51,651 nt of DNA from Magnetococcales bacterium HCHbin5 (GTDB taxonomy: Bacteria > Pseudomonadota > Magnetococcia > Magnetococcales > Magnetaquicoccaceae): assembly GCA_002753505.1 (NCBI GenBank), contig PEAG01000017.1:1-51651 (forward strand). The letters run 5' to 3'. Numbering within the stretch: the stretch's first letter is position 1; the number at the start of each line of letters is the position of its first letter. This document shows, piece by piece, positions 1 to 51,651 of the stretch. The notes beneath the pieces were generated by a model. The model was not told the DNA's origin and did not search any database. It saw nothing but the letters and a program-made list of their open reading frames with translations. A program made the translations under genes and the position numbers.

Positions 1-1960
1 AACACCCAGTTGGATGCCCTGACCTCCCTCAACCTGACCGCGCTCAGCAATACCCAGTTGGATGGTCTGACCTCGGTGCAGTTGACCGGCTTGGCCAATA
101 CCCAATTGGATGCCCTGACTTCGCTCAATCTGACCGCGCTGGCCAACACCCAGTTGGATGGGTTGACCTCGGTCCAATTGACCGGTCTGGCCAACACCCA
201 ATTGGATGCCTTGACCTCGCTGAATCTGACGGCTCTGGCCGATAGTCAGTTGGACGGTTTGACCTCGGTGCAGTTGACCGGCTTGGCCAATACCCAGCTG
301 GATGCCTTGACCTCTGTCCATTTGACCGCCTTGGCCAACACCCAGTTGGATGGGTTGACCTCGGTTGCTCTGATCGGTTTGGCGGCTACCCAATTGGACG
401 CCTTGACCTCCCTCAACCTGACTGCGCTGGCCAACAGTCAGTTGGATGGCCTGCTTTCGGTCCATTTGACCAGTCTGGCCGATAGTCAACTGGATGGTTT
501 GACCTCAGTGCAGTTGACCGGTCTGGCCAATACCCAGTTGGACGCCCTGACCTCCTTGCACCTGACCGCGCTCAGCAATACTCAGTTGGACGGTTTGACC
601 TCAGTGCAGTTGACCGGTCTGGCCAATACCCAGTTGGACGCCCTGACCTCCCTTAACTTGACCGCGCTCGCCAACACCCAGTTGGATGGTCTAACTTCGG
701 TGCAGTTGACCGGTCTGGCCAACACCCAGTTGGATGCCTTGACCTCCCTCAACTTGACCGCGCTCACCAACACCCAATTGGATGGGCTGACCTCGGTGCA
801 GTTGACCGGCTTGGCCAACACCCAGTTGGATGCCTTGACTTCGCTCAATCTGACCGCCCTTACCAACACCCAGTTGGATGGTCTGACTTCGGTGCAGTTG
901 ACCGGCTTGGCCAACACCCAGTTGGATGCCTTGACTTCGCTTAACCTGACCGCGCTCACCAACACCCAGTTGGATGGGTTGACCTCGGTGCAGTTGACCA
1001 GCCTAGCCAACACCCAGTTGGATGGTCTGACCTCGGTGCAGTTGACCGGTTTGGCCAACACCCAGTTGGATGGGTTGACCTCGGTCCAGTTGACCAGCCT
1101 AGCCAACACCCAGTTGGATGGGTTGACTTCGGTCCAGCTGACCAACTTGGCCAATACCCAGTTGGATGGGTTGACCTCGGTGCAGTTGACCGGCTTGGCC
1201 AATACCCAGTTGGATGCCTTGACCTCCCTCAACCTGACTGCGCTCACCAACACCCAGTTGGATGGGTTGACCTCGGTGCAGTTGACCGGCTTGGCCAATA
1301 CCCAGTTGGATGCCTTGACCTCCCTCAACCTGACCGCACTCACCAACACCCAGTTGGATGGACTGACATCGGTGCAGTTGACCGCTCTGGCCAACACCCA
1401 GTTGGATGGGTTGACCTCGGTCCAATTGACCGGTCTGGCCAACACCCAGTTGGATGCCTTGACCTCCCTCAACCTGGCGGCTCTGGCCAACACCCAGTTG
1501 GACGGTTTGATTTCGGCGCAGTTGGTCGGCTTGGCCAATACCCAGCTGGATGCCTTGACCTCTGTCAACTTGACCGCCCTGGCCAACAGCCAGTTGGACG
1601 GCCTGCTTTCGGTTCATCTGACCGGTTTGGCCAATACCCAATTGGATGGTCTAGACTCGGCCCAGTTGACCAGCTTGGCCAACACCCAGTTGGATGGGTT
1701 GACCTCGGTCCAGTTGACCGGCTTGGCCAATACCCAGCTGGATGGCTTGACTTCGGTGAATCTGACCGCCCTGGCCAACACCCAGTTGGATGGCGTGACC
1801 TCAGTCCATTGGAGCGGCTTGGCGACCACCCAGTTGGATGGCTTGACCTCTATACAGTTGGCGTCGTTGGCGGCTACCCAGTTGGATGGCGTGACCTCCA
1901 TACAATTGGCGTCGTTGGCGACCACTCAGTTGGACGGCATGGGCTCGGTCCAGTTGGCCA
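1..1960 (+). repeat. 48-bp coding tandem repeat array
   Basis: About 40 units of 48 bp run in register inside the reading frame. Neighbouring units are often nearly identical at the nucleotide level, which indicates recent duplication or gene conversion. Between about 960 and 1200 the unit pairing changes: several successive units carry the DGLTSVQ version rather than alternating with DALTSLN, as expected if units were duplicated unequally. Arrays like this are prone to copy-number change and to assembly collapse. Confidence 0.9.
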
Positions 1961-2391
1961 GCTTCGCGAGTACCCAATTGGCAGGTCTGACCGCGGCGCA
2001 AATGGCCAGCTTGGCAGATACTCAGCTGGGAGGTTTGAGTTCCTCCCAGATTACCGCATTCACCACAACACAGCTTTCTGCTTTGACGGCTCCTGCAATA
2101 GCGGCCCTGACGACGACACAGGTAGACGGCTTGGTTGCCGTACAGATTCAGACCATGACCACAACCCAGGTGGCGGCTCTGACCTCTGTTCAACTGGCCA
2201 GTCTCTCCCAAACACAAGTAACCAGCATAGCCACCACCTGGGATGGTTCAACACGTACGGACACCACCAACCAAAATCTTTGGATCGCGCATGGAATGAC
2301 AACAACTCAGATTTCCGATCTGGATATTGTCGATGCCGGTAGTGGAAAAGCAAATAATGTAACACCAATGGGTATACTGTTCGGTCAGTAA
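1..2391 (+). CDS. Octapeptide-repeat protein, 5' end outside window
   Basis: The frame is open from the first base of the window, so the true start lies upstream; about 796 residues are visible. Nearly all of it is a 16-residue unit built from two related octads, consensus LTSVQLTGLANTQLDG, repeated with small changes (Q-L and L-T/L-A are the fixed positions). From about 1950 the repeat decays into looser octads of the form LTTTQVAAL, then a unique tail of about 50 residues ends in a hydrophobic/aromatic stretch, GILFGQ. Only one Cys-free, Asn/Thr/Gln/Leu-rich composition is seen; no enzyme domain is present. Octads of this LTxxQhxxL type occur in large alphaproteobacterial surface or repeat proteins of unknown role. 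A structural or adhesive role is inference. The gene is followed by a strong terminator and has no functional link visible to the genes downstream. Confidence 0.85.
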   Translation, partial: NTQLDALTSLNLTALSNTQLDGLTSVQLTGLANTQLDALTSLNLTALANTQLDGLTSVQLTGLANTQLDALTSLNLTALADSQLDGLTSVQLTGLANTQLDALTSVHLTALANTQLDGLTSVALIGLAATQLDALTSLNLTALANSQLDGLLSVHLTSLADSQLDGLTSVQLTGLANTQLDALTSLHLTALSNTQLDGLTSVQLTGLANTQLDALTSLNLTALANTQLDGLTSVQLTGLANTQLDALTSLNLTALTNTQLDGLTSVQLTGLANTQLDALTSLNLTALTNTQLDGLTSVQLTGLANTQLDALTSLNLTALTNTQLDGLTSVQLTSLANTQLDGLTSVQLTGLANTQLDGLTSVQLTSLANTQLDGLTSVQLTNLANTQLDGLTSVQLTGLANTQLDALTSLNLTALTNTQLDGLTSVQLTGLANTQLDALTSLNLTALTNTQLDGLTSVQLTALANTQLDGLTSVQLTGLANTQLDALTSLNLAALANTQLDGLISAQLVGLANTQLDALTSVNLTALANSQLDGLLSVHLTGLANTQLDGLDSAQLTSLANTQLDGLTSVQLTGLANTQLDGLTSVNLTALANTQLDGVTSVHWSGLATTQLDGLTSIQLASLAATQLDGVTSIQLASLATTQLDGMGSVQLASFASTQLAGLTAAQMASLADTQLGGLSSSQITAFTTTQLSALTAPAIAALTTTQVDGLVAVQIQTMTTTQVAALTSVQLASLSQTQVTSIATTWDGSTRTDTTNQNLWIAHGMTTTQISDLDIVDAGSGKANNVTPMGILFGQ

Positions 2392-2400
2392 CCTCAGGGT

Positions 2401-2453
2401 TCCCCGTTGAGCCACTCCTTGCAGGAAAAGTGGTTCAACGGGGAGTTGTTTTC
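2401..2453 (+). terminator. Rho-independent terminator
   Basis: A 16-bp inverted repeat, left arm 2401-2416 and right arm 2429-2444, pairs fully except for one G-U pair, with a 12-nt loop and a T-rich stretch after the right arm (2446-2452). It lies 9 bp after the stop codon of the repeat protein and separates it from tsaB. Confidence 0.85.
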
Positions 2454-2475
2454 TGAAGTATGGGTTCTTTATTAA
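2446..2475 (+). promoter_or_regulatory. Possible sigma70-type promoter for tsaB
   Basis: TTGTTT at 2446-2451 and TATTAA at 2470-2475 are separated by 18 bp and lie about 30 bp upstream of the tsaB start. The position just after the terminator is right for a new transcription unit, but both boxes match consensus only moderately and the -35 box overlaps the terminator tail. Confidence 0.3.
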
Positions 2476-2506
2476 TTTTTACAGATAGATAGAGTTAATT
2501 TCCTCT

Positions 2507-3292
2507 ATGAAAGCAACAATGCCTCATGGGTTAACAACCCTATCCATGGACAGTGCGGCGCAGGTAGGCAGTACAGCCTTGCTGGTGGGAGAACGCCTGT
2601 TGGTGCGGGATTATTTTCAGGGAGAGAGCGGTCATGCGGTTCTGTTGCCTGCCAAAATTGTAGAGTTGTTGACAACAACAGGACTCTCTTGCGCGGATCT
2701 GGATTTGATTGTGGTAACCATTGGTCCAGGTGCGTTTGCTGGCCTGCGTATTGCCTTGGGTTGTGCCAAGGGCATCGCCCTGGTACTGGGTACCCCGGTG
2801 GTGGGTGTATCCAATCTGGATCTGCTGGCCGCTGCCGCTGCTGCGGAGCAACAGGAAGGATGGCTCTCTGTGGTAGTAGATGCCCGTCGTGGGGAGATTT
2901 TTGCGGCACTCTATCGGTTGGAAAATGGCAGACCCCACAAACATACGGCACCGCCCTGGGCCATTTCTCCCGCAGCCTGGGCGGCGACTCTGGCCGATAT
3001 GCCGGAATTACAGCAAGATAGGCTCTGTCTGACCGGAACAGGTCTGGGGCCTTATGCAAATGTTTTTCGCGACCAGTTGACAGGACCGTTTATCATGGCA
3101 CCAGAATCGGCTTGGATAGCGGATCCCTTTTTGCTGGGCCGGTTGGGACAGCAGCACTTTGTGTACTCATCATCCGCTGCCGAGGGCAAACACTCCCCTT
3201 TCTCTCCTGAGTCTACCATGCTACTGGACTATCAAAGACGTCCGGACGCTGAAGAAAAAAAGTATGGCACTCCATGTATATCCGGCCCATGA
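2507..3292 (+). CDS. tsaB: tRNA N6-threonylcarbamoyladenosine synthesis protein TsaB
   Basis: This 261-residue protein is the TsaB (YeaZ) partner of TsaD. With TsaE and TsaC it makes the t6A modification at position 37 of ANN-decoding tRNAs in the cytoplasm. The ASKHA fold is recognisable: an N-terminal strand with TTLSMDSAA, GHAVLLPAKI (the family's H-S/A-E/L helix region), the family signature GPGAFAGLRIALGCAKGIA at about residues 73-91, and VVVDARRGEIFAALY. Length is slightly above the usual 220-240 because of the C-terminal tail. No good ribosome binding site precedes the ATG at 2507; an ATG at 2519 is possible. The 3' end overlaps rimI by 19 bp, and tsaB-rimI adjacency is common in bacteria. 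Confidence 0.93.
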   Translation: MKATMPHGLTTLSMDSAAQVGSTALLVGERLLVRDYFQGESGHAVLLPAKIVELLTTTGLSCADLDLIVVTIGPGAFAGLRIALGCAKGIALVLGTPVVGVSNLDLLAAAAAAEQQEGWLSVVVDARRGEIFAALYRLENGRPHKHTAPPWAISPAAWAATLADMPELQQDRLCLTGTGLGPYANVFRDQLTGPFIMAPESAWIADPFLLGRLGQQHFVYSSSAAEGKHSPFSPESTMLLDYQRRPDAEEKKYGTPCISGP

Positions 3293-3714
3293 TCCAAGCA
3301 GATGTCTCGCAGGTTGCCCAGCTGGAAGCGGAGATAACTCCCTCTCCCTGGACCCCCGGCATGTTTTATGAGGAACTTTCTCTGGGATCTTACTGTCGTA
3401 CGTTGGAGGATGCTTTTGGCACGCTGCTGGGGTATAGTGTGGCGCGGTTGCTGGTGGACGAATGGCATCTCTTGACCCTGGGTATCTCTCTTGCGTATCG
3501 TCGTCAAGGCGGAGCCAAGCTGCTGTTGGCTGACCTTATTCAACGGGCGAAAGAGAAAGGACACCCCATACTGCTGGAGGTCAGGGCTTCCAACCTGCCC
3601 GCCAGAACGCTATACCAAGACATGGGGTTTCATTTCCTCTATACTCGCCAAGGTTATTACCGGTTCGAGTCTGGTACCGAAGATGCCATACTCCTGAGAT
3701 ATGCTCCCGCTTAG
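3274..3714 (+). CDS. rimI: Ribosomal protein bS18 alanine N-acetyltransferase RimI
   Basis: A 146-residue GNAT-fold acetyltransferase. RimI transfers acetyl from acetyl-CoA to the N-terminal alanine of ribosomal protein bS18. The acetyl-CoA binding loop is YRRQGGAKLLLADLI at about residues 73-87 (motif A, R/QxxGxA). Other typical parts are the N-terminal IRPMIQADVSQVAQLE, SPWTPGMFYEEL (the family's PWs..f..el), LLEVRASNLPARTLYQDMGF and the tyrosine-rich YTRQGYY. The start overlaps the end of tsaB, implying translational coupling. Members of this family range in substrate specificity, but position next to tsaB supports RimI. Confidence 0.9.
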   Translation: MYIRPMIQADVSQVAQLEAEITPSPWTPGMFYEELSLGSYCRTLEDAFGTLLGYSVARLLVDEWHLLTLGISLAYRRQGGAKLLLADLIQRAKEKGHPILLEVRASNLPARTLYQDMGFHFLYTRQGYYRFESGTEDAILLRYAPA

Positions 3715-3834
3715 GAAAAAAGGCCGCTCGCCCGTCTCCGGGATGGGAGGCGCGTGTCTTTTCAATAGTGGGTGGGGGTGGTTCCGATCTCAGTCGGGCA
3801 TACTGTTTTAACATTTTATAAGGACAAAATCGAC

Positions 3835-4293
3835 ATGTTCGTAAGAGATGTGATGGTTTCCAATGTGCGTACTGTCAAAAAGGACGATTCAATCCGCGCG
3901 GTCGCTGCTACAATTTGCACAAATAAAATCAGTGGCTTGCCGGTTGTTGATGAGGAGAACAAGTTGCTGGGGATCATCTCTGAAAAAGATATTCTGAATG
4001 CCCTGCTGCCAAGCTATCACGACTTTCTGGAAGATCCGGTACGTGCCCGGGATTTCCTTGACATGGAAAATTCCTATCGTGAGGTTCTTTCGCGTTCGGT
4101 GGGCAGTCTCATGACCAAGCGGGTCTTTTCGGTCTCCCCGGATGAGTTGGTCATGCAGGCAGCTTCCAAAATGGCGTTGCACCATTTTCGCCGGATTCCT
4201 GTGGTGGAAGAGGGTGACCTGTTGGTGGGCATTGTCAGCCTGGGTGATATTCACAAGGCTATTTTCAAGCGTGAATTGGGCATCACCGACTAG
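3835..4293 (+). CDS. CBS-domain pair protein
   Basis: A stand-alone protein of 152 residues with two CBS domains (about residues 1-60 and 85-150), the module that usually binds adenine nucleotides. Typical segments are VRDVMVSNVRTVKKDDSIR, ISGLPVVDEENKLLGIISEKDIL and RRIPVVEEGDLLVGIVSLGDI. A helical insert between the halves (LPSYHDFLEDPVRARDFLD) is common in this subgroup. I chose the ATG at 3835 because AAGGA lies 10 bp upstream and the family begins with the DVM motif. An in-frame extension back to 3772 has no support. The target it regulates cannot be told from the context. Confidence 0.85.
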   Translation: MFVRDVMVSNVRTVKKDDSIRAVAATICTNKISGLPVVDEENKLLGIISEKDILNALLPSYHDFLEDPVRARDFLDMENSYREVLSRSVGSLMTKRVFSVSPDELVMQAASKMALHHFRRIPVVEEGDLLVGIVSLGDIHKAIFKRELGITD

Positions 4294-4384
4294 CTCTTTG
4301 CGTTTCAGCTCTTCTTGATGTTGTATCTCTCCGTCCTGTTGTATCGGGTGCGGGGAGGGATTGGCGGTTGTGGAGGAGATTTTG

Positions 4385-5128
4385 ATGCATAAGATGGTGG
4401 TATTATCCGGTCCCTCCTGCGTGGGAAAGAGACCGCTCTTCAACGCCTTGCGTCGATTTTATCCAGAGTTATCCAGTACTTTCAAACAGTTGGTGCTTTT
4501 CAATGACCGTACTCCGCGCCCTGGAGAAGAGGAAGGCGTAGACTATTTTTTCCGTTCTCACAGTTTTATTGAGGCGTTGCGCGATCAAGAGGGTTATGTA
4601 ATGGCGGATGTGCGCGGCGATCTCCAGGCCCTGGAGATCGCCCAAATCCAAGCCATTATAGATACGGGGCGAATCCCGTTTTTTGCCGGCAACCCGTTTG
4701 TACCAGGCAAGCTGCGGGAGGTTGGGTTGTTCGAGCGTTTCTCAACGCTTTCTGTGTTTCTTTCCCCGCTCTCCCAGGAGGAGATTCTCTACTTGAAGGA
4801 TCCGGAACGGGGGGTGGATCTCAATAAATTTATCGCGGATGTGCAGCGGCACAAGTTGCTGCACCGGGCCGAACGCCAGAAGGGTCAACTGTCACTGCGT
4901 GACCTGGAAGTTGTTGAGAAAAAAAGTGCCAGCACCCTGCTGGAGATGCGTACGGCTTATCAATTTGATTATGTCATCCCTTTGCATGATGGTGAGGGCA
5001 ATGGGCACTGGGATGCCTTCTATTATCCGATTGGCAGTGCACGCAAAGCACTGTTGGCTTTTGCTTCGTTATTGCAGGGAAAGGTAACCGTTGACGTGGA
5101 GAAATGGACAGCGGATCTGATTCCTTGA
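4385..5128 (+). CDS. Guanylate-kinase-like P-loop protein
   Basis: 247 residues with guanylate kinase layout: P-loop GPSCVGK near residue 8, then TPRPGEEEGVDYFFRS near residue 43, which matches the GMP-binding segment of GMP kinases, and a C-terminal YQFDYVIPLHDGEGN like the usual FDYVIVND. GMP kinases make GDP from GMP and ATP. Two things argue against a normal enzyme: the Ser/Thr that should follow the P-loop lysine is replaced (GK-R-P instead of GK-S-T), and the segment after the GMP site (EGYVMADVRGDLQALE) does not carry the usual YGT/S. The product is also 40-50 residues longer than a standard Gmk. The start at 4385 has GGAGGAG six bases upstream. Function is therefore uncertain: divergent kinase or regulatory homologue. 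Confidence 0.75.
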   Translation: MHKMVVLSGPSCVGKRPLFNALRRFYPELSSTFKQLVLFNDRTPRPGEEEGVDYFFRSHSFIEALRDQEGYVMADVRGDLQALEIAQIQAIIDTGRIPFFAGNPFVPGKLREVGLFERFSTLSVFLSPLSQEEILYLKDPERGVDLNKFIADVQRHKLLHRAERQKGQLSLRDLEVVEKKSASTLLEMRTAYQFDYVIPLHDGEGNGHWDAFYYPIGSARKALLAFASLLQGKVTVDVEKWTADLIP

Positions 5129-5201
5129 TCGGCAGGCCGCTCCATGGCAGATTGCCATTCGGGTATTCGCTCTCACTGACATGGGATATTTTAAGAGCAG
5201 C

Positions 5202-5693
5202 ATGGCCAAAGAGATTGAGCGACGGTTTTTAGTGCAGAAGGCGTTATGGCAAGCGATTGGTCGCCCGGCCGCCTGTGGATTTGATGCCATACGGCAGGGG
5301 TTTCTGTCGACGGTCAAGGAGCGGGTTGTTCGGGTCAGAGTGGTGGGAGAGCGGGGAATACTGACCATCAAGGGTTTGACCCGCGGTTTTTCAAAGGTTG
5401 AGTTTGAATATGACATTCCTTTGGCGGATGCCCAGTCGCTTTTGGATGAATTATGTGAGCATCCCCTGATTGAAAAGGTTCGTTATCGTGTTGAGCACGG
5501 GGGGGTGCTGTGGGAAGTGGATGAATTTTCTGGTGAAAACAAAGGATTACTGCTGGCTGAGGTGGAACTGGCTGACGAACAGCAACCTGTTGAGTTGCCT
5601 GTTTGGGTGGGTCAGGAAGTTTCATCGGATGTCCGGTATTTTAACTCCAATTTGAGCGTAATGCCGTTCAGTCGGTGGGGTGAGGTCCATTAG
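5202..5693 (+). CDS. CYTH-domain (triphosphate tunnel) protein
   Basis: 163 residues. The family hydrolyses inorganic triphosphate or nucleoside triphosphates inside an eight-stranded tunnel. The signature at the N-terminus is AKEIERRFLV, the ExExK motif with Arg in place of the final Lys. Further conserved charged strands are IRQGFLS, ERVVRVRVVGERGILTIKG, SKVEFEYDIP, IEKVRYRVEHGG, WEVDEFSGENKGLLLAEVEL and the late SSDVRYFNSNL, all characteristic of bacterial CYTH proteins. I start it at the ATG at 5202, where the family consensus begins. An upstream ATG at 5181 would add seven unconserved residues. It is followed within 45 bp by an ApaH-type phosphatase, so both may deal with phosphoanhydride substrates. 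Confidence 0.88.
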   Translation: MAKEIERRFLVQKALWQAIGRPAACGFDAIRQGFLSTVKERVVRVRVVGERGILTIKGLTRGFSKVEFEYDIPLADAQSLLDELCEHPLIEKVRYRVEHGGVLWEVDEFSGENKGLLLAEVELADEQQPVELPVWVGQEVSSDVRYFNSNLSVMPFSRWGEVH

Positions 5694-5736
5694 GTGATGG
5701 CAAGCATCTGTGGAACTCTGGGGTTGCGAATTTAGT

Positions 5737-6618
5737 ATGGCCGTTTATGCCATAGGAGATGTGCATGGCTGTTTGTCTGAGCTGAAGCAGCTGCTGGCGG
5801 CCATCGCTTTTCATCCGGAACATGACCATCTTTGGTTTGTAGGCGATTTTATCAACCGTGGACCGGACTCTCTGGGTACCTTGCGTTTTATCCGGGAGTT
5901 GGGCGATCGGGCTGTGGTGGTCATGGGCAACCATGAGGGGCGGGCTGTTGCCGGCCTTTGTGGTTGGGAAGACAATGGTTTGGCTCCATTTTTACAGGAG
6001 TTGCGGTCGGCACCGGATGCCTTGGAACTGGAGCATTGGTTGCGGCGGATTCCCCTGTTTCACTGCGACCAAAGCCTGGGTATCGGAATGGTGCATGCGG
6101 GACTTTCGCCGACCTGGAGTCTGGATGAAGTACGTGGTTTGTCGTTGGCGTTGGGCAAGGTATTCGCTGATCCCGATACCAGTCGGCGTTTTTTCCTTGA
6201 ATGGGACAATGCCATTCTGGACCAGGAGATGCCGCAGGATGACAGCCTGGATCGTTTGCGGTTTGCCTTTGCCATTATGACCCGTCTGCGCATGTGTTCA
6301 GCCGATGGTCGGCCTCTTTGGCCCAATCACCCTTTGGTCGCTGGGTTGGCCAATCCTTATGCCTTTGTTCCCTCCTCTGCGCCCCAATCGCCGGATTTTC
6401 CGTTTCGTCCCTGGTTTGAATTGCGACCTGAGCAGGAGCGGGCGCGGATTGTGTACGGCCATTGGGCGGCTGCGGGCTTGACCATCAACCCCCAGGCTTG
6501 GGGGTTGGACTCCGGCTGCGTCTATGGGGGGAAGCTGACGGCCATGCGTCTGGATCATCCGGATCGCCAGATTACACAGGTTGTTTGCCCCCGCTATGTA
6601 ACGCCTGAATCATCTTAA
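5737..6618 (+). CDS. apaH: Symmetrical Ap4A hydrolase (ApaH-type metallophosphatase)
   Basis: 293 residues of the calcineurin-like phosphoesterase fold. ApaH splits diadenosine tetraphosphate into two ADP. Metal-binding motifs are in order: GDVHGC (residues 7-12), GDFINRGPDSL, GNHEGRAVAG, VHAGLSP, and the ApaH-specific end YGHWAAAGL followed by LDSGCVYGGKLTAMRL. GNHE replaces the more usual GNHD of ApaH; glutamate at this place is found in related phosphatases. The start at 5737 gives the family N-terminus AVYAIGDVHG; an in-frame GTG at 5710 would add nine residues. The gene follows the CYTH gene closely. Confidence 0.88.
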   Translation: MAVYAIGDVHGCLSELKQLLAAIAFHPEHDHLWFVGDFINRGPDSLGTLRFIRELGDRAVVVMGNHEGRAVAGLCGWEDNGLAPFLQELRSAPDALELEHWLRRIPLFHCDQSLGIGMVHAGLSPTWSLDEVRGLSLALGKVFADPDTSRRFFLEWDNAILDQEMPQDDSLDRLRFAFAIMTRLRMCSADGRPLWPNHPLVAGLANPYAFVPSSAPQSPDFPFRPWFELRPEQERARIVYGHWAAAGLTINPQAWGLDSGCVYGGKLTAMRLDHPDRQITQVVCPRYVTPESS

Positions 6619-6645
6619 CCATTCAATTTATGTGGTGAAACAAGG

Positions 6646-8625
6646 ATGGATCCTCACCCCCCCGCAACCGATTCCCTGTCGTTGGAATGGAGACTGGCAG
6701 AGGCTGGTCGCTGTGCCCAACAGGGTGAGCAGGAGAGAGGGCTGGCGTTATACGAATCGGTGCTGGCCTCTTGTCCGGAACAGGTGGAGGCTCTGCATGG
6801 TGCCAGCTTGATTTGTCTGGGGCGCAATGATTTTGCCGCCACCGTTGCCTATTTGGAGCGTGCGCTGAGGGTGCAACCAGAACATCCGGTCCTGTCGTTT
6901 AATTCGGGTCTGGCCCTGATCGGTCAGGGGGATTTGACGAAAGCTTTGGAGCGGTTCAAGGCGGTGATTGGTTTGCAGCCGGATCACGCCCGGGCTTACT
7001 GTTATGCGGCACAAATTTTGATCCAGCACAAAAACCTGACCGAAGCGGCGATCCTATTGCAGAAGGCGGTGGATGCGGTCCCGAATCACGCAGAGTCTCA
7101 TGCCTTGCTTGCGGTTGTACTGCAGCAGATGGATATCAAGCCGGTCGCCCATTATCACCAAAGGATGGCGTGGTTTCTGGCCAAAAACGGTCCAGACCTG
7201 GAAAAATTGCCCCCCCAGCATACCCTTTTTTTGGACCGGGAAAGGGCGATGCGCGTTGCCTTGCAGGCCAATATGGTCCCGGAGACGATACATGCTTCTG
7301 GTCTGCAACTCTGTTACCACATGGGAGACCCTTTTCCGGAGGCCCCGGCCAATTTGATCTGTGTGCCGATGGATCGTGAGCCACTGCACGCTTTTTTCTT
7401 TGCTTCCAAGCTTTCGCAGCCTACCGTGGTGGATTTTGATCCAGAGAAAAAGGCCCAGCTTTTTTTGGCGGGTCGGTTGGCCAATCTGCTGCACACGGTG
7501 CGGTTGGCCCGGTCTCGGGAAATTCGGCGGTTGGAGCAGCTTTGCCAAGCCACCCGGCCGGAATTCATCCCCGGCCAGCCGCTACGGATCTATTTGCCCT
7601 CCTCAAGAAAAACAGATGTTATGATGAACAATCTGCGGGATCTATCTCAGGGGTTCAAGCCACTCCATTGCGAAATATTGCATTATATCGAGTCGAACAA
7701 CAGAGAAAATTTTTATTTTGATCATTATTACCAGGCGCAAGTCACATTCAATCCCCATGTTCTGGTGGACATCAACGGATATTTTCATTTGAATGGCCAC
7801 CCTGACATATTCAGGGTGCTTTGGTTTACCGATCCCATGCCATCGATCATGGCTGGCAAGCCGTTGCCCTGGCGAAAGCGGGATTTGATCTACTCTTTGG
7901 ACAAGGAGTTGGATGTTTTCCTGGAACGCTGTGGTGCCGTTGATATTCAGCGGCAGGGGTTTTGTTATAACGCCCAGTTGTTTCGGGATTTTGGCGCGGC
8001 GCGGCGGCGGCGGGTGGTGTTGGTGGGCTCTTCGCACGATTTTATTTTTACCAAATTTCCGGGTTGTCGGCCAATTCTGGAGAGCATGACGCGACTGTTT
8101 GAGCGTGGAGAGTCGCTCACGGATGAGGCGTTGGCACAATATGTCCAAACCTCCTCGTACAGCCGGGAAGATTTGCTGATTTTCTTTTGGGGCTATGTGG
8201 TGCGTACGGTATCGGCCAATTGGCTGTGTGAGCTGTCCGATGAGATTGAGGTGGCGGTTTATGGCTACCGTTGGGAATCCAATCCTGTCGTATTGCCCTT
8301 TTATCACGGTGTATTGCCCCATGGGGAAGCGGTCGCGGCCCTGTACAACGAGGTGGAGTATGTTCTGGTGCCCCACCCGTTTGACCTGCAAAGCCAACGT
8401 CTGGTAGAGGTTTCGGCTTGTGGAGCGATACCGGTTGTTTATGATTGCCGAGACCGGGCGGAACGGCCCCATTGGGACGATCACTGCCTGTGGTATCGCA
8501 CCAAAGAGGAGCTGCGGGCCTGTTTGATGCAGCGGCCAGCGCGCTCTTCTCGTGCCATTTGTCAGGGTAAAAGTTATACCGAATTTGCCCAACGGATTCT
8601 GGCACGCATACATGCGCTGATATGA
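6646..8625 (+). CDS. TPR repeat protein fused to a GT-B-like glycosyltransferase domain
   Basis: 659 residues. The first 170 or so form about four TPR units (for example QGEQERGLALYESVLASCPE and QGDLTKALERFKAVIGLQPD), a protein-binding solenoid. A linker follows, and residues of about 310-655 look like a GT-B-type glycosyltransferase of the CgeB/group 1 kind: NPHVLVDINGYFHLN, RVLWFTDPMPSIM, VYGYRWES and the C-terminal HPFDLQSQRLVEVSACGAIPVVYD, which is where donor sugar-nucleotide binding usually lies. TPR-glycosyltransferase fusions often modify surface or flagellar proteins, but the acceptor is unknown here. No signal peptide, so cytoplasmic. A repeat element follows the stop codon. Confidence 0.8.
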   Translation: MDPHPPATDSLSLEWRLAEAGRCAQQGEQERGLALYESVLASCPEQVEALHGASLICLGRNDFAATVAYLERALRVQPEHPVLSFNSGLALIGQGDLTKALERFKAVIGLQPDHARAYCYAAQILIQHKNLTEAAILLQKAVDAVPNHAESHALLAVVLQQMDIKPVAHYHQRMAWFLAKNGPDLEKLPPQHTLFLDRERAMRVALQANMVPETIHASGLQLCYHMGDPFPEAPANLICVPMDREPLHAFFFASKLSQPTVVDFDPEKKAQLFLAGRLANLLHTVRLARSREIRRLEQLCQATRPEFIPGQPLRIYLPSSRKTDVMMNNLRDLSQGFKPLHCEILHYIESNNRENFYFDHYYQAQVTFNPHVLVDINGYFHLNGHPDIFRVLWFTDPMPSIMAGKPLPWRKRDLIYSLDKELDVFLERCGAVDIQRQGFCYNAQLFRDFGAARRRRVVLVGSSHDFIFTKFPGCRPILESMTRLFERGESLTDEALAQYVQTSSYSREDLLIFFWGYVVRTVSANWLCELSDEIEVAVYGYRWESNPVVLPFYHGVLPHGEAVAALYNEVEYVLVPHPFDLQSQRLVEVSACGAIPVVYDCRDRAERPHWDDHCLWYRTKEELRACLMQRPARSSRAICQGKSYTEFAQRILARIHALI

Positions 8626-8656
8626 TGACAACACCCATGCTCTTTCTAATCTTTTC

Positions 8657-8701
8657 AAACGATTGCACGGGTCTGGGGACCGTCACGGTCCCGGCCCCAG
8701 G
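8657..8701 (+). repeat. 3'-end palindromic repeat element, copy 1
   Basis: Thirty-one bases after the stop codon of the TPR-glycosyltransferase. The element reads AACGATTGCA, then a GGGTCTGGGGA-type core and GGACCG-TCA-CGGTCC, a six-pair hairpin flanked by outer CTGG/CCAG-like arms. The same core occurs at 10585-10623 and 26940-26967 on the minus strand, each time just downstream of a stop codon and in the sense direction of that gene. Confidence 0.75.
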
Positions 8702-8728
8702 ACAATCGCATCTGCAATGGGGAGGGAT

Positions 8729-8750
8729 CCAGGGGATATTACTCCCCTGG
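8729..8750. terminator. Hairpin between converging genes
   Basis: A perfect 8-bp stem (8729-8736 with 8743-8750) and 6-nt loop lie between the plus-strand TPR-glycosyltransferase and the minus-strand CorC-type gene, 16 bp from the latter's stop. No clear T-run follows on either strand, so a bidirectional terminator role is only suggested by position. Confidence 0.35.
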
Positions 8751-8766
8751 CTAGACAGCTGTTTTC

Positions 8767-10185
8767 TTATGACGGATCCGCCGGGCTCTCCGGATCGGCC
8801 AGAGACCACCGCCCCTGTTCGTCGACCGCCAGAATCTGGAAGAGCACCTTAACCACCCGCATCTCGTCGATCTCCAGGATTTGCAACCGCCCGTTCTCGA
8901 TCTTCACTACATCGCCAACCTCTGGAACCCGCCCGAGACGACGAAACACCAAGCCTCCGATCGTGACATAACCAGATTCTCGCGGAAACGGAAAATTAAG
9001 CAGCAACTCCAGGTCGGAAACCCGCGACGATCCTGCGATTTCCCACTGGCTGCCCTGAAGTTTCCGCATACTTTCCGGTTTGTTGAGCAATTCATCCCCT
9101 GGATAGCGTCCGACCAGACGGGATACGATATCCGCCGGAGTCAAGATACCGACCATCGATCCATGCTCGTTGACCACCACCCCGAATTGGCGACGGTGAT
9201 CCCGAAACTCCTTCCATGCCTGCAACAACCCGGTGCTGGCAGGCATAATCAGCGGATCGGTCCGCATCAGCGTCTGAATCGGTTGCTCGAGCAGTGCTGG
9301 CAACGACCCCTTGTGCTCCTCCACGATGCGGACAAGGCGTTTCATGAAAATGGTTCCCGCGACCCGGTCCCCTTCCATCACCGGATAGGTATAGTGGCTT
9401 GTTCTGGCGAAGATTTCCAAGGCATCCGCCACCCGGGCAGCAATCGGCAGACTGCGTACGTCGGGCTTGGGAATCATTGCTGTTTCCGCCGTTTCCTCCC
9501 CCAGTTCCAGCGCGCCGACCAGCATCCGCCCCAAATCCCGGTTGATGCTGCCAGAACTGGTGCTGGCATTGACCACCAGGGTCAACTCCTCCAGGGACAT
9601 CGACGAGGAGTCATGGCCATGGCCTCCGCCATGGCTGACGATATCCCCCTGCCCGATGGCACGAAGCAACCAGTTCGAGGCATGATTCATCAGCCAGATG
9701 ACAGGAACCCAGATGACATACAAAAAGTTGACGCTCGACGCCACCCCACAACTCAACAACTCTGCCTTGTGATAGGCCAGCACCTTGGGAGCCAACTCCC
9801 CCCCCACCACATGAAGAAACGAGACGATCACGAACCCCATAGTCAAACCGATGATGTCACCCCAGCTGGCAGCCGAGTCCGGCAACATGAACAAAGCGAA
9901 AAACGATGCGAATCCAGGCGAAAGCAGCTCTTTGAAGGCATCCATCCCAATGTACCCGAGGGCCATTGAGACAAGGGTGATGCCGATTTGGGTAACGGCG
10001 TAGAAGCGGGTGGGTTCATCATGCAGCAGTTTGACAATTTTGGCCCTTTTATCCCCCATATCGGCCAATTGTTTGATGCGACTTCGTCTGGCCGCTGTGA
10101 TGGCCACCTCCGAGCCCACAAAATAGGCATTGCCACTCACCAGCAGAAGAATCGCGACCAGTTTTCCGAATAAGACAGCGTCCAT
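8767..10185 (-). CDS. CNNM/CorC-HlyC family membrane protein with CBS pair
   Basis: About 472 residues in the standard order: an N-terminal CNNM membrane domain with three to four hydrophobic segments (opening FGKLVAILLLVSGNAYFVGS, with the family's VAITAARRSRIKQLADMGD), a CBS pair (around HYTYPVMEGDRVAGTIFMK and QFGVVVNEHGSMVGILTPADI), and a C-terminal CorC_HlyC domain (FPFPRESGYVTIGGLVFRRLGRVPEVGD). Characterised relatives export or regulate Mg2+ and other divalent cations at the inner membrane. I choose the ATG at 10185, which begins right before the first membrane segment. ATGs at 10197 and 10275 are possible; the latter would add a 30-residue unconserved leader. The gene converges with the upstream run and is read away from the secretion block. 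Confidence 0.87.
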   Translation of the reverse strand: MDAVLFGKLVAILLLVSGNAYFVGSEVAITAARRSRIKQLADMGDKRAKIVKLLHDEPTRFYAVTQIGITLVSMALGYIGMDAFKELLSPGFASFFALFMLPDSAASWGDIIGLTMGFVIVSFLHVVGGELAPKVLAYHKAELLSCGVASSVNFLYVIWVPVIWLMNHASNWLLRAIGQGDIVSHGGGHGHDSSSMSLEELTLVVNASTSSGSINRDLGRMLVGALELGEETAETAMIPKPDVRSLPIAARVADALEIFARTSHYTYPVMEGDRVAGTIFMKRLVRIVEEHKGSLPALLEQPIQTLMRTDPLIMPASTGLLQAWKEFRDHRRQFGVVVNEHGSMVGILTPADIVSRLVGRYPGDELLNKPESMRKLQGSQWEIAGSSRVSDLELLLNFPFPRESGYVTIGGLVFRRLGRVPEVGDVVKIENGRLQILEIDEMRVVKVLFQILAVDEQGRWSLADPESPADPS

Positions 10186-10584
10186 TGCATACCCCATAAG
10201 AAAGGGAAACGTCGGATCCTCCCGCGCACCCAGCGTGCGATCAGGAACGATGGCCGCACCCGCCACCACCCTCATGGTCTCCGGACCATGGACCCCCGGA
10301 TGTTTCCCATTAATCCGGTTTATCAGTATATAACCATACTCTCATAAACAATGCAAGGGCTGCCAGCAAGTAATGGGGAAAATAGTCAATCACTGTTACC
10401 AAAACCCACACGATCACACCCCCGTCCATCGTGTTTACGCAGAAAAGCGTTCCCATTCGGTACGACGTGCGAGCCGGACTGCCGCCCCCTGCGGGGCGGC
10501 TTTGGGCGCGTTGCGCACATTTTCTGCGAAAATTTGCTTTGGAAAAACGCGCAATTCATGCAGGGGCTCCGTCCCTGCACCCTG
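10186..10584. other. Non-coding stretch upstream of the CorC-type gene
   Basis: No convincing gene here. It holds two palindromes, 10481-10500 (eight-pair GC stem with CTGC loop) and 10559-10577 (TGCAGGG arms), between A+T-richer sequence. On the minus strand a TATACT hexamer near 10300-10340 could be a -10 box for the CorC-type gene, but I see no well-spaced -35 partner. The repeat element described separately begins at 10585. Confidence 0.5.
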
Positions 10585-10623
10585 CTGGGGACCGTGACGC
10601 TCCCCAGACCCCTGCAATCGTTT
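10585..10623 (-). repeat. 3'-end palindromic repeat element, copy 2
   Basis: Read on the minus strand it begins 10 bases after the tpsA stop codon: AAACGATTGCAGGGGTCTGG followed by GGAGCGTCACGGTCCCCAG. CTGGGGA (10585-10591) and TCCCCAG (10601-10607) form a 7-bp stem. With the second palindrome at 10559-10577 it could end transcription of the 39-kb block, although the T-run (on the minus strand, near 10550) is about ten bases further on. Confidence 0.75.
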
Positions 10624-10632
10624 AACAGAAGA

Positions 10633-13600
10633 TTATAGAACGGCCTCCGCTTCCTCCTCTGTCTTGTCACCCGTGGGAGAAACAGCCGGTTTTACGGCGG
10701 CTGTGTCAAAGCGGATATCCACCGGCCGATACGCACCGGCATCTCCCTCCTGCACCATGACCCGTACGACAACGGGCCCATCAAAATTGGCCGGGGGTTC
10801 CCCCATAATGGTTCGGCGCGCTGGATCCCAACTCATCCAGGTCGGCAAAGGCTGGCCATCCGCCTGTGTCACCTCCGGGCCAACAGCACCACCCAATATG
10901 TCGCTCAATTGACTTTCAAAGAAACCACCCGATTCGATGGCCACCCGAACCGGAATTTGCGCCGACGGGGCAGCAGTCGTCAGCAGAGAGGCCAAGAAGG
11001 ATCCCGTCTGTAATCCCCCCTGGACCAAACCCGGCACAACAACCGAGGGGGTTCCAATCGGGGCCGTCTGTGCCATTCCCAACGCAGAGACGACCGAACT
11101 GGCTCGCTGCTCCTGTCCGGCCGCACCCCCGGCTTGGCGTATATACTGCTCAGGATCCATGGGGATGGCAGTGGTGATATAACCGTTGCCCGCCGGAATG
11201 ACCCGTTCCGGCGGCATCGCCGCATAGGTTCTCTCAAAAATGACAAAATCCGGTTTCAAGCCACCTCGGTTATCCAAAAATTGCGGATTATCGTCATAGA
11301 TCAACCAATGCCCCCCGCTTGAGATGCCGATGGTGCCCACCTGATTATAAAACCGTTGGCCAGCCGCCAACACCACCGACTGCGGCCTGGTACTGCCACT
11401 GCGAACTGATTCCATCAGGGTCAAATTGCCCCCCGCCCGCACCCAGACCGACTCCCCGCGCGACTCCACCCCATTGGTGGTCAGGGTACCCCCTCCCAGA
11501 TTGCCCGTCAGCGAGCGAATGACCAAATCATTGGTATCCCGATAGCTGAACGAACCGGTACCGCTGTATCCGGCCAAGTCATTCACATTGTTGGCGGTAT
11601 CCGTCAGGGAGACGGCTCCTCCCGCCACCACGCGCAGGCTGCTCGACAAAATCTTGCCGACAAACTGGCTGACATTGCCCCCGGCGGACAGAGTGGTCAA
11701 TCCATTGCCGCTCCACACATCCCGGCCCAGGGTCAGGTTGCCGCGCAGCGCATCCAGATAAATTTCGCTGCTGCTGGTAGAGACACCGGCCGTCGACAGG
11801 CTCCCACTACCGAAACTGCCGGTAAGAGATCCTATCGTGAGACTGTCACCGCCACGATAGGCCAGCGAACCCGACGAATAGGCCGCCAGAGTCTCCACTG
11901 CATTGCCGGATTCCAGCATCGATATGCTGCCGGTCGACAGCATGCGCAACCCCTGAGCGGCCACTCGAACACCGCTGTTTTCGGTAATGGAACCCGCTGC
12001 ATTCAAACTCGCCAACGATGTCCCCACAATCAAGTTGGCATTCAGGGTCAGGTTGGACATCCCCAGGAACAGCTCACCCCCGCCGGTATCAACACCGCTG
12101 ATGCCACTTACTGTGCCAATGTTCAGGTCATTCCAATCCCGGTAGCCGAAGGTGCCACCGCCGCCCTTGACGGCCAATGTTCCGATCTGGTTGTCGTTGA
12201 GCAGCATGCTGCTGTTTTTTGCCTGCACCAGCAGCCAGTCCGCCGTAATGGTTGCGCTGCTCTGTTCGTTGACACCTCCGCCATTCGCCGCGTTCAGGTT
12301 CACCACACCGGTGCCAGCCGTAATGGATTTGTCCAATACAATATCGGCGGATGAGGTGCCGGTGGTTGTTACTGATACGTTACCGCTATTGGTACTGATA
12401 CCGGATATACCATCCACCGTGCCGATTGTAATGCTACCCGCCTGGGTGAAGGAGAGGCTGGCCCCCGATTTTGTGATATAGGCAGAGAGGTTTTTCAGAT
12501 CATGGGAACCGGCGGTAAAATCAACCGAATCACTGGTATAGAATTGCAGTCCGTTACCTGTAACAACACTTCCCGCACTTTCTGTAACGGTTCCCTTGTC
12601 AGAACGCAGGGTAATATCGCCCCGACTTCCACTGGAAGCGGTGGTATTCAGGGTTGCCCCGCCGGACAGCACCAGATTGCCCGCTGTCGAACTGCTGGCT
12701 GCCGAAGCCATCACGATCACCTGTCCTCCCTGGGTGGTGATTCCGTTTCGACTGTTGACCGATCCGATGGTCACATCATCCACATCCTTGAAAGTAAACG
12801 AGGCCCCGGAACCGGAAATATCAGCGGAAAGGGTATCCACATCATTGGTGGTGATCGCCAAAGAAGAGCTGCTGGCCGCTGCAGCGTACAGAGAGGCGGC
12901 CGTCAGGAGACCAGAGCCACTTTCACTGAGGGCCCCCTTGCCCGAGGTCAACAACAGGGTGCCGCTACCGATCTGAATGGGCTGGATAACGCTCAGATCC
13001 CCGCTGGTGGAGGCGGCATCTGCTGAAGCGTTGAGGGTGACGTTGCCACCAGAGGTGGTTGTGATCCCGCTGTTACCGCCCACCGTACCCGCCGTCAGTC
13101 CATCCCAATCAGAGACCGACAGGGCCGCGCCAGCGGTACGCATCCGGGCGGCCAACGTCCCGATGGTGTTGGTCGAGCGGCTCAGGGTGGCACTGCCGCC
13201 AGTCACATCCAGAAACAACCCACCGGCCCCTACATTGGCCGCATTGGCTCCGCTCTGGGTGACCGCGCCGTTCTGGGCGGTCAGAAAGGCATTACCCGCC
13301 ACACTCAGACCGGACAGCGTGGTGCCCCCACCATCCGTGACCGATTCCACGTTGATACCGGCTGTACCGACAAAGGTCAGATCATTGCCAGCTCCGGTAA
13401 TCGCACCGGCCAGAATGCCCACCACATTATTGTTGGCCAGGGAGGAGGTGTCCCGGGCACTGACCGCCAACTTGTTGGCCGTGATGATGGGCGTGGCCGC
13501 ACCACTCTCTTCCACCTTGCCTGCGGTCGCCCGCAAACTGAATGCACCGGTGCCGATCCCCACATTTTGTGTAACAACGAGGTTGCCGATCGAGGTGGCC

Positions 13601-16600
13601 AGCGTCACATCATCGTTGGTGGTGGTAATCCCGGTGGTGGTCACATCGGCGGTGGGCAGGGTAAACAGGCTGCGACTGGTCACCTGGCCAACCGTCAGGG
13701 TCTGGGCATTGTTGAGGGTTACTTTGTTGCCGGTATTGATCGCCAACGTGCTGACCAGATTGTTGCCGCTCAACACCATGTCGCCACTGCCAAGAAGTTG
13801 CAGCTTGTCTACTGCAATCGCGCCGCTGCCCGTGGCTCCGGCGTTCAAATTGAGGGAGAGGACTCGATTGGCACTGCTGGCCCCCTGTACGGTCAAGGGG
13901 GCATCAAACACCGCCTTGCCACCTACCCCGGTCATGCGAAAATTGAGATTGTCGCGAATGGTGGTGGCAGAAGCGACGGTGAGGGTACCGGTGGTGGCGG
14001 TACCCTCAGTATTGACACCAAAACCGACCGTATCCACTACATTGGCAACATCGCTCCACCCGACCGTCATATCCTCAAAGCCGGGCTGAAAAATTGCGTT
14101 GGTGCCAGAAAACCAACTGCTGCCCAAATAAAGCTTGTCAGTACTTCCCGCCGTACCAAAGGTGATTGCCGTGCTGGAGGTCCAGGGGCGAATACGCAAC
14201 TCACCGGTACTCTCCGCCAGCAGACGCGAGGTGGAGGTGTTGATAAATTGCATACTGTCAGCCGCCAGGGTAATGACCCCGCTGGCAGCACCGCCTGACT
14301 CCTTGCCGAGATACATGGTGTTGCCACGGCTGTAGATGCCATAACTATCGGATTTGCCGCCGCTCTTGCCAGCCAGGGTAATGTCACCGGTCGTCGAAAC
14401 AACGCTGGTACCGTCGGTCTCCAGCTTGATGCCGTGATTCTGGTCGGAAACATAGGAGTCGCTGAGTCCGCTTCCCCCCTTGCCGGTCAGGACAATGTCA
14501 CCTTCTACCGTTTTCAGTAACGCATTGGACGACAGAATAATCCCATCATAGCGACTCCCCGAGGTGGCATTGACCACCCCACTGGCATCCCCCACCAAGG
14601 TGATGGTTCCGTTGCCGGAGGTCTCCAGCGTGGTGCGGGAGTTGCTCCCTTCCCCGATCACAATGGCATCCTTGTTGCCGGCCGTCGAGGCTGCCGTTAC
14701 CCGGCCATCCAGCACCAGATTGCCCCCTCCCGCGCTGAGGGAGGTCAATCCATACAGCAACACACCGCTACCGGATGAGGAGGTCGTAGGGGATTTGCCG
14801 CTCAGATATATGTTGCCCCCTGCGGAGGTCAGGGTACTGTTGTAAACGCGGATGCCATCGGTGATTCCTTCCAGGTCACTCCCATACCCTACCGCATAGT
14901 CATTGGGTACTCCGTTGGCATCGGTGTCCTTGCCGCCGACGATAATGTCACCCCCGTTGCTCTTGAGCGTTGCGGTATCCAGCACGACAGCACCTCCTAT
15001 CGCCAGGGCCGGATCCGCTGTCAAGGTATCGAGGGTAATTTTGAGGGTACTGGCACCGGCGTTGGTCACGCCATCAATGGTACGGTTTTTGATCTTGATG
15101 GAACGGTCGCTGTAAATGGACAGGGTCCGGGCAGTGGCATCGTTGACCGAAATATCAAAGGTCTCCTGCCGATAGTCCGCATAACCGGTCACCCCGTTGA
15201 TGGTTCCACCGGTCACACGAATGGCCGTATCAGCGGCCACCAGCTTCAGCGTTGGCACCCCGTTGTTGGACGAGGCTGTCAACACGTTGCCGGAGGTGGC
15301 GGCCAGATTGATCTCATCCGCATTGAGGGTAATGGTCGTGGGACCGGCCAGCGTCAAACTGGCCAACGGGCGGTTGCCAGCCGGGAAGGTTGTGTTCAAC
15401 GCAACCGTTCCCACATCATCCTGACCTACCCCATCCCCGAAGGTGATGGCACCGGAACTGACACCGGTTGTATCGACCGAGAGTGCCTGGGGCCAGGCAG
15501 TGGCTATGCCGGTGGGAATGCCAGACTCAATTTTGCCGTTGAACAGGATCGTACCGCCATTGCCCACGTAGGAGGCACCGCTTTGGGCTCCCTGCGCACT
15601 GACGCTGACTGCCAACCCCACCGCCGCCAGCGTGACATCCTGATGAAAGGTGATGTTACCCGAAGTGTCAAAAACAGCACTCAACACTTTGGTCGAAACC
15701 GGTGTCGCATGGGCCAGAGAGGTGGCCTTGTAAAAGTTGACATAACCGCCATTGGTACTCACCGGACCGGCCAGGGTTGCCGTTCCCGCATTGTGGCTGG
15801 AGGTCCCAAAATTGACATTCAACTCGCCCGCAATCGAGGAGATCGCCTTGCCGGAAGAGAGGGTGATATCCCCGATGGCGTCCAGGGTGAAGGTGACCGG
15901 TTGGTTGACACAATCGGCTACGCTACAGGCGGTTTTGGAAATGTCCGAATCGATGGTGATGGTGCCATCGGTCGTCAGGGTAACGTTGGTATCGTTGTTG
16001 AGGGCTGTTTCAATAGAGGTTTTGTTGACCACCGCCGGCGAACCGGTCGCGGTGAAACTGGCGTTCACATTGCTGTCGGCACCGGTGGAGACTGTAATAT
16101 CGTTCGGATCCAGCAACCACTCCCCGGCCCGCCCGGAAGCGGCCCCCAGCAAAACCAGACCATCCACTCCCAGCGAACCACGACTGGAGGTCTCTGCCTT
16201 GCCCCCCTGCCCGTTCACACCGGCTCCCCGGGCAGAAAAGGTGCCATCCATCCGGGTACTCTCCCGCGACCAGGCCACCAGTGTCCCCCCATCGCCCGCG
16301 TGGGTGGCGTCGGCCGATACCCGGGCGGTCGAGGTGATCTCCGTCCGTCGGGCCTCTCCAATGGCGGGATCCTTGCCCTGCCAGCCGCCACCCAGCTCAA
16401 CCCGACCGCCGCCAGCCCCCCCGGAAGCATCAACCCGACCACTGACCGCCAGATGGTCTGCCATCACGACCACACGACCCCCTTGCTGCTCCGCACCCAG
16501 GCCCCGAGCCTCCACCAAGCCGGAGAGTTCGGCCTTGCCGTTGCCACCGTTCAACCAGACCTCCCCGTTGCGGGCCCCCAACGTGTTGGCCCGGACGATG

Positions 16601-17412
16601 CCGCTCTGGTTGATCGCTGTTCCCAGGACAGGGGCGGCCTGCTGTACCGTCAGGTAGACGGTTCCACCATCTGCGGCGATCAATCCGGTATTGTCAATGT
16701 GCGCGCCGGCGGCTCCGGTCTCCACCTGAATACCCACCAGACCGTTGCCCGTCAAATCCAACCGGACAGCATCGCCAGCCGCCAACCCCACCTGCCCTTC
16801 CGTGGCGACAATCTCCCCGCTGTTGCTCACAGATCCGCCGATCAGGGCAACAAAACCGCCATTGCTGGCCGCCAAGCGGCCCTGATTGATGACCGAACCG
16901 CCCCCCCCACCCTGCAAATGGTAGTTGCCATTCATGAAATCGGTATCGTTCATCTGCAGCGTCGACGCAACGATGGCACCGGCATCGACCCGGGACGATG
17001 GACCAAAAATCACACCACTGGGATTCAAGATAAAAACCTGACCATTGGCTTGCAGTTGCCCCTGGATCCGGCTGGGATCGGCTGACTGAACCCGATTGAG
17101 AACCGCCGCGTTGACGGATGGCTGCTGAAAGGTGACCGTTGCCTGAGAACCAATATCAAAATTTTGCCAGTTGGTTACCATGCGGGCCGAATCCTGCCGG
17201 ATGGTCATCGCGTTGCCACTCTGGGCAATACCGCCCTGACCGGCCACGATCTGCCCACCGGTGGGCAGAGCCCCGGCCGCCGGTTCACCCGCGCCGACTG
17301 GCGGTGACTGCAACGCCAGGAAGCAGGCCAGCAACAACACACTACGCCCAGACCGTCGTCGACTTCCCCCCGTTGGCCGATGCGTTCCTTTGGCAAGGCA
17401 GACCATCTTCAT
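10633..17412 (-). CDS. TpsA-type filamentous-haemagglutinin-like exoprotein
   Basis: 2,259 residues. A signal peptide (RRSGRSVLLLACFLALQSPP, then GAGEPAA) leads into a TPS secretion domain at about residues 45-270, with the hallmarks TIRQDSARMVTNWQNFDIGS, AAVLNRVQSADPSRIQG and NGQVFILNPSGVIFG. TPS domains are recognised in the periplasm by the POTRA domains of a TpsB partner, and the protein then folds as a beta-helix outside the cell. The body is a long series of Gly/Ser/Thr/Val-rich beta-strand repeats (ITTTSGGNVTLNAS, LVVTQNVGIGTGAFSLRA and similar). Near the C-terminus a putative Ig-like segment has LPTWMSWDPARRTIMGEPPA, and the last residues are acidic. The start has GGAGG ten bases upstream. 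The partner tpsB is immediately upstream. Confidence 0.92.
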   Translation of the reverse strand: MKMVCLAKGTHRPTGGSRRRSGRSVLLLACFLALQSPPVGAGEPAAGALPTGGQIVAGQGGIAQSGNAMTIRQDSARMVTNWQNFDIGSQATVTFQQPSVNAAVLNRVQSADPSRIQGQLQANGQVFILNPSGVIFGPSSRVDAGAIVASTLQMNDTDFMNGNYHLQGGGGGSVINQGRLAASNGGFVALIGGSVSNSGEIVATEGQVGLAAGDAVRLDLTGNGLVGIQVETGAAGAHIDNTGLIAADGGTVYLTVQQAAPVLGTAINQSGIVRANTLGARNGEVWLNGGNGKAELSGLVEARGLGAEQQGGRVVVMADHLAVSGRVDASGGAGGGRVELGGGWQGKDPAIGEARRTEITSTARVSADATHAGDGGTLVAWSRESTRMDGTFSARGAGVNGQGGKAETSSRGSLGVDGLVLLGAASGRAGEWLLDPNDITVSTGADSNVNASFTATGSPAVVNKTSIETALNNDTNVTLTTDGTITIDSDISKTACSVADCVNQPVTFTLDAIGDITLSSGKAISSIAGELNVNFGTSSHNAGTATLAGPVSTNGGYVNFYKATSLAHATPVSTKVLSAVFDTSGNITFHQDVTLAAVGLAVSVSAQGAQSGASYVGNGGTILFNGKIESGIPTGIATAWPQALSVDTTGVSSGAITFGDGVGQDDVGTVALNTTFPAGNRPLASLTLAGPTTITLNADEINLAATSGNVLTASSNNGVPTLKLVAADTAIRVTGGTINGVTGYADYRQETFDISVNDATARTLSIYSDRSIKIKNRTIDGVTNAGASTLKITLDTLTADPALAIGGAVVLDTATLKSNGGDIIVGGKDTDANGVPNDYAVGYGSDLEGITDGIRVYNSTLTSAGGNIYLSGKSPTTSSSGSGVLLYGLTSLSAGGGNLVLDGRVTAASTAGNKDAIVIGEGSNSRTTLETSGNGTITLVGDASGVVNATSGSRYDGIILSSNALLKTVEGDIVLTGKGGSGLSDSYVSDQNHGIKLETDGTSVVSTTGDITLAGKSGGKSDSYGIYSRGNTMYLGKESGGAASGVITLAADSMQFINTSTSRLLAESTGELRIRPWTSSTAITFGTAGSTDKLYLGSSWFSGTNAIFQPGFEDMTVGWSDVANVVDTVGFGVNTEGTATTGTLTVASATTIRDNLNFRMTGVGGKAVFDAPLTVQGASSANRVLSLNLNAGATGSGAIAVDKLQLLGSGDMVLSGNNLVSTLAINTGNKVTLNNAQTLTVGQVTSRSLFTLPTADVTTTGITTTNDDVTLATSIGNLVVTQNVGIGTGAFSLRATAGKVEESGAATPIITANKLAVSARDTSSLANNNVVGILAGAITGAGNDLTFVGTAGINVESVTDGGGTTLSGLSVAGNAFLTAQNGAVTQSGANAANVGAGGLFLDVTGGSATLSRSTNTIGTLAARMRTAGAALSVSDWDGLTAGTVGGNSGITTTSGGNVTLNASADAASTSGDLSVIQPIQIGSGTLLLTSGKGALSESGSGLLTAASLYAAAASSSSLAITTNDVDTLSADISGSGASFTFKDVDDVTIGSVNSRNGITTQGGQVIVMASAASSSTAGNLVLSGGATLNTTASSGSRGDITLRSDKGTVTESAGSVVTGNGLQFYTSDSVDFTAGSHDLKNLSAYITKSGASLSFTQAGSITIGTVDGISGISTNSGNVSVTTTGTSSADIVLDKSITAGTGVVNLNAANGGGVNEQSSATITADWLLVQAKNSSMLLNDNQIGTLAVKGGGGTFGYRDWNDLNIGTVSGISGVDTGGGELFLGMSNLTLNANLIVGTSLASLNAAGSITENSGVRVAAQGLRMLSTGSISMLESGNAVETLAAYSSGSLAYRGGDSLTIGSLTGSFGSGSLSTAGVSTSSSEIYLDALRGNLTLGRDVWSGNGLTTLSAGGNVSQFVGKILSSSLRVVAGGAVSLTDTANNVNDLAGYSGTGSFSYRDTNDLVIRSLTGNLGGGTLTTNGVESRGESVWVRAGGNLTLMESVRSGSTRPQSVVLAAGQRFYNQVGTIGISSGGHWLIYDDNPQFLDNRGGLKPDFVIFERTYAAMPPERVIPAGNGYITTAIPMDPEQYIRQAGGAAGQEQRASSVVSALGMAQTAPIGTPSVVVPGLVQGGLQTGSFLASLLTTAAPSAQIPVRVAIESGGFFESQLSDILGGAVGPEVTQADGQPLPTWMSWDPARRTIMGEPPANFDGPVVVRVMVQEGDAGAYRPVDIRFDTAAVKPAVSPTGDKTEEEAEAVL

Positions 17413-17472
17413 GACAGAACAACCTCCACCTGGAAAAAAAATGGATTATCAGCTAATTTTCAATAACATATC

Positions 17473-17478
17473 ATTATA
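17473..17478 (-). promoter_or_regulatory. Possible internal -10 box upstream of tpsA
   Basis: In the 117-bp tpsB-tpsA gap the minus strand carries a perfect TATAAT about 61 bp before the tpsA start. The best upstream partner, TTGCTG, would need a 20-bp spacer, so the promoter is doubtful. The gap is A+T-rich unlike the coding sequence around it. Confidence 0.25.
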
Positions 17479-17529
17479 TGCAAGGATGGTGAACGATACA
17501 GCAACAGAGCCGCCAGCGCAATATTTTCT

Positions 17530-19629
17530 TCAAAAATTGATCGTGCCAATGATCCAGAGGCGGGTGTCCTTGTCGCCGCCGTCGCTATCGGTATTGGCCC
17601 TGGTTTTATTGGGGTTATCCCCTATTTTTCTGGCTACCGAGGCCCGGATCGAGCTGGTGTTGCCGTTTTCCCAGTTGGCACCGGCCCCGAATCCTTTCAG
17701 GTGATAGCTGTTGGGACGATCGATGAGGGCGGTGTCCCAAGGCTCCTTGTACTGTTTTACCCAACCGGCATCCGCAAAGGTTTGCGCGGTGACGGTACCT
17801 GGACCCAGCGTGCCGAGGGTACGGTTCACCTCAACGCTGGTCAGCCAGCCATCGTCTCCCAACCCCTCGCCCACGGGATAGGCACGCACTCCGGTCGGTC
17901 CACCCAGTTGAAACTTTTCGGAACTATCCAGGTTGCCACCGGCCAATTGCCCACTATGGGCAACGCGATAGCTCCACGCCTTGCTGTCCAGAATGTTGGC
18001 CTGCCGGGCCAGATTCCAGGCAGCCTTGCTGAAGGTTCCGGCCGTTTTGGCCGTTGCGGTATCCAACTCTTGATTGATCTTGTTGCCGGACAGATCCAGG
18101 TTGCCCAGGGTGAGATTCAAACCCCAGTTCACCGTTCCGTCCCAGGGATCCAGCACGTTGCCGGAATAGCCTACCGTGGCTATGTCCAGATCGCGCTGGT
18201 TGATCGGAATGTCGGACATTTCGTTGGAGAGGCGTTTATGATCCAGGTTGACCGAAACATCCGCGTTATGCGTCTGGCCCCGGAACAGGGGATAGTTTCC
18301 ATGCAGCGAAACCACATTGGTTGAGCTGTCCAGGTTTAAATATTCCACCTCCTGGCCGATGTCCAGATCCATGTGCGCATACGAGATGCCCACCTTGGCC
18401 CCTGCGCTGCCCACCGGCATCTGTGCCGCCACCTTGCCGCTCCGCATGCCCGATCCATGGTTGGCTGTGATTGTCAGCCGTTCTCCATGGCCGGTTGGGG
18501 CGTTCAGATTCATTTGAACATTGGTCCGAGTGGCTCCGGTATAGACGCTGCCAAAGTTGTCCACCCAGGCGGCCCCGGTAACGAGGGCATCCTCCTCCAC
18601 CTTTGCCTCCACCCGGCTCGTACCCGGACGACTGCCTGGTGCCAGATCGGTATGCACATCCTTGACGCCGGGCAACTCTTTCAACAACCGCAGCCCGCTC
18701 TCCAGTTTGGCCACATCGACCGGCTTATCAGGAACCACCGCAGGGGCAAGAAAGGCTTCGACCTGCTCCGGTCGGATCCGCTCTCCCGCACCGCTGACCA
18801 CAATCCCGTTGTGACCGGACTCCCCATCCACCAACCCTTCCAACGCCGCTATCTCCAGCACCCCTTTATCCAGGCTTTGCGGCGGCAGATAGGCTTGCGC
18901 CAGGGTCGCCCCTTTTTCCCGCAGCAGAGCGGCCACGGCGGCGGCCGCCTCTTCCATCTCCGCCACCGTCAGCTCCCGATTGCTCCAGCGGCTCACCGCC
19001 TGCTGCACCTCTTCGGCACTGGCCATGGTGATGCCGGAAACCGCAATCTCTTCGACCATGACTCTGGGCTGGGCAGCGACCGGCAGTTGAGGCATCGCCA
19101 GCAGGGTTGTCTGCCGTTTCAATCCCTGGATCGCCATGGCCACCGTACCGTTGCGGATCTGGGTCCGTGACACCACCACGGAGGCTTCGGGGTAGCCATG
19201 TTCCCGCAAATATTCCGCCACCGAATGGACAACCCGCTCAAAATCGGTAAAATTAAGGGCGCGATCTTTCCAGGGTTCCAGCAGTTGATTCAGCGCATCC
19301 ACCGGCAGATCCGAGATGCCATCCACCCGAAAGGCCCCCACACTGACGGTCAAATCGGTCAGGGCGGTCTGTTTTTTCGGCATGTTGGCCCGGATGACCG
19401 TTTTGGTCGCCTGACTGGGCAGGCGTTCAATCCGTTCCAGCAATTTTTGTTGCGTCTGCTGTACACCTGCGTCAAAACGCTGCTGTTCCTGCGGGTCCGG
19501 CTCTGCGGCGACGGCTGTCACGCCATTCGGCACCATGCTCAACAGCAGTGTGACACCTGCCGACACGCTCCAATAGCGTTGCAGGATAAACAGATGGGCA
19601 TTCAATCTCAAACCAAACGGGGTACCCAT
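17530..19629 (-). CDS. TpsB-type outer-membrane transporter (ShlB/FhaC/HecB family)
   Basis: 699 residues, against about 550-600 for FhaC or ShlB. An N-terminal hydrophobic signal (WSVSAGVTLLLSMVPNGVTA) is followed by three POTRA-like segments, at about 90-165 (AFRVDGISDLPVDALNQLLE), 192-268 (EEIAVSGITMASAEEVQQAV) and 275-350 (GIVVSGAGERIRPEQVEAFL), then a 16-stranded barrel domain from about 355. The barrel motif FQLGGPTGVRAYPVGE corresponds to the family's VRGY/F loop-6 motif, and the protein ends in Phe as outer-membrane barrels do. Its job is to export the TpsA protein encoded next. The start at 19629 has no clear ribosome binding site. Most family members have two POTRA domains, so the third is notable. 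Confidence 0.9.
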   Translation of the reverse strand: MGTPFGLRLNAHLFILQRYWSVSAGVTLLLSMVPNGVTAVAAEPDPQEQQRFDAGVQQTQQKLLERIERLPSQATKTVIRANMPKKQTALTDLTVSVGAFRVDGISDLPVDALNQLLEPWKDRALNFTDFERVVHSVAEYLREHGYPEASVVVSRTQIRNGTVAMAIQGLKRQTTLLAMPQLPVAAQPRVMVEEIAVSGITMASAEEVQQAVSRWSNRELTVAEMEEAAAAVAALLREKGATLAQAYLPPQSLDKGVLEIAALEGLVDGESGHNGIVVSGAGERIRPEQVEAFLAPAVVPDKPVDVAKLESGLRLLKELPGVKDVHTDLAPGSRPGTSRVEAKVEEDALVTGAAWVDNFGSVYTGATRTNVQMNLNAPTGHGERLTITANHGSGMRSGKVAAQMPVGSAGAKVGISYAHMDLDIGQEVEYLNLDSSTNVVSLHGNYPLFRGQTHNADVSVNLDHKRLSNEMSDIPINQRDLDIATVGYSGNVLDPWDGTVNWGLNLTLGNLDLSGNKINQELDTATAKTAGTFSKAAWNLARQANILDSKAWSYRVAHSGQLAGGNLDSSEKFQLGGPTGVRAYPVGEGLGDDGWLTSVEVNRTLGTLGPGTVTAQTFADAGWVKQYKEPWDTALIDRPNSYHLKGFGAGANWENGNTSSIRASVARKIGDNPNKTRANTDSDGGDKDTRLWIIGTINF

Positions 19630-19681
19630 AGCGCATCATAGTCCAGTAGTAATACAGCCCATACGATCCGTGCAGCATGCC

Positions 19682-20560
19682 TCACGGTCGGAACGAGGCC
19701 GGAAAATCGATTCGGCAGCGAATGCCCGCCGGCAAAGTGTTGTCCTGGTTGGGCAGCAAAAGACGTACCCGGAAGGTGCCACTGCCGGCATCGATGACCC
19801 GATCCACCACGCTCACCTTGGCTGAACGGCTCTGCTTCAACAGGGGCAGTTGCACCTCATAGCTCTGCCCAACGCTCAGCAGGCCAAACAGACGGGCCGG
19901 CAGCACCGCTTCCACATGCAATACATCGATTTTGGCAATCCGAAACACCCGCTCCTGCTTGATCAAGTCCCCCAGGCTGTGGTAGCGGTCAACAATGACC
20001 CCCTTGACGGGACTGAGCAGGGTGCGCAACTTGAGACGCTCGTTGCGCTCCTGCCACTCCAACTCCGCCAACCGCCACTCGGTGGTAATGTTGTCCACCT
20101 CCTGGTCAGCGATCATGTTTTTTTGATGCAGCTCATTGGTGCGGGTTTTGCGCCGCTGTCCAAACTGCACCTTGGCCGCCTGCGTATCGACAGCCGCCTG
20201 TTCAACACCCGAGTTGAGACGCGCCAGAACCTGCCCGGGCGTCACCACATCGCCCCGGTCCACATTCACCTCTTCCAGGAACCCCTCGACCGGCGTCCCC
20301 AGTTGAATATCCATCGACGGTTCAACCAGGCAACTGACCTCCCGCAAGTCGGTCGTTGACGAATCGGCTGTCGTCAAGGATGGCAATGGGGTGGTTGGTG
20401 TAGCCGTCACGCTGCCCGGAAATACTCCTGGAAGCGTTGCCGTTGGCAATTCCAACCCGGATGCCGCCCATGGCCAAAACCAGAGGGAACAGCCGACCCA
20501 GATCACGACCCGCCACCGACCCATCGGCCTGCCCGCTCCGGGCTTCATCGCGTTGCTCAT
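19682..20560 (-). CDS. HlyD/RND-type periplasmic adaptor subunit
   Basis: 292 residues. A signal or anchor segment (WRVVIWVGCSLWFWPWAASG) precedes a 60-residue Thr/Pro/Ser linker, then the adaptor core: lipoyl half GTPVEGFLEEVNVDRGDVVT, a coiled hairpin (AAVDTQAAKVQFGQRRKTRT to WRLAELEWQERNERLKL), second lipoyl half RTLLSPVKGVIVDRYHSLGD, and a beta-barrel part (HVEAVLPARLFGLLSVGQSY). Such adaptors bridge an inner-membrane transporter to a TolC-like channel. The ATG at 20560 overlaps the stop of the SecA-like gene as ATGA, so translation is probably coupled; in-frame codons upstream of it lie inside that gene and are unconserved. Confidence 0.85.
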   Translation of the reverse strand: MSNAMKPGAGRPMGRWRVVIWVGCSLWFWPWAASGLELPTATLPGVFPGSVTATPTTPLPSLTTADSSTTDLREVSCLVEPSMDIQLGTPVEGFLEEVNVDRGDVVTPGQVLARLNSGVEQAAVDTQAAKVQFGQRRKTRTNELHQKNMIADQEVDNITTEWRLAELEWQERNERLKLRTLLSPVKGVIVDRYHSLGDLIKQERVFRIAKIDVLHVEAVLPARLFGLLSVGQSYEVQLPLLKQSRSAKVSVVDRVIDAGSGTFRVRLLLPNQDNTLPAGIRCRIDFPASFRP

Positions 20561-22533
20561 TCCATTTGTCCGCTGAAAGCCAAAGATTGCCGCAGCCGAA
20601 AATCCACCTCCAGCATCTGCCTGCGGGCGCGACGGTCTCTCTTCTCCGTCTTGAGTTGGGCCCGACGAAACGCGCCCAGGGCCACTGCCCGGCAATATTT
20701 ATTGTCTGGAAAATGCCTCAACAGTCCACGCAAAATATTTGCCAACTTTGGGAAATGGGCGACAGCCAACGCATCTTCCAGGGAAATCAATGCCTGCCAA
20801 CTGCCTGGGTCACCCTGGCGTGCGCAGCGTCCATAAAGCTGTCGATCCACCCGGCTGCTGTGATGGTATTCCGTCAACAAAACATGCAAGCCGCCCAATT
20901 CGGCCACCCCTTCGCCCAGTTGAATATCCGTACCCCGACCTGCCATGTTGGTGGCAATCGTAACCCGTCGCAGGCCACCGGCCTGGGCAATGATTTCTGC
21001 CTCCTGGGCATCCTGCTTGGCATTGAGTACCCGATGAGGGATATGGGCAGCGGTCAAGCGGGCACTCAGATGTTCCGACCCCAGGATGGAGTGGGTTCCC
21101 ACCAATACCGGTTGTCCGCTCTCGTAACAGACCCGAATGGCCGCCACCACCGCCTGCCAGCGTTCCTCGGCGGTGGCAAAAACGCGCTCTGGCAGGTATT
21201 TGCGTCGAGAGGGCCGATGGGGGGGGATCCGCACCACCCCCAGACCATAGACATCCCCCACCTCACCCCCCACCTCACGGCAGGTGCCGGTCATACCCGA
21301 CAGGTACACATAACGGCGGAAAAATATCTGAAAGCTGATGCGTGCCAGACTCTCCTTCTGGGGGGTGACAGGCACCTGCTCCTTGACCTCGACCAACTGT
21401 TGCAACCCCTGCTCCCAGGAGCGGTCCGGCATGATGCGGCCGGTGGTCTCATCGACAATCAACACTTTTTCGTCGCGCACGATATAGTGGACATCGCGCT
21501 GAAAGCTGTACAGGGCCACCAGGGCCTGTTGCACAGCCTCGCCGCGACGCTGCTCCCCCTGCCAGAGGCCCGGCAGATGGGCACAGGATTCACGCAAATA
21601 TTGACGCCCCTGCTCCGTCAGGGTGGGAAAACGACCTCCTGCAGTCAGGGAAAAATCGACCCCCGCTACCAACCGTTCCGCCAACGCCACCGCTTGCCGA
21701 TAATAGGCCTCGCTCTCTGCATCGGGATGGCTGGCGGAGATGACCAGAGGGGTACGCGCTTCATCGATAAAAATGCTGTCCGCCTCATCGACGATGGCAT
21801 ACTGCAAGCCGCGCAACAGGGTGGTGTGTTCCCCATGGTGCAGTCGGTCAAAGCCCATGATCATTGGTTGCATGCGGTCACCGAGTTGAATCCGGTCGCG
21901 CAGATGGTCAAATGCCAGAATTTTGCTGGTGCAATAGACCACATCCGCCTGATAAGCCTGTTTTTTCTCCTCAAACGACATCGATTCCAACACCAGACCG
22001 GTGGAGAGGCCAATGGCAGCAAACAGCGGGGCCATCTTTTCCGCATCCCGTTGAGCCAGGTATTCATTGACCGTGATGATGTGAACCGCCAAACCTGCCA
22101 AACCTGCCGTACCGGCTGCCAACGTGGCCGTCAAACTTTTCCCCTCGCCGGTATCCATCTCAGCCAGACAACCCTGCAACAGGATATAGCCACCCCGCAG
22201 TTGGGTGGGAAAATGGCGCATTCCGAGCAGTTCATCCGCCCATTGGCGAATGTGGGCAAAGGCACGACAGACCGGTTCATCCTGCAACCCCTGGCGACGC
22301 AACTGTTGCCGAATCTGATGCAAATCCTCCTGGCGGGCTGCGGGTTCCAATTGGGACAATGCCACCCCCATTTGTTCCACCTGCTCCACCCAGCGATCCA
22401 GTTTCCCCGAGCGGATCCGCCAGCGGGCCACCCACAGTCGGCGCAGTCGCTCCACCAACCGTTCCAGCCAAATCTGGGCCCGCCAGTCCGCCCGCTGGGG
22501 GTAAGGTGCGCTGTTGATCCGCAGGGCAAACAT
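20557..22533 (-). CDS. SecA paralogue (accessory preprotein-translocase ATPase-like)
   Basis: 658 residues, much shorter than housekeeping SecA (about 900). All ATPase motifs are present: Walker A EMDTGEGKSLT (about 125-135, Ser for the usual Thr), VNEYLAQRDAE, Walker B VDEADSIFIDEARTPLVIS (from 248), MTGT (414-417), VLNAKQDAQEAEIIAQAGG, NMAGRGTDI (529-537) and GRCARQGDPG (568-577; the usual form is GRSGRQGDPG). The preprotein-crosslinking region between the nucleotide domains is kept, but the helical scaffold/wing part and the C-terminal zinc finger/SecB-binding tail are largely missing; the end is only basic residues (KTEKRDRRARR). It starts four bases after the M50-HlyD stop. Its placement among adaptors points to a dedicated export motor; that is inference. 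Confidence 0.88.
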   Translation of the reverse strand: MFALRINSAPYPQRADWRAQIWLERLVERLRRLWVARWRIRSGKLDRWVEQVEQMGVALSQLEPAARQEDLHQIRQQLRRQGLQDEPVCRAFAHIRQWADELLGMRHFPTQLRGGYILLQGCLAEMDTGEGKSLTATLAAGTAGLAGLAVHIITVNEYLAQRDAEKMAPLFAAIGLSTGLVLESMSFEEKKQAYQADVVYCTSKILAFDHLRDRIQLGDRMQPMIMGFDRLHHGEHTTLLRGLQYAIVDEADSIFIDEARTPLVISASHPDAESEAYYRQAVALAERLVAGVDFSLTAGGRFPTLTEQGRQYLRESCAHLPGLWQGEQRRGEAVQQALVALYSFQRDVHYIVRDEKVLIVDETTGRIMPDRSWEQGLQQLVEVKEQVPVTPQKESLARISFQIFFRRYVYLSGMTGTCREVGGEVGDVYGLGVVRIPPHRPSRRKYLPERVFATAEERWQAVVAAIRVCYESGQPVLVGTHSILGSEHLSARLTAAHIPHRVLNAKQDAQEAEIIAQAGGLRRVTIATNMAGRGTDIQLGEGVAELGGLHVLLTEYHHSSRVDRQLYGRCARQGDPGSWQALISLEDALAVAHFPKLANILRGLLRHFPDNKYCRAVALGAFRRAQLKTEKRDRRARRQMLEVDFRLRQSLAFSGQME

Positions 22534-22537
22534 GTTA

Positions 22538-24694
22538 CTAGAGCGCGAAACGTTTCAGAAACAGTTGGCGCAGTAACCGATACCACTGCATAGCCAACGG
22601 TTCATCGTCATGAACAAAACGGACAAAAACACGATTTCCCAATGCGATAGGAGTTGTCCCGCCGATAAATTCGATCTCAAAATGAAACAGGGAGAGCATG
22701 GCCTTGGACTCCTGTTCAGAACGGGCCGTTGGATCGAGACCAATCTGACCACCACCGTGCAACGATAGCGTCAGACTGGGCAACTCAGTGGTAGCGGCCG
22801 GCACCTCGCGGGCAATCCGGGCAAACAGCAGCTCATTGACCCGGTCCACCGAACGCAACTCCACCCGTTGGGTGCGATGGCGCACCATATCCACCTCGCT
22901 CTGCGGCACGACGGCCAGCAAGGTATAGCGGGCCGGATCCAGCACATAGGCCAGCAGATCACCGCGTTCAAGATAACGACCGCTGAAATTGTCACTGGCG
23001 GGTAGCACAAATTGACCGGCATGGGAGGCGATCATGGTCATCTCGGCGCGCCGTTTGGCCACATCCTCCAGCCGCTGCCGTGCAAAGGTGAGTTCACTCT
23101 GGGCTATCTGTCGTGCCACCCGATCCATGCTGTCCGCCAACACCAGGCGGGCTTCAAACTCCTCCACGCTGGCCTGCAAATAACGGTATTGGGTCTCGGT
23201 CTGGAGATCCTCGCAGCGCAGCAGGGGTGTTCCGGGCTGCACCCACGCCCCCACCGGGGCCAGCACCGCCTGGGCAAAGCAGGAGGCCGGCGCGCGGATA
23301 CGCGACTGCTCCGGCATCCAGATGACCCCTTCCACGTTGGTCCAGGCCGGGAAAGGCAGCAGCAGAATGGTTGCAACCAAGCCGGATAGCAGACTGCCGC
23401 TCACCAGTACGGCACGTCGCCGCTGCCCTTCCAGCAAGGGATTGGCCGCCAGGTAGCTCCCCATCCGAAACAGCGGCAGCAACAGCATGGCGTAAGAGGC
23501 CCACAGGGCCAACACAACGCCAACAAAAAAAAAGTGTTCCGCCACCGTCAACAGGATGGCGACCGCCACCAGCATACGGTTGACAAACGAGGCCAATGCG
23601 TAGAGCAACAACCATTGGCTTTCGTGACGGGTCATGTGGGGTTTGGTCAGCCCCTTTCGCACCCCAAACAGGTGATAATTGATGAGATAATTGGCATATT
23701 GATTGGCCTTTTGTCCCAGGTTGGGCATTTCCAACCAGTCGGCCAGCACATAATAGCCATCAAAACGGAGCAGCGGATTAATATTGAAAAGGACGGTGGT
23801 GACACCCGCCAGGATGACCACATGGTACAACAGTGCCTTGAGCGGGCCGGGTGAGGCCCAGCTCCACAACCAGATGGCCAGTGCGGCCAGGAACAGCTCT
23901 GCCATCATGCCAGCCAGCCCCACCAACATCCGCTGTCGGCTCTCGCTCAGCGCATTGGCCTGGCTGGCATCCACATAGGGAATCGGCGCGAAAACCAGCA
24001 ACATCACCCCCATCTCATGGCACTGGCCGCCATAGGCCTTGATGGCCAATGCGTGTCCGAGTTCATGCACCCCCTTGACCACCGGAAAAACCAGCCCCAG
24101 GGAGAGCATATTTTCGGGGGTAAAGACATGCGAGATAATATCTTTGGTCAATTCATCCCAGTGCATGGCTCCCAGCACCATACCGCTCCCCACCACCAGC
24201 AGCCAGAGCAACATCAGCCAGCCGTGCATAAAGCCGGGGAACAGACGGATCAACACATTCAACAACCGTTCCGGATCGAACAGGGGAATCTTCAGCGATA
24301 GCGGATTGGCCAAATATTGGCGCAGCTTGAGTTTTTGTATGCGACCTTGCCGCTGATGCAGCTCCTCCAGATCCGGTTTTTTGTCGGTCAGCAGCAGGCC
24401 GGCCTGGTAGAGTTGGGTCAACAGTTGCAGCAGCTCATCCTGGGTGGGAACCTCATCGTGCAAGGTCTGGCTGGCCAATCGCCAGATCTCTTCCATGGTG
24501 CGATGGCCATCCATCAAGGTGATGATCCAGTAGGCGGTGGCATTCAGGCGCAAAAAGCGACCGCTGGCCAGATCCTGCGCCACATACCACCGCTCTTTGC
24601 GATAGATGTGGCGGAAAATGCGCGCCTGGCTGCGCAAGCGGGGACGCAGGCTGGCGACGCGATACCAGGAAGAGGAGAAGAGGGCCGAACTCAT
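22538..24694 (-). CDS. PqqD-like / M50 site-2 protease / HlyD-like fusion protein
   Basis: About 718 residues. First, a PqqD-like winged-helix segment (about 30-105: YVAQDLASGRFLRLNATAYW, then LMDGHRTMEEIWRLA), a fold that binds peptide leaders. Next, a polytopic membrane part with the zinc protease motif HELGHAL (about 210-216) and the distal NINPLLRFDGYYVLADW (about 304-320), the S2P NPxxxxDG motif; both are intact. Finally a HlyD-like half from about 460 (IRAPASCFAQAVLAPVGAWV, coiled hairpin, ASHAGQFVLPASDNFSGRYL). Related fusions accompany peptide or protein exporters. I use the ATG at 24694; a TTG at 24712 would overlap the previous gene. The stop precedes the SecA-like start by four bases. 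Confidence 0.87.
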   Translation of the reverse strand: MSSALFSSSWYRVASLRPRLRSQARIFRHIYRKERWYVAQDLASGRFLRLNATAYWIITLMDGHRTMEEIWRLASQTLHDEVPTQDELLQLLTQLYQAGLLLTDKKPDLEELHQRQGRIQKLKLRQYLANPLSLKIPLFDPERLLNVLIRLFPGFMHGWLMLLWLLVVGSGMVLGAMHWDELTKDIISHVFTPENMLSLGLVFPVVKGVHELGHALAIKAYGGQCHEMGVMLLVFAPIPYVDASQANALSESRQRMLVGLAGMMAELFLAALAIWLWSWASPGPLKALLYHVVILAGVTTVLFNINPLLRFDGYYVLADWLEMPNLGQKANQYANYLINYHLFGVRKGLTKPHMTRHESQWLLLYALASFVNRMLVAVAILLTVAEHFFFVGVVLALWASYAMLLLPLFRMGSYLAANPLLEGQRRRAVLVSGSLLSGLVATILLLPFPAWTNVEGVIWMPEQSRIRAPASCFAQAVLAPVGAWVQPGTPLLRCEDLQTETQYRYLQASVEEFEARLVLADSMDRVARQIAQSELTFARQRLEDVAKRRAEMTMIASHAGQFVLPASDNFSGRYLERGDLLAYVLDPARYTLLAVVPQSEVDMVRHRTQRVELRSVDRVNELLFARIAREVPAATTELPSLTLSLHGGGQIGLDPTARSEQESKAMLSLFHFEIEFIGGTTPIALGNRVFVRFVHDDEPLAMQWYRLLRQLFLKRFAL

Positions 24695-24701
24695 GGCAGC
24701 C

Positions 24702-26531
24702 CTATATCCCAAACCGTTGCCAAAGTTGCAGTCGCAACCAATCGGTCAACCGATGGGTCCAGATCCAGATCAGACGGCGTTCACCAATCAAAACCTTGGC
24801 CACACCATCCATCCCCGGTCGCAGCCGTTCATCGCTGTTTTGCAGCAGGGCTTCGGCCCGAAAAACGGTCTGTCCTTCACTGACGCTGGCAACCGGTGTG
24901 ACCAGCGAGAGGGTAAACGGAAAGATGACACCCGGTATGGCGGTTACCACCAGACCGCCTGTCTGACCCGACTCTACGCTGGCGATATCCGATTCGGCAA
25001 TCTCCAGCACGACGCGATAAGAGTCCAGTGGAGCGATTTCAAACAGGGTCTGCCCTTTCTTGACCGCTCCGCCAAGGTGTTGGGACAGATCCCCGCTGGT
25101 AACAACACCGTCAAAAGGGGCGACCACCGATGCCCGTTGAATCATGGTTTCCAGCAAAGCGCGTTGCGCTTCCGCCTGTCGGATCTGGGCACCGATAATC
25201 TGTATCTGTGCCAGATCGTGTTTGGCCTCCGCTTCGTGGGCCTGCTGTTGATATTGCCGTTGCTGGCTGCTCCAGCGGGCAGCCTCCAGCCGCATGTCAC
25301 GATCATCCAGGGTCGCCATCGCTTCCCCAGCCCGCACCAGATGACCGGCCCGCACCTGTGCCGTCGCTATAAAACCATCGTACGGTGCAACAATCAGCCG
25401 ACGGATCCCCCCTTCCAGGGCTGCATGGGCCGTAACGTTATGCTCGCCGTGCGCCTGGTAGAAAAAAATGCTGGCCGACAGAGCCGTCAGCACGAAAAGT
25501 TTATAGCCCGCATGACGGGGGCCAAGCAGGCGGTGGAGTTGGTCGCGCAGTGCTTTCCGCAGCCGTTTGTACCAGGGCAACTGTTGGGCCCGTTTATCCA
25601 GCAGCACCCGCCCCAGAATGGGCGGAATCCCCTCTGCCATCTGCCGGGTGGTCGGGTCCAACTCCGCATCCAGCCATTCAAAAAGAAAAACCCCGTAAGC
25701 CTCTTCCGAGATAAAAAACGGGGTAGCCATGACGGCCCGATTGCCAAATTGCCGTGCCAGCAACATCAACTCACGGGTTGGACGCGGTGGGGATCCCTCG
25801 TCCACGGTGGCCGCTTCCCCTTCGACATAGGTCAGGGCACACCCCTGGTCGGCCGCCTCATTCATGGCGGCCTCCAGCCGATGGGTCAAATCAACCTGCT
25901 GCACCACTTCGGCCGCATGGGAAAGGGCGATCAGTCGGACCCGGTTCCGCCCACCCAGCCCCAGGGCGGCCCGGTCACACCCCAGGCGGGTGGCACTCTC
26001 CGTCACCGCCGTCTGGCAGGCGGCTTCAAATTTTTCTACCGCCAGCACGCTCAGCAGCAGATTGAGAAAGACCAGCAGCCGCTCCGGCAACGGTTGATCG
26101 GCCGGTTCGGTCGTATGCAGCAGACGATCATAGATCCAGCCGACCCCCCACATGACCCAGTTGCGGGCATGAAAGGGGACGTTGGGGGCCAAAAACTGGA
26201 TTCCGATCACCCCATGGATATCCTGGTCCCGCAACAACGGCACCACCAGGATGCTGCCCTGGCGGTCCGCACGATTGACGGGCAGACGCAGTTCCATGGC
26301 CTGTTCGCACGCCACGGCAAGCTCCGGGCTGCAGGTCGACCGACTCCCCGGCCAGAGGGCAACGGGCCGGAACGGCCCCACGTTGGCCGGTCCCATCACC
26401 ACCACGGCTTCCTGCACTTCGCCGACCCGCTCCCCCATCAACGCCAGCCAAGCGGTGATAAAGCTTCTGGAATCGGTCTCCTGTTGTAAAACCTGCCAAT
26501 GATCGACTGCGGAATAGGTAAGCTGACTCAT
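24702..26531 (-). CDS. Dual-GAF sensor fused to HlyD-type adaptor
   Basis: 609 residues. Residues 1-150 and about 180-335 are two GAF-like domains (for example SILVVPLLRDQDIHGVIGIQ and FEAACQTAVTESATRLGCDR, AVMATPFFISEEAYGVFLFE). A single membrane segment follows near 365-385 (LFVLTALSASIFFYQAH), then a HlyD adaptor with lipoyl halves APYDGFIATAQVRAGHLVRA and ASVVAPFDGVVTSGD around a Gln/Ala-rich coiled hairpin, and a barrel domain (YRVVLEIAESDIASVESG). So the GAF part should be cytoplasmic and the adaptor periplasmic. The stop TAG lies seven bases before the M50-HlyD ATG. There is no good ribosome binding site before the start, but a strong hairpin is (26544-26578). The ligand of the GAF domains is not evident. 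Confidence 0.86.
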   Translation of the reverse strand: MSQLTYSAVDHWQVLQQETDSRSFITAWLALMGERVGEVQEAVVVMGPANVGPFRPVALWPGSRSTCSPELAVACEQAMELRLPVNRADRQGSILVVPLLRDQDIHGVIGIQFLAPNVPFHARNWVMWGVGWIYDRLLHTTEPADQPLPERLLVFLNLLLSVLAVEKFEAACQTAVTESATRLGCDRAALGLGGRNRVRLIALSHAAEVVQQVDLTHRLEAAMNEAADQGCALTYVEGEAATVDEGSPPRPTRELMLLARQFGNRAVMATPFFISEEAYGVFLFEWLDAELDPTTRQMAEGIPPILGRVLLDKRAQQLPWYKRLRKALRDQLHRLLGPRHAGYKLFVLTALSASIFFYQAHGEHNVTAHAALEGGIRRLIVAPYDGFIATAQVRAGHLVRAGEAMATLDDRDMRLEAARWSSQQRQYQQQAHEAEAKHDLAQIQIIGAQIRQAEAQRALLETMIQRASVVAPFDGVVTSGDLSQHLGGAVKKGQTLFEIAPLDSYRVVLEIAESDIASVESGQTGGLVVTAIPGVIFPFTLSLVTPVASVSEGQTVFRAEALLQNSDERLRPGMDGVAKVLIGERRLIWIWTHRLTDWLRLQLWQRFGI

Positions 26532-26543
26532 GCTGATCGGGAG

Positions 26544-26578
26544 GGTTGTGGCCGGTCACCATGCGACCGGCCACAACC
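26544..26578 (-). promoter_or_regulatory. Perfect 14-bp hairpin between DUF3467 and GAF-HlyD genes
   Basis: Arms 26544-26557 and 26565-26578 are perfectly complementary with a 7-nt loop. On the minus strand it lies between the DUF3467 stop (26589) and the GAF-HlyD start (26531). It is GC-rich and lacks a T-run, so an mRNA-stabilising or processing element, or translational control of the next gene, fits better than a terminator. Confidence 0.6.
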
Positions 26579-26588
26579 GCACACCCAA

Positions 26589-26891
26589 TTAGGTTTTCAA
26601 TGGACCGAAGCGGTCCTCGTATTGGCGCAAGGCCATATCCAGCATCATGTGCAGTCGTTTGGCCGCGTAGGGGTTCAGGACCACCCGATTGCTCAAACTG
26701 ACTTTGACCTCTTTTTGCCCCACCTGCCACGCCTGATTGGACCCAAACAGGATCATGACCTCCTCTCGAGTACCCAACACGTTGCAGACATTGGCAAATG
26801 ATGTTTGCATGTTGCTGTCATCCCACACGATGGTTGGCTCTCCATCCGCTGGATTGCGCTGCGTCACCACCGGTTCATTCTCTTTTATCAT
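26589..26891 (-). CDS. DUF3467 family protein
   Basis: 100 residues, matching the usual length of DUF3467 proteins. Family features are SFANVCNVLGTREEVMILFG near residue 30 (the YaN/E-F strand pair) and the C-terminal VSLSNRVVLNPYAAKRLHMM leading to ALRQYEDRFGPL (the R-V/I-x-L/M-S-P-x-x-A-K-x-L ... YE-x-x-F-G consensus). The family has no established biochemical function. No signal peptide or membrane segment. The start is supported by GGAG eight bases upstream. The small cytoplasmic product sits between the giant protein and its presumed machinery, so a chaperone or assembly role for the giant is possible but purely inferred. Confidence 0.82.
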   Translation of the reverse strand: MIKENEPVVTQRNPADGEPTIVWDDSNMQTSFANVCNVLGTREEVMILFGSNQAWQVGQKEVKVSLSNRVVLNPYAAKRLHMMLDMALRQYEDRFGPLKT

Positions 26892-26939
26892 CCGTTTTTC
26901 TCCATGGTTGGATCAGAATTAATCTGTTTAAACAATTGC

Positions 26940-26967
26940 GACGGTCCCCAGACCCCTGCACTTGTTC
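26940..26967 (-). repeat. 3'-end palindromic repeat element, copy 3 (half)
   Basis: Read on the minus strand it starts within the stop codon of the giant gene: ACAAGTGCAGGGGTCTGGGG then ACCGTC, then diverges. Only the 5' core is kept; the second arm of the palindrome found in copies 1 and 2 is absent. Confidence 0.65.
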
Positions 26968-29900
26968 AAGATCCCCAGTCAAACAGGGGACGGTTGCGAC
27001 GGTTGCTGTCGCCTGTTTTATTCTGCTGCTGCCATTGAATTCGACCGGCGGCAGCGGCCATCATGGCACCAGCGGTTTCAAACAATCCTGGCATATCGGC
27101 GGCTGCACCCTGATTCGGTGCCTCACCCTCACCACCATCCTGGGCAGGCGGTGTCGCATTGCCACCCTCCGGGCTGGCAGCCCCACCCTCCGGCCCGGCG
27201 GCGGCTCCCGCCTCACCCGCATTTTGCGCCGGTGCGGCTCCCGCTCCACCCGGAGCTGCTGCCCCACCGGTATCAACCCCGCCGGCATTGGCAGGAGCCG
27301 CACCCGGGCCGACTGCCGCAGGCTGATTCTGATTGCCCAAAGCCCCCCCGACATTGTCCGACGCAGGAGCAGCATTCTGCCCCTGCCCGGTCGCAGCCGG
27401 CGGGTTGGCTCCCGTGGTCGGCGCGCTGCTCTGGCCAGCATCAACGGGTGCAGTTTGGGTCTGGCCGAGCGGGGTGGACAGACTGTTTGCCACACCCCGG
27501 TTGTCATTGACAGCGGATGGCGACAATTGCGGGCCACCCAAGGGGATGATCGAGCCCGTGGCCGCCGGGTTGCTGGTAGCCCCGGAACCCATCAGGCCAC
27601 TGTCACCAACCGTCATGTTGGTGCTCACCGCACCCGGCCCGCTGCCTCCCAGACCACTCATGGGGGTAATGGTTCCCCCGACTCCACCCGTTGCCGGGAC
27701 ATTGGAACTGCCCAGAAGTTGCGCAAAAGAGCCGTTGGTGGTCGACGCAGCGGAGCTGCCATTATTGGGTACGCCACCACCGGCCGCCCCGGCAGCTCCC
27801 CCGCTACTCGACTGGCTGGTGGTTGCATTACCGGCGGGAGTGTTGCCCTGTCCACTGCCTGAACCCGTCGCAGTGGTTGTTGTATTGGCGGTGTTGCTCA
27901 CTGCCGCCGCCACCACGGCATCCACAACGGTTGTCCCGGTCGTGACAGCCGCGCTGGTTGTACCACTGCTGCTCGTCGTCGAAGCGGTCCCTGTCGCAGC
28001 CTCGGTTGCTGTCGTCCCGGTCGTGGTCGTTGTTGTTGTTCCCGTGCTGCTGGTCACCGAGCTGACGCCATTGCCAGTCACCGAAAGGGTCAGGGTCACG
28101 TCGGTACCATCCGCTGCGTGAACCAACAATTTGTCGGTGACCGCATCCTGGCTGCCCATGGCCTTGACCGCGTCATTGTTGGCCAGGGTATAACTCCAGG
28201 CACCCGCCGCCGTCAGGGTCAACGTTCCATACTGACTGCTTACACTGCCGGCTTGAAAGCTACTCTCCCCACTGTCCACATCCACAATGGTGAGCTGCCC
28301 ACTGGCGGTTGGGCTGGTATCCTTGTGGACCGCACCCGTCGAGACCCCGCTCACAACCGGCAGATCGTTGCTGCCCTGCACGGTAACCACCAGCCTGGTT
28401 GTTTGACCGTCCGCAACCGCGACGGTAAACGCATCACTCACCGTCTGACCAGCCCCCAGTTTTTGTACCGCCTCACTGCTGTTGGACAGGGTATAGCTCC
28501 AAAGCCCGCTGGTAGCCAAGGCCAACTGGCCATACGTCCCGGCCTGAGTCGCCGACTGGAAGGTCACCGCTCCGCCGCCCGCATCGGTGGCCACCACCTG
28601 ACCGCTATACTGGGTTGTGCCGTCTTCTGTGACCGTGCCCTGGCTGCTGCCGCTGATCACCACCGGATCGTCTGTGCCCTGAACCGTGATCGAAACCGTC
28701 GAACGGCTGCCATCCGTCGTCTGAACGACAAAGAGATCGGTCTTGCTGTCGCTGGAGTTTAACAGCTGGACAGTCGCCGAACTGTTGTCCAACTGGTAGC
28801 TCCAGGAGCCGTCATCGCCCATGGTCAAAGAGCCATAACCGCCAGCACTGGTACCGGTGACAAAGGTTGCCAGTCCGCCATCCAGCGCGGGATAGGTCAA
28901 CCGGCCGCTGGCACTCAAGGTGGTATCCTCCTTGGCCGTGCCAACACCTGCCAACACCAGCGGAATTTCACTTGTTCCCGAACCGCCCGCTCCGCCCGCT
29001 CCCGCAGGCTGTTTGACCCGGACAAAATCGGTAACCCCCATCTCCTCATATTCACCCAGGGCAACAACGCTGACAATCCGGGACGCGACGGTAATGGTAC
29101 CGCTGCCAGGCAATATTTCATCGCTGCCCGCATGGCCGCCACTCTTGAGGTCAACCCCCGGTCCCCCCAACACCAGGGTGGTACCAAAGGCCGACAGCAT
29201 AAAGGTATCGATGGCGGCCAGATCGTCCACCGTGCCGACATCGGTCGACTGCACCCGACTGGCCACCCCATTGGTAAAATTGATCTGACCATTGTCGCCA
29301 ACCGCAATGCGGTTGCCGGTATCCGCCGTGTTAAAGGTCAGGCTGTCCTTGCCGAGTCCGCCGATCAGATAGCTTTCACCGCCACCCACCACCAGCACGT
29401 CAGTGCCGCCCGCGGTTTCTGCGGTGGAAAAGAGCTGGCCCAGCTTGCCGGTTACAGCCGTTTCAAACACAATCGAACCGGCGTCACCAAAAACAAGATT
29501 GCGATCCCCTTCCACCGTCAGCGTGGTGATACGGTCGGCACCGGCACCACCAAAAACCAGCTTGTCACCGGAACCGGTACGAATGGTATCCGCACCACCC
29601 GTGCGCGGCTGTACCACATCGGCAAACAGATGCTGATAGGTACCGGCACCATCTTTGGCCCGGCGATAATCCAGATTATCGCCGGAAATAATGTCCTGAC
29701 TGCGGGTGGCCCCAATCACGTTGATGCTGTCGTCCGCCATTCCCCCCGCCACCACGTTAAAGTCGGTCAACGGGTTGCCGGTCGGCGCATCCCCGGACAT
29801 GATGAGCGTGATCGTATCCGCACCACCGGTCGACACGTCCGCATCCAGGGTGCTGAAGTTGGTCAAACGCCCCTCATTGTCAAAAAACAGGGAGGCATTA

Positions 29901-32900
29901 TCCCCGGCGACACTGCGCTCGTTGATATTGGTCGCGGCACCATGCACTGAAAGTACCGTAATGGTGTCCGCACCGTAACCGCCGATCACCACCTTGTGGC
30001 CATCGCTGGTCGCCCCACCCGTACCAAGGGAGATGGTGTCATTGCCGCCCACCGCCAGACCAAGGCTGGAGGCTGTTTTCAAAACCCCACTGCCACCGAC
30101 ATCAAACACCAGCGTGGCAGAGTCACCCGTCACCGTTCCCACCCCGCTACCGGCCGTGATCACATCACCACCCATACCACCCACAATGACATGATTGCCG
30201 GAGACCGTCTGCAGCAGATCGCCGCCACCCTGATCAGGCAGCAGACTGCTCAAGGTGAGCAGACGGCCGGCAGTCGTCCGCCGCAGGTCAACGTTGTCAC
30301 CCACCAGTGTAGCGGTGGCCGTCACGCCACTGATGATGAGCGTATCGGTGGACATGCCACCGACCAGCAAGGTTTCGCCCATGTTGCCGGTGATGCTGCC
30401 CGTGGGACCAATGTTGATGCTGTCGGAACCGCCGGTGGAGGCATTCTGGTCTGTTGTGGTCAGATTGGTCAATGCAGCCCGACCGGCACTGTCCACCCCA
30501 AACAACAGGGTGGCATTGTCCCCCACCCCCATCCGCCGGGCGGTACGGGTAGAGTTGACCGCCAACTTGTCCCCCGCAAACCCGCCGATAAAAGTGACCT
30601 CCCCGTCGCCGATGGTGACGGTATCGCCACCACCAAAGCCCAGGGCCAGACTCTCTATCTTTTCCACCAGACCGGAACCGGCCACCGAAAAGTTGAGCTG
30701 ACCGGAATCTCCCAACACGGTCGAACTGTCCGAATCGTTCAGGGTGTTCAGGAGAACGGTATCGCCGCCAAAACCACCCACCACAATTTTTTTGCCCTTG
30801 CCGGAGAGAATGGTATCCCCATCCCCCTGTTCGGGAACCAGACTGGTCAGCAGCAGGTGTTCATAGTTGAGGGAGTGGCGTTTATACTCGGCATTGTCGC
30901 CAAAAATGACATCCTCGCTGGTGGTGTCGGTGCGCACCAGCACCTTGTCCGCCGCCATGCCGCCGATCACCACCTGATAGCCCAGGTTGCCGGTAAAATC
31001 ACGGGCTCCCAGGGTGATGGTATCCGCGCCACCGGTTGCCGCAATGGCATCGGTGGAGGTGATCGTGGTCAAACTGCCCTTGGCATCGAAAACAACCCGG
31101 ACATTGTCACCGGATACGTAACGCCCCGAGTGACCTTTCCGGTAAATATCGATGACCTGCTTCGCCTGCTGATAAACATCCAACACCTCTTGGGCAATCC
31201 CGGTTGTGCTGATCAACTGCCGATGGATGTCGATGATCTGCTGCGCCACCGTGGTCACATTGGCCAGACTGCGGGCAGAGGCAATCGATTTTGCCAACCG
31301 GTACAGATCTCTGACCTGTGGATCAATACCTGCCTCAGCGGGCAGATCAATGGCGTCAGCCGCCGAGGCATCGATGCCGGTCACATCCCGGACCCCGACC
31401 GCATTCGGCACACCAGCCCCAGCCAGGAAACCACCAAAAACAGTCACCGTATCCGCACCATAGCCGCCGATCACCACCTTGTATCCTTCCCGCAAGGTGA
31501 TGGTATCGTCCCCGCCGATAACGGTATCGATACTCTCCATCTGCCGAATGATGCCATTTTTGGCGTCGGTATCAAAATTCAACACACCATTGTCGCCGAT
31601 CACCATATGGTCGCCGTCAACGGCCGAAATGACATCGGTTCCAAAGCCGCCGATGATCACCTTGCCACCGCTGCCGGTGATGATGGTATCGTTACCGCCC
31701 TTGTCGGTCACGGTCGAGACAATCTGCAACATGCGGTTGCGATACAGGGAGCTGGCCGTCGCGCTGGTCCGATGGATCGCGCCATTGTCACCGATCAGTA
31801 CATCTTCACTGGAGGTGGTCAGTTTATCATCGCTGGAGATGGTATCGAACACCTTCAGCAGATCATTTCCCATCCCACCCGCCACCAGATTTTCACCCAG
31901 AATCGCCTTACTCTGATCGACGCCGATGATGATGGTGTCATTATCACCCGTAGTGGCTACGGTGTCGGTTGTCACCAGGTCGGTCAAACCTCCGGTGGTA
32001 TCATAGGTCATCTGGACATTGTCGCCACTGATATGGCGTTTGGAAAGACTGGTCGTCTCAATGGTGATGACGTCCCGCCCGAAACCGCCCACAATCACCT
32101 TGTCGCCGTTGGCGGTTCGGACCGTATCGTTGCCCCCCAGGTTTAACAGGGTGGAGTGGACATCCCGCAGCGCGTAGGCGGTGGCCAGCGTCCCCGCGTT
32201 GCGGTGAATCTCGCCGTTGTCGGCCAGAATGGTGTCAAAACTGGTAGTCACCCCCAAAACCTGAATGGTATCCCCGCCCATGCCGCCGCTGATCAGGTTT
32301 TCGCCCAGATTGGCACTGCTGCCTGCCTGGCCAATGGTGATCAGATCCACATCCCCCGCCCCCGAATCGGTCGAGGCGGTATCGGTCGTCACCAGATCGG
32401 TGAGCCCGCCGGCGGTGTCATAGGTCAGGGTGACATTGTCGCCGCTGATGTGGCGTTTGGATTGGCTGCTGGTATCAACGGTGATGCTGTCCTGCCCCTC
32501 GCCGCCCACAATCACCTTGTCGCCGTTGGCGGTTCGGATCGTATCATTGCCCCCCAGGGTCAACAGGGTGGAGTGGACATCCCGCAGCGCGTAGGCGGTG
32601 GCCACCGCCCCCGCATTGCGGTGAATCTCGCCGTTGTCGGCCAGAATGGTATCAAAACTGGTGGTCGCCCCCAAAACCTGGATGGTATCCCCCCCCATGC
32701 CACCGCTGATCAGGTTTACGCCCAGATTATCGCTGCTGGTTGTCAGACCAATGGTGATCAGATCCGCATCCCCCGCCCCCGAATCGGTCAAGGCGGTATC
32801 GGTCGTTACCAGATCGGTGAGCCCGCCGGTGGTATCATAGGTCAGGGTGACATTGTCGCCACTGATATACCGCTTGGATTGGCTGGTGGTGTTGACGGTG

Positions 32901-35900
32901 ATGCTGTCCTGCCCCTCGCCGCCCACAATCACCTTGTCGCCGTTGGCAGTATGGATAACATCAGCACCCCCCACATCCAACTCGCTGCTACTCACCTGCT
33001 TGAGCAGATTGAAGTCGGTCGACGCCACCGAGTCCCAACGGCTGATCTCCCCGTTGTCCCCCAGAATCACATCGGTACTGTTGGCCGCCCCCGAGGTGAT
33101 GACACCGGTGGTCGCATCCTGACTGGCGGAGACCAGCACGGTGTCCGATCCCACCCCGGCGATGATATAGTTGCTGCCCAGATAACGCGCCACCAGATCG
33201 TTCTGGTTGCCGACAACAATCCTGTCGTTGCCGCCATCACTTCCCAACAGATCCAGGCTTTTGAACGAGATGGCACCACCGTTGACATCGGTATCGATGC
33301 GACCATGGTCCCCGGCGATAAAACGGCTGTTGCCTCCCGTGGAGCTGGCAGCGTTAAAATAGATGGTGTCATTGCCGGAACCGCCAAAGACAATCCCGGA
33401 GCCGCTGCTGAGATTGACCACATCATCGTTCCCCAGTCCACCCGTCTCTGACACCGGGGCCAGGATATAATCCAGCAGATGGCTGCGCCCGGCCGTGGTC
33501 TTGAAGGTGAGTTTGGTCTGGCCCGCCACCGTCGCCTCTTCGGTACGAAATTGAACGGTGCCGTTATCGGCCAGGATAATATTGTTGCTGGTGGCCAGGT
33601 CAGCCCCGGTGATGGTGTCCCTGCCACTGCCCGCCAACACCAGGTTGCTGCCACTGCCCAGGTAGATGGTATCCCCCCCTCCTCCCCGGCTGCCAAAGGT
33701 AGTCGCCGACAGTGCGGTGCGATAGTTGAAATCAACCTCCACCTTGCCCAGATCGGCCATGATGGTGTCGTTGCCCTCCCCGGAGCCGCCGACGTTGATC
33801 AGGTCCCCGCCCAGGGCACCAAAAATCATGTCGTTGCCGCTTCCCCCCTTGAGCGTCTGCTTGCCGGCAACCGACAGGCTGATATTTTCCAGGGTTTGCC
33901 CTTTCCAGATCCAGTTCCGGCTGGCGGCCCCGAACTCAGCCGCCCCTGCAGCCTGCAGGGTCAGATAGTCGGTGACGTTTTGCAGACCACTGGCAGGACG
34001 GGTCTGGCCACTCAGCAAATTTTTGTAGGTGACAAAGGTATCCGCCACCAACAGGTCGTGCGCCGCCTTACCCTCGATAAAATCGGTACCGTTGTTGCCG
34101 ACAATCATGTTGTTGCGACCATCACCCGACAACCGATCCCCTGCCGATCCCCCAAACACATTGTGAAACCCCCGCACGGTAATACTGGTTGCCCCCGCCG
34201 TGCCGAAGGCACTGGCCGCCTCCAGATCAACCCTGACCGCAGAGGTGTACTCGGAAAAATCGATGGTATTGCGCGCATTGGCCGCCTCGTTGCCGGAGGC
34301 GTCATGCCAGGCACCGTTGGCGGTATCCCCGGCCATGGAACCGGTCAAAGAGGCACCATCGCGGATTCGGAATACATCACTGCCCTGACCACCGACAACA
34401 TTTTCAAAGCCGATAAATTTGAAACCACGCCCTGCATTATCCCCCGCTGCCACCATATCCTGGTGGGTTGTGGCATCAAAAGCGGTCTGGGTCATCCCGC
34501 TGGCCGCCCCCTTGACCCAACCGGCATCGGTCGCGGTAACGGTGATCAGCAAATTGGCCGCATCGCCGGAAAAGTCGATCCAGTCACTGCCACTCCCCCC
34601 CTTGACGACATCGATGGTGGTGGTACCGTCCCAGGTGGCCTGGTTGTTGGCACGGGTGGCATTGTAGTAGGCGTCATCAACGTTGATGGCTGCCGTTTGG
34701 GCTGAAAAATCGAGTTCGTTATCGCCGATGATGTCCTCAATGGTCGCCGTACCCCACTCGCCCAGGAAACGATAGCGATCGCTCCCCGTCCCCCCCTGCA
34801 TCAATGTCGTACCACCCCGGGCCAGCAGCAGGTCATTGCCACCACCACCGATCAGGGTGGCATTCCCGGAATCGGAACCGATCAGAATATCGTCTGCCGA
34901 ACCCCCTTTGAGAATATCCGTACCACCGCCTGCAATGAACAACACCGGCAGATCCAGTGCCGACGCATCCAGTGTGTCATCTCCCGCACCGGTATAGGCC
35001 TTGACCCGGGTCACACCGACAAAGGTTTTGGTGTAGGTTTGACCATTCGGCAACAGGGCCTCAATATTGACGGTGCCATTGCTGCCGGTCAGGGTGTAGG
35101 ATTCGTTGCCATCATCAATGCTGCGGCGCAGACGGTCACCGGCATCCTTGTCCACCGAGCTGTTGCCATCAATACTGCCGATGGTCGAACCGGTGTGCAG
35201 GGTCAGCACCGAGCCGTCCATGGAGGCCAACACCGGCTTCTTGGCGGCCGGGTCATGTTCCCACTCAAACAGGGTGACATCCATGAATGTCCACTCATAG
35301 ACCCGGACCCATTCGACCAACAGGTTCAGATCCACATAGGCGGAAATATAGGCCGAGCCCCGCAGGTGCATCTCCACCACATCGAGGGGATCTTCCGAGA
35401 CAGCCGCAATCAACTCCGAGGCGCGATATTTGTTATCCTTGTCCTCGTCATAGATGTCCAGGGTACCCTCCAGCTTGATCCCCCCCTCGACGCCACCCCG
35501 GACAATGACGGCATTGAGTTCCGCAAAGGCGAACAATTTGGCGGTGAGTGTCACCTCCGGCTTGTCCACGCCGTTGACAATGTTGTCGCCGATATAAAAA
35601 CCGTCCAGCATGTCTATGAGATTGTGGCTGTCAAAAAACTTGCTGATCCCGTAGGTGTCATACCCAAAATTAAACATCATATTGACATCAATGTTGCCAC
35701 CGATGCCGACATACAGGGGCGGGTAGACCGGGAAAGAGACCCGGAAACCGACCCCCAGACGCAGGGCCCCAGGCGTATAGGTAACCAGATCAGCCGGCTC
35801 CCCGGTCAACAGGGCAATCACCGACCCGATCGGATCCTCCAGGATGGGAAAGGCCAAGGCACTGCCCGGCTTGTTCAAACGGTTCTGGAAATCGGTAAAG

Positions 35901-38900
35901 GCCTGCTGCGGCGAAACCGTCTGCTGTCCGGGCATGTCAATGTCCGGCAGGTCAATGTTGATATCCGGCAGTGAAGGCAGGGCAGGCAGGCCAAAACCGA
36001 AGCTGAAATCAATGTCGGGCAACAGGTCGAGCAGGCTGATACTGGGCAGCCAGACATCCGGCATGTCGACGGTGATGGTGCGACCGGGATCCACCAAAGC
36101 CGCCAGCAGGCCGGCATCGGAAATAATGCTGGACCACCCCAGGTTGGTCGATTGGGTCTGTTTCCAGATAAACTCCTTGCCCAGGCCGATCCAGTGTACG
36201 GTTGGCCATTTGACCTGGATTTGCGGCAAAAATGGCGCGATGCTGCCAAGATTTACGTTAAATGATGCCCCCGTCAGGTCGATGGTCTTGATGGTGGCCG
36301 GGTCCACAAACGAGGACAGGGCCGCCGGCCAATCCACCGTGCACGTCTCCCCCGCCGCCCACTCCCACGTTCGGGTTCCCACCTGCCAGGTCATCTTGGG
36401 CATCAGGATCTGCAACACCGGCAACACCTGGGTATTGATGTCAAAGCCGGTAGGCAACTCCACTGTCACATCAAAGTGGGGCACAAAACCACCGGTCAGA
36501 ATGTCGGACAACCGCAAATCCTGCCATCCCGCCTTGATATTGAGCCGGAAGGTACCCGTCAAACCATCGATGGTAAAGTCCACCGGCGTCACATCGATGT
36601 AGGGAGCCGGAACCTTGACATCGGCACTCAAGGCAAAATCAAACCCCAGGTCCGGCATGTCCCCCTTGAAAATGGTCAGCAGGGTCGTATCCTGCTGCCA
36701 ACCAACCCCCATGTTGAGGCTGAATTCCAACCCATCCTGGTTGACCGCAATATTTGCCAACTCTTCGTAGGGCAGATCGACCGGTACGTCCAGGTTTGAC
36801 AGGCCGGGAATCTCCGGCAATGCCGACAGATTGAGCTTGCGATCCTTGGTGCCGCTGACGACAAAAGCCTGGGTCACCGGGATCAACATGCCGGCGGTAT
36901 TGGTGGGCAGGTTATCGATCACATCCAACAGGTTGACCATGGCAACGATAAAGTCAATCTGGGAGATGCCACCAAACATGGCCGACATGTCAGAGGCCAG
37001 ATCCACCACCGAATAGTCACGCCCCATGATGTCGGAGAGGCCCGGTATCGGAGTCGTCAAGGCATCGATCACCGGCATGATGGGATCCGTGACATCCTGA
37101 ATCAGGCTGACGATGGGGTTCAAAAAGTTGGTGAAAAAGGTGCCCGCATCCAGGTAGATGTCGGTCATCCAGATGTTCGGGGCACCGGCATGGAACAGAG
37201 TGTCGTAACCGGTGGAGAAAAACTGTTCAATTTTCTGCACATATTGGTTTTTATTGCTCTCCTGCCAGGTCATATGGAAGTCGCCCATGATCTTTGGCAG
37301 GTACCCCTCACCCCCCAGGGAGATCCCCAACTCCATATGCAGGTTGACCTGGGCCTTGGCGTCCCACTCCACCGCCACCAGATCGGACAATTTGGCGGTG
37401 CGCAGGTCGTTGAAGGTCAACCGGCCGTTGGTCAGGCCCGACAGGGCCGAAATGCCAAACAACCCCTTGTCCTTGAGATCCACCGCCAGATTGAGTTGCA
37501 AACGGGTACGCGAACCATCTGCCCCCGAATCCCCGTCGAACAGAGTGGTTGTGCGGCCATAGTTGGCCGACTGCGCCCCCACCAACCGCCCCATCGAATC
37601 GGAGCCGCTGCCCCAAATTCCGGTATCGTTATCCCGGATCCAGCCGTCCCAGTTGTCGGTCAGGGTGCCATTGAGTACAAAAAGCTGGGCATTCAACTCC
37701 GTCGGCTGGCCACTGGCCCCAGGGGCCAGATAGACATTGATCTGGGCCTGAATCTCCTTGACGGCCGGGGTAAAGGTCGGCTTGCCCACCAGCCACAGGT
37801 TGTCGATATGGACATCGTGATGGTTGCTGACCACGCCGGTGGCAATACCTGGCTGGTTCGGGTCGTAACTGGTGATCTCCCCAAGACCGGCGGTGGCTGG
37901 CATATTGGTCACCAGATAAAAACCATCCTTGATGTCAATCCCGAATCCCAAATAGAGATCCCAATCCAACTCCAGCGCAATGCCGCCATCCAACTCCAGA
38001 CTGAGGGGCAGGCCCGGCACGCCAATGTCAAAGCTCAAGTCCAACTGGGGGGTGTAGGTTTGGCCCAGGTGCATGCGAAACTGGATGGCGGTACTTTGCG
38101 CCAGGGCAACCTGGGTGCCCACCTTGATCGCCTCCTCCTTCACTGCCGCTTTCAGCTCGGCCAGACTGGCGGTGACCACCACAGCATTGGGATCGGTCAA
38201 CCGTGCCTGCTGCGTTGCCAGCAGATCGGATTTGAGGGCCAGGGCCGAAGGGGTGAAGGTGGTCATGACATCCGTCAACACCGCTGCCGTCACCCCGGCC
38301 CCGAACACATCCCGCAGCAGGCTCTGGTAGTTGTAGCCGTCCGCCACCTTGTTGGCGATAAAGGTGACAATGTTTTGCAACGAATCAAAAAAGCTTTTAT
38401 CCTGGCCGGTACTCTGCACCACGCTCATCAGGGAGCTGGCCGTCTCGGCCATGCTGTCGATGGAACCGGCAATGTCGTCCAGAATGTGCCGCAGGCTCGA
38501 ATCAATGATCACATCGCCCGCATCGCCGATATAACAGGGGGTGCCATCATCATGGAGGATCGGATCACCATGACTGTCCAGGTTGGGCAGATTTTGTCCA
38601 GCCGTGACCCAGGCGGTGCGCTGACCAGGCAAAACCGCTGGAATCATGGAAGGTTGCGTAATACCTAAATAGTCCGCCAGAGCCGGATCGATCCGTGGGG
38701 CCCCGACGCCGGCGATATATTCCACCACAATATCGTCGGGGGTGACCAGATTGTCCCCGTTGTAGTCCTGGAGAAAATTAAGAAACGGGTTGGAGCTGAT
38801 CTCGGTGGCTTGAATGATAAAATCATGGTTGGTGTCGGTGGTCAGCATGTCGAAGAGAAACATGCGCAAGGCGTTGTCCAGACCGCCATAGATATCCACC

Positions 38901-41900
38901 GACGCCGTCAGGGCATCGCTCAGGGCCTTGACCACGTTGATGCGCAGATCGGCGACAAACTGGGTCGCCTCCCGCAGTTGATCGCCAATGATCGGCAGCG
39001 AAAGCACATCGCTGAAGGCATCCAACCCTTTCTGAATGGTGCCCAGCACCTTGTCTACCGTATTGACCACGATGGTGGGGTCGCGCAACAAAAACATCAG
39101 CGGCCCATTGACCGGCTTGTCGGGATCGCACTGAGCCCCCAGAGCGTGTTCCAGTACCACGGTCAGCTCCAACTGCCAGAACTCCAGATCCGGAATGATC
39201 AGGCTGATGTCAAAACCGGCACTGGACGGGTTGGCCTGCGGGGTTGCGCTGAACAGAACGGTGGCATCCAGGGTCTGCGTGGAGGGGGTGGTTGAGGCAC
39301 CCTGGCCCGCCGTGGAGGCGTAGAACGGGTCAAGGGTTACCGCATCCAGGGCCGCCTCGTTGTCATCGTCCACCGGGGCCCCTTCCGGAGTGGTCGCTGC
39401 AATACCGTTGCCGGTACTCGGACGCTCCGGCAGGGCAGCCTGTCGCACCTGGCTGGAGAGAATGAGGGCGGAATCGGTGGCCTCTGCAGTATCCTGCAGG
39501 GTATAGCCGCTCTTGCCCCCCATTTTGGCAAAAGTTTCACCCAGATGGAGAAAATGCAGCTCCATTTTCCCCAATGGCAGCGGATTGATAAACCCGTCAA
39601 TCTGCTCCATGGCCAGTTGGCCCAACTCATCGGAGACGCTCAACACCAAGGGAAATACCACCGACGAAGAGCCGTCAAAGATCACCTCAAAGTTTGACTT
39701 TTTCAACGCAGTGGCATCCGTCGCCGACAAACTGCCGTAGGCACCCAGATAGAGCCGGCCATCGTTGGCTCCGTCGGCCGCATCGGAATGGAGCATGACA
39801 CCGCTGCCGGTCAGGGTGAGATCAGCCGTGCCGTTGCTGACGCCAAGGCTGTAAATACCCTGGTTGGACTGGAAGGTGATCCCGGCCGCCGTGGCCGAGA
39901 AGGTATCCAAGCGGGCAAAGGTTCCCTGATCGCCAGCAAGACCGGCCGCCCCTCCCGCCACATGGTCGTACAGGAACAGCTTGCCCTGGTTGCTGCCGCT
40001 GCTCAGGTCGATACCCAAAGCCAAGTTGAAGGTCATATCGGCATAGAACTGGCATTTGGCGGTACCCTCGGTGTCCTTCACCTCCCGCAGCGAGCCGATC
40101 AACCCCATCAGTTCGTCCCGATCGGCAGCGGAAAGCAGCCCCAGCAAGGCCGAATCGTTGAAGATCAGATCGACCGGGAGAGCTTGGTTCAGCACCACCC
40201 GGTAGGGAATGACAATGCGCAACGCCTCCTGGCCGACGGTGTTGTCGTTTTCCAGGCTGATGGCACTCGCATCAATGCCAAAGGCGGTCGCCAGGATACC
40301 CTGCAGCTCCAGCAATCCTACCCCCTGCTGGCCCGTCAGTTGGGCGGTGATCTGTTTAAACCGGCTGGTAAAGTCAAACAGGCTGGAAACACTGCTGCCC
40401 AGCATGGGCAACGCCCGGCCCAACTCCCCGAAAGAACCCAATGCGCCCAGGTCACCCAACACCCCCGTCAACTGACTCAAATCGGCCTTCAGCGATGACC
40501 AGGTAACCCCCTTGAAGGGGGTCAGGGTTCCCAAACCGTTGGAGGGCACCACCGTGACGGTCGTCATGGCATCCGTTCCCTTCAGCATGGCAACCGTATT
40601 GCTGACATCGATGGTGATTTCGGTCGTGGGAACCAGACCGGTCGCACTGATGCCGGTGGGAGTGACAACATTGATGCCGGAGAGTTTCAGGGTGGCTTTC
40701 GGTGTCGAGCCCGCCGTGCCCGCCTGGTCGAGAAAGAGCGGATCGGTCACATAATCCCCCTCCATGAGGCGACCCTTGACGGCAAGAAACTTGAGTACAA
40801 TCTCCTTGGCCGTGACCACCCCGGCCTTGAGGGTCAAGGTGGAGCCGCTCAGGCCAACCAGATCGGTGCTGGCTATCAGGGCGTCCAGATTGGCCTTGAC
40901 CGCATCGTCGGTGGTGTTGCTTTTGGCGGAACTCAAGGCCATCTTGATCGATTCAGCCACGTCCGTCACCAGTTCGGCCAACGACTGGTTGGTGCTGGTG
41001 CGACTGGTGCGCACCACCACATCCACCGGTTGCGCCAAACCACCGACCGCCACCGCCAACCGCAAATCGGTCAGCAGCACCCCGGTGGCAGCGTCATAGA
41101 TCTGGGTCGGGTTGGCGTCCAGGGTCAGGGTTGTGGTCGGCGCGGTGAAGGTGAGCACATTCTTGGGGACAGCAACCGTGCCAATGTTGCTGAGACTGAC
41201 AAAGGTATGGCTGGCATAGGGATCGCTGCCCAACTTGGCCACCAGCGCGGCATGGATGGCATCGTCCACATTGGCCGCCAGTTCAGTAACAGAGCTGTTG
41301 TTGAGGGTCGCCGAGCGCAAAACAGTCACGTCGAGATGGATGCTGCCCACCGTGACCAACAGCCCAACATCCCGCAACAATTGGCCATTGCTCAGGTAGG
41401 GAACCGATGTTGCAGAAACGGTGTTACTGGTCTGTAACGCTCCGCCCAATCCCAGCAGAGACTCCTGAGAAGAGACCGAATCAAACAGGGCGTTGAGACT
41501 GATCCGATCCCCGGCCACACCCGCCAGCCCATTGCGCAACTCCAACTGCATGCTGCCCTGCAGATCGGTCCACAACCGGTCGGCGGTCAGATTCAGCATG
41601 CCAAGGGTCGCCTGGGCCGGGCTTGCCAGGGTTCCAGGGGTTGCCCCGCTCTGGCCATGGATCACGGCACTGTAGCTGCCGCCAATCACCGCGTCCTGCA
41701 GGAAAACGTAGGCCCCGGAGGTATTGGCATGCTGTCCCGGGGTGAAGCCCAGCTCTGTCATGGCCGGGTCAACGCCGTCGATCTGGATCTGCAACGAGGC
41801 CAGGCCGGCACTCAAGGTGACAATCTCTATCTGTTTGTTGCGCAGTATCGCCTTTACAACCTCCCCCAGGTTGGCAAACCCCATGCCGCCGCTTCCCAGG

Positions 41901-44900
41901 TAGGCATGGCTGGCCACGCTGGTGGCGGCAAAAGCGGCATTCAGGTCGTCCACCAGATCGCTGGTCTGGGTATTGCTCGCATCCGGGGCCACAGTAACCG
42001 TCACCCCATCGGTCTGATCAAACGCGAGTTTGAAGGTGGCGGCCGCACTCAGTTGGCCATTGGTGGCCAAGGTAACCGCCTTGGGCGTCGGATAGGTGAG
42101 CATCAGGTTTTTGAAACCCAGCAATGTATTCATCGCATTGAGGGTATTGATCGCCAGCTTCACCTCACTCAACGGGGCTTTGACACTGAATTGCAACTGC
42201 CCGGCCGTATTGACACCGGCGGTGACCAGTTCCCCCAGCTTGGCAAACCCCAACTGCCCCAACACCCCTCCGGAGATGACCGCTTTGGCGTCCAACACGG
42301 CTTGAAAATCGGCCACCAGATCCGCTCGACTGGCATTGTCTGTGGTACTGGCCTGAGTCAAGGTCAAGTCATACTGCTCGCCATCGAACAACAGGCTGAA
42401 ATTGGCATTCCCACCGATCAGTGGCAGCGCACTGCTCCATCCGGTCAGGGTGGCGTCCTGGGCTTTGGCGACCAGAGTACCCACATAAGCACCACCGGCC
42501 CGCAAGCCAAAGGTATTCAAATGGGCAAAGTCAAAACCGATGGTACTCTGGAACAGGGTCTCAGTGGAGAGATCCAGCATGGTATCCGCCGACAACGCCG
42601 ACAGATCACCCACATTCCCGGCCAGGGTCAGGGGAACCGGCTGCAAGGTGGCAGCCGGGGCCAACTTGCAGTCAAACAACAGGCTCTTGGTCGCCACGTC
42701 ATAGCGAGGATTGAGGGAAAAGGAGGCCCCCGCCGGCAAGGTGGCATTGATCGCCTGTTGGAACCGCTCCACCATCTCGGTAAAGGTGACGAACGAAGTG
42801 ACGCTGTTGACCATCATATCCTGCCCATCCGCCAACATACCCAACTGGGTCAAAGGCGAATAGCTGTTGCCCGAGGCAGAGGTCAGTCCATGGGTATTGA
42901 GGCGCATCTGGGGCAGGTCTTTGGCTGCCCAAATCCCCTTGAACTCAATATCATAGGTGTTGCTCTTGCCGGCCACTGCCGTCACACTGCAATCGCTGCC
43001 GGAAAAGGTGGGCTCAAACTGCCGGAACATGCTGACCAGGGCCGTTTGAATGGCGGCCGCGCCACCAGCGAAAGCGATGGGGGTGGTCTGCAACAGCACC
43101 CCACCCAGGGTGATGCCGATGGCAAAATCTCCCCCGGTGGCATTGGAGAGTGAGAGCCGTTGAATCTCGTTTTTGGCCGGGGTCGACCCGACGGCAGCCA
43201 CCGCCTGCTGCCAGGTTGCCAAAATGCCCTGGGCCGGGATGGCACTTTTCCAGACACCAGCCGTCTTGGTATCCACCGTCAAGGTGGCATAACTGCCGTA
43301 CTGGGTGGCATTTTTTTTGCCGAAACCGATTTCAAAAACACGGGTTGCATTGTCAGAGGCATACTCGGCACTGACATCCGCCACCGACAGGCCGGTGACA
43401 GTCGGCAATTTGGCAAACAGGGCAGCGGCGATCGTGGCTGCATCAGCGGTGGCAGCGATGTTGCCTGTGGTAAACGCCACCCCACTGGCGTCCGTACCGC
43501 TCAGGGTAAAGGTGGAACTGCCGCCACCATGGATGATGGTCAGCCGCTGCATCGCCTCCGCATCATCGGAGCCTGCGGAGAGCTGGGTCACCTTGACGGC
43601 TGACGAGGGGGCGACCCGCAACAGGGTAAAATCACCCGGGTTGGCCTGAAGCAGGTTGATCTTGCCCCATATGCGCCCATCACTGCCACGGGAGAGGTCA
43701 CTGGTGGTGACGTCGATCAGGCTGCCCGCCACCACATCGCTGCCCTCTACCACCTCCAGACTGGCTCGATTGCTGTTTGCCAGGCTGCCGGTAAACTGAA
43801 TCTGGTAGTGCTTGGGACGTCCTGTCACCACGACATTGCCCGCCCCCAGGACAGATTCCAACGCATTCTGCACCTCAACGGGAGAGGCCAGCACAGAGAG
43901 AGGGCCGGTCAGGGTCCCGCCGGCTCCCAACCGCAACTGATAGGTGCCGGCTGCGGCATGAACCTTCAAGATCTGCTCTTCGCTGCTCTTGTCGGTGCCA
44001 GCAAGGGTCATCCCCCCTTTGAGGCTCTCCTCCACCTCAAAGTTGCTCCCGGACCAAGCCAGCCAGCCATTGACCGCCGTCGCAATCTTCCGGCCGAGCA
44101 ACTCGGCCAACTGGTTGATATGCCGGAAAGAGCTTGTCTCATTCGCATCGACGGTGATGGTCAATACAGAGGTTCGATCATCCCCCGGACGCTGAACATA
44201 GAGATCAAAAGCGGCACTGCCGGCAAAAAGCGGCAGCAGCGGAGTATCCGAGGGCAGGAAGGGGGAGATCGCTTTGCTGGCGGTAACACCGGCCAGCAGT
44301 GTGGTGGCCAGTTGGTTGTCGATCACATCGTTGATGACCGCACTGAAATCAAGGGCATCGCTCAATTTCAGGTTGGTGAAGGGCAATACGGCATCAAAGC
44401 GACCGGAATCGCGCAACAACTCAAGATAGGTACCCAGATCCTGCAACATGCGCACCATCTCGGTCGCATCCAGGCTGGAAAAGGGCTGCACCGCGCTGAA
44501 ATCGCTGGTGGTTACCACCAGGGGTCGCTGGGGAATCACCTCCCACTTTTCGGCGGAGGTGTCCAGCCCGGTGACAATGGAACTGCTCAACCCACTGTCG
44601 ATCACCAGGTCGCCGGTGACCGTCGCCTTGGCGAGTCCGGCCTGCTTGATCTTGGCCGTCACCACATAGGTTTGTCCGGCGGCCAGCGGCGTCAATGCCC
44701 CCGTTGTCGGAACCGGATTGCTCGCCAAATCCAGGGACCAAGTGCCATCGCTGGCCGGGGTCACGGTATAGGTGGCCCCACTTACCGTCACCTCCAGAGT
44801 CTGCCCGCTGCTGAGTATGGCGGTTCCGGTCAAGGTGGGCAACAGGGCCGGCGTACTGCGACTGTCCAGCGACAGACCACCAAAAGCGATATTCACGTGG

Positions 44901-46624
44901 GGCGTGCTGCCCGCCATGATCGCCTGTGCCGTGCCGGTCGCACCCAACAGATCGAAGGAGAGATTGGCCTTGACATCTCGAGTACTGCTGGGCAGCAGAG
45001 AAAACTGGTTGTCGGAATTCTGGTAGTTGGAGTCGCCAGGCACCTTGAGCGTGGCCGCGTCCACCGCACTGATCGCGGTAAATTCCACCTGACCTGTATC
45101 GAAAGCAATCGTACCGCTGGCGGTGACATCCAGGATTCCCAGCGCAGCTTCGACATCCAGGGTTGACGAGGCCGCCTTGACCTGGGCCGTCAGGGTGGTG
45201 ATGGCAACGGTGCCATCGGTAAAATTATAACTGGCCACATAGTTGATGTCCGCGACCAGCGGAATACCCTGGCCCGGCTGGAAACCGAATCCCAGCGGTC
45301 TCAAGGCTTCATCAAAGCCAAACCGTTGAAGAAATGCACGCGACAGGGTCAGGTCAACATCCAGCGCGTCCGCCGTGGCCGAAAAGCTGATGGCAGGCGA
45401 GCCGGCGGCATGATCGACCAGGGATTCCAGGTTGCTGTAGATACCGGTGCCGTTCAGATAGTCGCCCAGGAGATTCATCAGGCCACCCATGGTGTGGGTA
45501 CCCGACTGGGCCAGATAATCATCCAGCACCGTGGTATTGGCGGGTGTCTTGAAACTCAGAATATCGCCCAACGTCCGACCGTCGTTGGTCTTGATCAGAC
45601 CGCTGAAGGCCAGGTCAACCATCGGCAGGGTATAGGCGAGATCAGCGGATGCATCCAATTGCACGCCCAGCTTGGCAGCCGCACTGAAGGCATCGGTTGC
45701 GGTACTGGCGATGGAGGCAGAGGTCATTCCCGATTTTGACGGGGTGACAACCGCCAACAGGTGGTGATAGTCCGCGGGGGCAAACAGTTCCGTCTGCACG
45801 GCCCCCAGCATGAATTCCAGATCCCAATCTCCGCCCCACTCGCTGGCTCCGGTCTGGTCTTCGGAGGCGGCCACATCGGCACGGGTCAGTTGGCCGATGC
45901 GCTCCACAAAGGCATGCCCGGCAGTCCCACCGGCCACATTGCAGCCATACAACAAAATATCCCCTTCCGGTTGCAGCGCATTACCCCAGGCGGTGAGATC
46001 CGCACTGTGAGGTTCCAGCGTGGTGGCATCCAGGCGCGCCGACCCCAACCACAGGGCCGCCTCCTCGCCGTGGGAAAGGATATGGATGGCATTCAACCCT
46101 TCGTGCTGTTGCAACCACTGGGTAATCTGCCGCACTCCATCAGAGCGCGAATCCAACAAAACCACCTCGAACCGGGCTTCCGGCTGTTGTTGCAACCGAT
46201 CAGCGAGGGCTGTCTCCAGCAGGGCATCACGCTCCCGCACCGCCCCATCGACAAACACCACCTCATTGGCACGCCCATCCGCCTGTGGTTGCACGGATTT
46301 TGCGGCTGAATCCAACGGTTGGACAACGATCGGGTCGGAGCTGCCTGTGGAGGTCACCTGCTTGTTCAGCAGCTCGGTGGGGGTGGTGATAAGGCTTTGG
46401 GGGTCAGTTTGCAGGGTGGGATCGGGGGGTGGCAGGATGAGCCCCTCCCCGGAGAGCAGGAGGCGTTGTTCCAATGGTTCGATGATCAGGCGGCGGGGAC
46501 GCCCAGGGGGTGGCTTGTCCTTCGGCCCCATCCCCAGCCAGGGAGCAAACAGGTGACCGGCACCGCTTCGCGCCGCCGCACCCAAACCATCCCCCCACCC
46601 ACGTGCACCAAGCAACTTTTGCAT
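26966..46624 (-). CDS. Giant LEPR-xLL-like/DUF4347/RTX/VCBS repeat protein
   Basis: About 6,552 residues. The N-terminus has no classical signal peptide but carries RRLIIEPLEQRLLLSGEG near residue 48, a variant of the LEPR-x-LL motif found at the start of other giant proteins. DUF4347 follows at about 120-280 (IHILSHGE, LLYGCNVAGG, GGDWDLEFMLG). To about 3,860 there are long beta-rich repeats with EF-hand-like loops DTNHDFIIQATEI and DYNGDNLVTPDDI (near 2,600-2,630) and DEDKDNKYRASEL (near 3,730). RTX-like GGxGxD repeats run from about 3,860 to 5,890, VCBS-like domains to about 6,190, then a Thr/Ala/Gly/Pro tail ending in RPLFDWGS. I choose ATG 46624 (AAGGG nine bases upstream) over GTG 46633. 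Likely an extracellular Ca2+-binding adhesin. Confidence 0.9.
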   Translation of the reverse strand: MQKLLGARGWGDGLGAAARSGAGHLFAPWLGMGPKDKPPPGRPRRLIIEPLEQRLLLSGEGLILPPPDPTLQTDPQSLITTPTELLNKQVTSTGSSDPIVVQPLDSAAKSVQPQADGRANEVVFVDGAVRERDALLETALADRLQQQPEARFEVVLLDSRSDGVRQITQWLQQHEGLNAIHILSHGEEAALWLGSARLDATTLEPHSADLTAWGNALQPEGDILLYGCNVAGGTAGHAFVERIGQLTRADVAASEDQTGASEWGGDWDLEFMLGAVQTELFAPADYHHLLAVVTPSKSGMTSASIASTATDAFSAAAKLGVQLDASADLAYTLPMVDLAFSGLIKTNDGRTLGDILSFKTPANTTVLDDYLAQSGTHTMGGLMNLLGDYLNGTGIYSNLESLVDHAAGSPAISFSATADALDVDLTLSRAFLQRFGFDEALRPLGFGFQPGQGIPLVADINYVASYNFTDGTVAITTLTAQVKAASSTLDVEAALGILDVTASGTIAFDTGQVEFTAISAVDAATLKVPGDSNYQNSDNQFSLLPSSTRDVKANLSFDLLGATGTAQAIMAGSTPHVNIAFGGLSLDSRSTPALLPTLTGTAILSSGQTLEVTVSGATYTVTPASDGTWSLDLASNPVPTTGALTPLAAGQTYVVTAKIKQAGLAKATVTGDLVIDSGLSSSIVTGLDTSAEKWEVIPQRPLVVTTSDFSAVQPFSSLDATEMVRMLQDLGTYLELLRDSGRFDAVLPFTNLKLSDALDFSAVINDVIDNQLATTLLAGVTASKAISPFLPSDTPLLPLFAGSAAFDLYVQRPGDDRTSVLTITVDANETSSFRHINQLAELLGRKIATAVNGWLAWSGSNFEVEESLKGGMTLAGTDKSSEEQILKVHAAAGTYQLRLGAGGTLTGPLSVLASPVEVQNALESVLGAGNVVVTGRPKHYQIQFTGSLANSNRASLEVVEGSDVVAGSLIDVTTSDLSRGSDGRIWGKINLLQANPGDFTLLRVAPSSAVKVTQLSAGSDDAEAMQRLTIIHGGGSSTFTLSGTDASGVAFTTGNIAATADAATIAAALFAKLPTVTGLSVADVSAEYASDNATRVFEIGFGKKNATQYGSYATLTVDTKTAGVWKSAIPAQGILATWQQAVAAVGSTPAKNEIQRLSLSNATGGDFAIGITLGGVLLQTTPIAFAGGAAAIQTALVSMFRQFEPTFSGSDCSVTAVAGKSNTYDIEFKGIWAAKDLPQMRLNTHGLTSASGNSYSPLTQLGMLADGQDMMVNSVTSFVTFTEMVERFQQAINATLPAGASFSLNPRYDVATKSLLFDCKLAPAATLQPVPLTLAGNVGDLSALSADTMLDLSTETLFQSTIGFDFAHLNTFGLRAGGAYVGTLVAKAQDATLTGWSSALPLIGGNANFSLLFDGEQYDLTLTQASTTDNASRADLVADFQAVLDAKAVISGGVLGQLGFAKLGELVTAGVNTAGQLQFSVKAPLSEVKLAINTLNAMNTLLGFKNLMLTYPTPKAVTLATNGQLSAAATFKLAFDQTDGVTVTVAPDASNTQTSDLVDDLNAAFAATSVASHAYLGSGGMGFANLGEVVKAILRNKQIEIVTLSAGLASLQIQIDGVDPAMTELGFTPGQHANTSGAYVFLQDAVIGGSYSAVIHGQSGATPGTLASPAQATLGMLNLTADRLWTDLQGSMQLELRNGLAGVAGDRISLNALFDSVSSQESLLGLGGALQTSNTVSATSVPYLSNGQLLRDVGLLVTVGSIHLDVTVLRSATLNNSSVTELAANVDDAIHAALVAKLGSDPYASHTFVSLSNIGTVAVPKNVLTFTAPTTTLTLDANPTQIYDAATGVLLTDLRLAVAVGGLAQPVDVVVRTSRTSTNQSLAELVTDVAESIKMALSSAKSNTTDDAVKANLDALIASTDLVGLSGSTLTLKAGVVTAKEIVLKFLAVKGRLMEGDYVTDPLFLDQAGTAGSTPKATLKLSGINVVTPTGISATGLVPTTEITIDVSNTVAMLKGTDAMTTVTVVPSNGLGTLTPFKGVTWSSLKADLSQLTGVLGDLGALGSFGELGRALPMLGSSVSSLFDFTSRFKQITAQLTGQQGVGLLELQGILATAFGIDASAISLENDNTVGQEALRIVIPYRVVLNQALPVDLIFNDSALLGLLSAADRDELMGLIGSLREVKDTEGTAKCQFYADMTFNLALGIDLSSGSNQGKLFLYDHVAGGAAGLAGDQGTFARLDTFSATAAGITFQSNQGIYSLGVSNGTADLTLTGSGVMLHSDAADGANDGRLYLGAYGSLSATDATALKKSNFEVIFDGSSSVVFPLVLSVSDELGQLAMEQIDGFINPLPLGKMELHFLHLGETFAKMGGKSGYTLQDTAEATDSALILSSQVRQAALPERPSTGNGIAATTPEGAPVDDDNEAALDAVTLDPFYASTAGQGASTTPSTQTLDATVLFSATPQANPSSAGFDISLIIPDLEFWQLELTVVLEHALGAQCDPDKPVNGPLMFLLRDPTIVVNTVDKVLGTIQKGLDAFSDVLSLPIIGDQLREATQFVADLRINVVKALSDALTASVDIYGGLDNALRMFLFDMLTTDTNHDFIIQATEISSNPFLNFLQDYNGDNLVTPDDIVVEYIAGVGAPRIDPALADYLGITQPSMIPAVLPGQRTAWVTAGQNLPNLDSHGDPILHDDGTPCYIGDAGDVIIDSSLRHILDDIAGSIDSMAETASSLMSVVQSTGQDKSFFDSLQNIVTFIANKVADGYNYQSLLRDVFGAGVTAAVLTDVMTTFTPSALALKSDLLATQQARLTDPNAVVVTASLAELKAAVKEEAIKVGTQVALAQSTAIQFRMHLGQTYTPQLDLSFDIGVPGLPLSLELDGGIALELDWDLYLGFGIDIKDGFYLVTNMPATAGLGEITSYDPNQPGIATGVVSNHHDVHIDNLWLVGKPTFTPAVKEIQAQINVYLAPGASGQPTELNAQLFVLNGTLTDNWDGWIRDNDTGIWGSGSDSMGRLVGAQSANYGRTTTLFDGDSGADGSRTRLQLNLAVDLKDKGLFGISALSGLTNGRLTFNDLRTAKLSDLVAVEWDAKAQVNLHMELGISLGGEGYLPKIMGDFHMTWQESNKNQYVQKIEQFFSTGYDTLFHAGAPNIWMTDIYLDAGTFFTNFLNPIVSLIQDVTDPIMPVIDALTTPIPGLSDIMGRDYSVVDLASDMSAMFGGISQIDFIVAMVNLLDVIDNLPTNTAGMLIPVTQAFVVSGTKDRKLNLSALPEIPGLSNLDVPVDLPYEELANIAVNQDGLEFSLNMGVGWQQDTTLLTIFKGDMPDLGFDFALSADVKVPAPYIDVTPVDFTIDGLTGTFRLNIKAGWQDLRLSDILTGGFVPHFDVTVELPTGFDINTQVLPVLQILMPKMTWQVGTRTWEWAAGETCTVDWPAALSSFVDPATIKTIDLTGASFNVNLGSIAPFLPQIQVKWPTVHWIGLGKEFIWKQTQSTNLGWSSIISDAGLLAALVDPGRTITVDMPDVWLPSISLLDLLPDIDFSFGFGLPALPSLPDINIDLPDIDMPGQQTVSPQQAFTDFQNRLNKPGSALAFPILEDPIGSVIALLTGEPADLVTYTPGALRLGVGFRVSFPVYPPLYVGIGGNIDVNMMFNFGYDTYGISKFFDSHNLIDMLDGFYIGDNIVNGVDKPEVTLTAKLFAFAELNAVIVRGGVEGGIKLEGTLDIYDEDKDNKYRASELIAAVSEDPLDVVEMHLRGSAYISAYVDLNLLVEWVRVYEWTFMDVTLFEWEHDPAAKKPVLASMDGSVLTLHTGSTIGSIDGNSSVDKDAGDRLRRSIDDGNESYTLTGSNGTVNIEALLPNGQTYTKTFVGVTRVKAYTGAGDDTLDASALDLPVLFIAGGGTDILKGGSADDILIGSDSGNATLIGGGGNDLLLARGGTTLMQGGTGSDRYRFLGEWGTATIEDIIGDNELDFSAQTAAINVDDAYYNATRANNQATWDGTTTIDVVKGGSGSDWIDFSGDAANLLITVTATDAGWVKGAASGMTQTAFDATTHQDMVAAGDNAGRGFKFIGFENVVGGQGSDVFRIRDGASLTGSMAGDTANGAWHDASGNEAANARNTIDFSEYTSAVRVDLEAASAFGTAGATSITVRGFHNVFGGSAGDRLSGDGRNNMIVGNNGTDFIEGKAAHDLLVADTFVTYKNLLSGQTRPASGLQNVTDYLTLQAAGAAEFGAASRNWIWKGQTLENISLSVAGKQTLKGGSGNDMIFGALGGDLINVGGSGEGNDTIMADLGKVEVDFNYRTALSATTFGSRGGGGDTIYLGSGSNLVLAGSGRDTITGADLATSNNIILADNGTVQFRTEEATVAGQTKLTFKTTAGRSHLLDYILAPVSETGGLGNDDVVNLSSGSGIVFGGSGNDTIYFNAASSTGGNSRFIAGDHGRIDTDVNGGAISFKSLDLLGSDGGNDRIVVGNQNDLVARYLGSNYIIAGVGSDTVLVSASQDATTGVITSGAANSTDVILGDNGEISRWDSVASTDFNLLKQVSSSELDVGGADVIHTANGDKVIVGGEGQDSITVNTTSQSKRYISGDNVTLTYDTTGGLTDLVTTDTALTDSGAGDADLITIGLTTSSDNLGVNLISGGMGGDTIQVLGATTSFDTILADNGEIHRNAGAVATAYALRDVHSTLLTLGGNDTIRTANGDKVIVGGEGQDSITVDTSSQSKRHISGDNVTLTYDTAGGLTDLVTTDTASTDSGAGDVDLITIGQAGSSANLGENLISGGMGGDTIQVLGVTTSFDTILADNGEIHRNAGTLATAYALRDVHSTLLNLGGNDTVRTANGDKVIVGGFGRDVITIETTSLSKRHISGDNVQMTYDTTGGLTDLVTTDTVATTGDNDTIIIGVDQSKAILGENLVAGGMGNDLLKVFDTISSDDKLTTSSEDVLIGDNGAIHRTSATASSLYRNRMLQIVSTVTDKGGNDTIITGSGGKVIIGGFGTDVISAVDGDHMVIGDNGVLNFDTDAKNGIIRQMESIDTVIGGDDTITLREGYKVVIGGYGADTVTVFGGFLAGAGVPNAVGVRDVTGIDASAADAIDLPAEAGIDPQVRDLYRLAKSIASARSLANVTTVAQQIIDIHRQLISTTGIAQEVLDVYQQAKQVIDIYRKGHSGRYVSGDNVRVVFDAKGSLTTITSTDAIAATGGADTITLGARDFTGNLGYQVVIGGMAADKVLVRTDTTSEDVIFGDNAEYKRHSLNYEHLLLTSLVPEQGDGDTILSGKGKKIVVGGFGGDTVLLNTLNDSDSSTVLGDSGQLNFSVAGSGLVEKIESLALGFGGGDTVTIGDGEVTFIGGFAGDKLAVNSTRTARRMGVGDNATLLFGVDSAGRAALTNLTTTDQNASTGGSDSINIGPTGSITGNMGETLLVGGMSTDTLIISGVTATATLVGDNVDLRRTTAGRLLTLSSLLPDQGGGDLLQTVSGNHVIVGGMGGDVITAGSGVGTVTGDSATLVFDVGGSGVLKTASSLGLAVGGNDTISLGTGGATSDGHKVVIGGYGADTITVLSVHGAATNINERSVAGDNASLFFDNEGRLTNFSTLDADVSTGGADTITLIMSGDAPTGNPLTDFNVVAGGMADDSINVIGATRSQDIISGDNLDYRRAKDGAGTYQHLFADVVQPRTGGADTIRTGSGDKLVFGGAGADRITTLTVEGDRNLVFGDAGSIVFETAVTGKLGQLFSTAETAGGTDVLVVGGGESYLIGGLGKDSLTFNTADTGNRIAVGDNGQINFTNGVASRVQSTDVGTVDDLAAIDTFMLSAFGTTLVLGGPGVDLKSGGHAGSDEILPGSGTITVASRIVSVVALGEYEEMGVTDFVRVKQPAGAGGAGGSGTSEIPLVLAGVGTAKEDTTLSASGRLTYPALDGGLATFVTGTSAGGYGSLTMGDDGSWSYQLDNSSATVQLLNSSDSKTDLFVVQTTDGSRSTVSITVQGTDDPVVISGSSQGTVTEDGTTQYSGQVVATDAGGGAVTFQSATQAGTYGQLALATSGLWSYTLSNSSEAVQKLGAGQTVSDAFTVAVADGQTTRLVVTVQGSNDLPVVSGVSTGAVHKDTSPTASGQLTIVDVDSGESSFQAGSVSSQYGTLTLTAAGAWSYTLANNDAVKAMGSQDAVTDKLLVHAADGTDVTLTLSVTGNGVSSVTSSTGTTTTTTTGTTATEAATGTASTTSSSGTTSAAVTTGTTVVDAVVAAAVSNTANTTTTATGSGSGQGNTPAGNATTSQSSSGGAAGAAGGGVPNNGSSAASTTNGSFAQLLGSSNVPATGGVGGTITPMSGLGGSGPGAVSTNMTVGDSGLMGSGATSNPAATGSIIPLGGPQLSPSAVNDNRGVANSLSTPLGQTQTAPVDAGQSSAPTTGANPPAATGQGQNAAPASDNVGGALGNQNQPAAVGPGAAPANAGGVDTGGAAAPGGAGAAPAQNAGEAGAAAGPEGGAASPEGGNATPPAQDGGEGEAPNQGAAADMPGLFETAGAMMAAAAGRIQWQQQNKTGDSNRRNRPLFDWGS
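27040..28075 (-). other. Low-complexity Thr/Ala/Gly/Pro tail of the giant protein
   Basis: Within the giant gene. A run of Thr-rich sequence (GTTTTTTTGTTATEAATGTA) is followed by Gly/Ala/Asn/Pro-rich sequence, almost devoid of hydrophobic core residues and cysteines. The last 40 residues regain order (a helix-like AGAMMAAAAGRIQWQQQ and then a basic stretch before PLFDWGS). Such tails are usually disordered linkers; the distinct end could be a recognition signal. Confidence 0.7.
28080..28960 (-). other. VCBS-like domain repeats in the giant protein
   Basis: Three consecutive units of about 95-100 residues, each with the VCBS landmarks: an entry such as GTAKEDTTLSASGRLT or GTVTEDGTTQYSGQV, the centre YGSLTMGDDGSWSYQLDN / YGQLALATSGLWSYTLSN / YGTLTLTAAGAWSYTLAN, and an exit like VSITVQGTDDPVV. 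VCBS domains are frequent in large surface adhesins and usually close the extracellular stalk. Confidence 0.85.
28970..35060 (-). other. RTX-like GGxGxD / GDN repeat domain of the giant protein
   Basis: Classic RTX nonapeptides open the region (GGGTDILKGGSADDILIG, GGGGNDLLLARGG near residue 3,880). After that each GGxGxD motif is separated by tens of residues and alternates with (G)DN motifs such as SGDNVTLTYD, LADNGEIHR and IGDNGVLNFD. Around a dozen divergent units of roughly 139 residues can be followed down to 28970. Calcium binding by the loops is likely by family knowledge. Confidence 0.75.
31961..32960 (-). repeat. 417-bp (139-residue) near-identical tandem repeat
   Basis: The same sequence recurs at exact 417-bp steps: the TGTCGCCGTTGGC anchor is at 32101, 32518 and 32935 on the plus strand. 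The intervening units are nearly identical at the DNA level, whereas flanking units of the same family are strongly diverged. This marks a recent duplication inside the giant gene and is a possible assembly weak point. Confidence 0.85.
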
Positions 46625-46656
46625 GACCTTCACCCTTGGGTTGAAGCAAAATCCCT

Positions 46657-46684
46657 ATTATCCATCTCTCCGCACGGCACTCAA
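46657..46684 (-). promoter_or_regulatory. Probable sigma70-type promoter of the giant gene
   Basis: On the minus strand TTGAGT (46684-46679) and GATAAT (46662-46657) are separated by 16 bp. The predicted transcript would start near 46650 and have a leader of about 25 bases before the ATG at 46624. The 113-bp gap between the TolC-like stop and the giant start is A+T-richer than the genes around it. So the giant gene may be transcribed independently of the TolC-like gene as well as by readthrough. Confidence 0.45.
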
Positions 46685-46746
46685 ACCAGTAGGGTCATTC
46701 TATCACTGTCGCACACCATTTTCTACAGATATTTTGTTACCAACCC

Positions 46747-49700
46747 TCACTGTTCCAGTTTTTTAAAGGGTTTACCCTTGCGCAGCAGATTGGCCAAATC
46801 TTCCAGATCGCTGCGTTCCAGACTGCCGATGGCCTGTTTCAGTTTTAGACGATTGATTAAATATTCATATCTGGCCTGCAGATAGTCCCGCCGCGAAGCA
46901 TAATAGAGCCGGAACGCATCCAGCACGGTGATCACCGTTTCCAAGCCGGATTCATAACCCACCAGCCTGGCCTGTAGCGCGCTCTCCTGGGCCACGGTCA
47001 TTTTCCGCAGGGCTCCGAGGCTTTTTGAACTCTCCTGCACCGACTGAAATGCAGCCCGGGTAAACCGTTCGGTACGGCGGCGTTCCTGCTCCAGTTCCTG
47101 GGCCACTTTTTCCCGCCGCGCCAGGGATTCCCGTACCAGAGAAGCGGTCATGCCGCCTTCAAACACCGGTACGTTGATGCGCACCCCCAGCGAGGTCTGC
47201 TCCTGGTTTTGGCCCGAACCATAGATGGAACCGGTAGCCTTCTCCTTCTCCACCGAACCCACCAGATCGACCGTCGGCAGATAACCAGCCCGCTGACGAC
47301 TGACCTCCATGTCGGCAATTTCCTGTGCCATGATACGGGTTTGCAAGGCAAGATTTTGCTTCAGGGCGGCACTGACCCAGGGTTCCACCTTGTTGGGGTG
47401 GGGCGGAGCCGCTTCAAAATCCTCCTTGAAAGGTTGTACGCTCTCCACCGTTTCGCCAATAATCTCCTTGAGGGCGTTTCTGGCATCCTCCCATTGGTTG
47501 TTGGCTTTGATCTCCCGGGACTGGGTCAGAGCCGCCCGTCCCTCCGCCTCATGAAACTGGGCCTGGGTGGCCAAACCGCTTTCATAGTTGATGACAGCCT
47601 GTTCGGCCTGTTTTTCTGTCGCTTCCCGCTCCTTGCGTGCCAGATCCAGCCCATCCTTGGCCGCCAGCATGTTGAGATAGGCGGTGGCCACCCGTACCAT
47701 CAACTCCTGCTCGGTGGCCAACAGATTGGTTTCGGCCTGGGTGACAGCCACTTTGGCCTGCCCCAGGCGCAACAGCTTCTGCACCTGAATCAGCGGCTGG
47801 GTAATGCTCAGGGACATGGTTTTCTTGCCAAAATCGCTGCTTCCGGTGGGAAAAGAGGCATTCATCGCCTCGATAATATCCTGCCGCACTTCAGACTGCT
47901 GGTAATTGTAGCTGACGGTCGGCAGATAACCGGCAACGGCCTGCGGTTTTGCCTCGCTGTTGGCCAGATAGTCGGCCTTGGCCGCCTGATACTGGGCATC
48001 GTTGTTCATGGCCCGCTCAAAAAAGGAGAGCAGATCCAGGGTGAGGCCGCTGGGCTGCTGTTCCTGTTTGTCAAAACGGCCGGCATTGGGAAGCTGCACG
48101 GGCTTGATGACGATGGTGGGCTTTTTGCGGAAATCATGGTCTGGCTGATAGTGCAAATTCATCACCGGCTCCCCGTCCGGGCCGATCACGCTCTCCGCCA
48201 ACTCGCCGCCAGTGGGATCCCGGGGAGCCAGAGAGGCGACGATCACATTGCCGTTCTCCTCTCCACGACGGACAACCAGATTGGCCACCCTGGCCCCTTT
48301 GGCCAGCGTCAGCTCAACCCGGGCCGAGCCCAGACGGGTTTCGCCGTACCGTACAGCCCGCACCACCTGGGGCAATGCCTTGAAGCGGGCAACGGCGTCA
48401 TACAGTTGTTCCGGCTTGAAACCGATAAAGTCGAGCATCAATCGGCTTGGATCCCGCAAGGCATAACTGCTGATCTGCAGGGTGCCCTGCAAACCTGTCA
48501 ATTGAAGGGATGCCTTGCCATTGATTTCGTCCCGCAACTCGATCGCCTTGAGGGGAGGCGTGCTGTTGCCCTCCACCGGGGGACCATCGGGCACCAGGCT
48601 CATGCTGATTCGACCGACATGATCGACAATGGTACCACCACTCTGCACCAGGTCCATGGGGGCGAGCAGATCAAAAATCAGGCGGCCAACGCCCTGTTCC
48701 CGTTCGCCGATACGGATGGCTGCGATATTGGGGCTGGGCATGGAGCCTTTGGTCTGAAAGCGGGCAACTGCACCCTGCAACTCCAGCAGGCTGACCCGGG
48801 GCAGATCCACAATCAGCCGATGGGGCTCCGTCAGGAAAGAAACCTCTGCAGTGAGTTGAGGGTTGCCCAGCAGCATAATGTTCAGCAGCTTGTTGGTCAC
48901 CCCCATCTCCAGGCTGCCCAGGATCGGACCGGTCGCCGGCGGGAGCCCCTTGGCGGCGTTGCTCACCTCCTCCCTTGTCAGATTGAAGGGGGACAACGGC
49001 GACAGCATCATATCCCAACGGCTGCGACCATCCGGCAAGGTTACCAGCGTCTCATCCAGAATGGTCACCGGCTTGTGCAATTGAATGGAAAGATAGGGGC
49101 TCTGCCCCTTGGGCTGAATCACCGACACCCCCTGGACGAGGGGATGGTTGCTGCGTATTGCGCTGACCAGGTTGGTCAGGCTCTCCTTGTTTGTGTGTGC
49201 AAAACCGAGTCGAAGGGAGTTGCCACTGGCATCCAACTCCGCTTCGGCAATCGCACCTTTATCCGCCTCCACCTGGATTCGCAGCAGATCATCCCCCCCC
49301 AGCAGATAAATCTTTTGCACAGAGTGGGAGGCATCTGCCCCCTCTGTTTTGCTTTCGGCAGGTTTGGTTTTGCGAATGGCCTGGGCGGCCTGGATGGTTG
49401 GTCCTGCCGGGGTGGGTTTGGCGGTGGCAGGCTGAGCGGGTTGGGCATCTGAGGGGGGATCCCGTTGCGCAGCGTCAACTGGTCGTGCGGTTGCACCTCC
49501 CCGCCTCTGAACTTCTGACGGTCGGGCCTCTCCCTGGCCATCCTGTTCGGACGAACTGGGGAATGTCAAAGCCCCCTTTGCCTTTCCCAGCAGGCGCGAG
49601 GTACCCTCGGCAATGTTGGAAAACCATCCACCAACTTTCTGACCGATACCCGACGGTGCACCACTCTCTGTGGTCGGCACCGATTCACGATTATTTTCCC

Positions 49701-49854
49701 CTGTTTGGCTTCCAGGCTCAGTCTGGTTTCCAGGTTCGGTATTTTGCGCGCCAATCGCACCCGTCCACGCAACATCTTCACCACTATGGGAGGGTGAGGA
49801 GAGCAACAGCAAGAGAGGCAGTGCCAAGTGAACGACGCGCGTACGAGCGGACAT
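46747..49854 (-). CDS. TolC-type outer-membrane factor with AMIN-like N-terminal region
   Basis: About 1,035 residues, more than twice the size of TolC (about 470). A signal peptide (RVVHLALPLLLLLSSPSHSG) is followed by a Pro/Gln/Ser-rich linker and at least two, perhaps three, AMIN-like beta domains between about 160 and 480 (LLNIMLLGNPQLTAEVSFLT... RLIVDLPRVSL; LQLTGLQGTLQISSYALRDP... RLMLDFIGF). AMIN domains bind peptidoglycan or pilus parts in other envelope proteins. From about residue 600 the sequence is a full outer-membrane efflux protein with both repeats (LTLDLLSFFERAMNNDAQYQ, LSITQPLIQVQKLLRLGQAK; LGVRINVPVFEGGMTASLVR). The ATG at 49854 begins the signal peptide; an in-frame extension to 50004 is unconserved. 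A GGAG lies 14 bases upstream. It is the first gene of the minus-strand block. Confidence 0.88.
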   Translation of the reverse strand: MSARTRVVHLALPLLLLLSSPSHSGEDVAWTGAIGAQNTEPGNQTEPGSQTGENNRESVPTTESGAPSGIGQKVGGWFSNIAEGTSRLLGKAKGALTFPSSSEQDGQGEARPSEVQRRGGATARPVDAAQRDPPSDAQPAQPATAKPTPAGPTIQAAQAIRKTKPAESKTEGADASHSVQKIYLLGGDDLLRIQVEADKGAIAEAELDASGNSLRLGFAHTNKESLTNLVSAIRSNHPLVQGVSVIQPKGQSPYLSIQLHKPVTILDETLVTLPDGRSRWDMMLSPLSPFNLTREEVSNAAKGLPPATGPILGSLEMGVTNKLLNIMLLGNPQLTAEVSFLTEPHRLIVDLPRVSLLELQGAVARFQTKGSMPSPNIAAIRIGEREQGVGRLIFDLLAPMDLVQSGGTIVDHVGRISMSLVPDGPPVEGNSTPPLKAIELRDEINGKASLQLTGLQGTLQISSYALRDPSRLMLDFIGFKPEQLYDAVARFKALPQVVRAVRYGETRLGSARVELTLAKGARVANLVVRRGEENGNVIVASLAPRDPTGGELAESVIGPDGEPVMNLHYQPDHDFRKKPTIVIKPVQLPNAGRFDKQEQQPSGLTLDLLSFFERAMNNDAQYQAAKADYLANSEAKPQAVAGYLPTVSYNYQQSEVRQDIIEAMNASFPTGSSDFGKKTMSLSITQPLIQVQKLLRLGQAKVAVTQAETNLLATEQELMVRVATAYLNMLAAKDGLDLARKEREATEKQAEQAVINYESGLATQAQFHEAEGRAALTQSREIKANNQWEDARNALKEIIGETVESVQPFKEDFEAAPPHPNKVEPWVSAALKQNLALQTRIMAQEIADMEVSRQRAGYLPTVDLVGSVEKEKATGSIYGSGQNQEQTSLGVRINVPVFEGGMTASLVRESLARREKVAQELEQERRRTERFTRAAFQSVQESSKSLGALRKMTVAQESALQARLVGYESGLETVITVLDAFRLYYASRRDYLQARYEYLINRLKLKQAIGSLERSDLEDLANLLRKGKPFKKLEQ

Positions 49855-50254
49855 GGGAAAAGAAAAAACTCCTGTAAAAGGCAGCCACAAACCATCCTGA
49901 CCAACAGTATGCAAGTTGCGATGTTCAGATCTGCGCTTCAGCCCCCCCCGGTATTCACAGCATCCTTTTCCCCAATGCACATCAGTCATGCAAGCCCTTC
50001 GCACTTAGAAGCAAAACTCATACCATATAGTCGTGAATGGTTACACCGATGCCCGTCGGCACGCGGATGCCATGGCATACTTCCTGCTGAAATCGACCAG
50101 GAGACCGTTGGCTGATAAAAATTTGACTGCTCCATGATACAGCTCAGGTGTGGCATGTACTGGTCAACTGAAGCATTTGTGTCGCTTGTAGCTATGAATT
50201 TTTATTGTTTTTTTATATTGGATCGTGTTTTTCACTTAAAGGAAATGGTGCATA
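49855..50254. other. Divergent intergenic region
   Basis: About 400 bp between the TolC-like gene (minus) and the TPR gene (plus). Its right half, 50100-50240, is A+T-rich with a run of T near 50200-50220 and should hold the promoter of the TPR gene, but I cannot assign well-spaced -35/-10 boxes. The left half must hold the promoter of the TolC-like gene; again no clear pair is visible. No credible gene is present. Confidence 0.5.
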
Positions 50255-51589
50255 ATGCTCAGCAAGCGAGCTGTTGGCCAACATACAGACATCAGGCAGT
50301 CGCCGGTGCAGAACAGGGCGTTTGAACTCTATGCCGAGGGTAAAATTTCTGAAGCGTTGGCCGTTGCAAATGATGTCGTGGAAGCGTACAGGCCGAACAT
50401 AATCGTGCTGAATCTTGCGGCTATCTGCCATTGGCAGCTGGGGGAAACTGAGCAGGCGGTGTCTTGCTGGCAGCGTGCCATTCAAATTGATCCGAACTGT
50501 GCAGATTTATATATCAATCTGGGTGCCATTCTAACGGATCAGAAACGGTTTGATGAGGCGGAGGCCGCTTACCGACAAGCTGTCCGGATTCAGCCAGGCC
50601 ATGCAGATGCCTATATCCATCTGGGCAATGTTCTCAAGGCATTGGGCCGATTGGCCGAGGCTGAGGATTGTCTGCATCGTGCATTTGCAATCAAACAGGA
50701 TATGGGATCTGCGCAAGGGGAACAAAACGTGGCCGTGCCCGCTGACCCCACAATCAAAACGACACAGGATAATGTCAGAGAATTGTTGCAGACGGGAGTC
50801 TCCTTGCACAAATCTGGTCAATGGGATGCAGCCATCATCTGGTATCGGAAAGCCATTCAAGCAGACCCCGAAAATGTGGTAGCACTCTCCAATCTGGGGC
50901 TTGCCCTGCAGAACAGGGGAAAACAGTTGGAGGCCATCGAATGCCACAAGAGAGTCCTCTCGATCAAACCCGATTTTGCAGAGGCCTACTATAATCTCGG
51001 CAATCTATACAATGAGATGTATGAACTGGATCTGGCGATTGTCGGCTACCGGCAAGCCATATCCATCAGACCTGATTTTGCAGAGGCCCACAACAACCTC
51101 GGCAACGCACTCAAGGAGATGGGAATGCTGGATCTGGCAGTCGCCAGCTACCAACAAGCCATATCCATCCACAATCACTCTGATATTTTTCATAATAATC
51201 TGGGTGTTACCCTGCATTTACTGGGAAAACCGGAACTGGCTGTCGCAAGCTACCGGCAAGCAATACACATAAATCCCGATTATGCAGAGGCGTATGGTAA
51301 TCTTGGCAATGCGCTCTGTGAACTGGGCGAACGGGATGAGGCTGTTGAAAGCTTTTTGAAAGCGACGGCCATGAAACCTGATTATGCGGATGCCCTGTTC
51401 AACCTGCACGCCATCCTGTGTGACACCAGTCCGGCTTCGGCCATCGAATGTCTCGAGAGGGCTGCCGGATTGGCTCCACACGACAGGAAAATCGCTGTTT
51501 TTATGGAGATGCTGAAGGATTACACCGGGGACACGGAGTTTTGTAAGCGTCCATTTATCCCCAGGGTACCCATTTTTTCTGAACGGTGA
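50255..51589 (+). CDS. Tetratricopeptide repeat protein
   Basis: 444 residues with about ten TPR units, each with the usual small and aromatic positions (for example CWQRAIQIDPNCADLYINLG, AYRQAVRIQPGHADAYIHLG, CHKRVLSIKPDFAEAYYNLG, GYRQAISIRPDFAEAHNNLG, SYRQAIHINPDYAEAYGNLG). A non-repeat spacer of about 35 residues near 145-180 divides the array. There is no signal peptide, membrane segment or enzyme domain, so it should be a cytoplasmic scaffold. Ribosome binding is weak: AAGGA lies 11 bases before the ATG. In related genomes arrays of this type often precede a sulfo-, methyl- or glycosyltransferase domain; here the frame ends in a normal stop after PIFSER. Confidence 0.88.
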   Translation: MLSKRAVGQHTDIRQSPVQNRAFELYAEGKISEALAVANDVVEAYRPNIIVLNLAAICHWQLGETEQAVSCWQRAIQIDPNCADLYINLGAILTDQKRFDEAEAAYRQAVRIQPGHADAYIHLGNVLKALGRLAEAEDCLHRAFAIKQDMGSAQGEQNVAVPADPTIKTTQDNVRELLQTGVSLHKSGQWDAAIIWYRKAIQADPENVVALSNLGLALQNRGKQLEAIECHKRVLSIKPDFAEAYYNLGNLYNEMYELDLAIVGYRQAISIRPDFAEAHNNLGNALKEMGMLDLAVASYQQAISIHNHSDIFHNNLGVTLHLLGKPELAVASYRQAIHINPDYAEAYGNLGNALCELGERDEAVESFLKATAMKPDYADALFNLHAILCDTSPASAIECLERAAGLAPHDRKIAVFMEMLKDYTGDTEFCKRPFIPRVPIFSER

Positions 51590-51593
51590 GACC

Positions 51594-51620
51594 ATCTCCA
51601 AAATTCACAATTTTGGGAGG
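51594..51620 (+). promoter_or_regulatory. Hairpin covering the ribosome binding site of the next gene
   Basis: CCAAAATT (51598-51605) pairs perfectly with AATTTTGG (51609-51616) over a 3-nt loop, and CT just upstream can extend pairing into the GGGAGG Shine-Dalgarno sequence (51615-51620) with one bulged base. The hairpin lies between the TPR stop and the next start codon and could lower translation of the following gene. Confidence 0.5.
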
Positions 51621-51625
51621 TCGAC

Positions 51626-51651
51626 ATGGACAAAAATGGAATCAGAGAACC
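51626..51651 (+). CDS. Start of an unidentified gene, truncated by window end
   Basis: An ATG at 51626 has GGGAGG five bases upstream and stays open to the last base (MDKNGIRE). It is 36 bp after the TPR stop in the same direction, so it may be co-transcribed. Eight residues are too few to identify the product. Confidence 0.5.

Follow-up and report, generated by a model that had tools for sequence, protein, structure and literature searches.

A PqqD–site-2 protease–HlyD fusion protein that probably reads, and may cut, the N-terminal tag of a giant protein during export

Giant proteins that carry the LEPR-XLL tag occur in many bacteria and range from about 2,000 to more than 10,000 residues, and in the literature we searched we found no description of their export route or of what the tag means. 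The locus discussed here raises the question of whether a single membrane protein encoded beside such a giant reads its tag, and perhaps removes it. The window, by which we mean the full stretch of 51,651 nucleotides, contains at 22538-24694 on the minus strand an intact open reading frame with its ATG at 24694. From the N- to the C-terminus its product joins a PqqD/RRE-like domain, a site-2 protease (S2P) core and a HlyD/MacA-like adaptor, and we will refer to it as the fusion. We believe that the fusion probably reads, and may cut, the giant's N-terminal tag during export. Its parts are as follows.

22538..24694, minus strand: the PqqD/RRE–site-2 protease–HlyD-like adaptor fusion, 718 aa, from profiles and predicted structure
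24392..24583, minus strand: PqqD/RRE-like domain, residues 38-101, from PF05402 and a match to TfuB1; cytosolic by the positive-inside rule
23360..24274, minus strand: seven-helix S2P membrane core, residues 141-445, from the structural model and topology prediction
24053..24067, minus strand: HELGH zinc-binding and catalytic motif, residues 210-214; HExxH in 41/41 and 81/81 homologues
23756..23779, minus strand: NPLLRFDG, residues 306-313, with the third zinc ligand Asp312; Asp in 41/41 and 81/81 homologues
22598..23356, minus strand: HlyD/MacA-like membrane-fusion domain, residues 447-699, with a helical hairpin at 497-550; periplasmic by topology prediction

The initial annotation had proposed that a PqqD-like domain, a site-2 protease with intact HELGH and NPxxxxDG motifs and a HlyD-like adaptor share one polypeptide, and profiles, structural model and alignments all bear this out. 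Two Pfam families match above their cut-offs, PF05402 (PqqD) at residues 38-101 with 32.2 bits (cut-off 23.4) and HlyD_3 (PF13437) with 25.5 bits (cut-off 22.2). Peptidase_M50 (PF02163) reaches 23.0 bits and falls short of its cut-off of 27.2, so the protease is S2P-like by its fold and motifs and lies outside the Pfam M50 threshold. The NCBIfam model for an RRE-type intramembrane protease, NF041824, covers residues 18-407, which is nearly the whole of the model, with 164.8 bits against a cut-off of 300, and all 30 of the aligned relatives match it as well. The YydH/LiaK model NF058609 matches the protease part only (165-328).

An AlphaFold2 model built from a 30-sequence alignment has a mean pLDDT of 83.9 and a pTM of 0.58. 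In it, residues 24-97 form a PqqD-type domain, 154 to 445 contain seven membrane helices and 447-699 make up the adaptor, and a beta hairpin at 228-241 takes the position of the re-entrant hairpin of S2Ps. When the full model is used to search for similar structures the adaptor matches dominate, and the rows for the protease and the RRE rank lower. By alignment with VIA-align, the PqqD part resembles the leader-binding domain of TfuB1 in its leader-peptide-bound form (Z 9.9, rmsd 2.8, 84 residues aligned), the protease part resembles an RseP orthologue (Z 10.4, rmsd 3.0, 130 aligned) and E. coli RseP itself (Z 9.9, rmsd 3.9, 161 residues), and the adaptor part resembles MacA (Z 14.8, rmsd 3.8, 219 aligned). 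As modelled, then, the PqqD-like domain is a winged-helix leader-binding (RRE) fold, and the TfuB1 match agrees with the earlier suggestion that it is of the type that holds leader peptides.

The orientation of the fusion can be predicted from its charges. Lysine and arginine counts in 81 homologues obey the positive-inside rule if the PqqD part faces the cytosol and the adaptor lies in the periplasm. In this predicted orientation HELGH and Asp312 lie close to where helices 2 and 4 reach the cytosol. Only one loop predicted to be inside is poorly charged, and it corresponds to the hairpin that is drawn into the membrane in S2Ps (for RseP see PMC4597795).

Relatives of the fusion are found in 88 of 299 genomes of the phylum, and at least 587 stretches in public genomes encode them. 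The best 80 of these at least 587 were retained, and they come from Alpha-, Beta-, Gamma- and Deltaproteobacteria, Omnitrophota, Nitrospirota and Rokubacteria. Since full-length homologues with the identical three-domain layout are widespread among proteobacteria and also occur in a small number of other phyla, the pattern is not due to chance. His210, Glu211 and His214 are invariant in both sets of homologues that we aligned, of 41 and 81 sequences. So is Asp312, which was partly preselected in the set of 81 because those sequences were retrieved with a pattern that includes the NPxxxxDG motif. The initial annotation had named frequent loss of the HExxH residues as an observation that would speak against its reading; we looked for loss of the catalytic motifs among the 41 and the 81 homologues and found none. 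Plasmid-borne relatives carry names such as 'PqqD family protein', 'site-2 protease family protein' and 'HlyD family efflux transporter periplasmic adaptor subunit', and public annotation gives them domain names only. A 2023 review on bacterial S2Ps mentions neither PqqD nor HlyD, and in the open-access literature, which leaves most subscription journals outside its scope, we found no study of the fusion and no link between the tag and a protease.

The genes around the fusion point to export. A run on the minus strand encodes the giant, a DUF3467 protein, a GAF-HlyD protein, the fusion, a SecA-like ATPase, an HlyD protein, a ShlB protein and a TPS-domain protein, in that order. The features outside the giant are listed here, with the counts of related loci referring to the best 80 of the at least 587 stretches.

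46747..50004, minus strand: TolC-family outer-membrane channel with an N-terminal AMIN domain, 1085 aa; candidate exit channel
26589..26891, minus strand: small conserved DUF3467 protein, 100 aa; 26/80 related loci
24702..26531, minus strand: GAF-domain plus HlyD-family adaptor, 609 aa; 77/80 related loci
20557..22533, minus strand: truncated SecA-like ATPase, 658 aa; 76/80 related loci
19682..20560, minus strand: HlyD-family periplasmic adaptor, 292 aa; 63/80 related loci
17530-19629, minus strand: ShlB-type two-partner secretion transporter with POTRA domains
10633-17412, minus strand: TPS-domain protein, 2259 aa

Four of these genes (GAF-HlyD, fusion, SecA-like and HlyD) form a cassette in which neighbours are separated or overlap by a few bases, in the style of a translationally coupled operon; the ATG of the fusion lies 7 bases past the GAF-HlyD stop and its end lies 4 bases ahead of the SecA-like start. 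The cassette usually adjoins a gene for a giant protein. Of the remaining genes, the DUF3467 gene between the giant and GAF-HlyD is conserved in many relatives, and the TolC-family gene lies upstream of the giant, with the AMIN domain of its product inside a long N-terminal extension. The two-partner secretion pair (10633-19629, minus strand) comes immediately after the cassette and has been retained in several close relatives (L058, L059 and L061-L064). In L060 and L062 GAF-HlyD is absent upstream and an unmatched open reading frame of about 1250 aa occupies its position. No RNA families or tRNAs were found in the window.

The SecA-like neighbour shares with SecA and SecA2 the SecA motor, including its ATPase motifs, and the preprotein cross-linking domain. 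Unlike them it stops early: its alignment to solved SecA ends near residue 600-610, from which we take the helical wing, the two-helix finger and the C-tail to be missing, going by the general domain limits of SecA, and this holds in nearly all relatives. The region in question holds the parts thought to push the polypeptide through SecYEG. The relatives share one endpoint, nearly all of them 14 residues after window residue 645, and they retain the Walker and related motifs. A shortened SecA derivative of about 658 aa with the same end thus recurs in dozens of phylogenetically wide relatives.

The presumed substrate is encoded just beyond the DUF3467 gene.

26966..46633, minus strand: giant protein with bacterial cadherin-like repeats, 6555 aa; presumed substrate
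46448..46483, minus strand: LEPR-XLL tag IEPLEQRLLLSG, at about residues 51-62 of the giant; NF012209 over cut-off
45782..46261, minus strand: DUF4347 domain within the giant, modelled as a caspase-like fold, His and Cys invariant; possible protease for self-processing

Giants adjacent to the cassette bear the pattern ExLE[PEDQ]RxLLS[AG] near the N-terminus, which is the NCBIfam family NF012209 (LEPR-XLL), and the tag of the window giant matches it with 28.1 and 25.1 bits (cut-off 17). Examples are IEPLEQRLLLSG in the window giant, AETLEPRFLLSG, VEKLEDRILLSA and FEAIEPRILLSA, all within the first 120 residues or so. Among 106 large open reading frames the pattern is confined to the first 200 residues, in 30 of them, with zero occurrences further in; many of the frames that lack it are antisense or truncated. 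An NCBIfam scan of six giant N-termini gave LEPR-8K as the sole match and did not find any daptide precursor family. Membership of the window tag in Planc_extracel (PF07595) was rejected, its 18.1 bits being under the cut-off of 25.5; this planctomycete extracellular motif may be the same sort of signal. It is important to realize that the tag is no classical S2P substrate, since it is not a transmembrane helix.

What ties the tag to the fusion is that the two occur together. Among the phylum's 299 genomes 38 have the tag; 37 of the 38 also carry a homologue of the fusion, and the tag occurs in one of the 211 homologue-free genomes (Fisher p about 1e-21, uncorrected for kinship). At the model threshold it is absent from 51 of the 88 homologue-positive genomes, and at least 7 of 17 loci inspected in homologue-positive genomes below that threshold have a divergent tag. 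Of the 49 searchable genomes in the named set, 43 have the tag and 6 gave no match to it, and none of 14 control genomes has it. Nearly half of the tagged open reading frames (23/50, a count limited by draft contigs) finish within 10 kb of a fusion homologue. Of 14 Omnitrophota genomes one has both the fusion and the tag, with one tagged open reading frame directly after the protease gene, and one has a weak tag only. The link to the LEPR-xLL segment that the initial annotation drew is thus favoured by co-occurrence and gene neighbourhood. Its idea that one protein does everything is probably too simple, because genes for a truncated SecA-like ATPase, for two further HlyD adaptors and for a TolC-like protein lie nearby.

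A second clade of three-domain fusions allows the partners of the tag to be separated. Its members have no SecA neighbour and adjoin giants with LEPRxxFDGA tags (LEPRMMFDGA, LEPRFMFDGA, LEARMMFDGA and similar), which are often missed at the LEPR-8K threshold. The window genome itself has three more PqqD–S2P–HlyD paralogues without SecA (L055, L056 and L057, on contigs C61, C144 and C131), and the one on C144 adjoins a giant with LEPRILFDGA. In a tree of 32 fusion proteins with known tags the SecA and SecA-free clades fall cleanly apart with support of 100, and all ten tags of the SecA-free clade carry Asp at the position of the Ser in the other clade, with the exception of L070 and L071. L036 and L107, where no SecA was detected, sit in the first clade and keep the Ser tag. 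The tag therefore follows the fusion and not the SecA-like ATPase, and its constant partner is the fusion protein family. When tag subtype and cassette type were compared by independent pairs, 2-3 pairs were informative and the test had no power; the subtype changes 2-3 times on the tree, which is consistent with co-inheritance and is no proof of co-evolution.

The closest characterised family is MpaP/NF041824 of the daptides, in which an RRE also lies N-terminal to an S2P, and daptides and giants are both substrate families with an E-x-[LM]-E tag. Daptide precursors share ELExMEAP and are cut just C-terminal to the conserved proline; MpaP, an RRE–S2P fusion, is credited with removal of the leader, and changes at Leu -7 or Met -4 abolished modification, by way of the RRE of MpaB (PMC10036551). 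Compared by eye, the short motifs IIEPLEQR of the window giant and ELDPMEAP of MpaA1 share [hydrophobic]-[acid]-Pro-[Met/Leu]-Glu, and IEPLEQR lines up with LDPMEAP. By analogy this likeness is a strong hint that the tag would be the ligand of the RRE and would be cut at its end. There are differences as well: our fusion has a C-terminal periplasmic adaptor, its partner is a protein of several thousand residues where that of MpaP is a short peptide, and its 165 bits lie below the NF041824 equivalog cut-off of 300. We noticed no short precursor peptides or tailoring enzymes among the neighbours examined, in a survey of short open reading frames that was unsystematic. YydH/LiaK (NF058609) and TmcP (DUF3267) are likewise S2P-type proteases tied to leader removal from ribosomal peptides, which for the bacteriocin leader cut by TmcP was established with an active-site mutation (PMC13252029), but they act on small peptides and have no adaptor. 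The M50 proteases RseP, SpoIVFB and mjS2P share with the fusion HExxH, NPxxxxDG, the core fold and a hairpin near the active site; unlike it they are without PqqD or HlyD, and their best-known substrates are membrane-anchored regulators.

We believe, with a probability of roughly 0.55, that the fusion both reads the tag and cleaves the leader. The domain make-up, the catalytic residues, the topology prediction, the cassette and the association of the tag with the family are the observed basis, and from them we infer the binding of the tag, its cleavage and the site of cleavage, the export route and the role of the SecA-like ATPase. The fusion would belong to an export apparatus that serves giant surface proteins specifically, and would be the part of it that reads the leader at the inner membrane. 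The giant would be synthesised with the N-terminal tag ExLExRxLLS[AG], which the cytosolic PqqD/RRE-like domain would bind and present to the S2P active site near the cytosolic face of the membrane, and the zinc protease would cut at the tag or just after it. In the periplasm the fused HlyD-like domain would dock to a TolC channel and to the further HlyD proteins. Energy might come from the truncated SecA-like ATPase, which might alternatively keep the chain of the giant unfolded. A wider version of this scheme is possible and we put it forward tentatively: the cassette with a TolC-type channel would be an ABC-independent secretion system whose adaptor-built intramembrane leader peptidase reads the ExLExR tag, with a SecA-free LEPRxxFDGA branch and an RRE–S2P module shared with RiPP maturation.

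A second candidate protease beside the fusion is the caspase-like domain within the giant itself, which follows the tag at a distance of about 60 residues. DUF4347 occurs in the window giant and 17 others, its His (in SHG) and Cys (in YGC or YAC) are invariant in all 18, and its model (pLDDT 84.6) resembles Tce1 (Z 14.0), a CHAT protease (Z 11.0) and caspases. It is a probable clan CD protease domain within giant exoproteins, and it may process the window giant itself and share the work there. It is conceivable that the fusion only binds the tag and gates export while DUF4347 does the cutting, the S2P site being left to clear leftover peptides, stuck substrate or the like, and the position of the domain close behind the tag, its invariant residues and its Tce1- and CHAT-like fold argue for this. 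However, several tagged giants (L045, L047, L051, L070, L071, L074 and others) have no DUF4347 match and keep both tag and S2P, so the domain is not the general cutter of the tag and we regard this division of labour as unlikely. Nothing need be cut at all if the fusion is a structural platform that recognises the tag through its RRE and brings in the SecA-like ATPase and the adaptors, the giant keeping its N-terminus. That the protein includes an adaptor and that its gene is tightly linked to the SecA-like and two HlyD genes does suggest assembly of a complex, but HExxH and Asp312 stay unchanged in every one of the very divergent sequences, which would be hard to account for if the protein catalysed nothing, and this makes an uncut giant rather improbable to us.

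Two more conventional explanations take the giant out of the hands of the fusion. The locus does resemble type I secretion (HlyB–HlyD–TolC, including the exporters of giant adhesins) in its HlyD-type adaptor, TolC-type channel and giant repetitive cargo, and the giant could leave through an ordinary ABC exporter encoded elsewhere, with the fusion contributing an adaptor and nothing more. RTX and serralysin domains are described at the C-terminus of a LEPR-XLL giant from a Vibrio (PMC10868602), which we count in favour of such a route along with the HlyD-like domain and the TolC-like gene. Yet within the loci themselves the ABC ATPase signature is absent from 138 of 141 and present in 3; in place of an ABC transporter there is a SecA-like ATPase and an adaptor covalently joined to a protease, and the signal in the giant is N-terminal where that of type I secretion is C-terminal. 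We find this route very improbable. S2Ps are best known for regulated proteolysis (PMC10202637) and a GAF domain is encoded next door, so one could also picture the protease cutting a signalling protein, the GAF protein sensing and the giant being incidental. But an adaptor is part of the very protein that carries the GAF domain, and the genes that constantly accompany the fusion encode adaptors, SecA-like proteins and giants; we give a signalling role hardly any weight.

If the wider version of the scheme is true, with its RRE–S2P module shared with RiPP maturation, these giants would be handled like enormous precursor peptides. The finding names a concrete putative reader and a candidate cutter of the LEPR-XLL tag and links them to the biology of RiPP leaders. 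It also brings out a conserved derivative of SecA without the parts thought to drive polypeptide through SecYEG.
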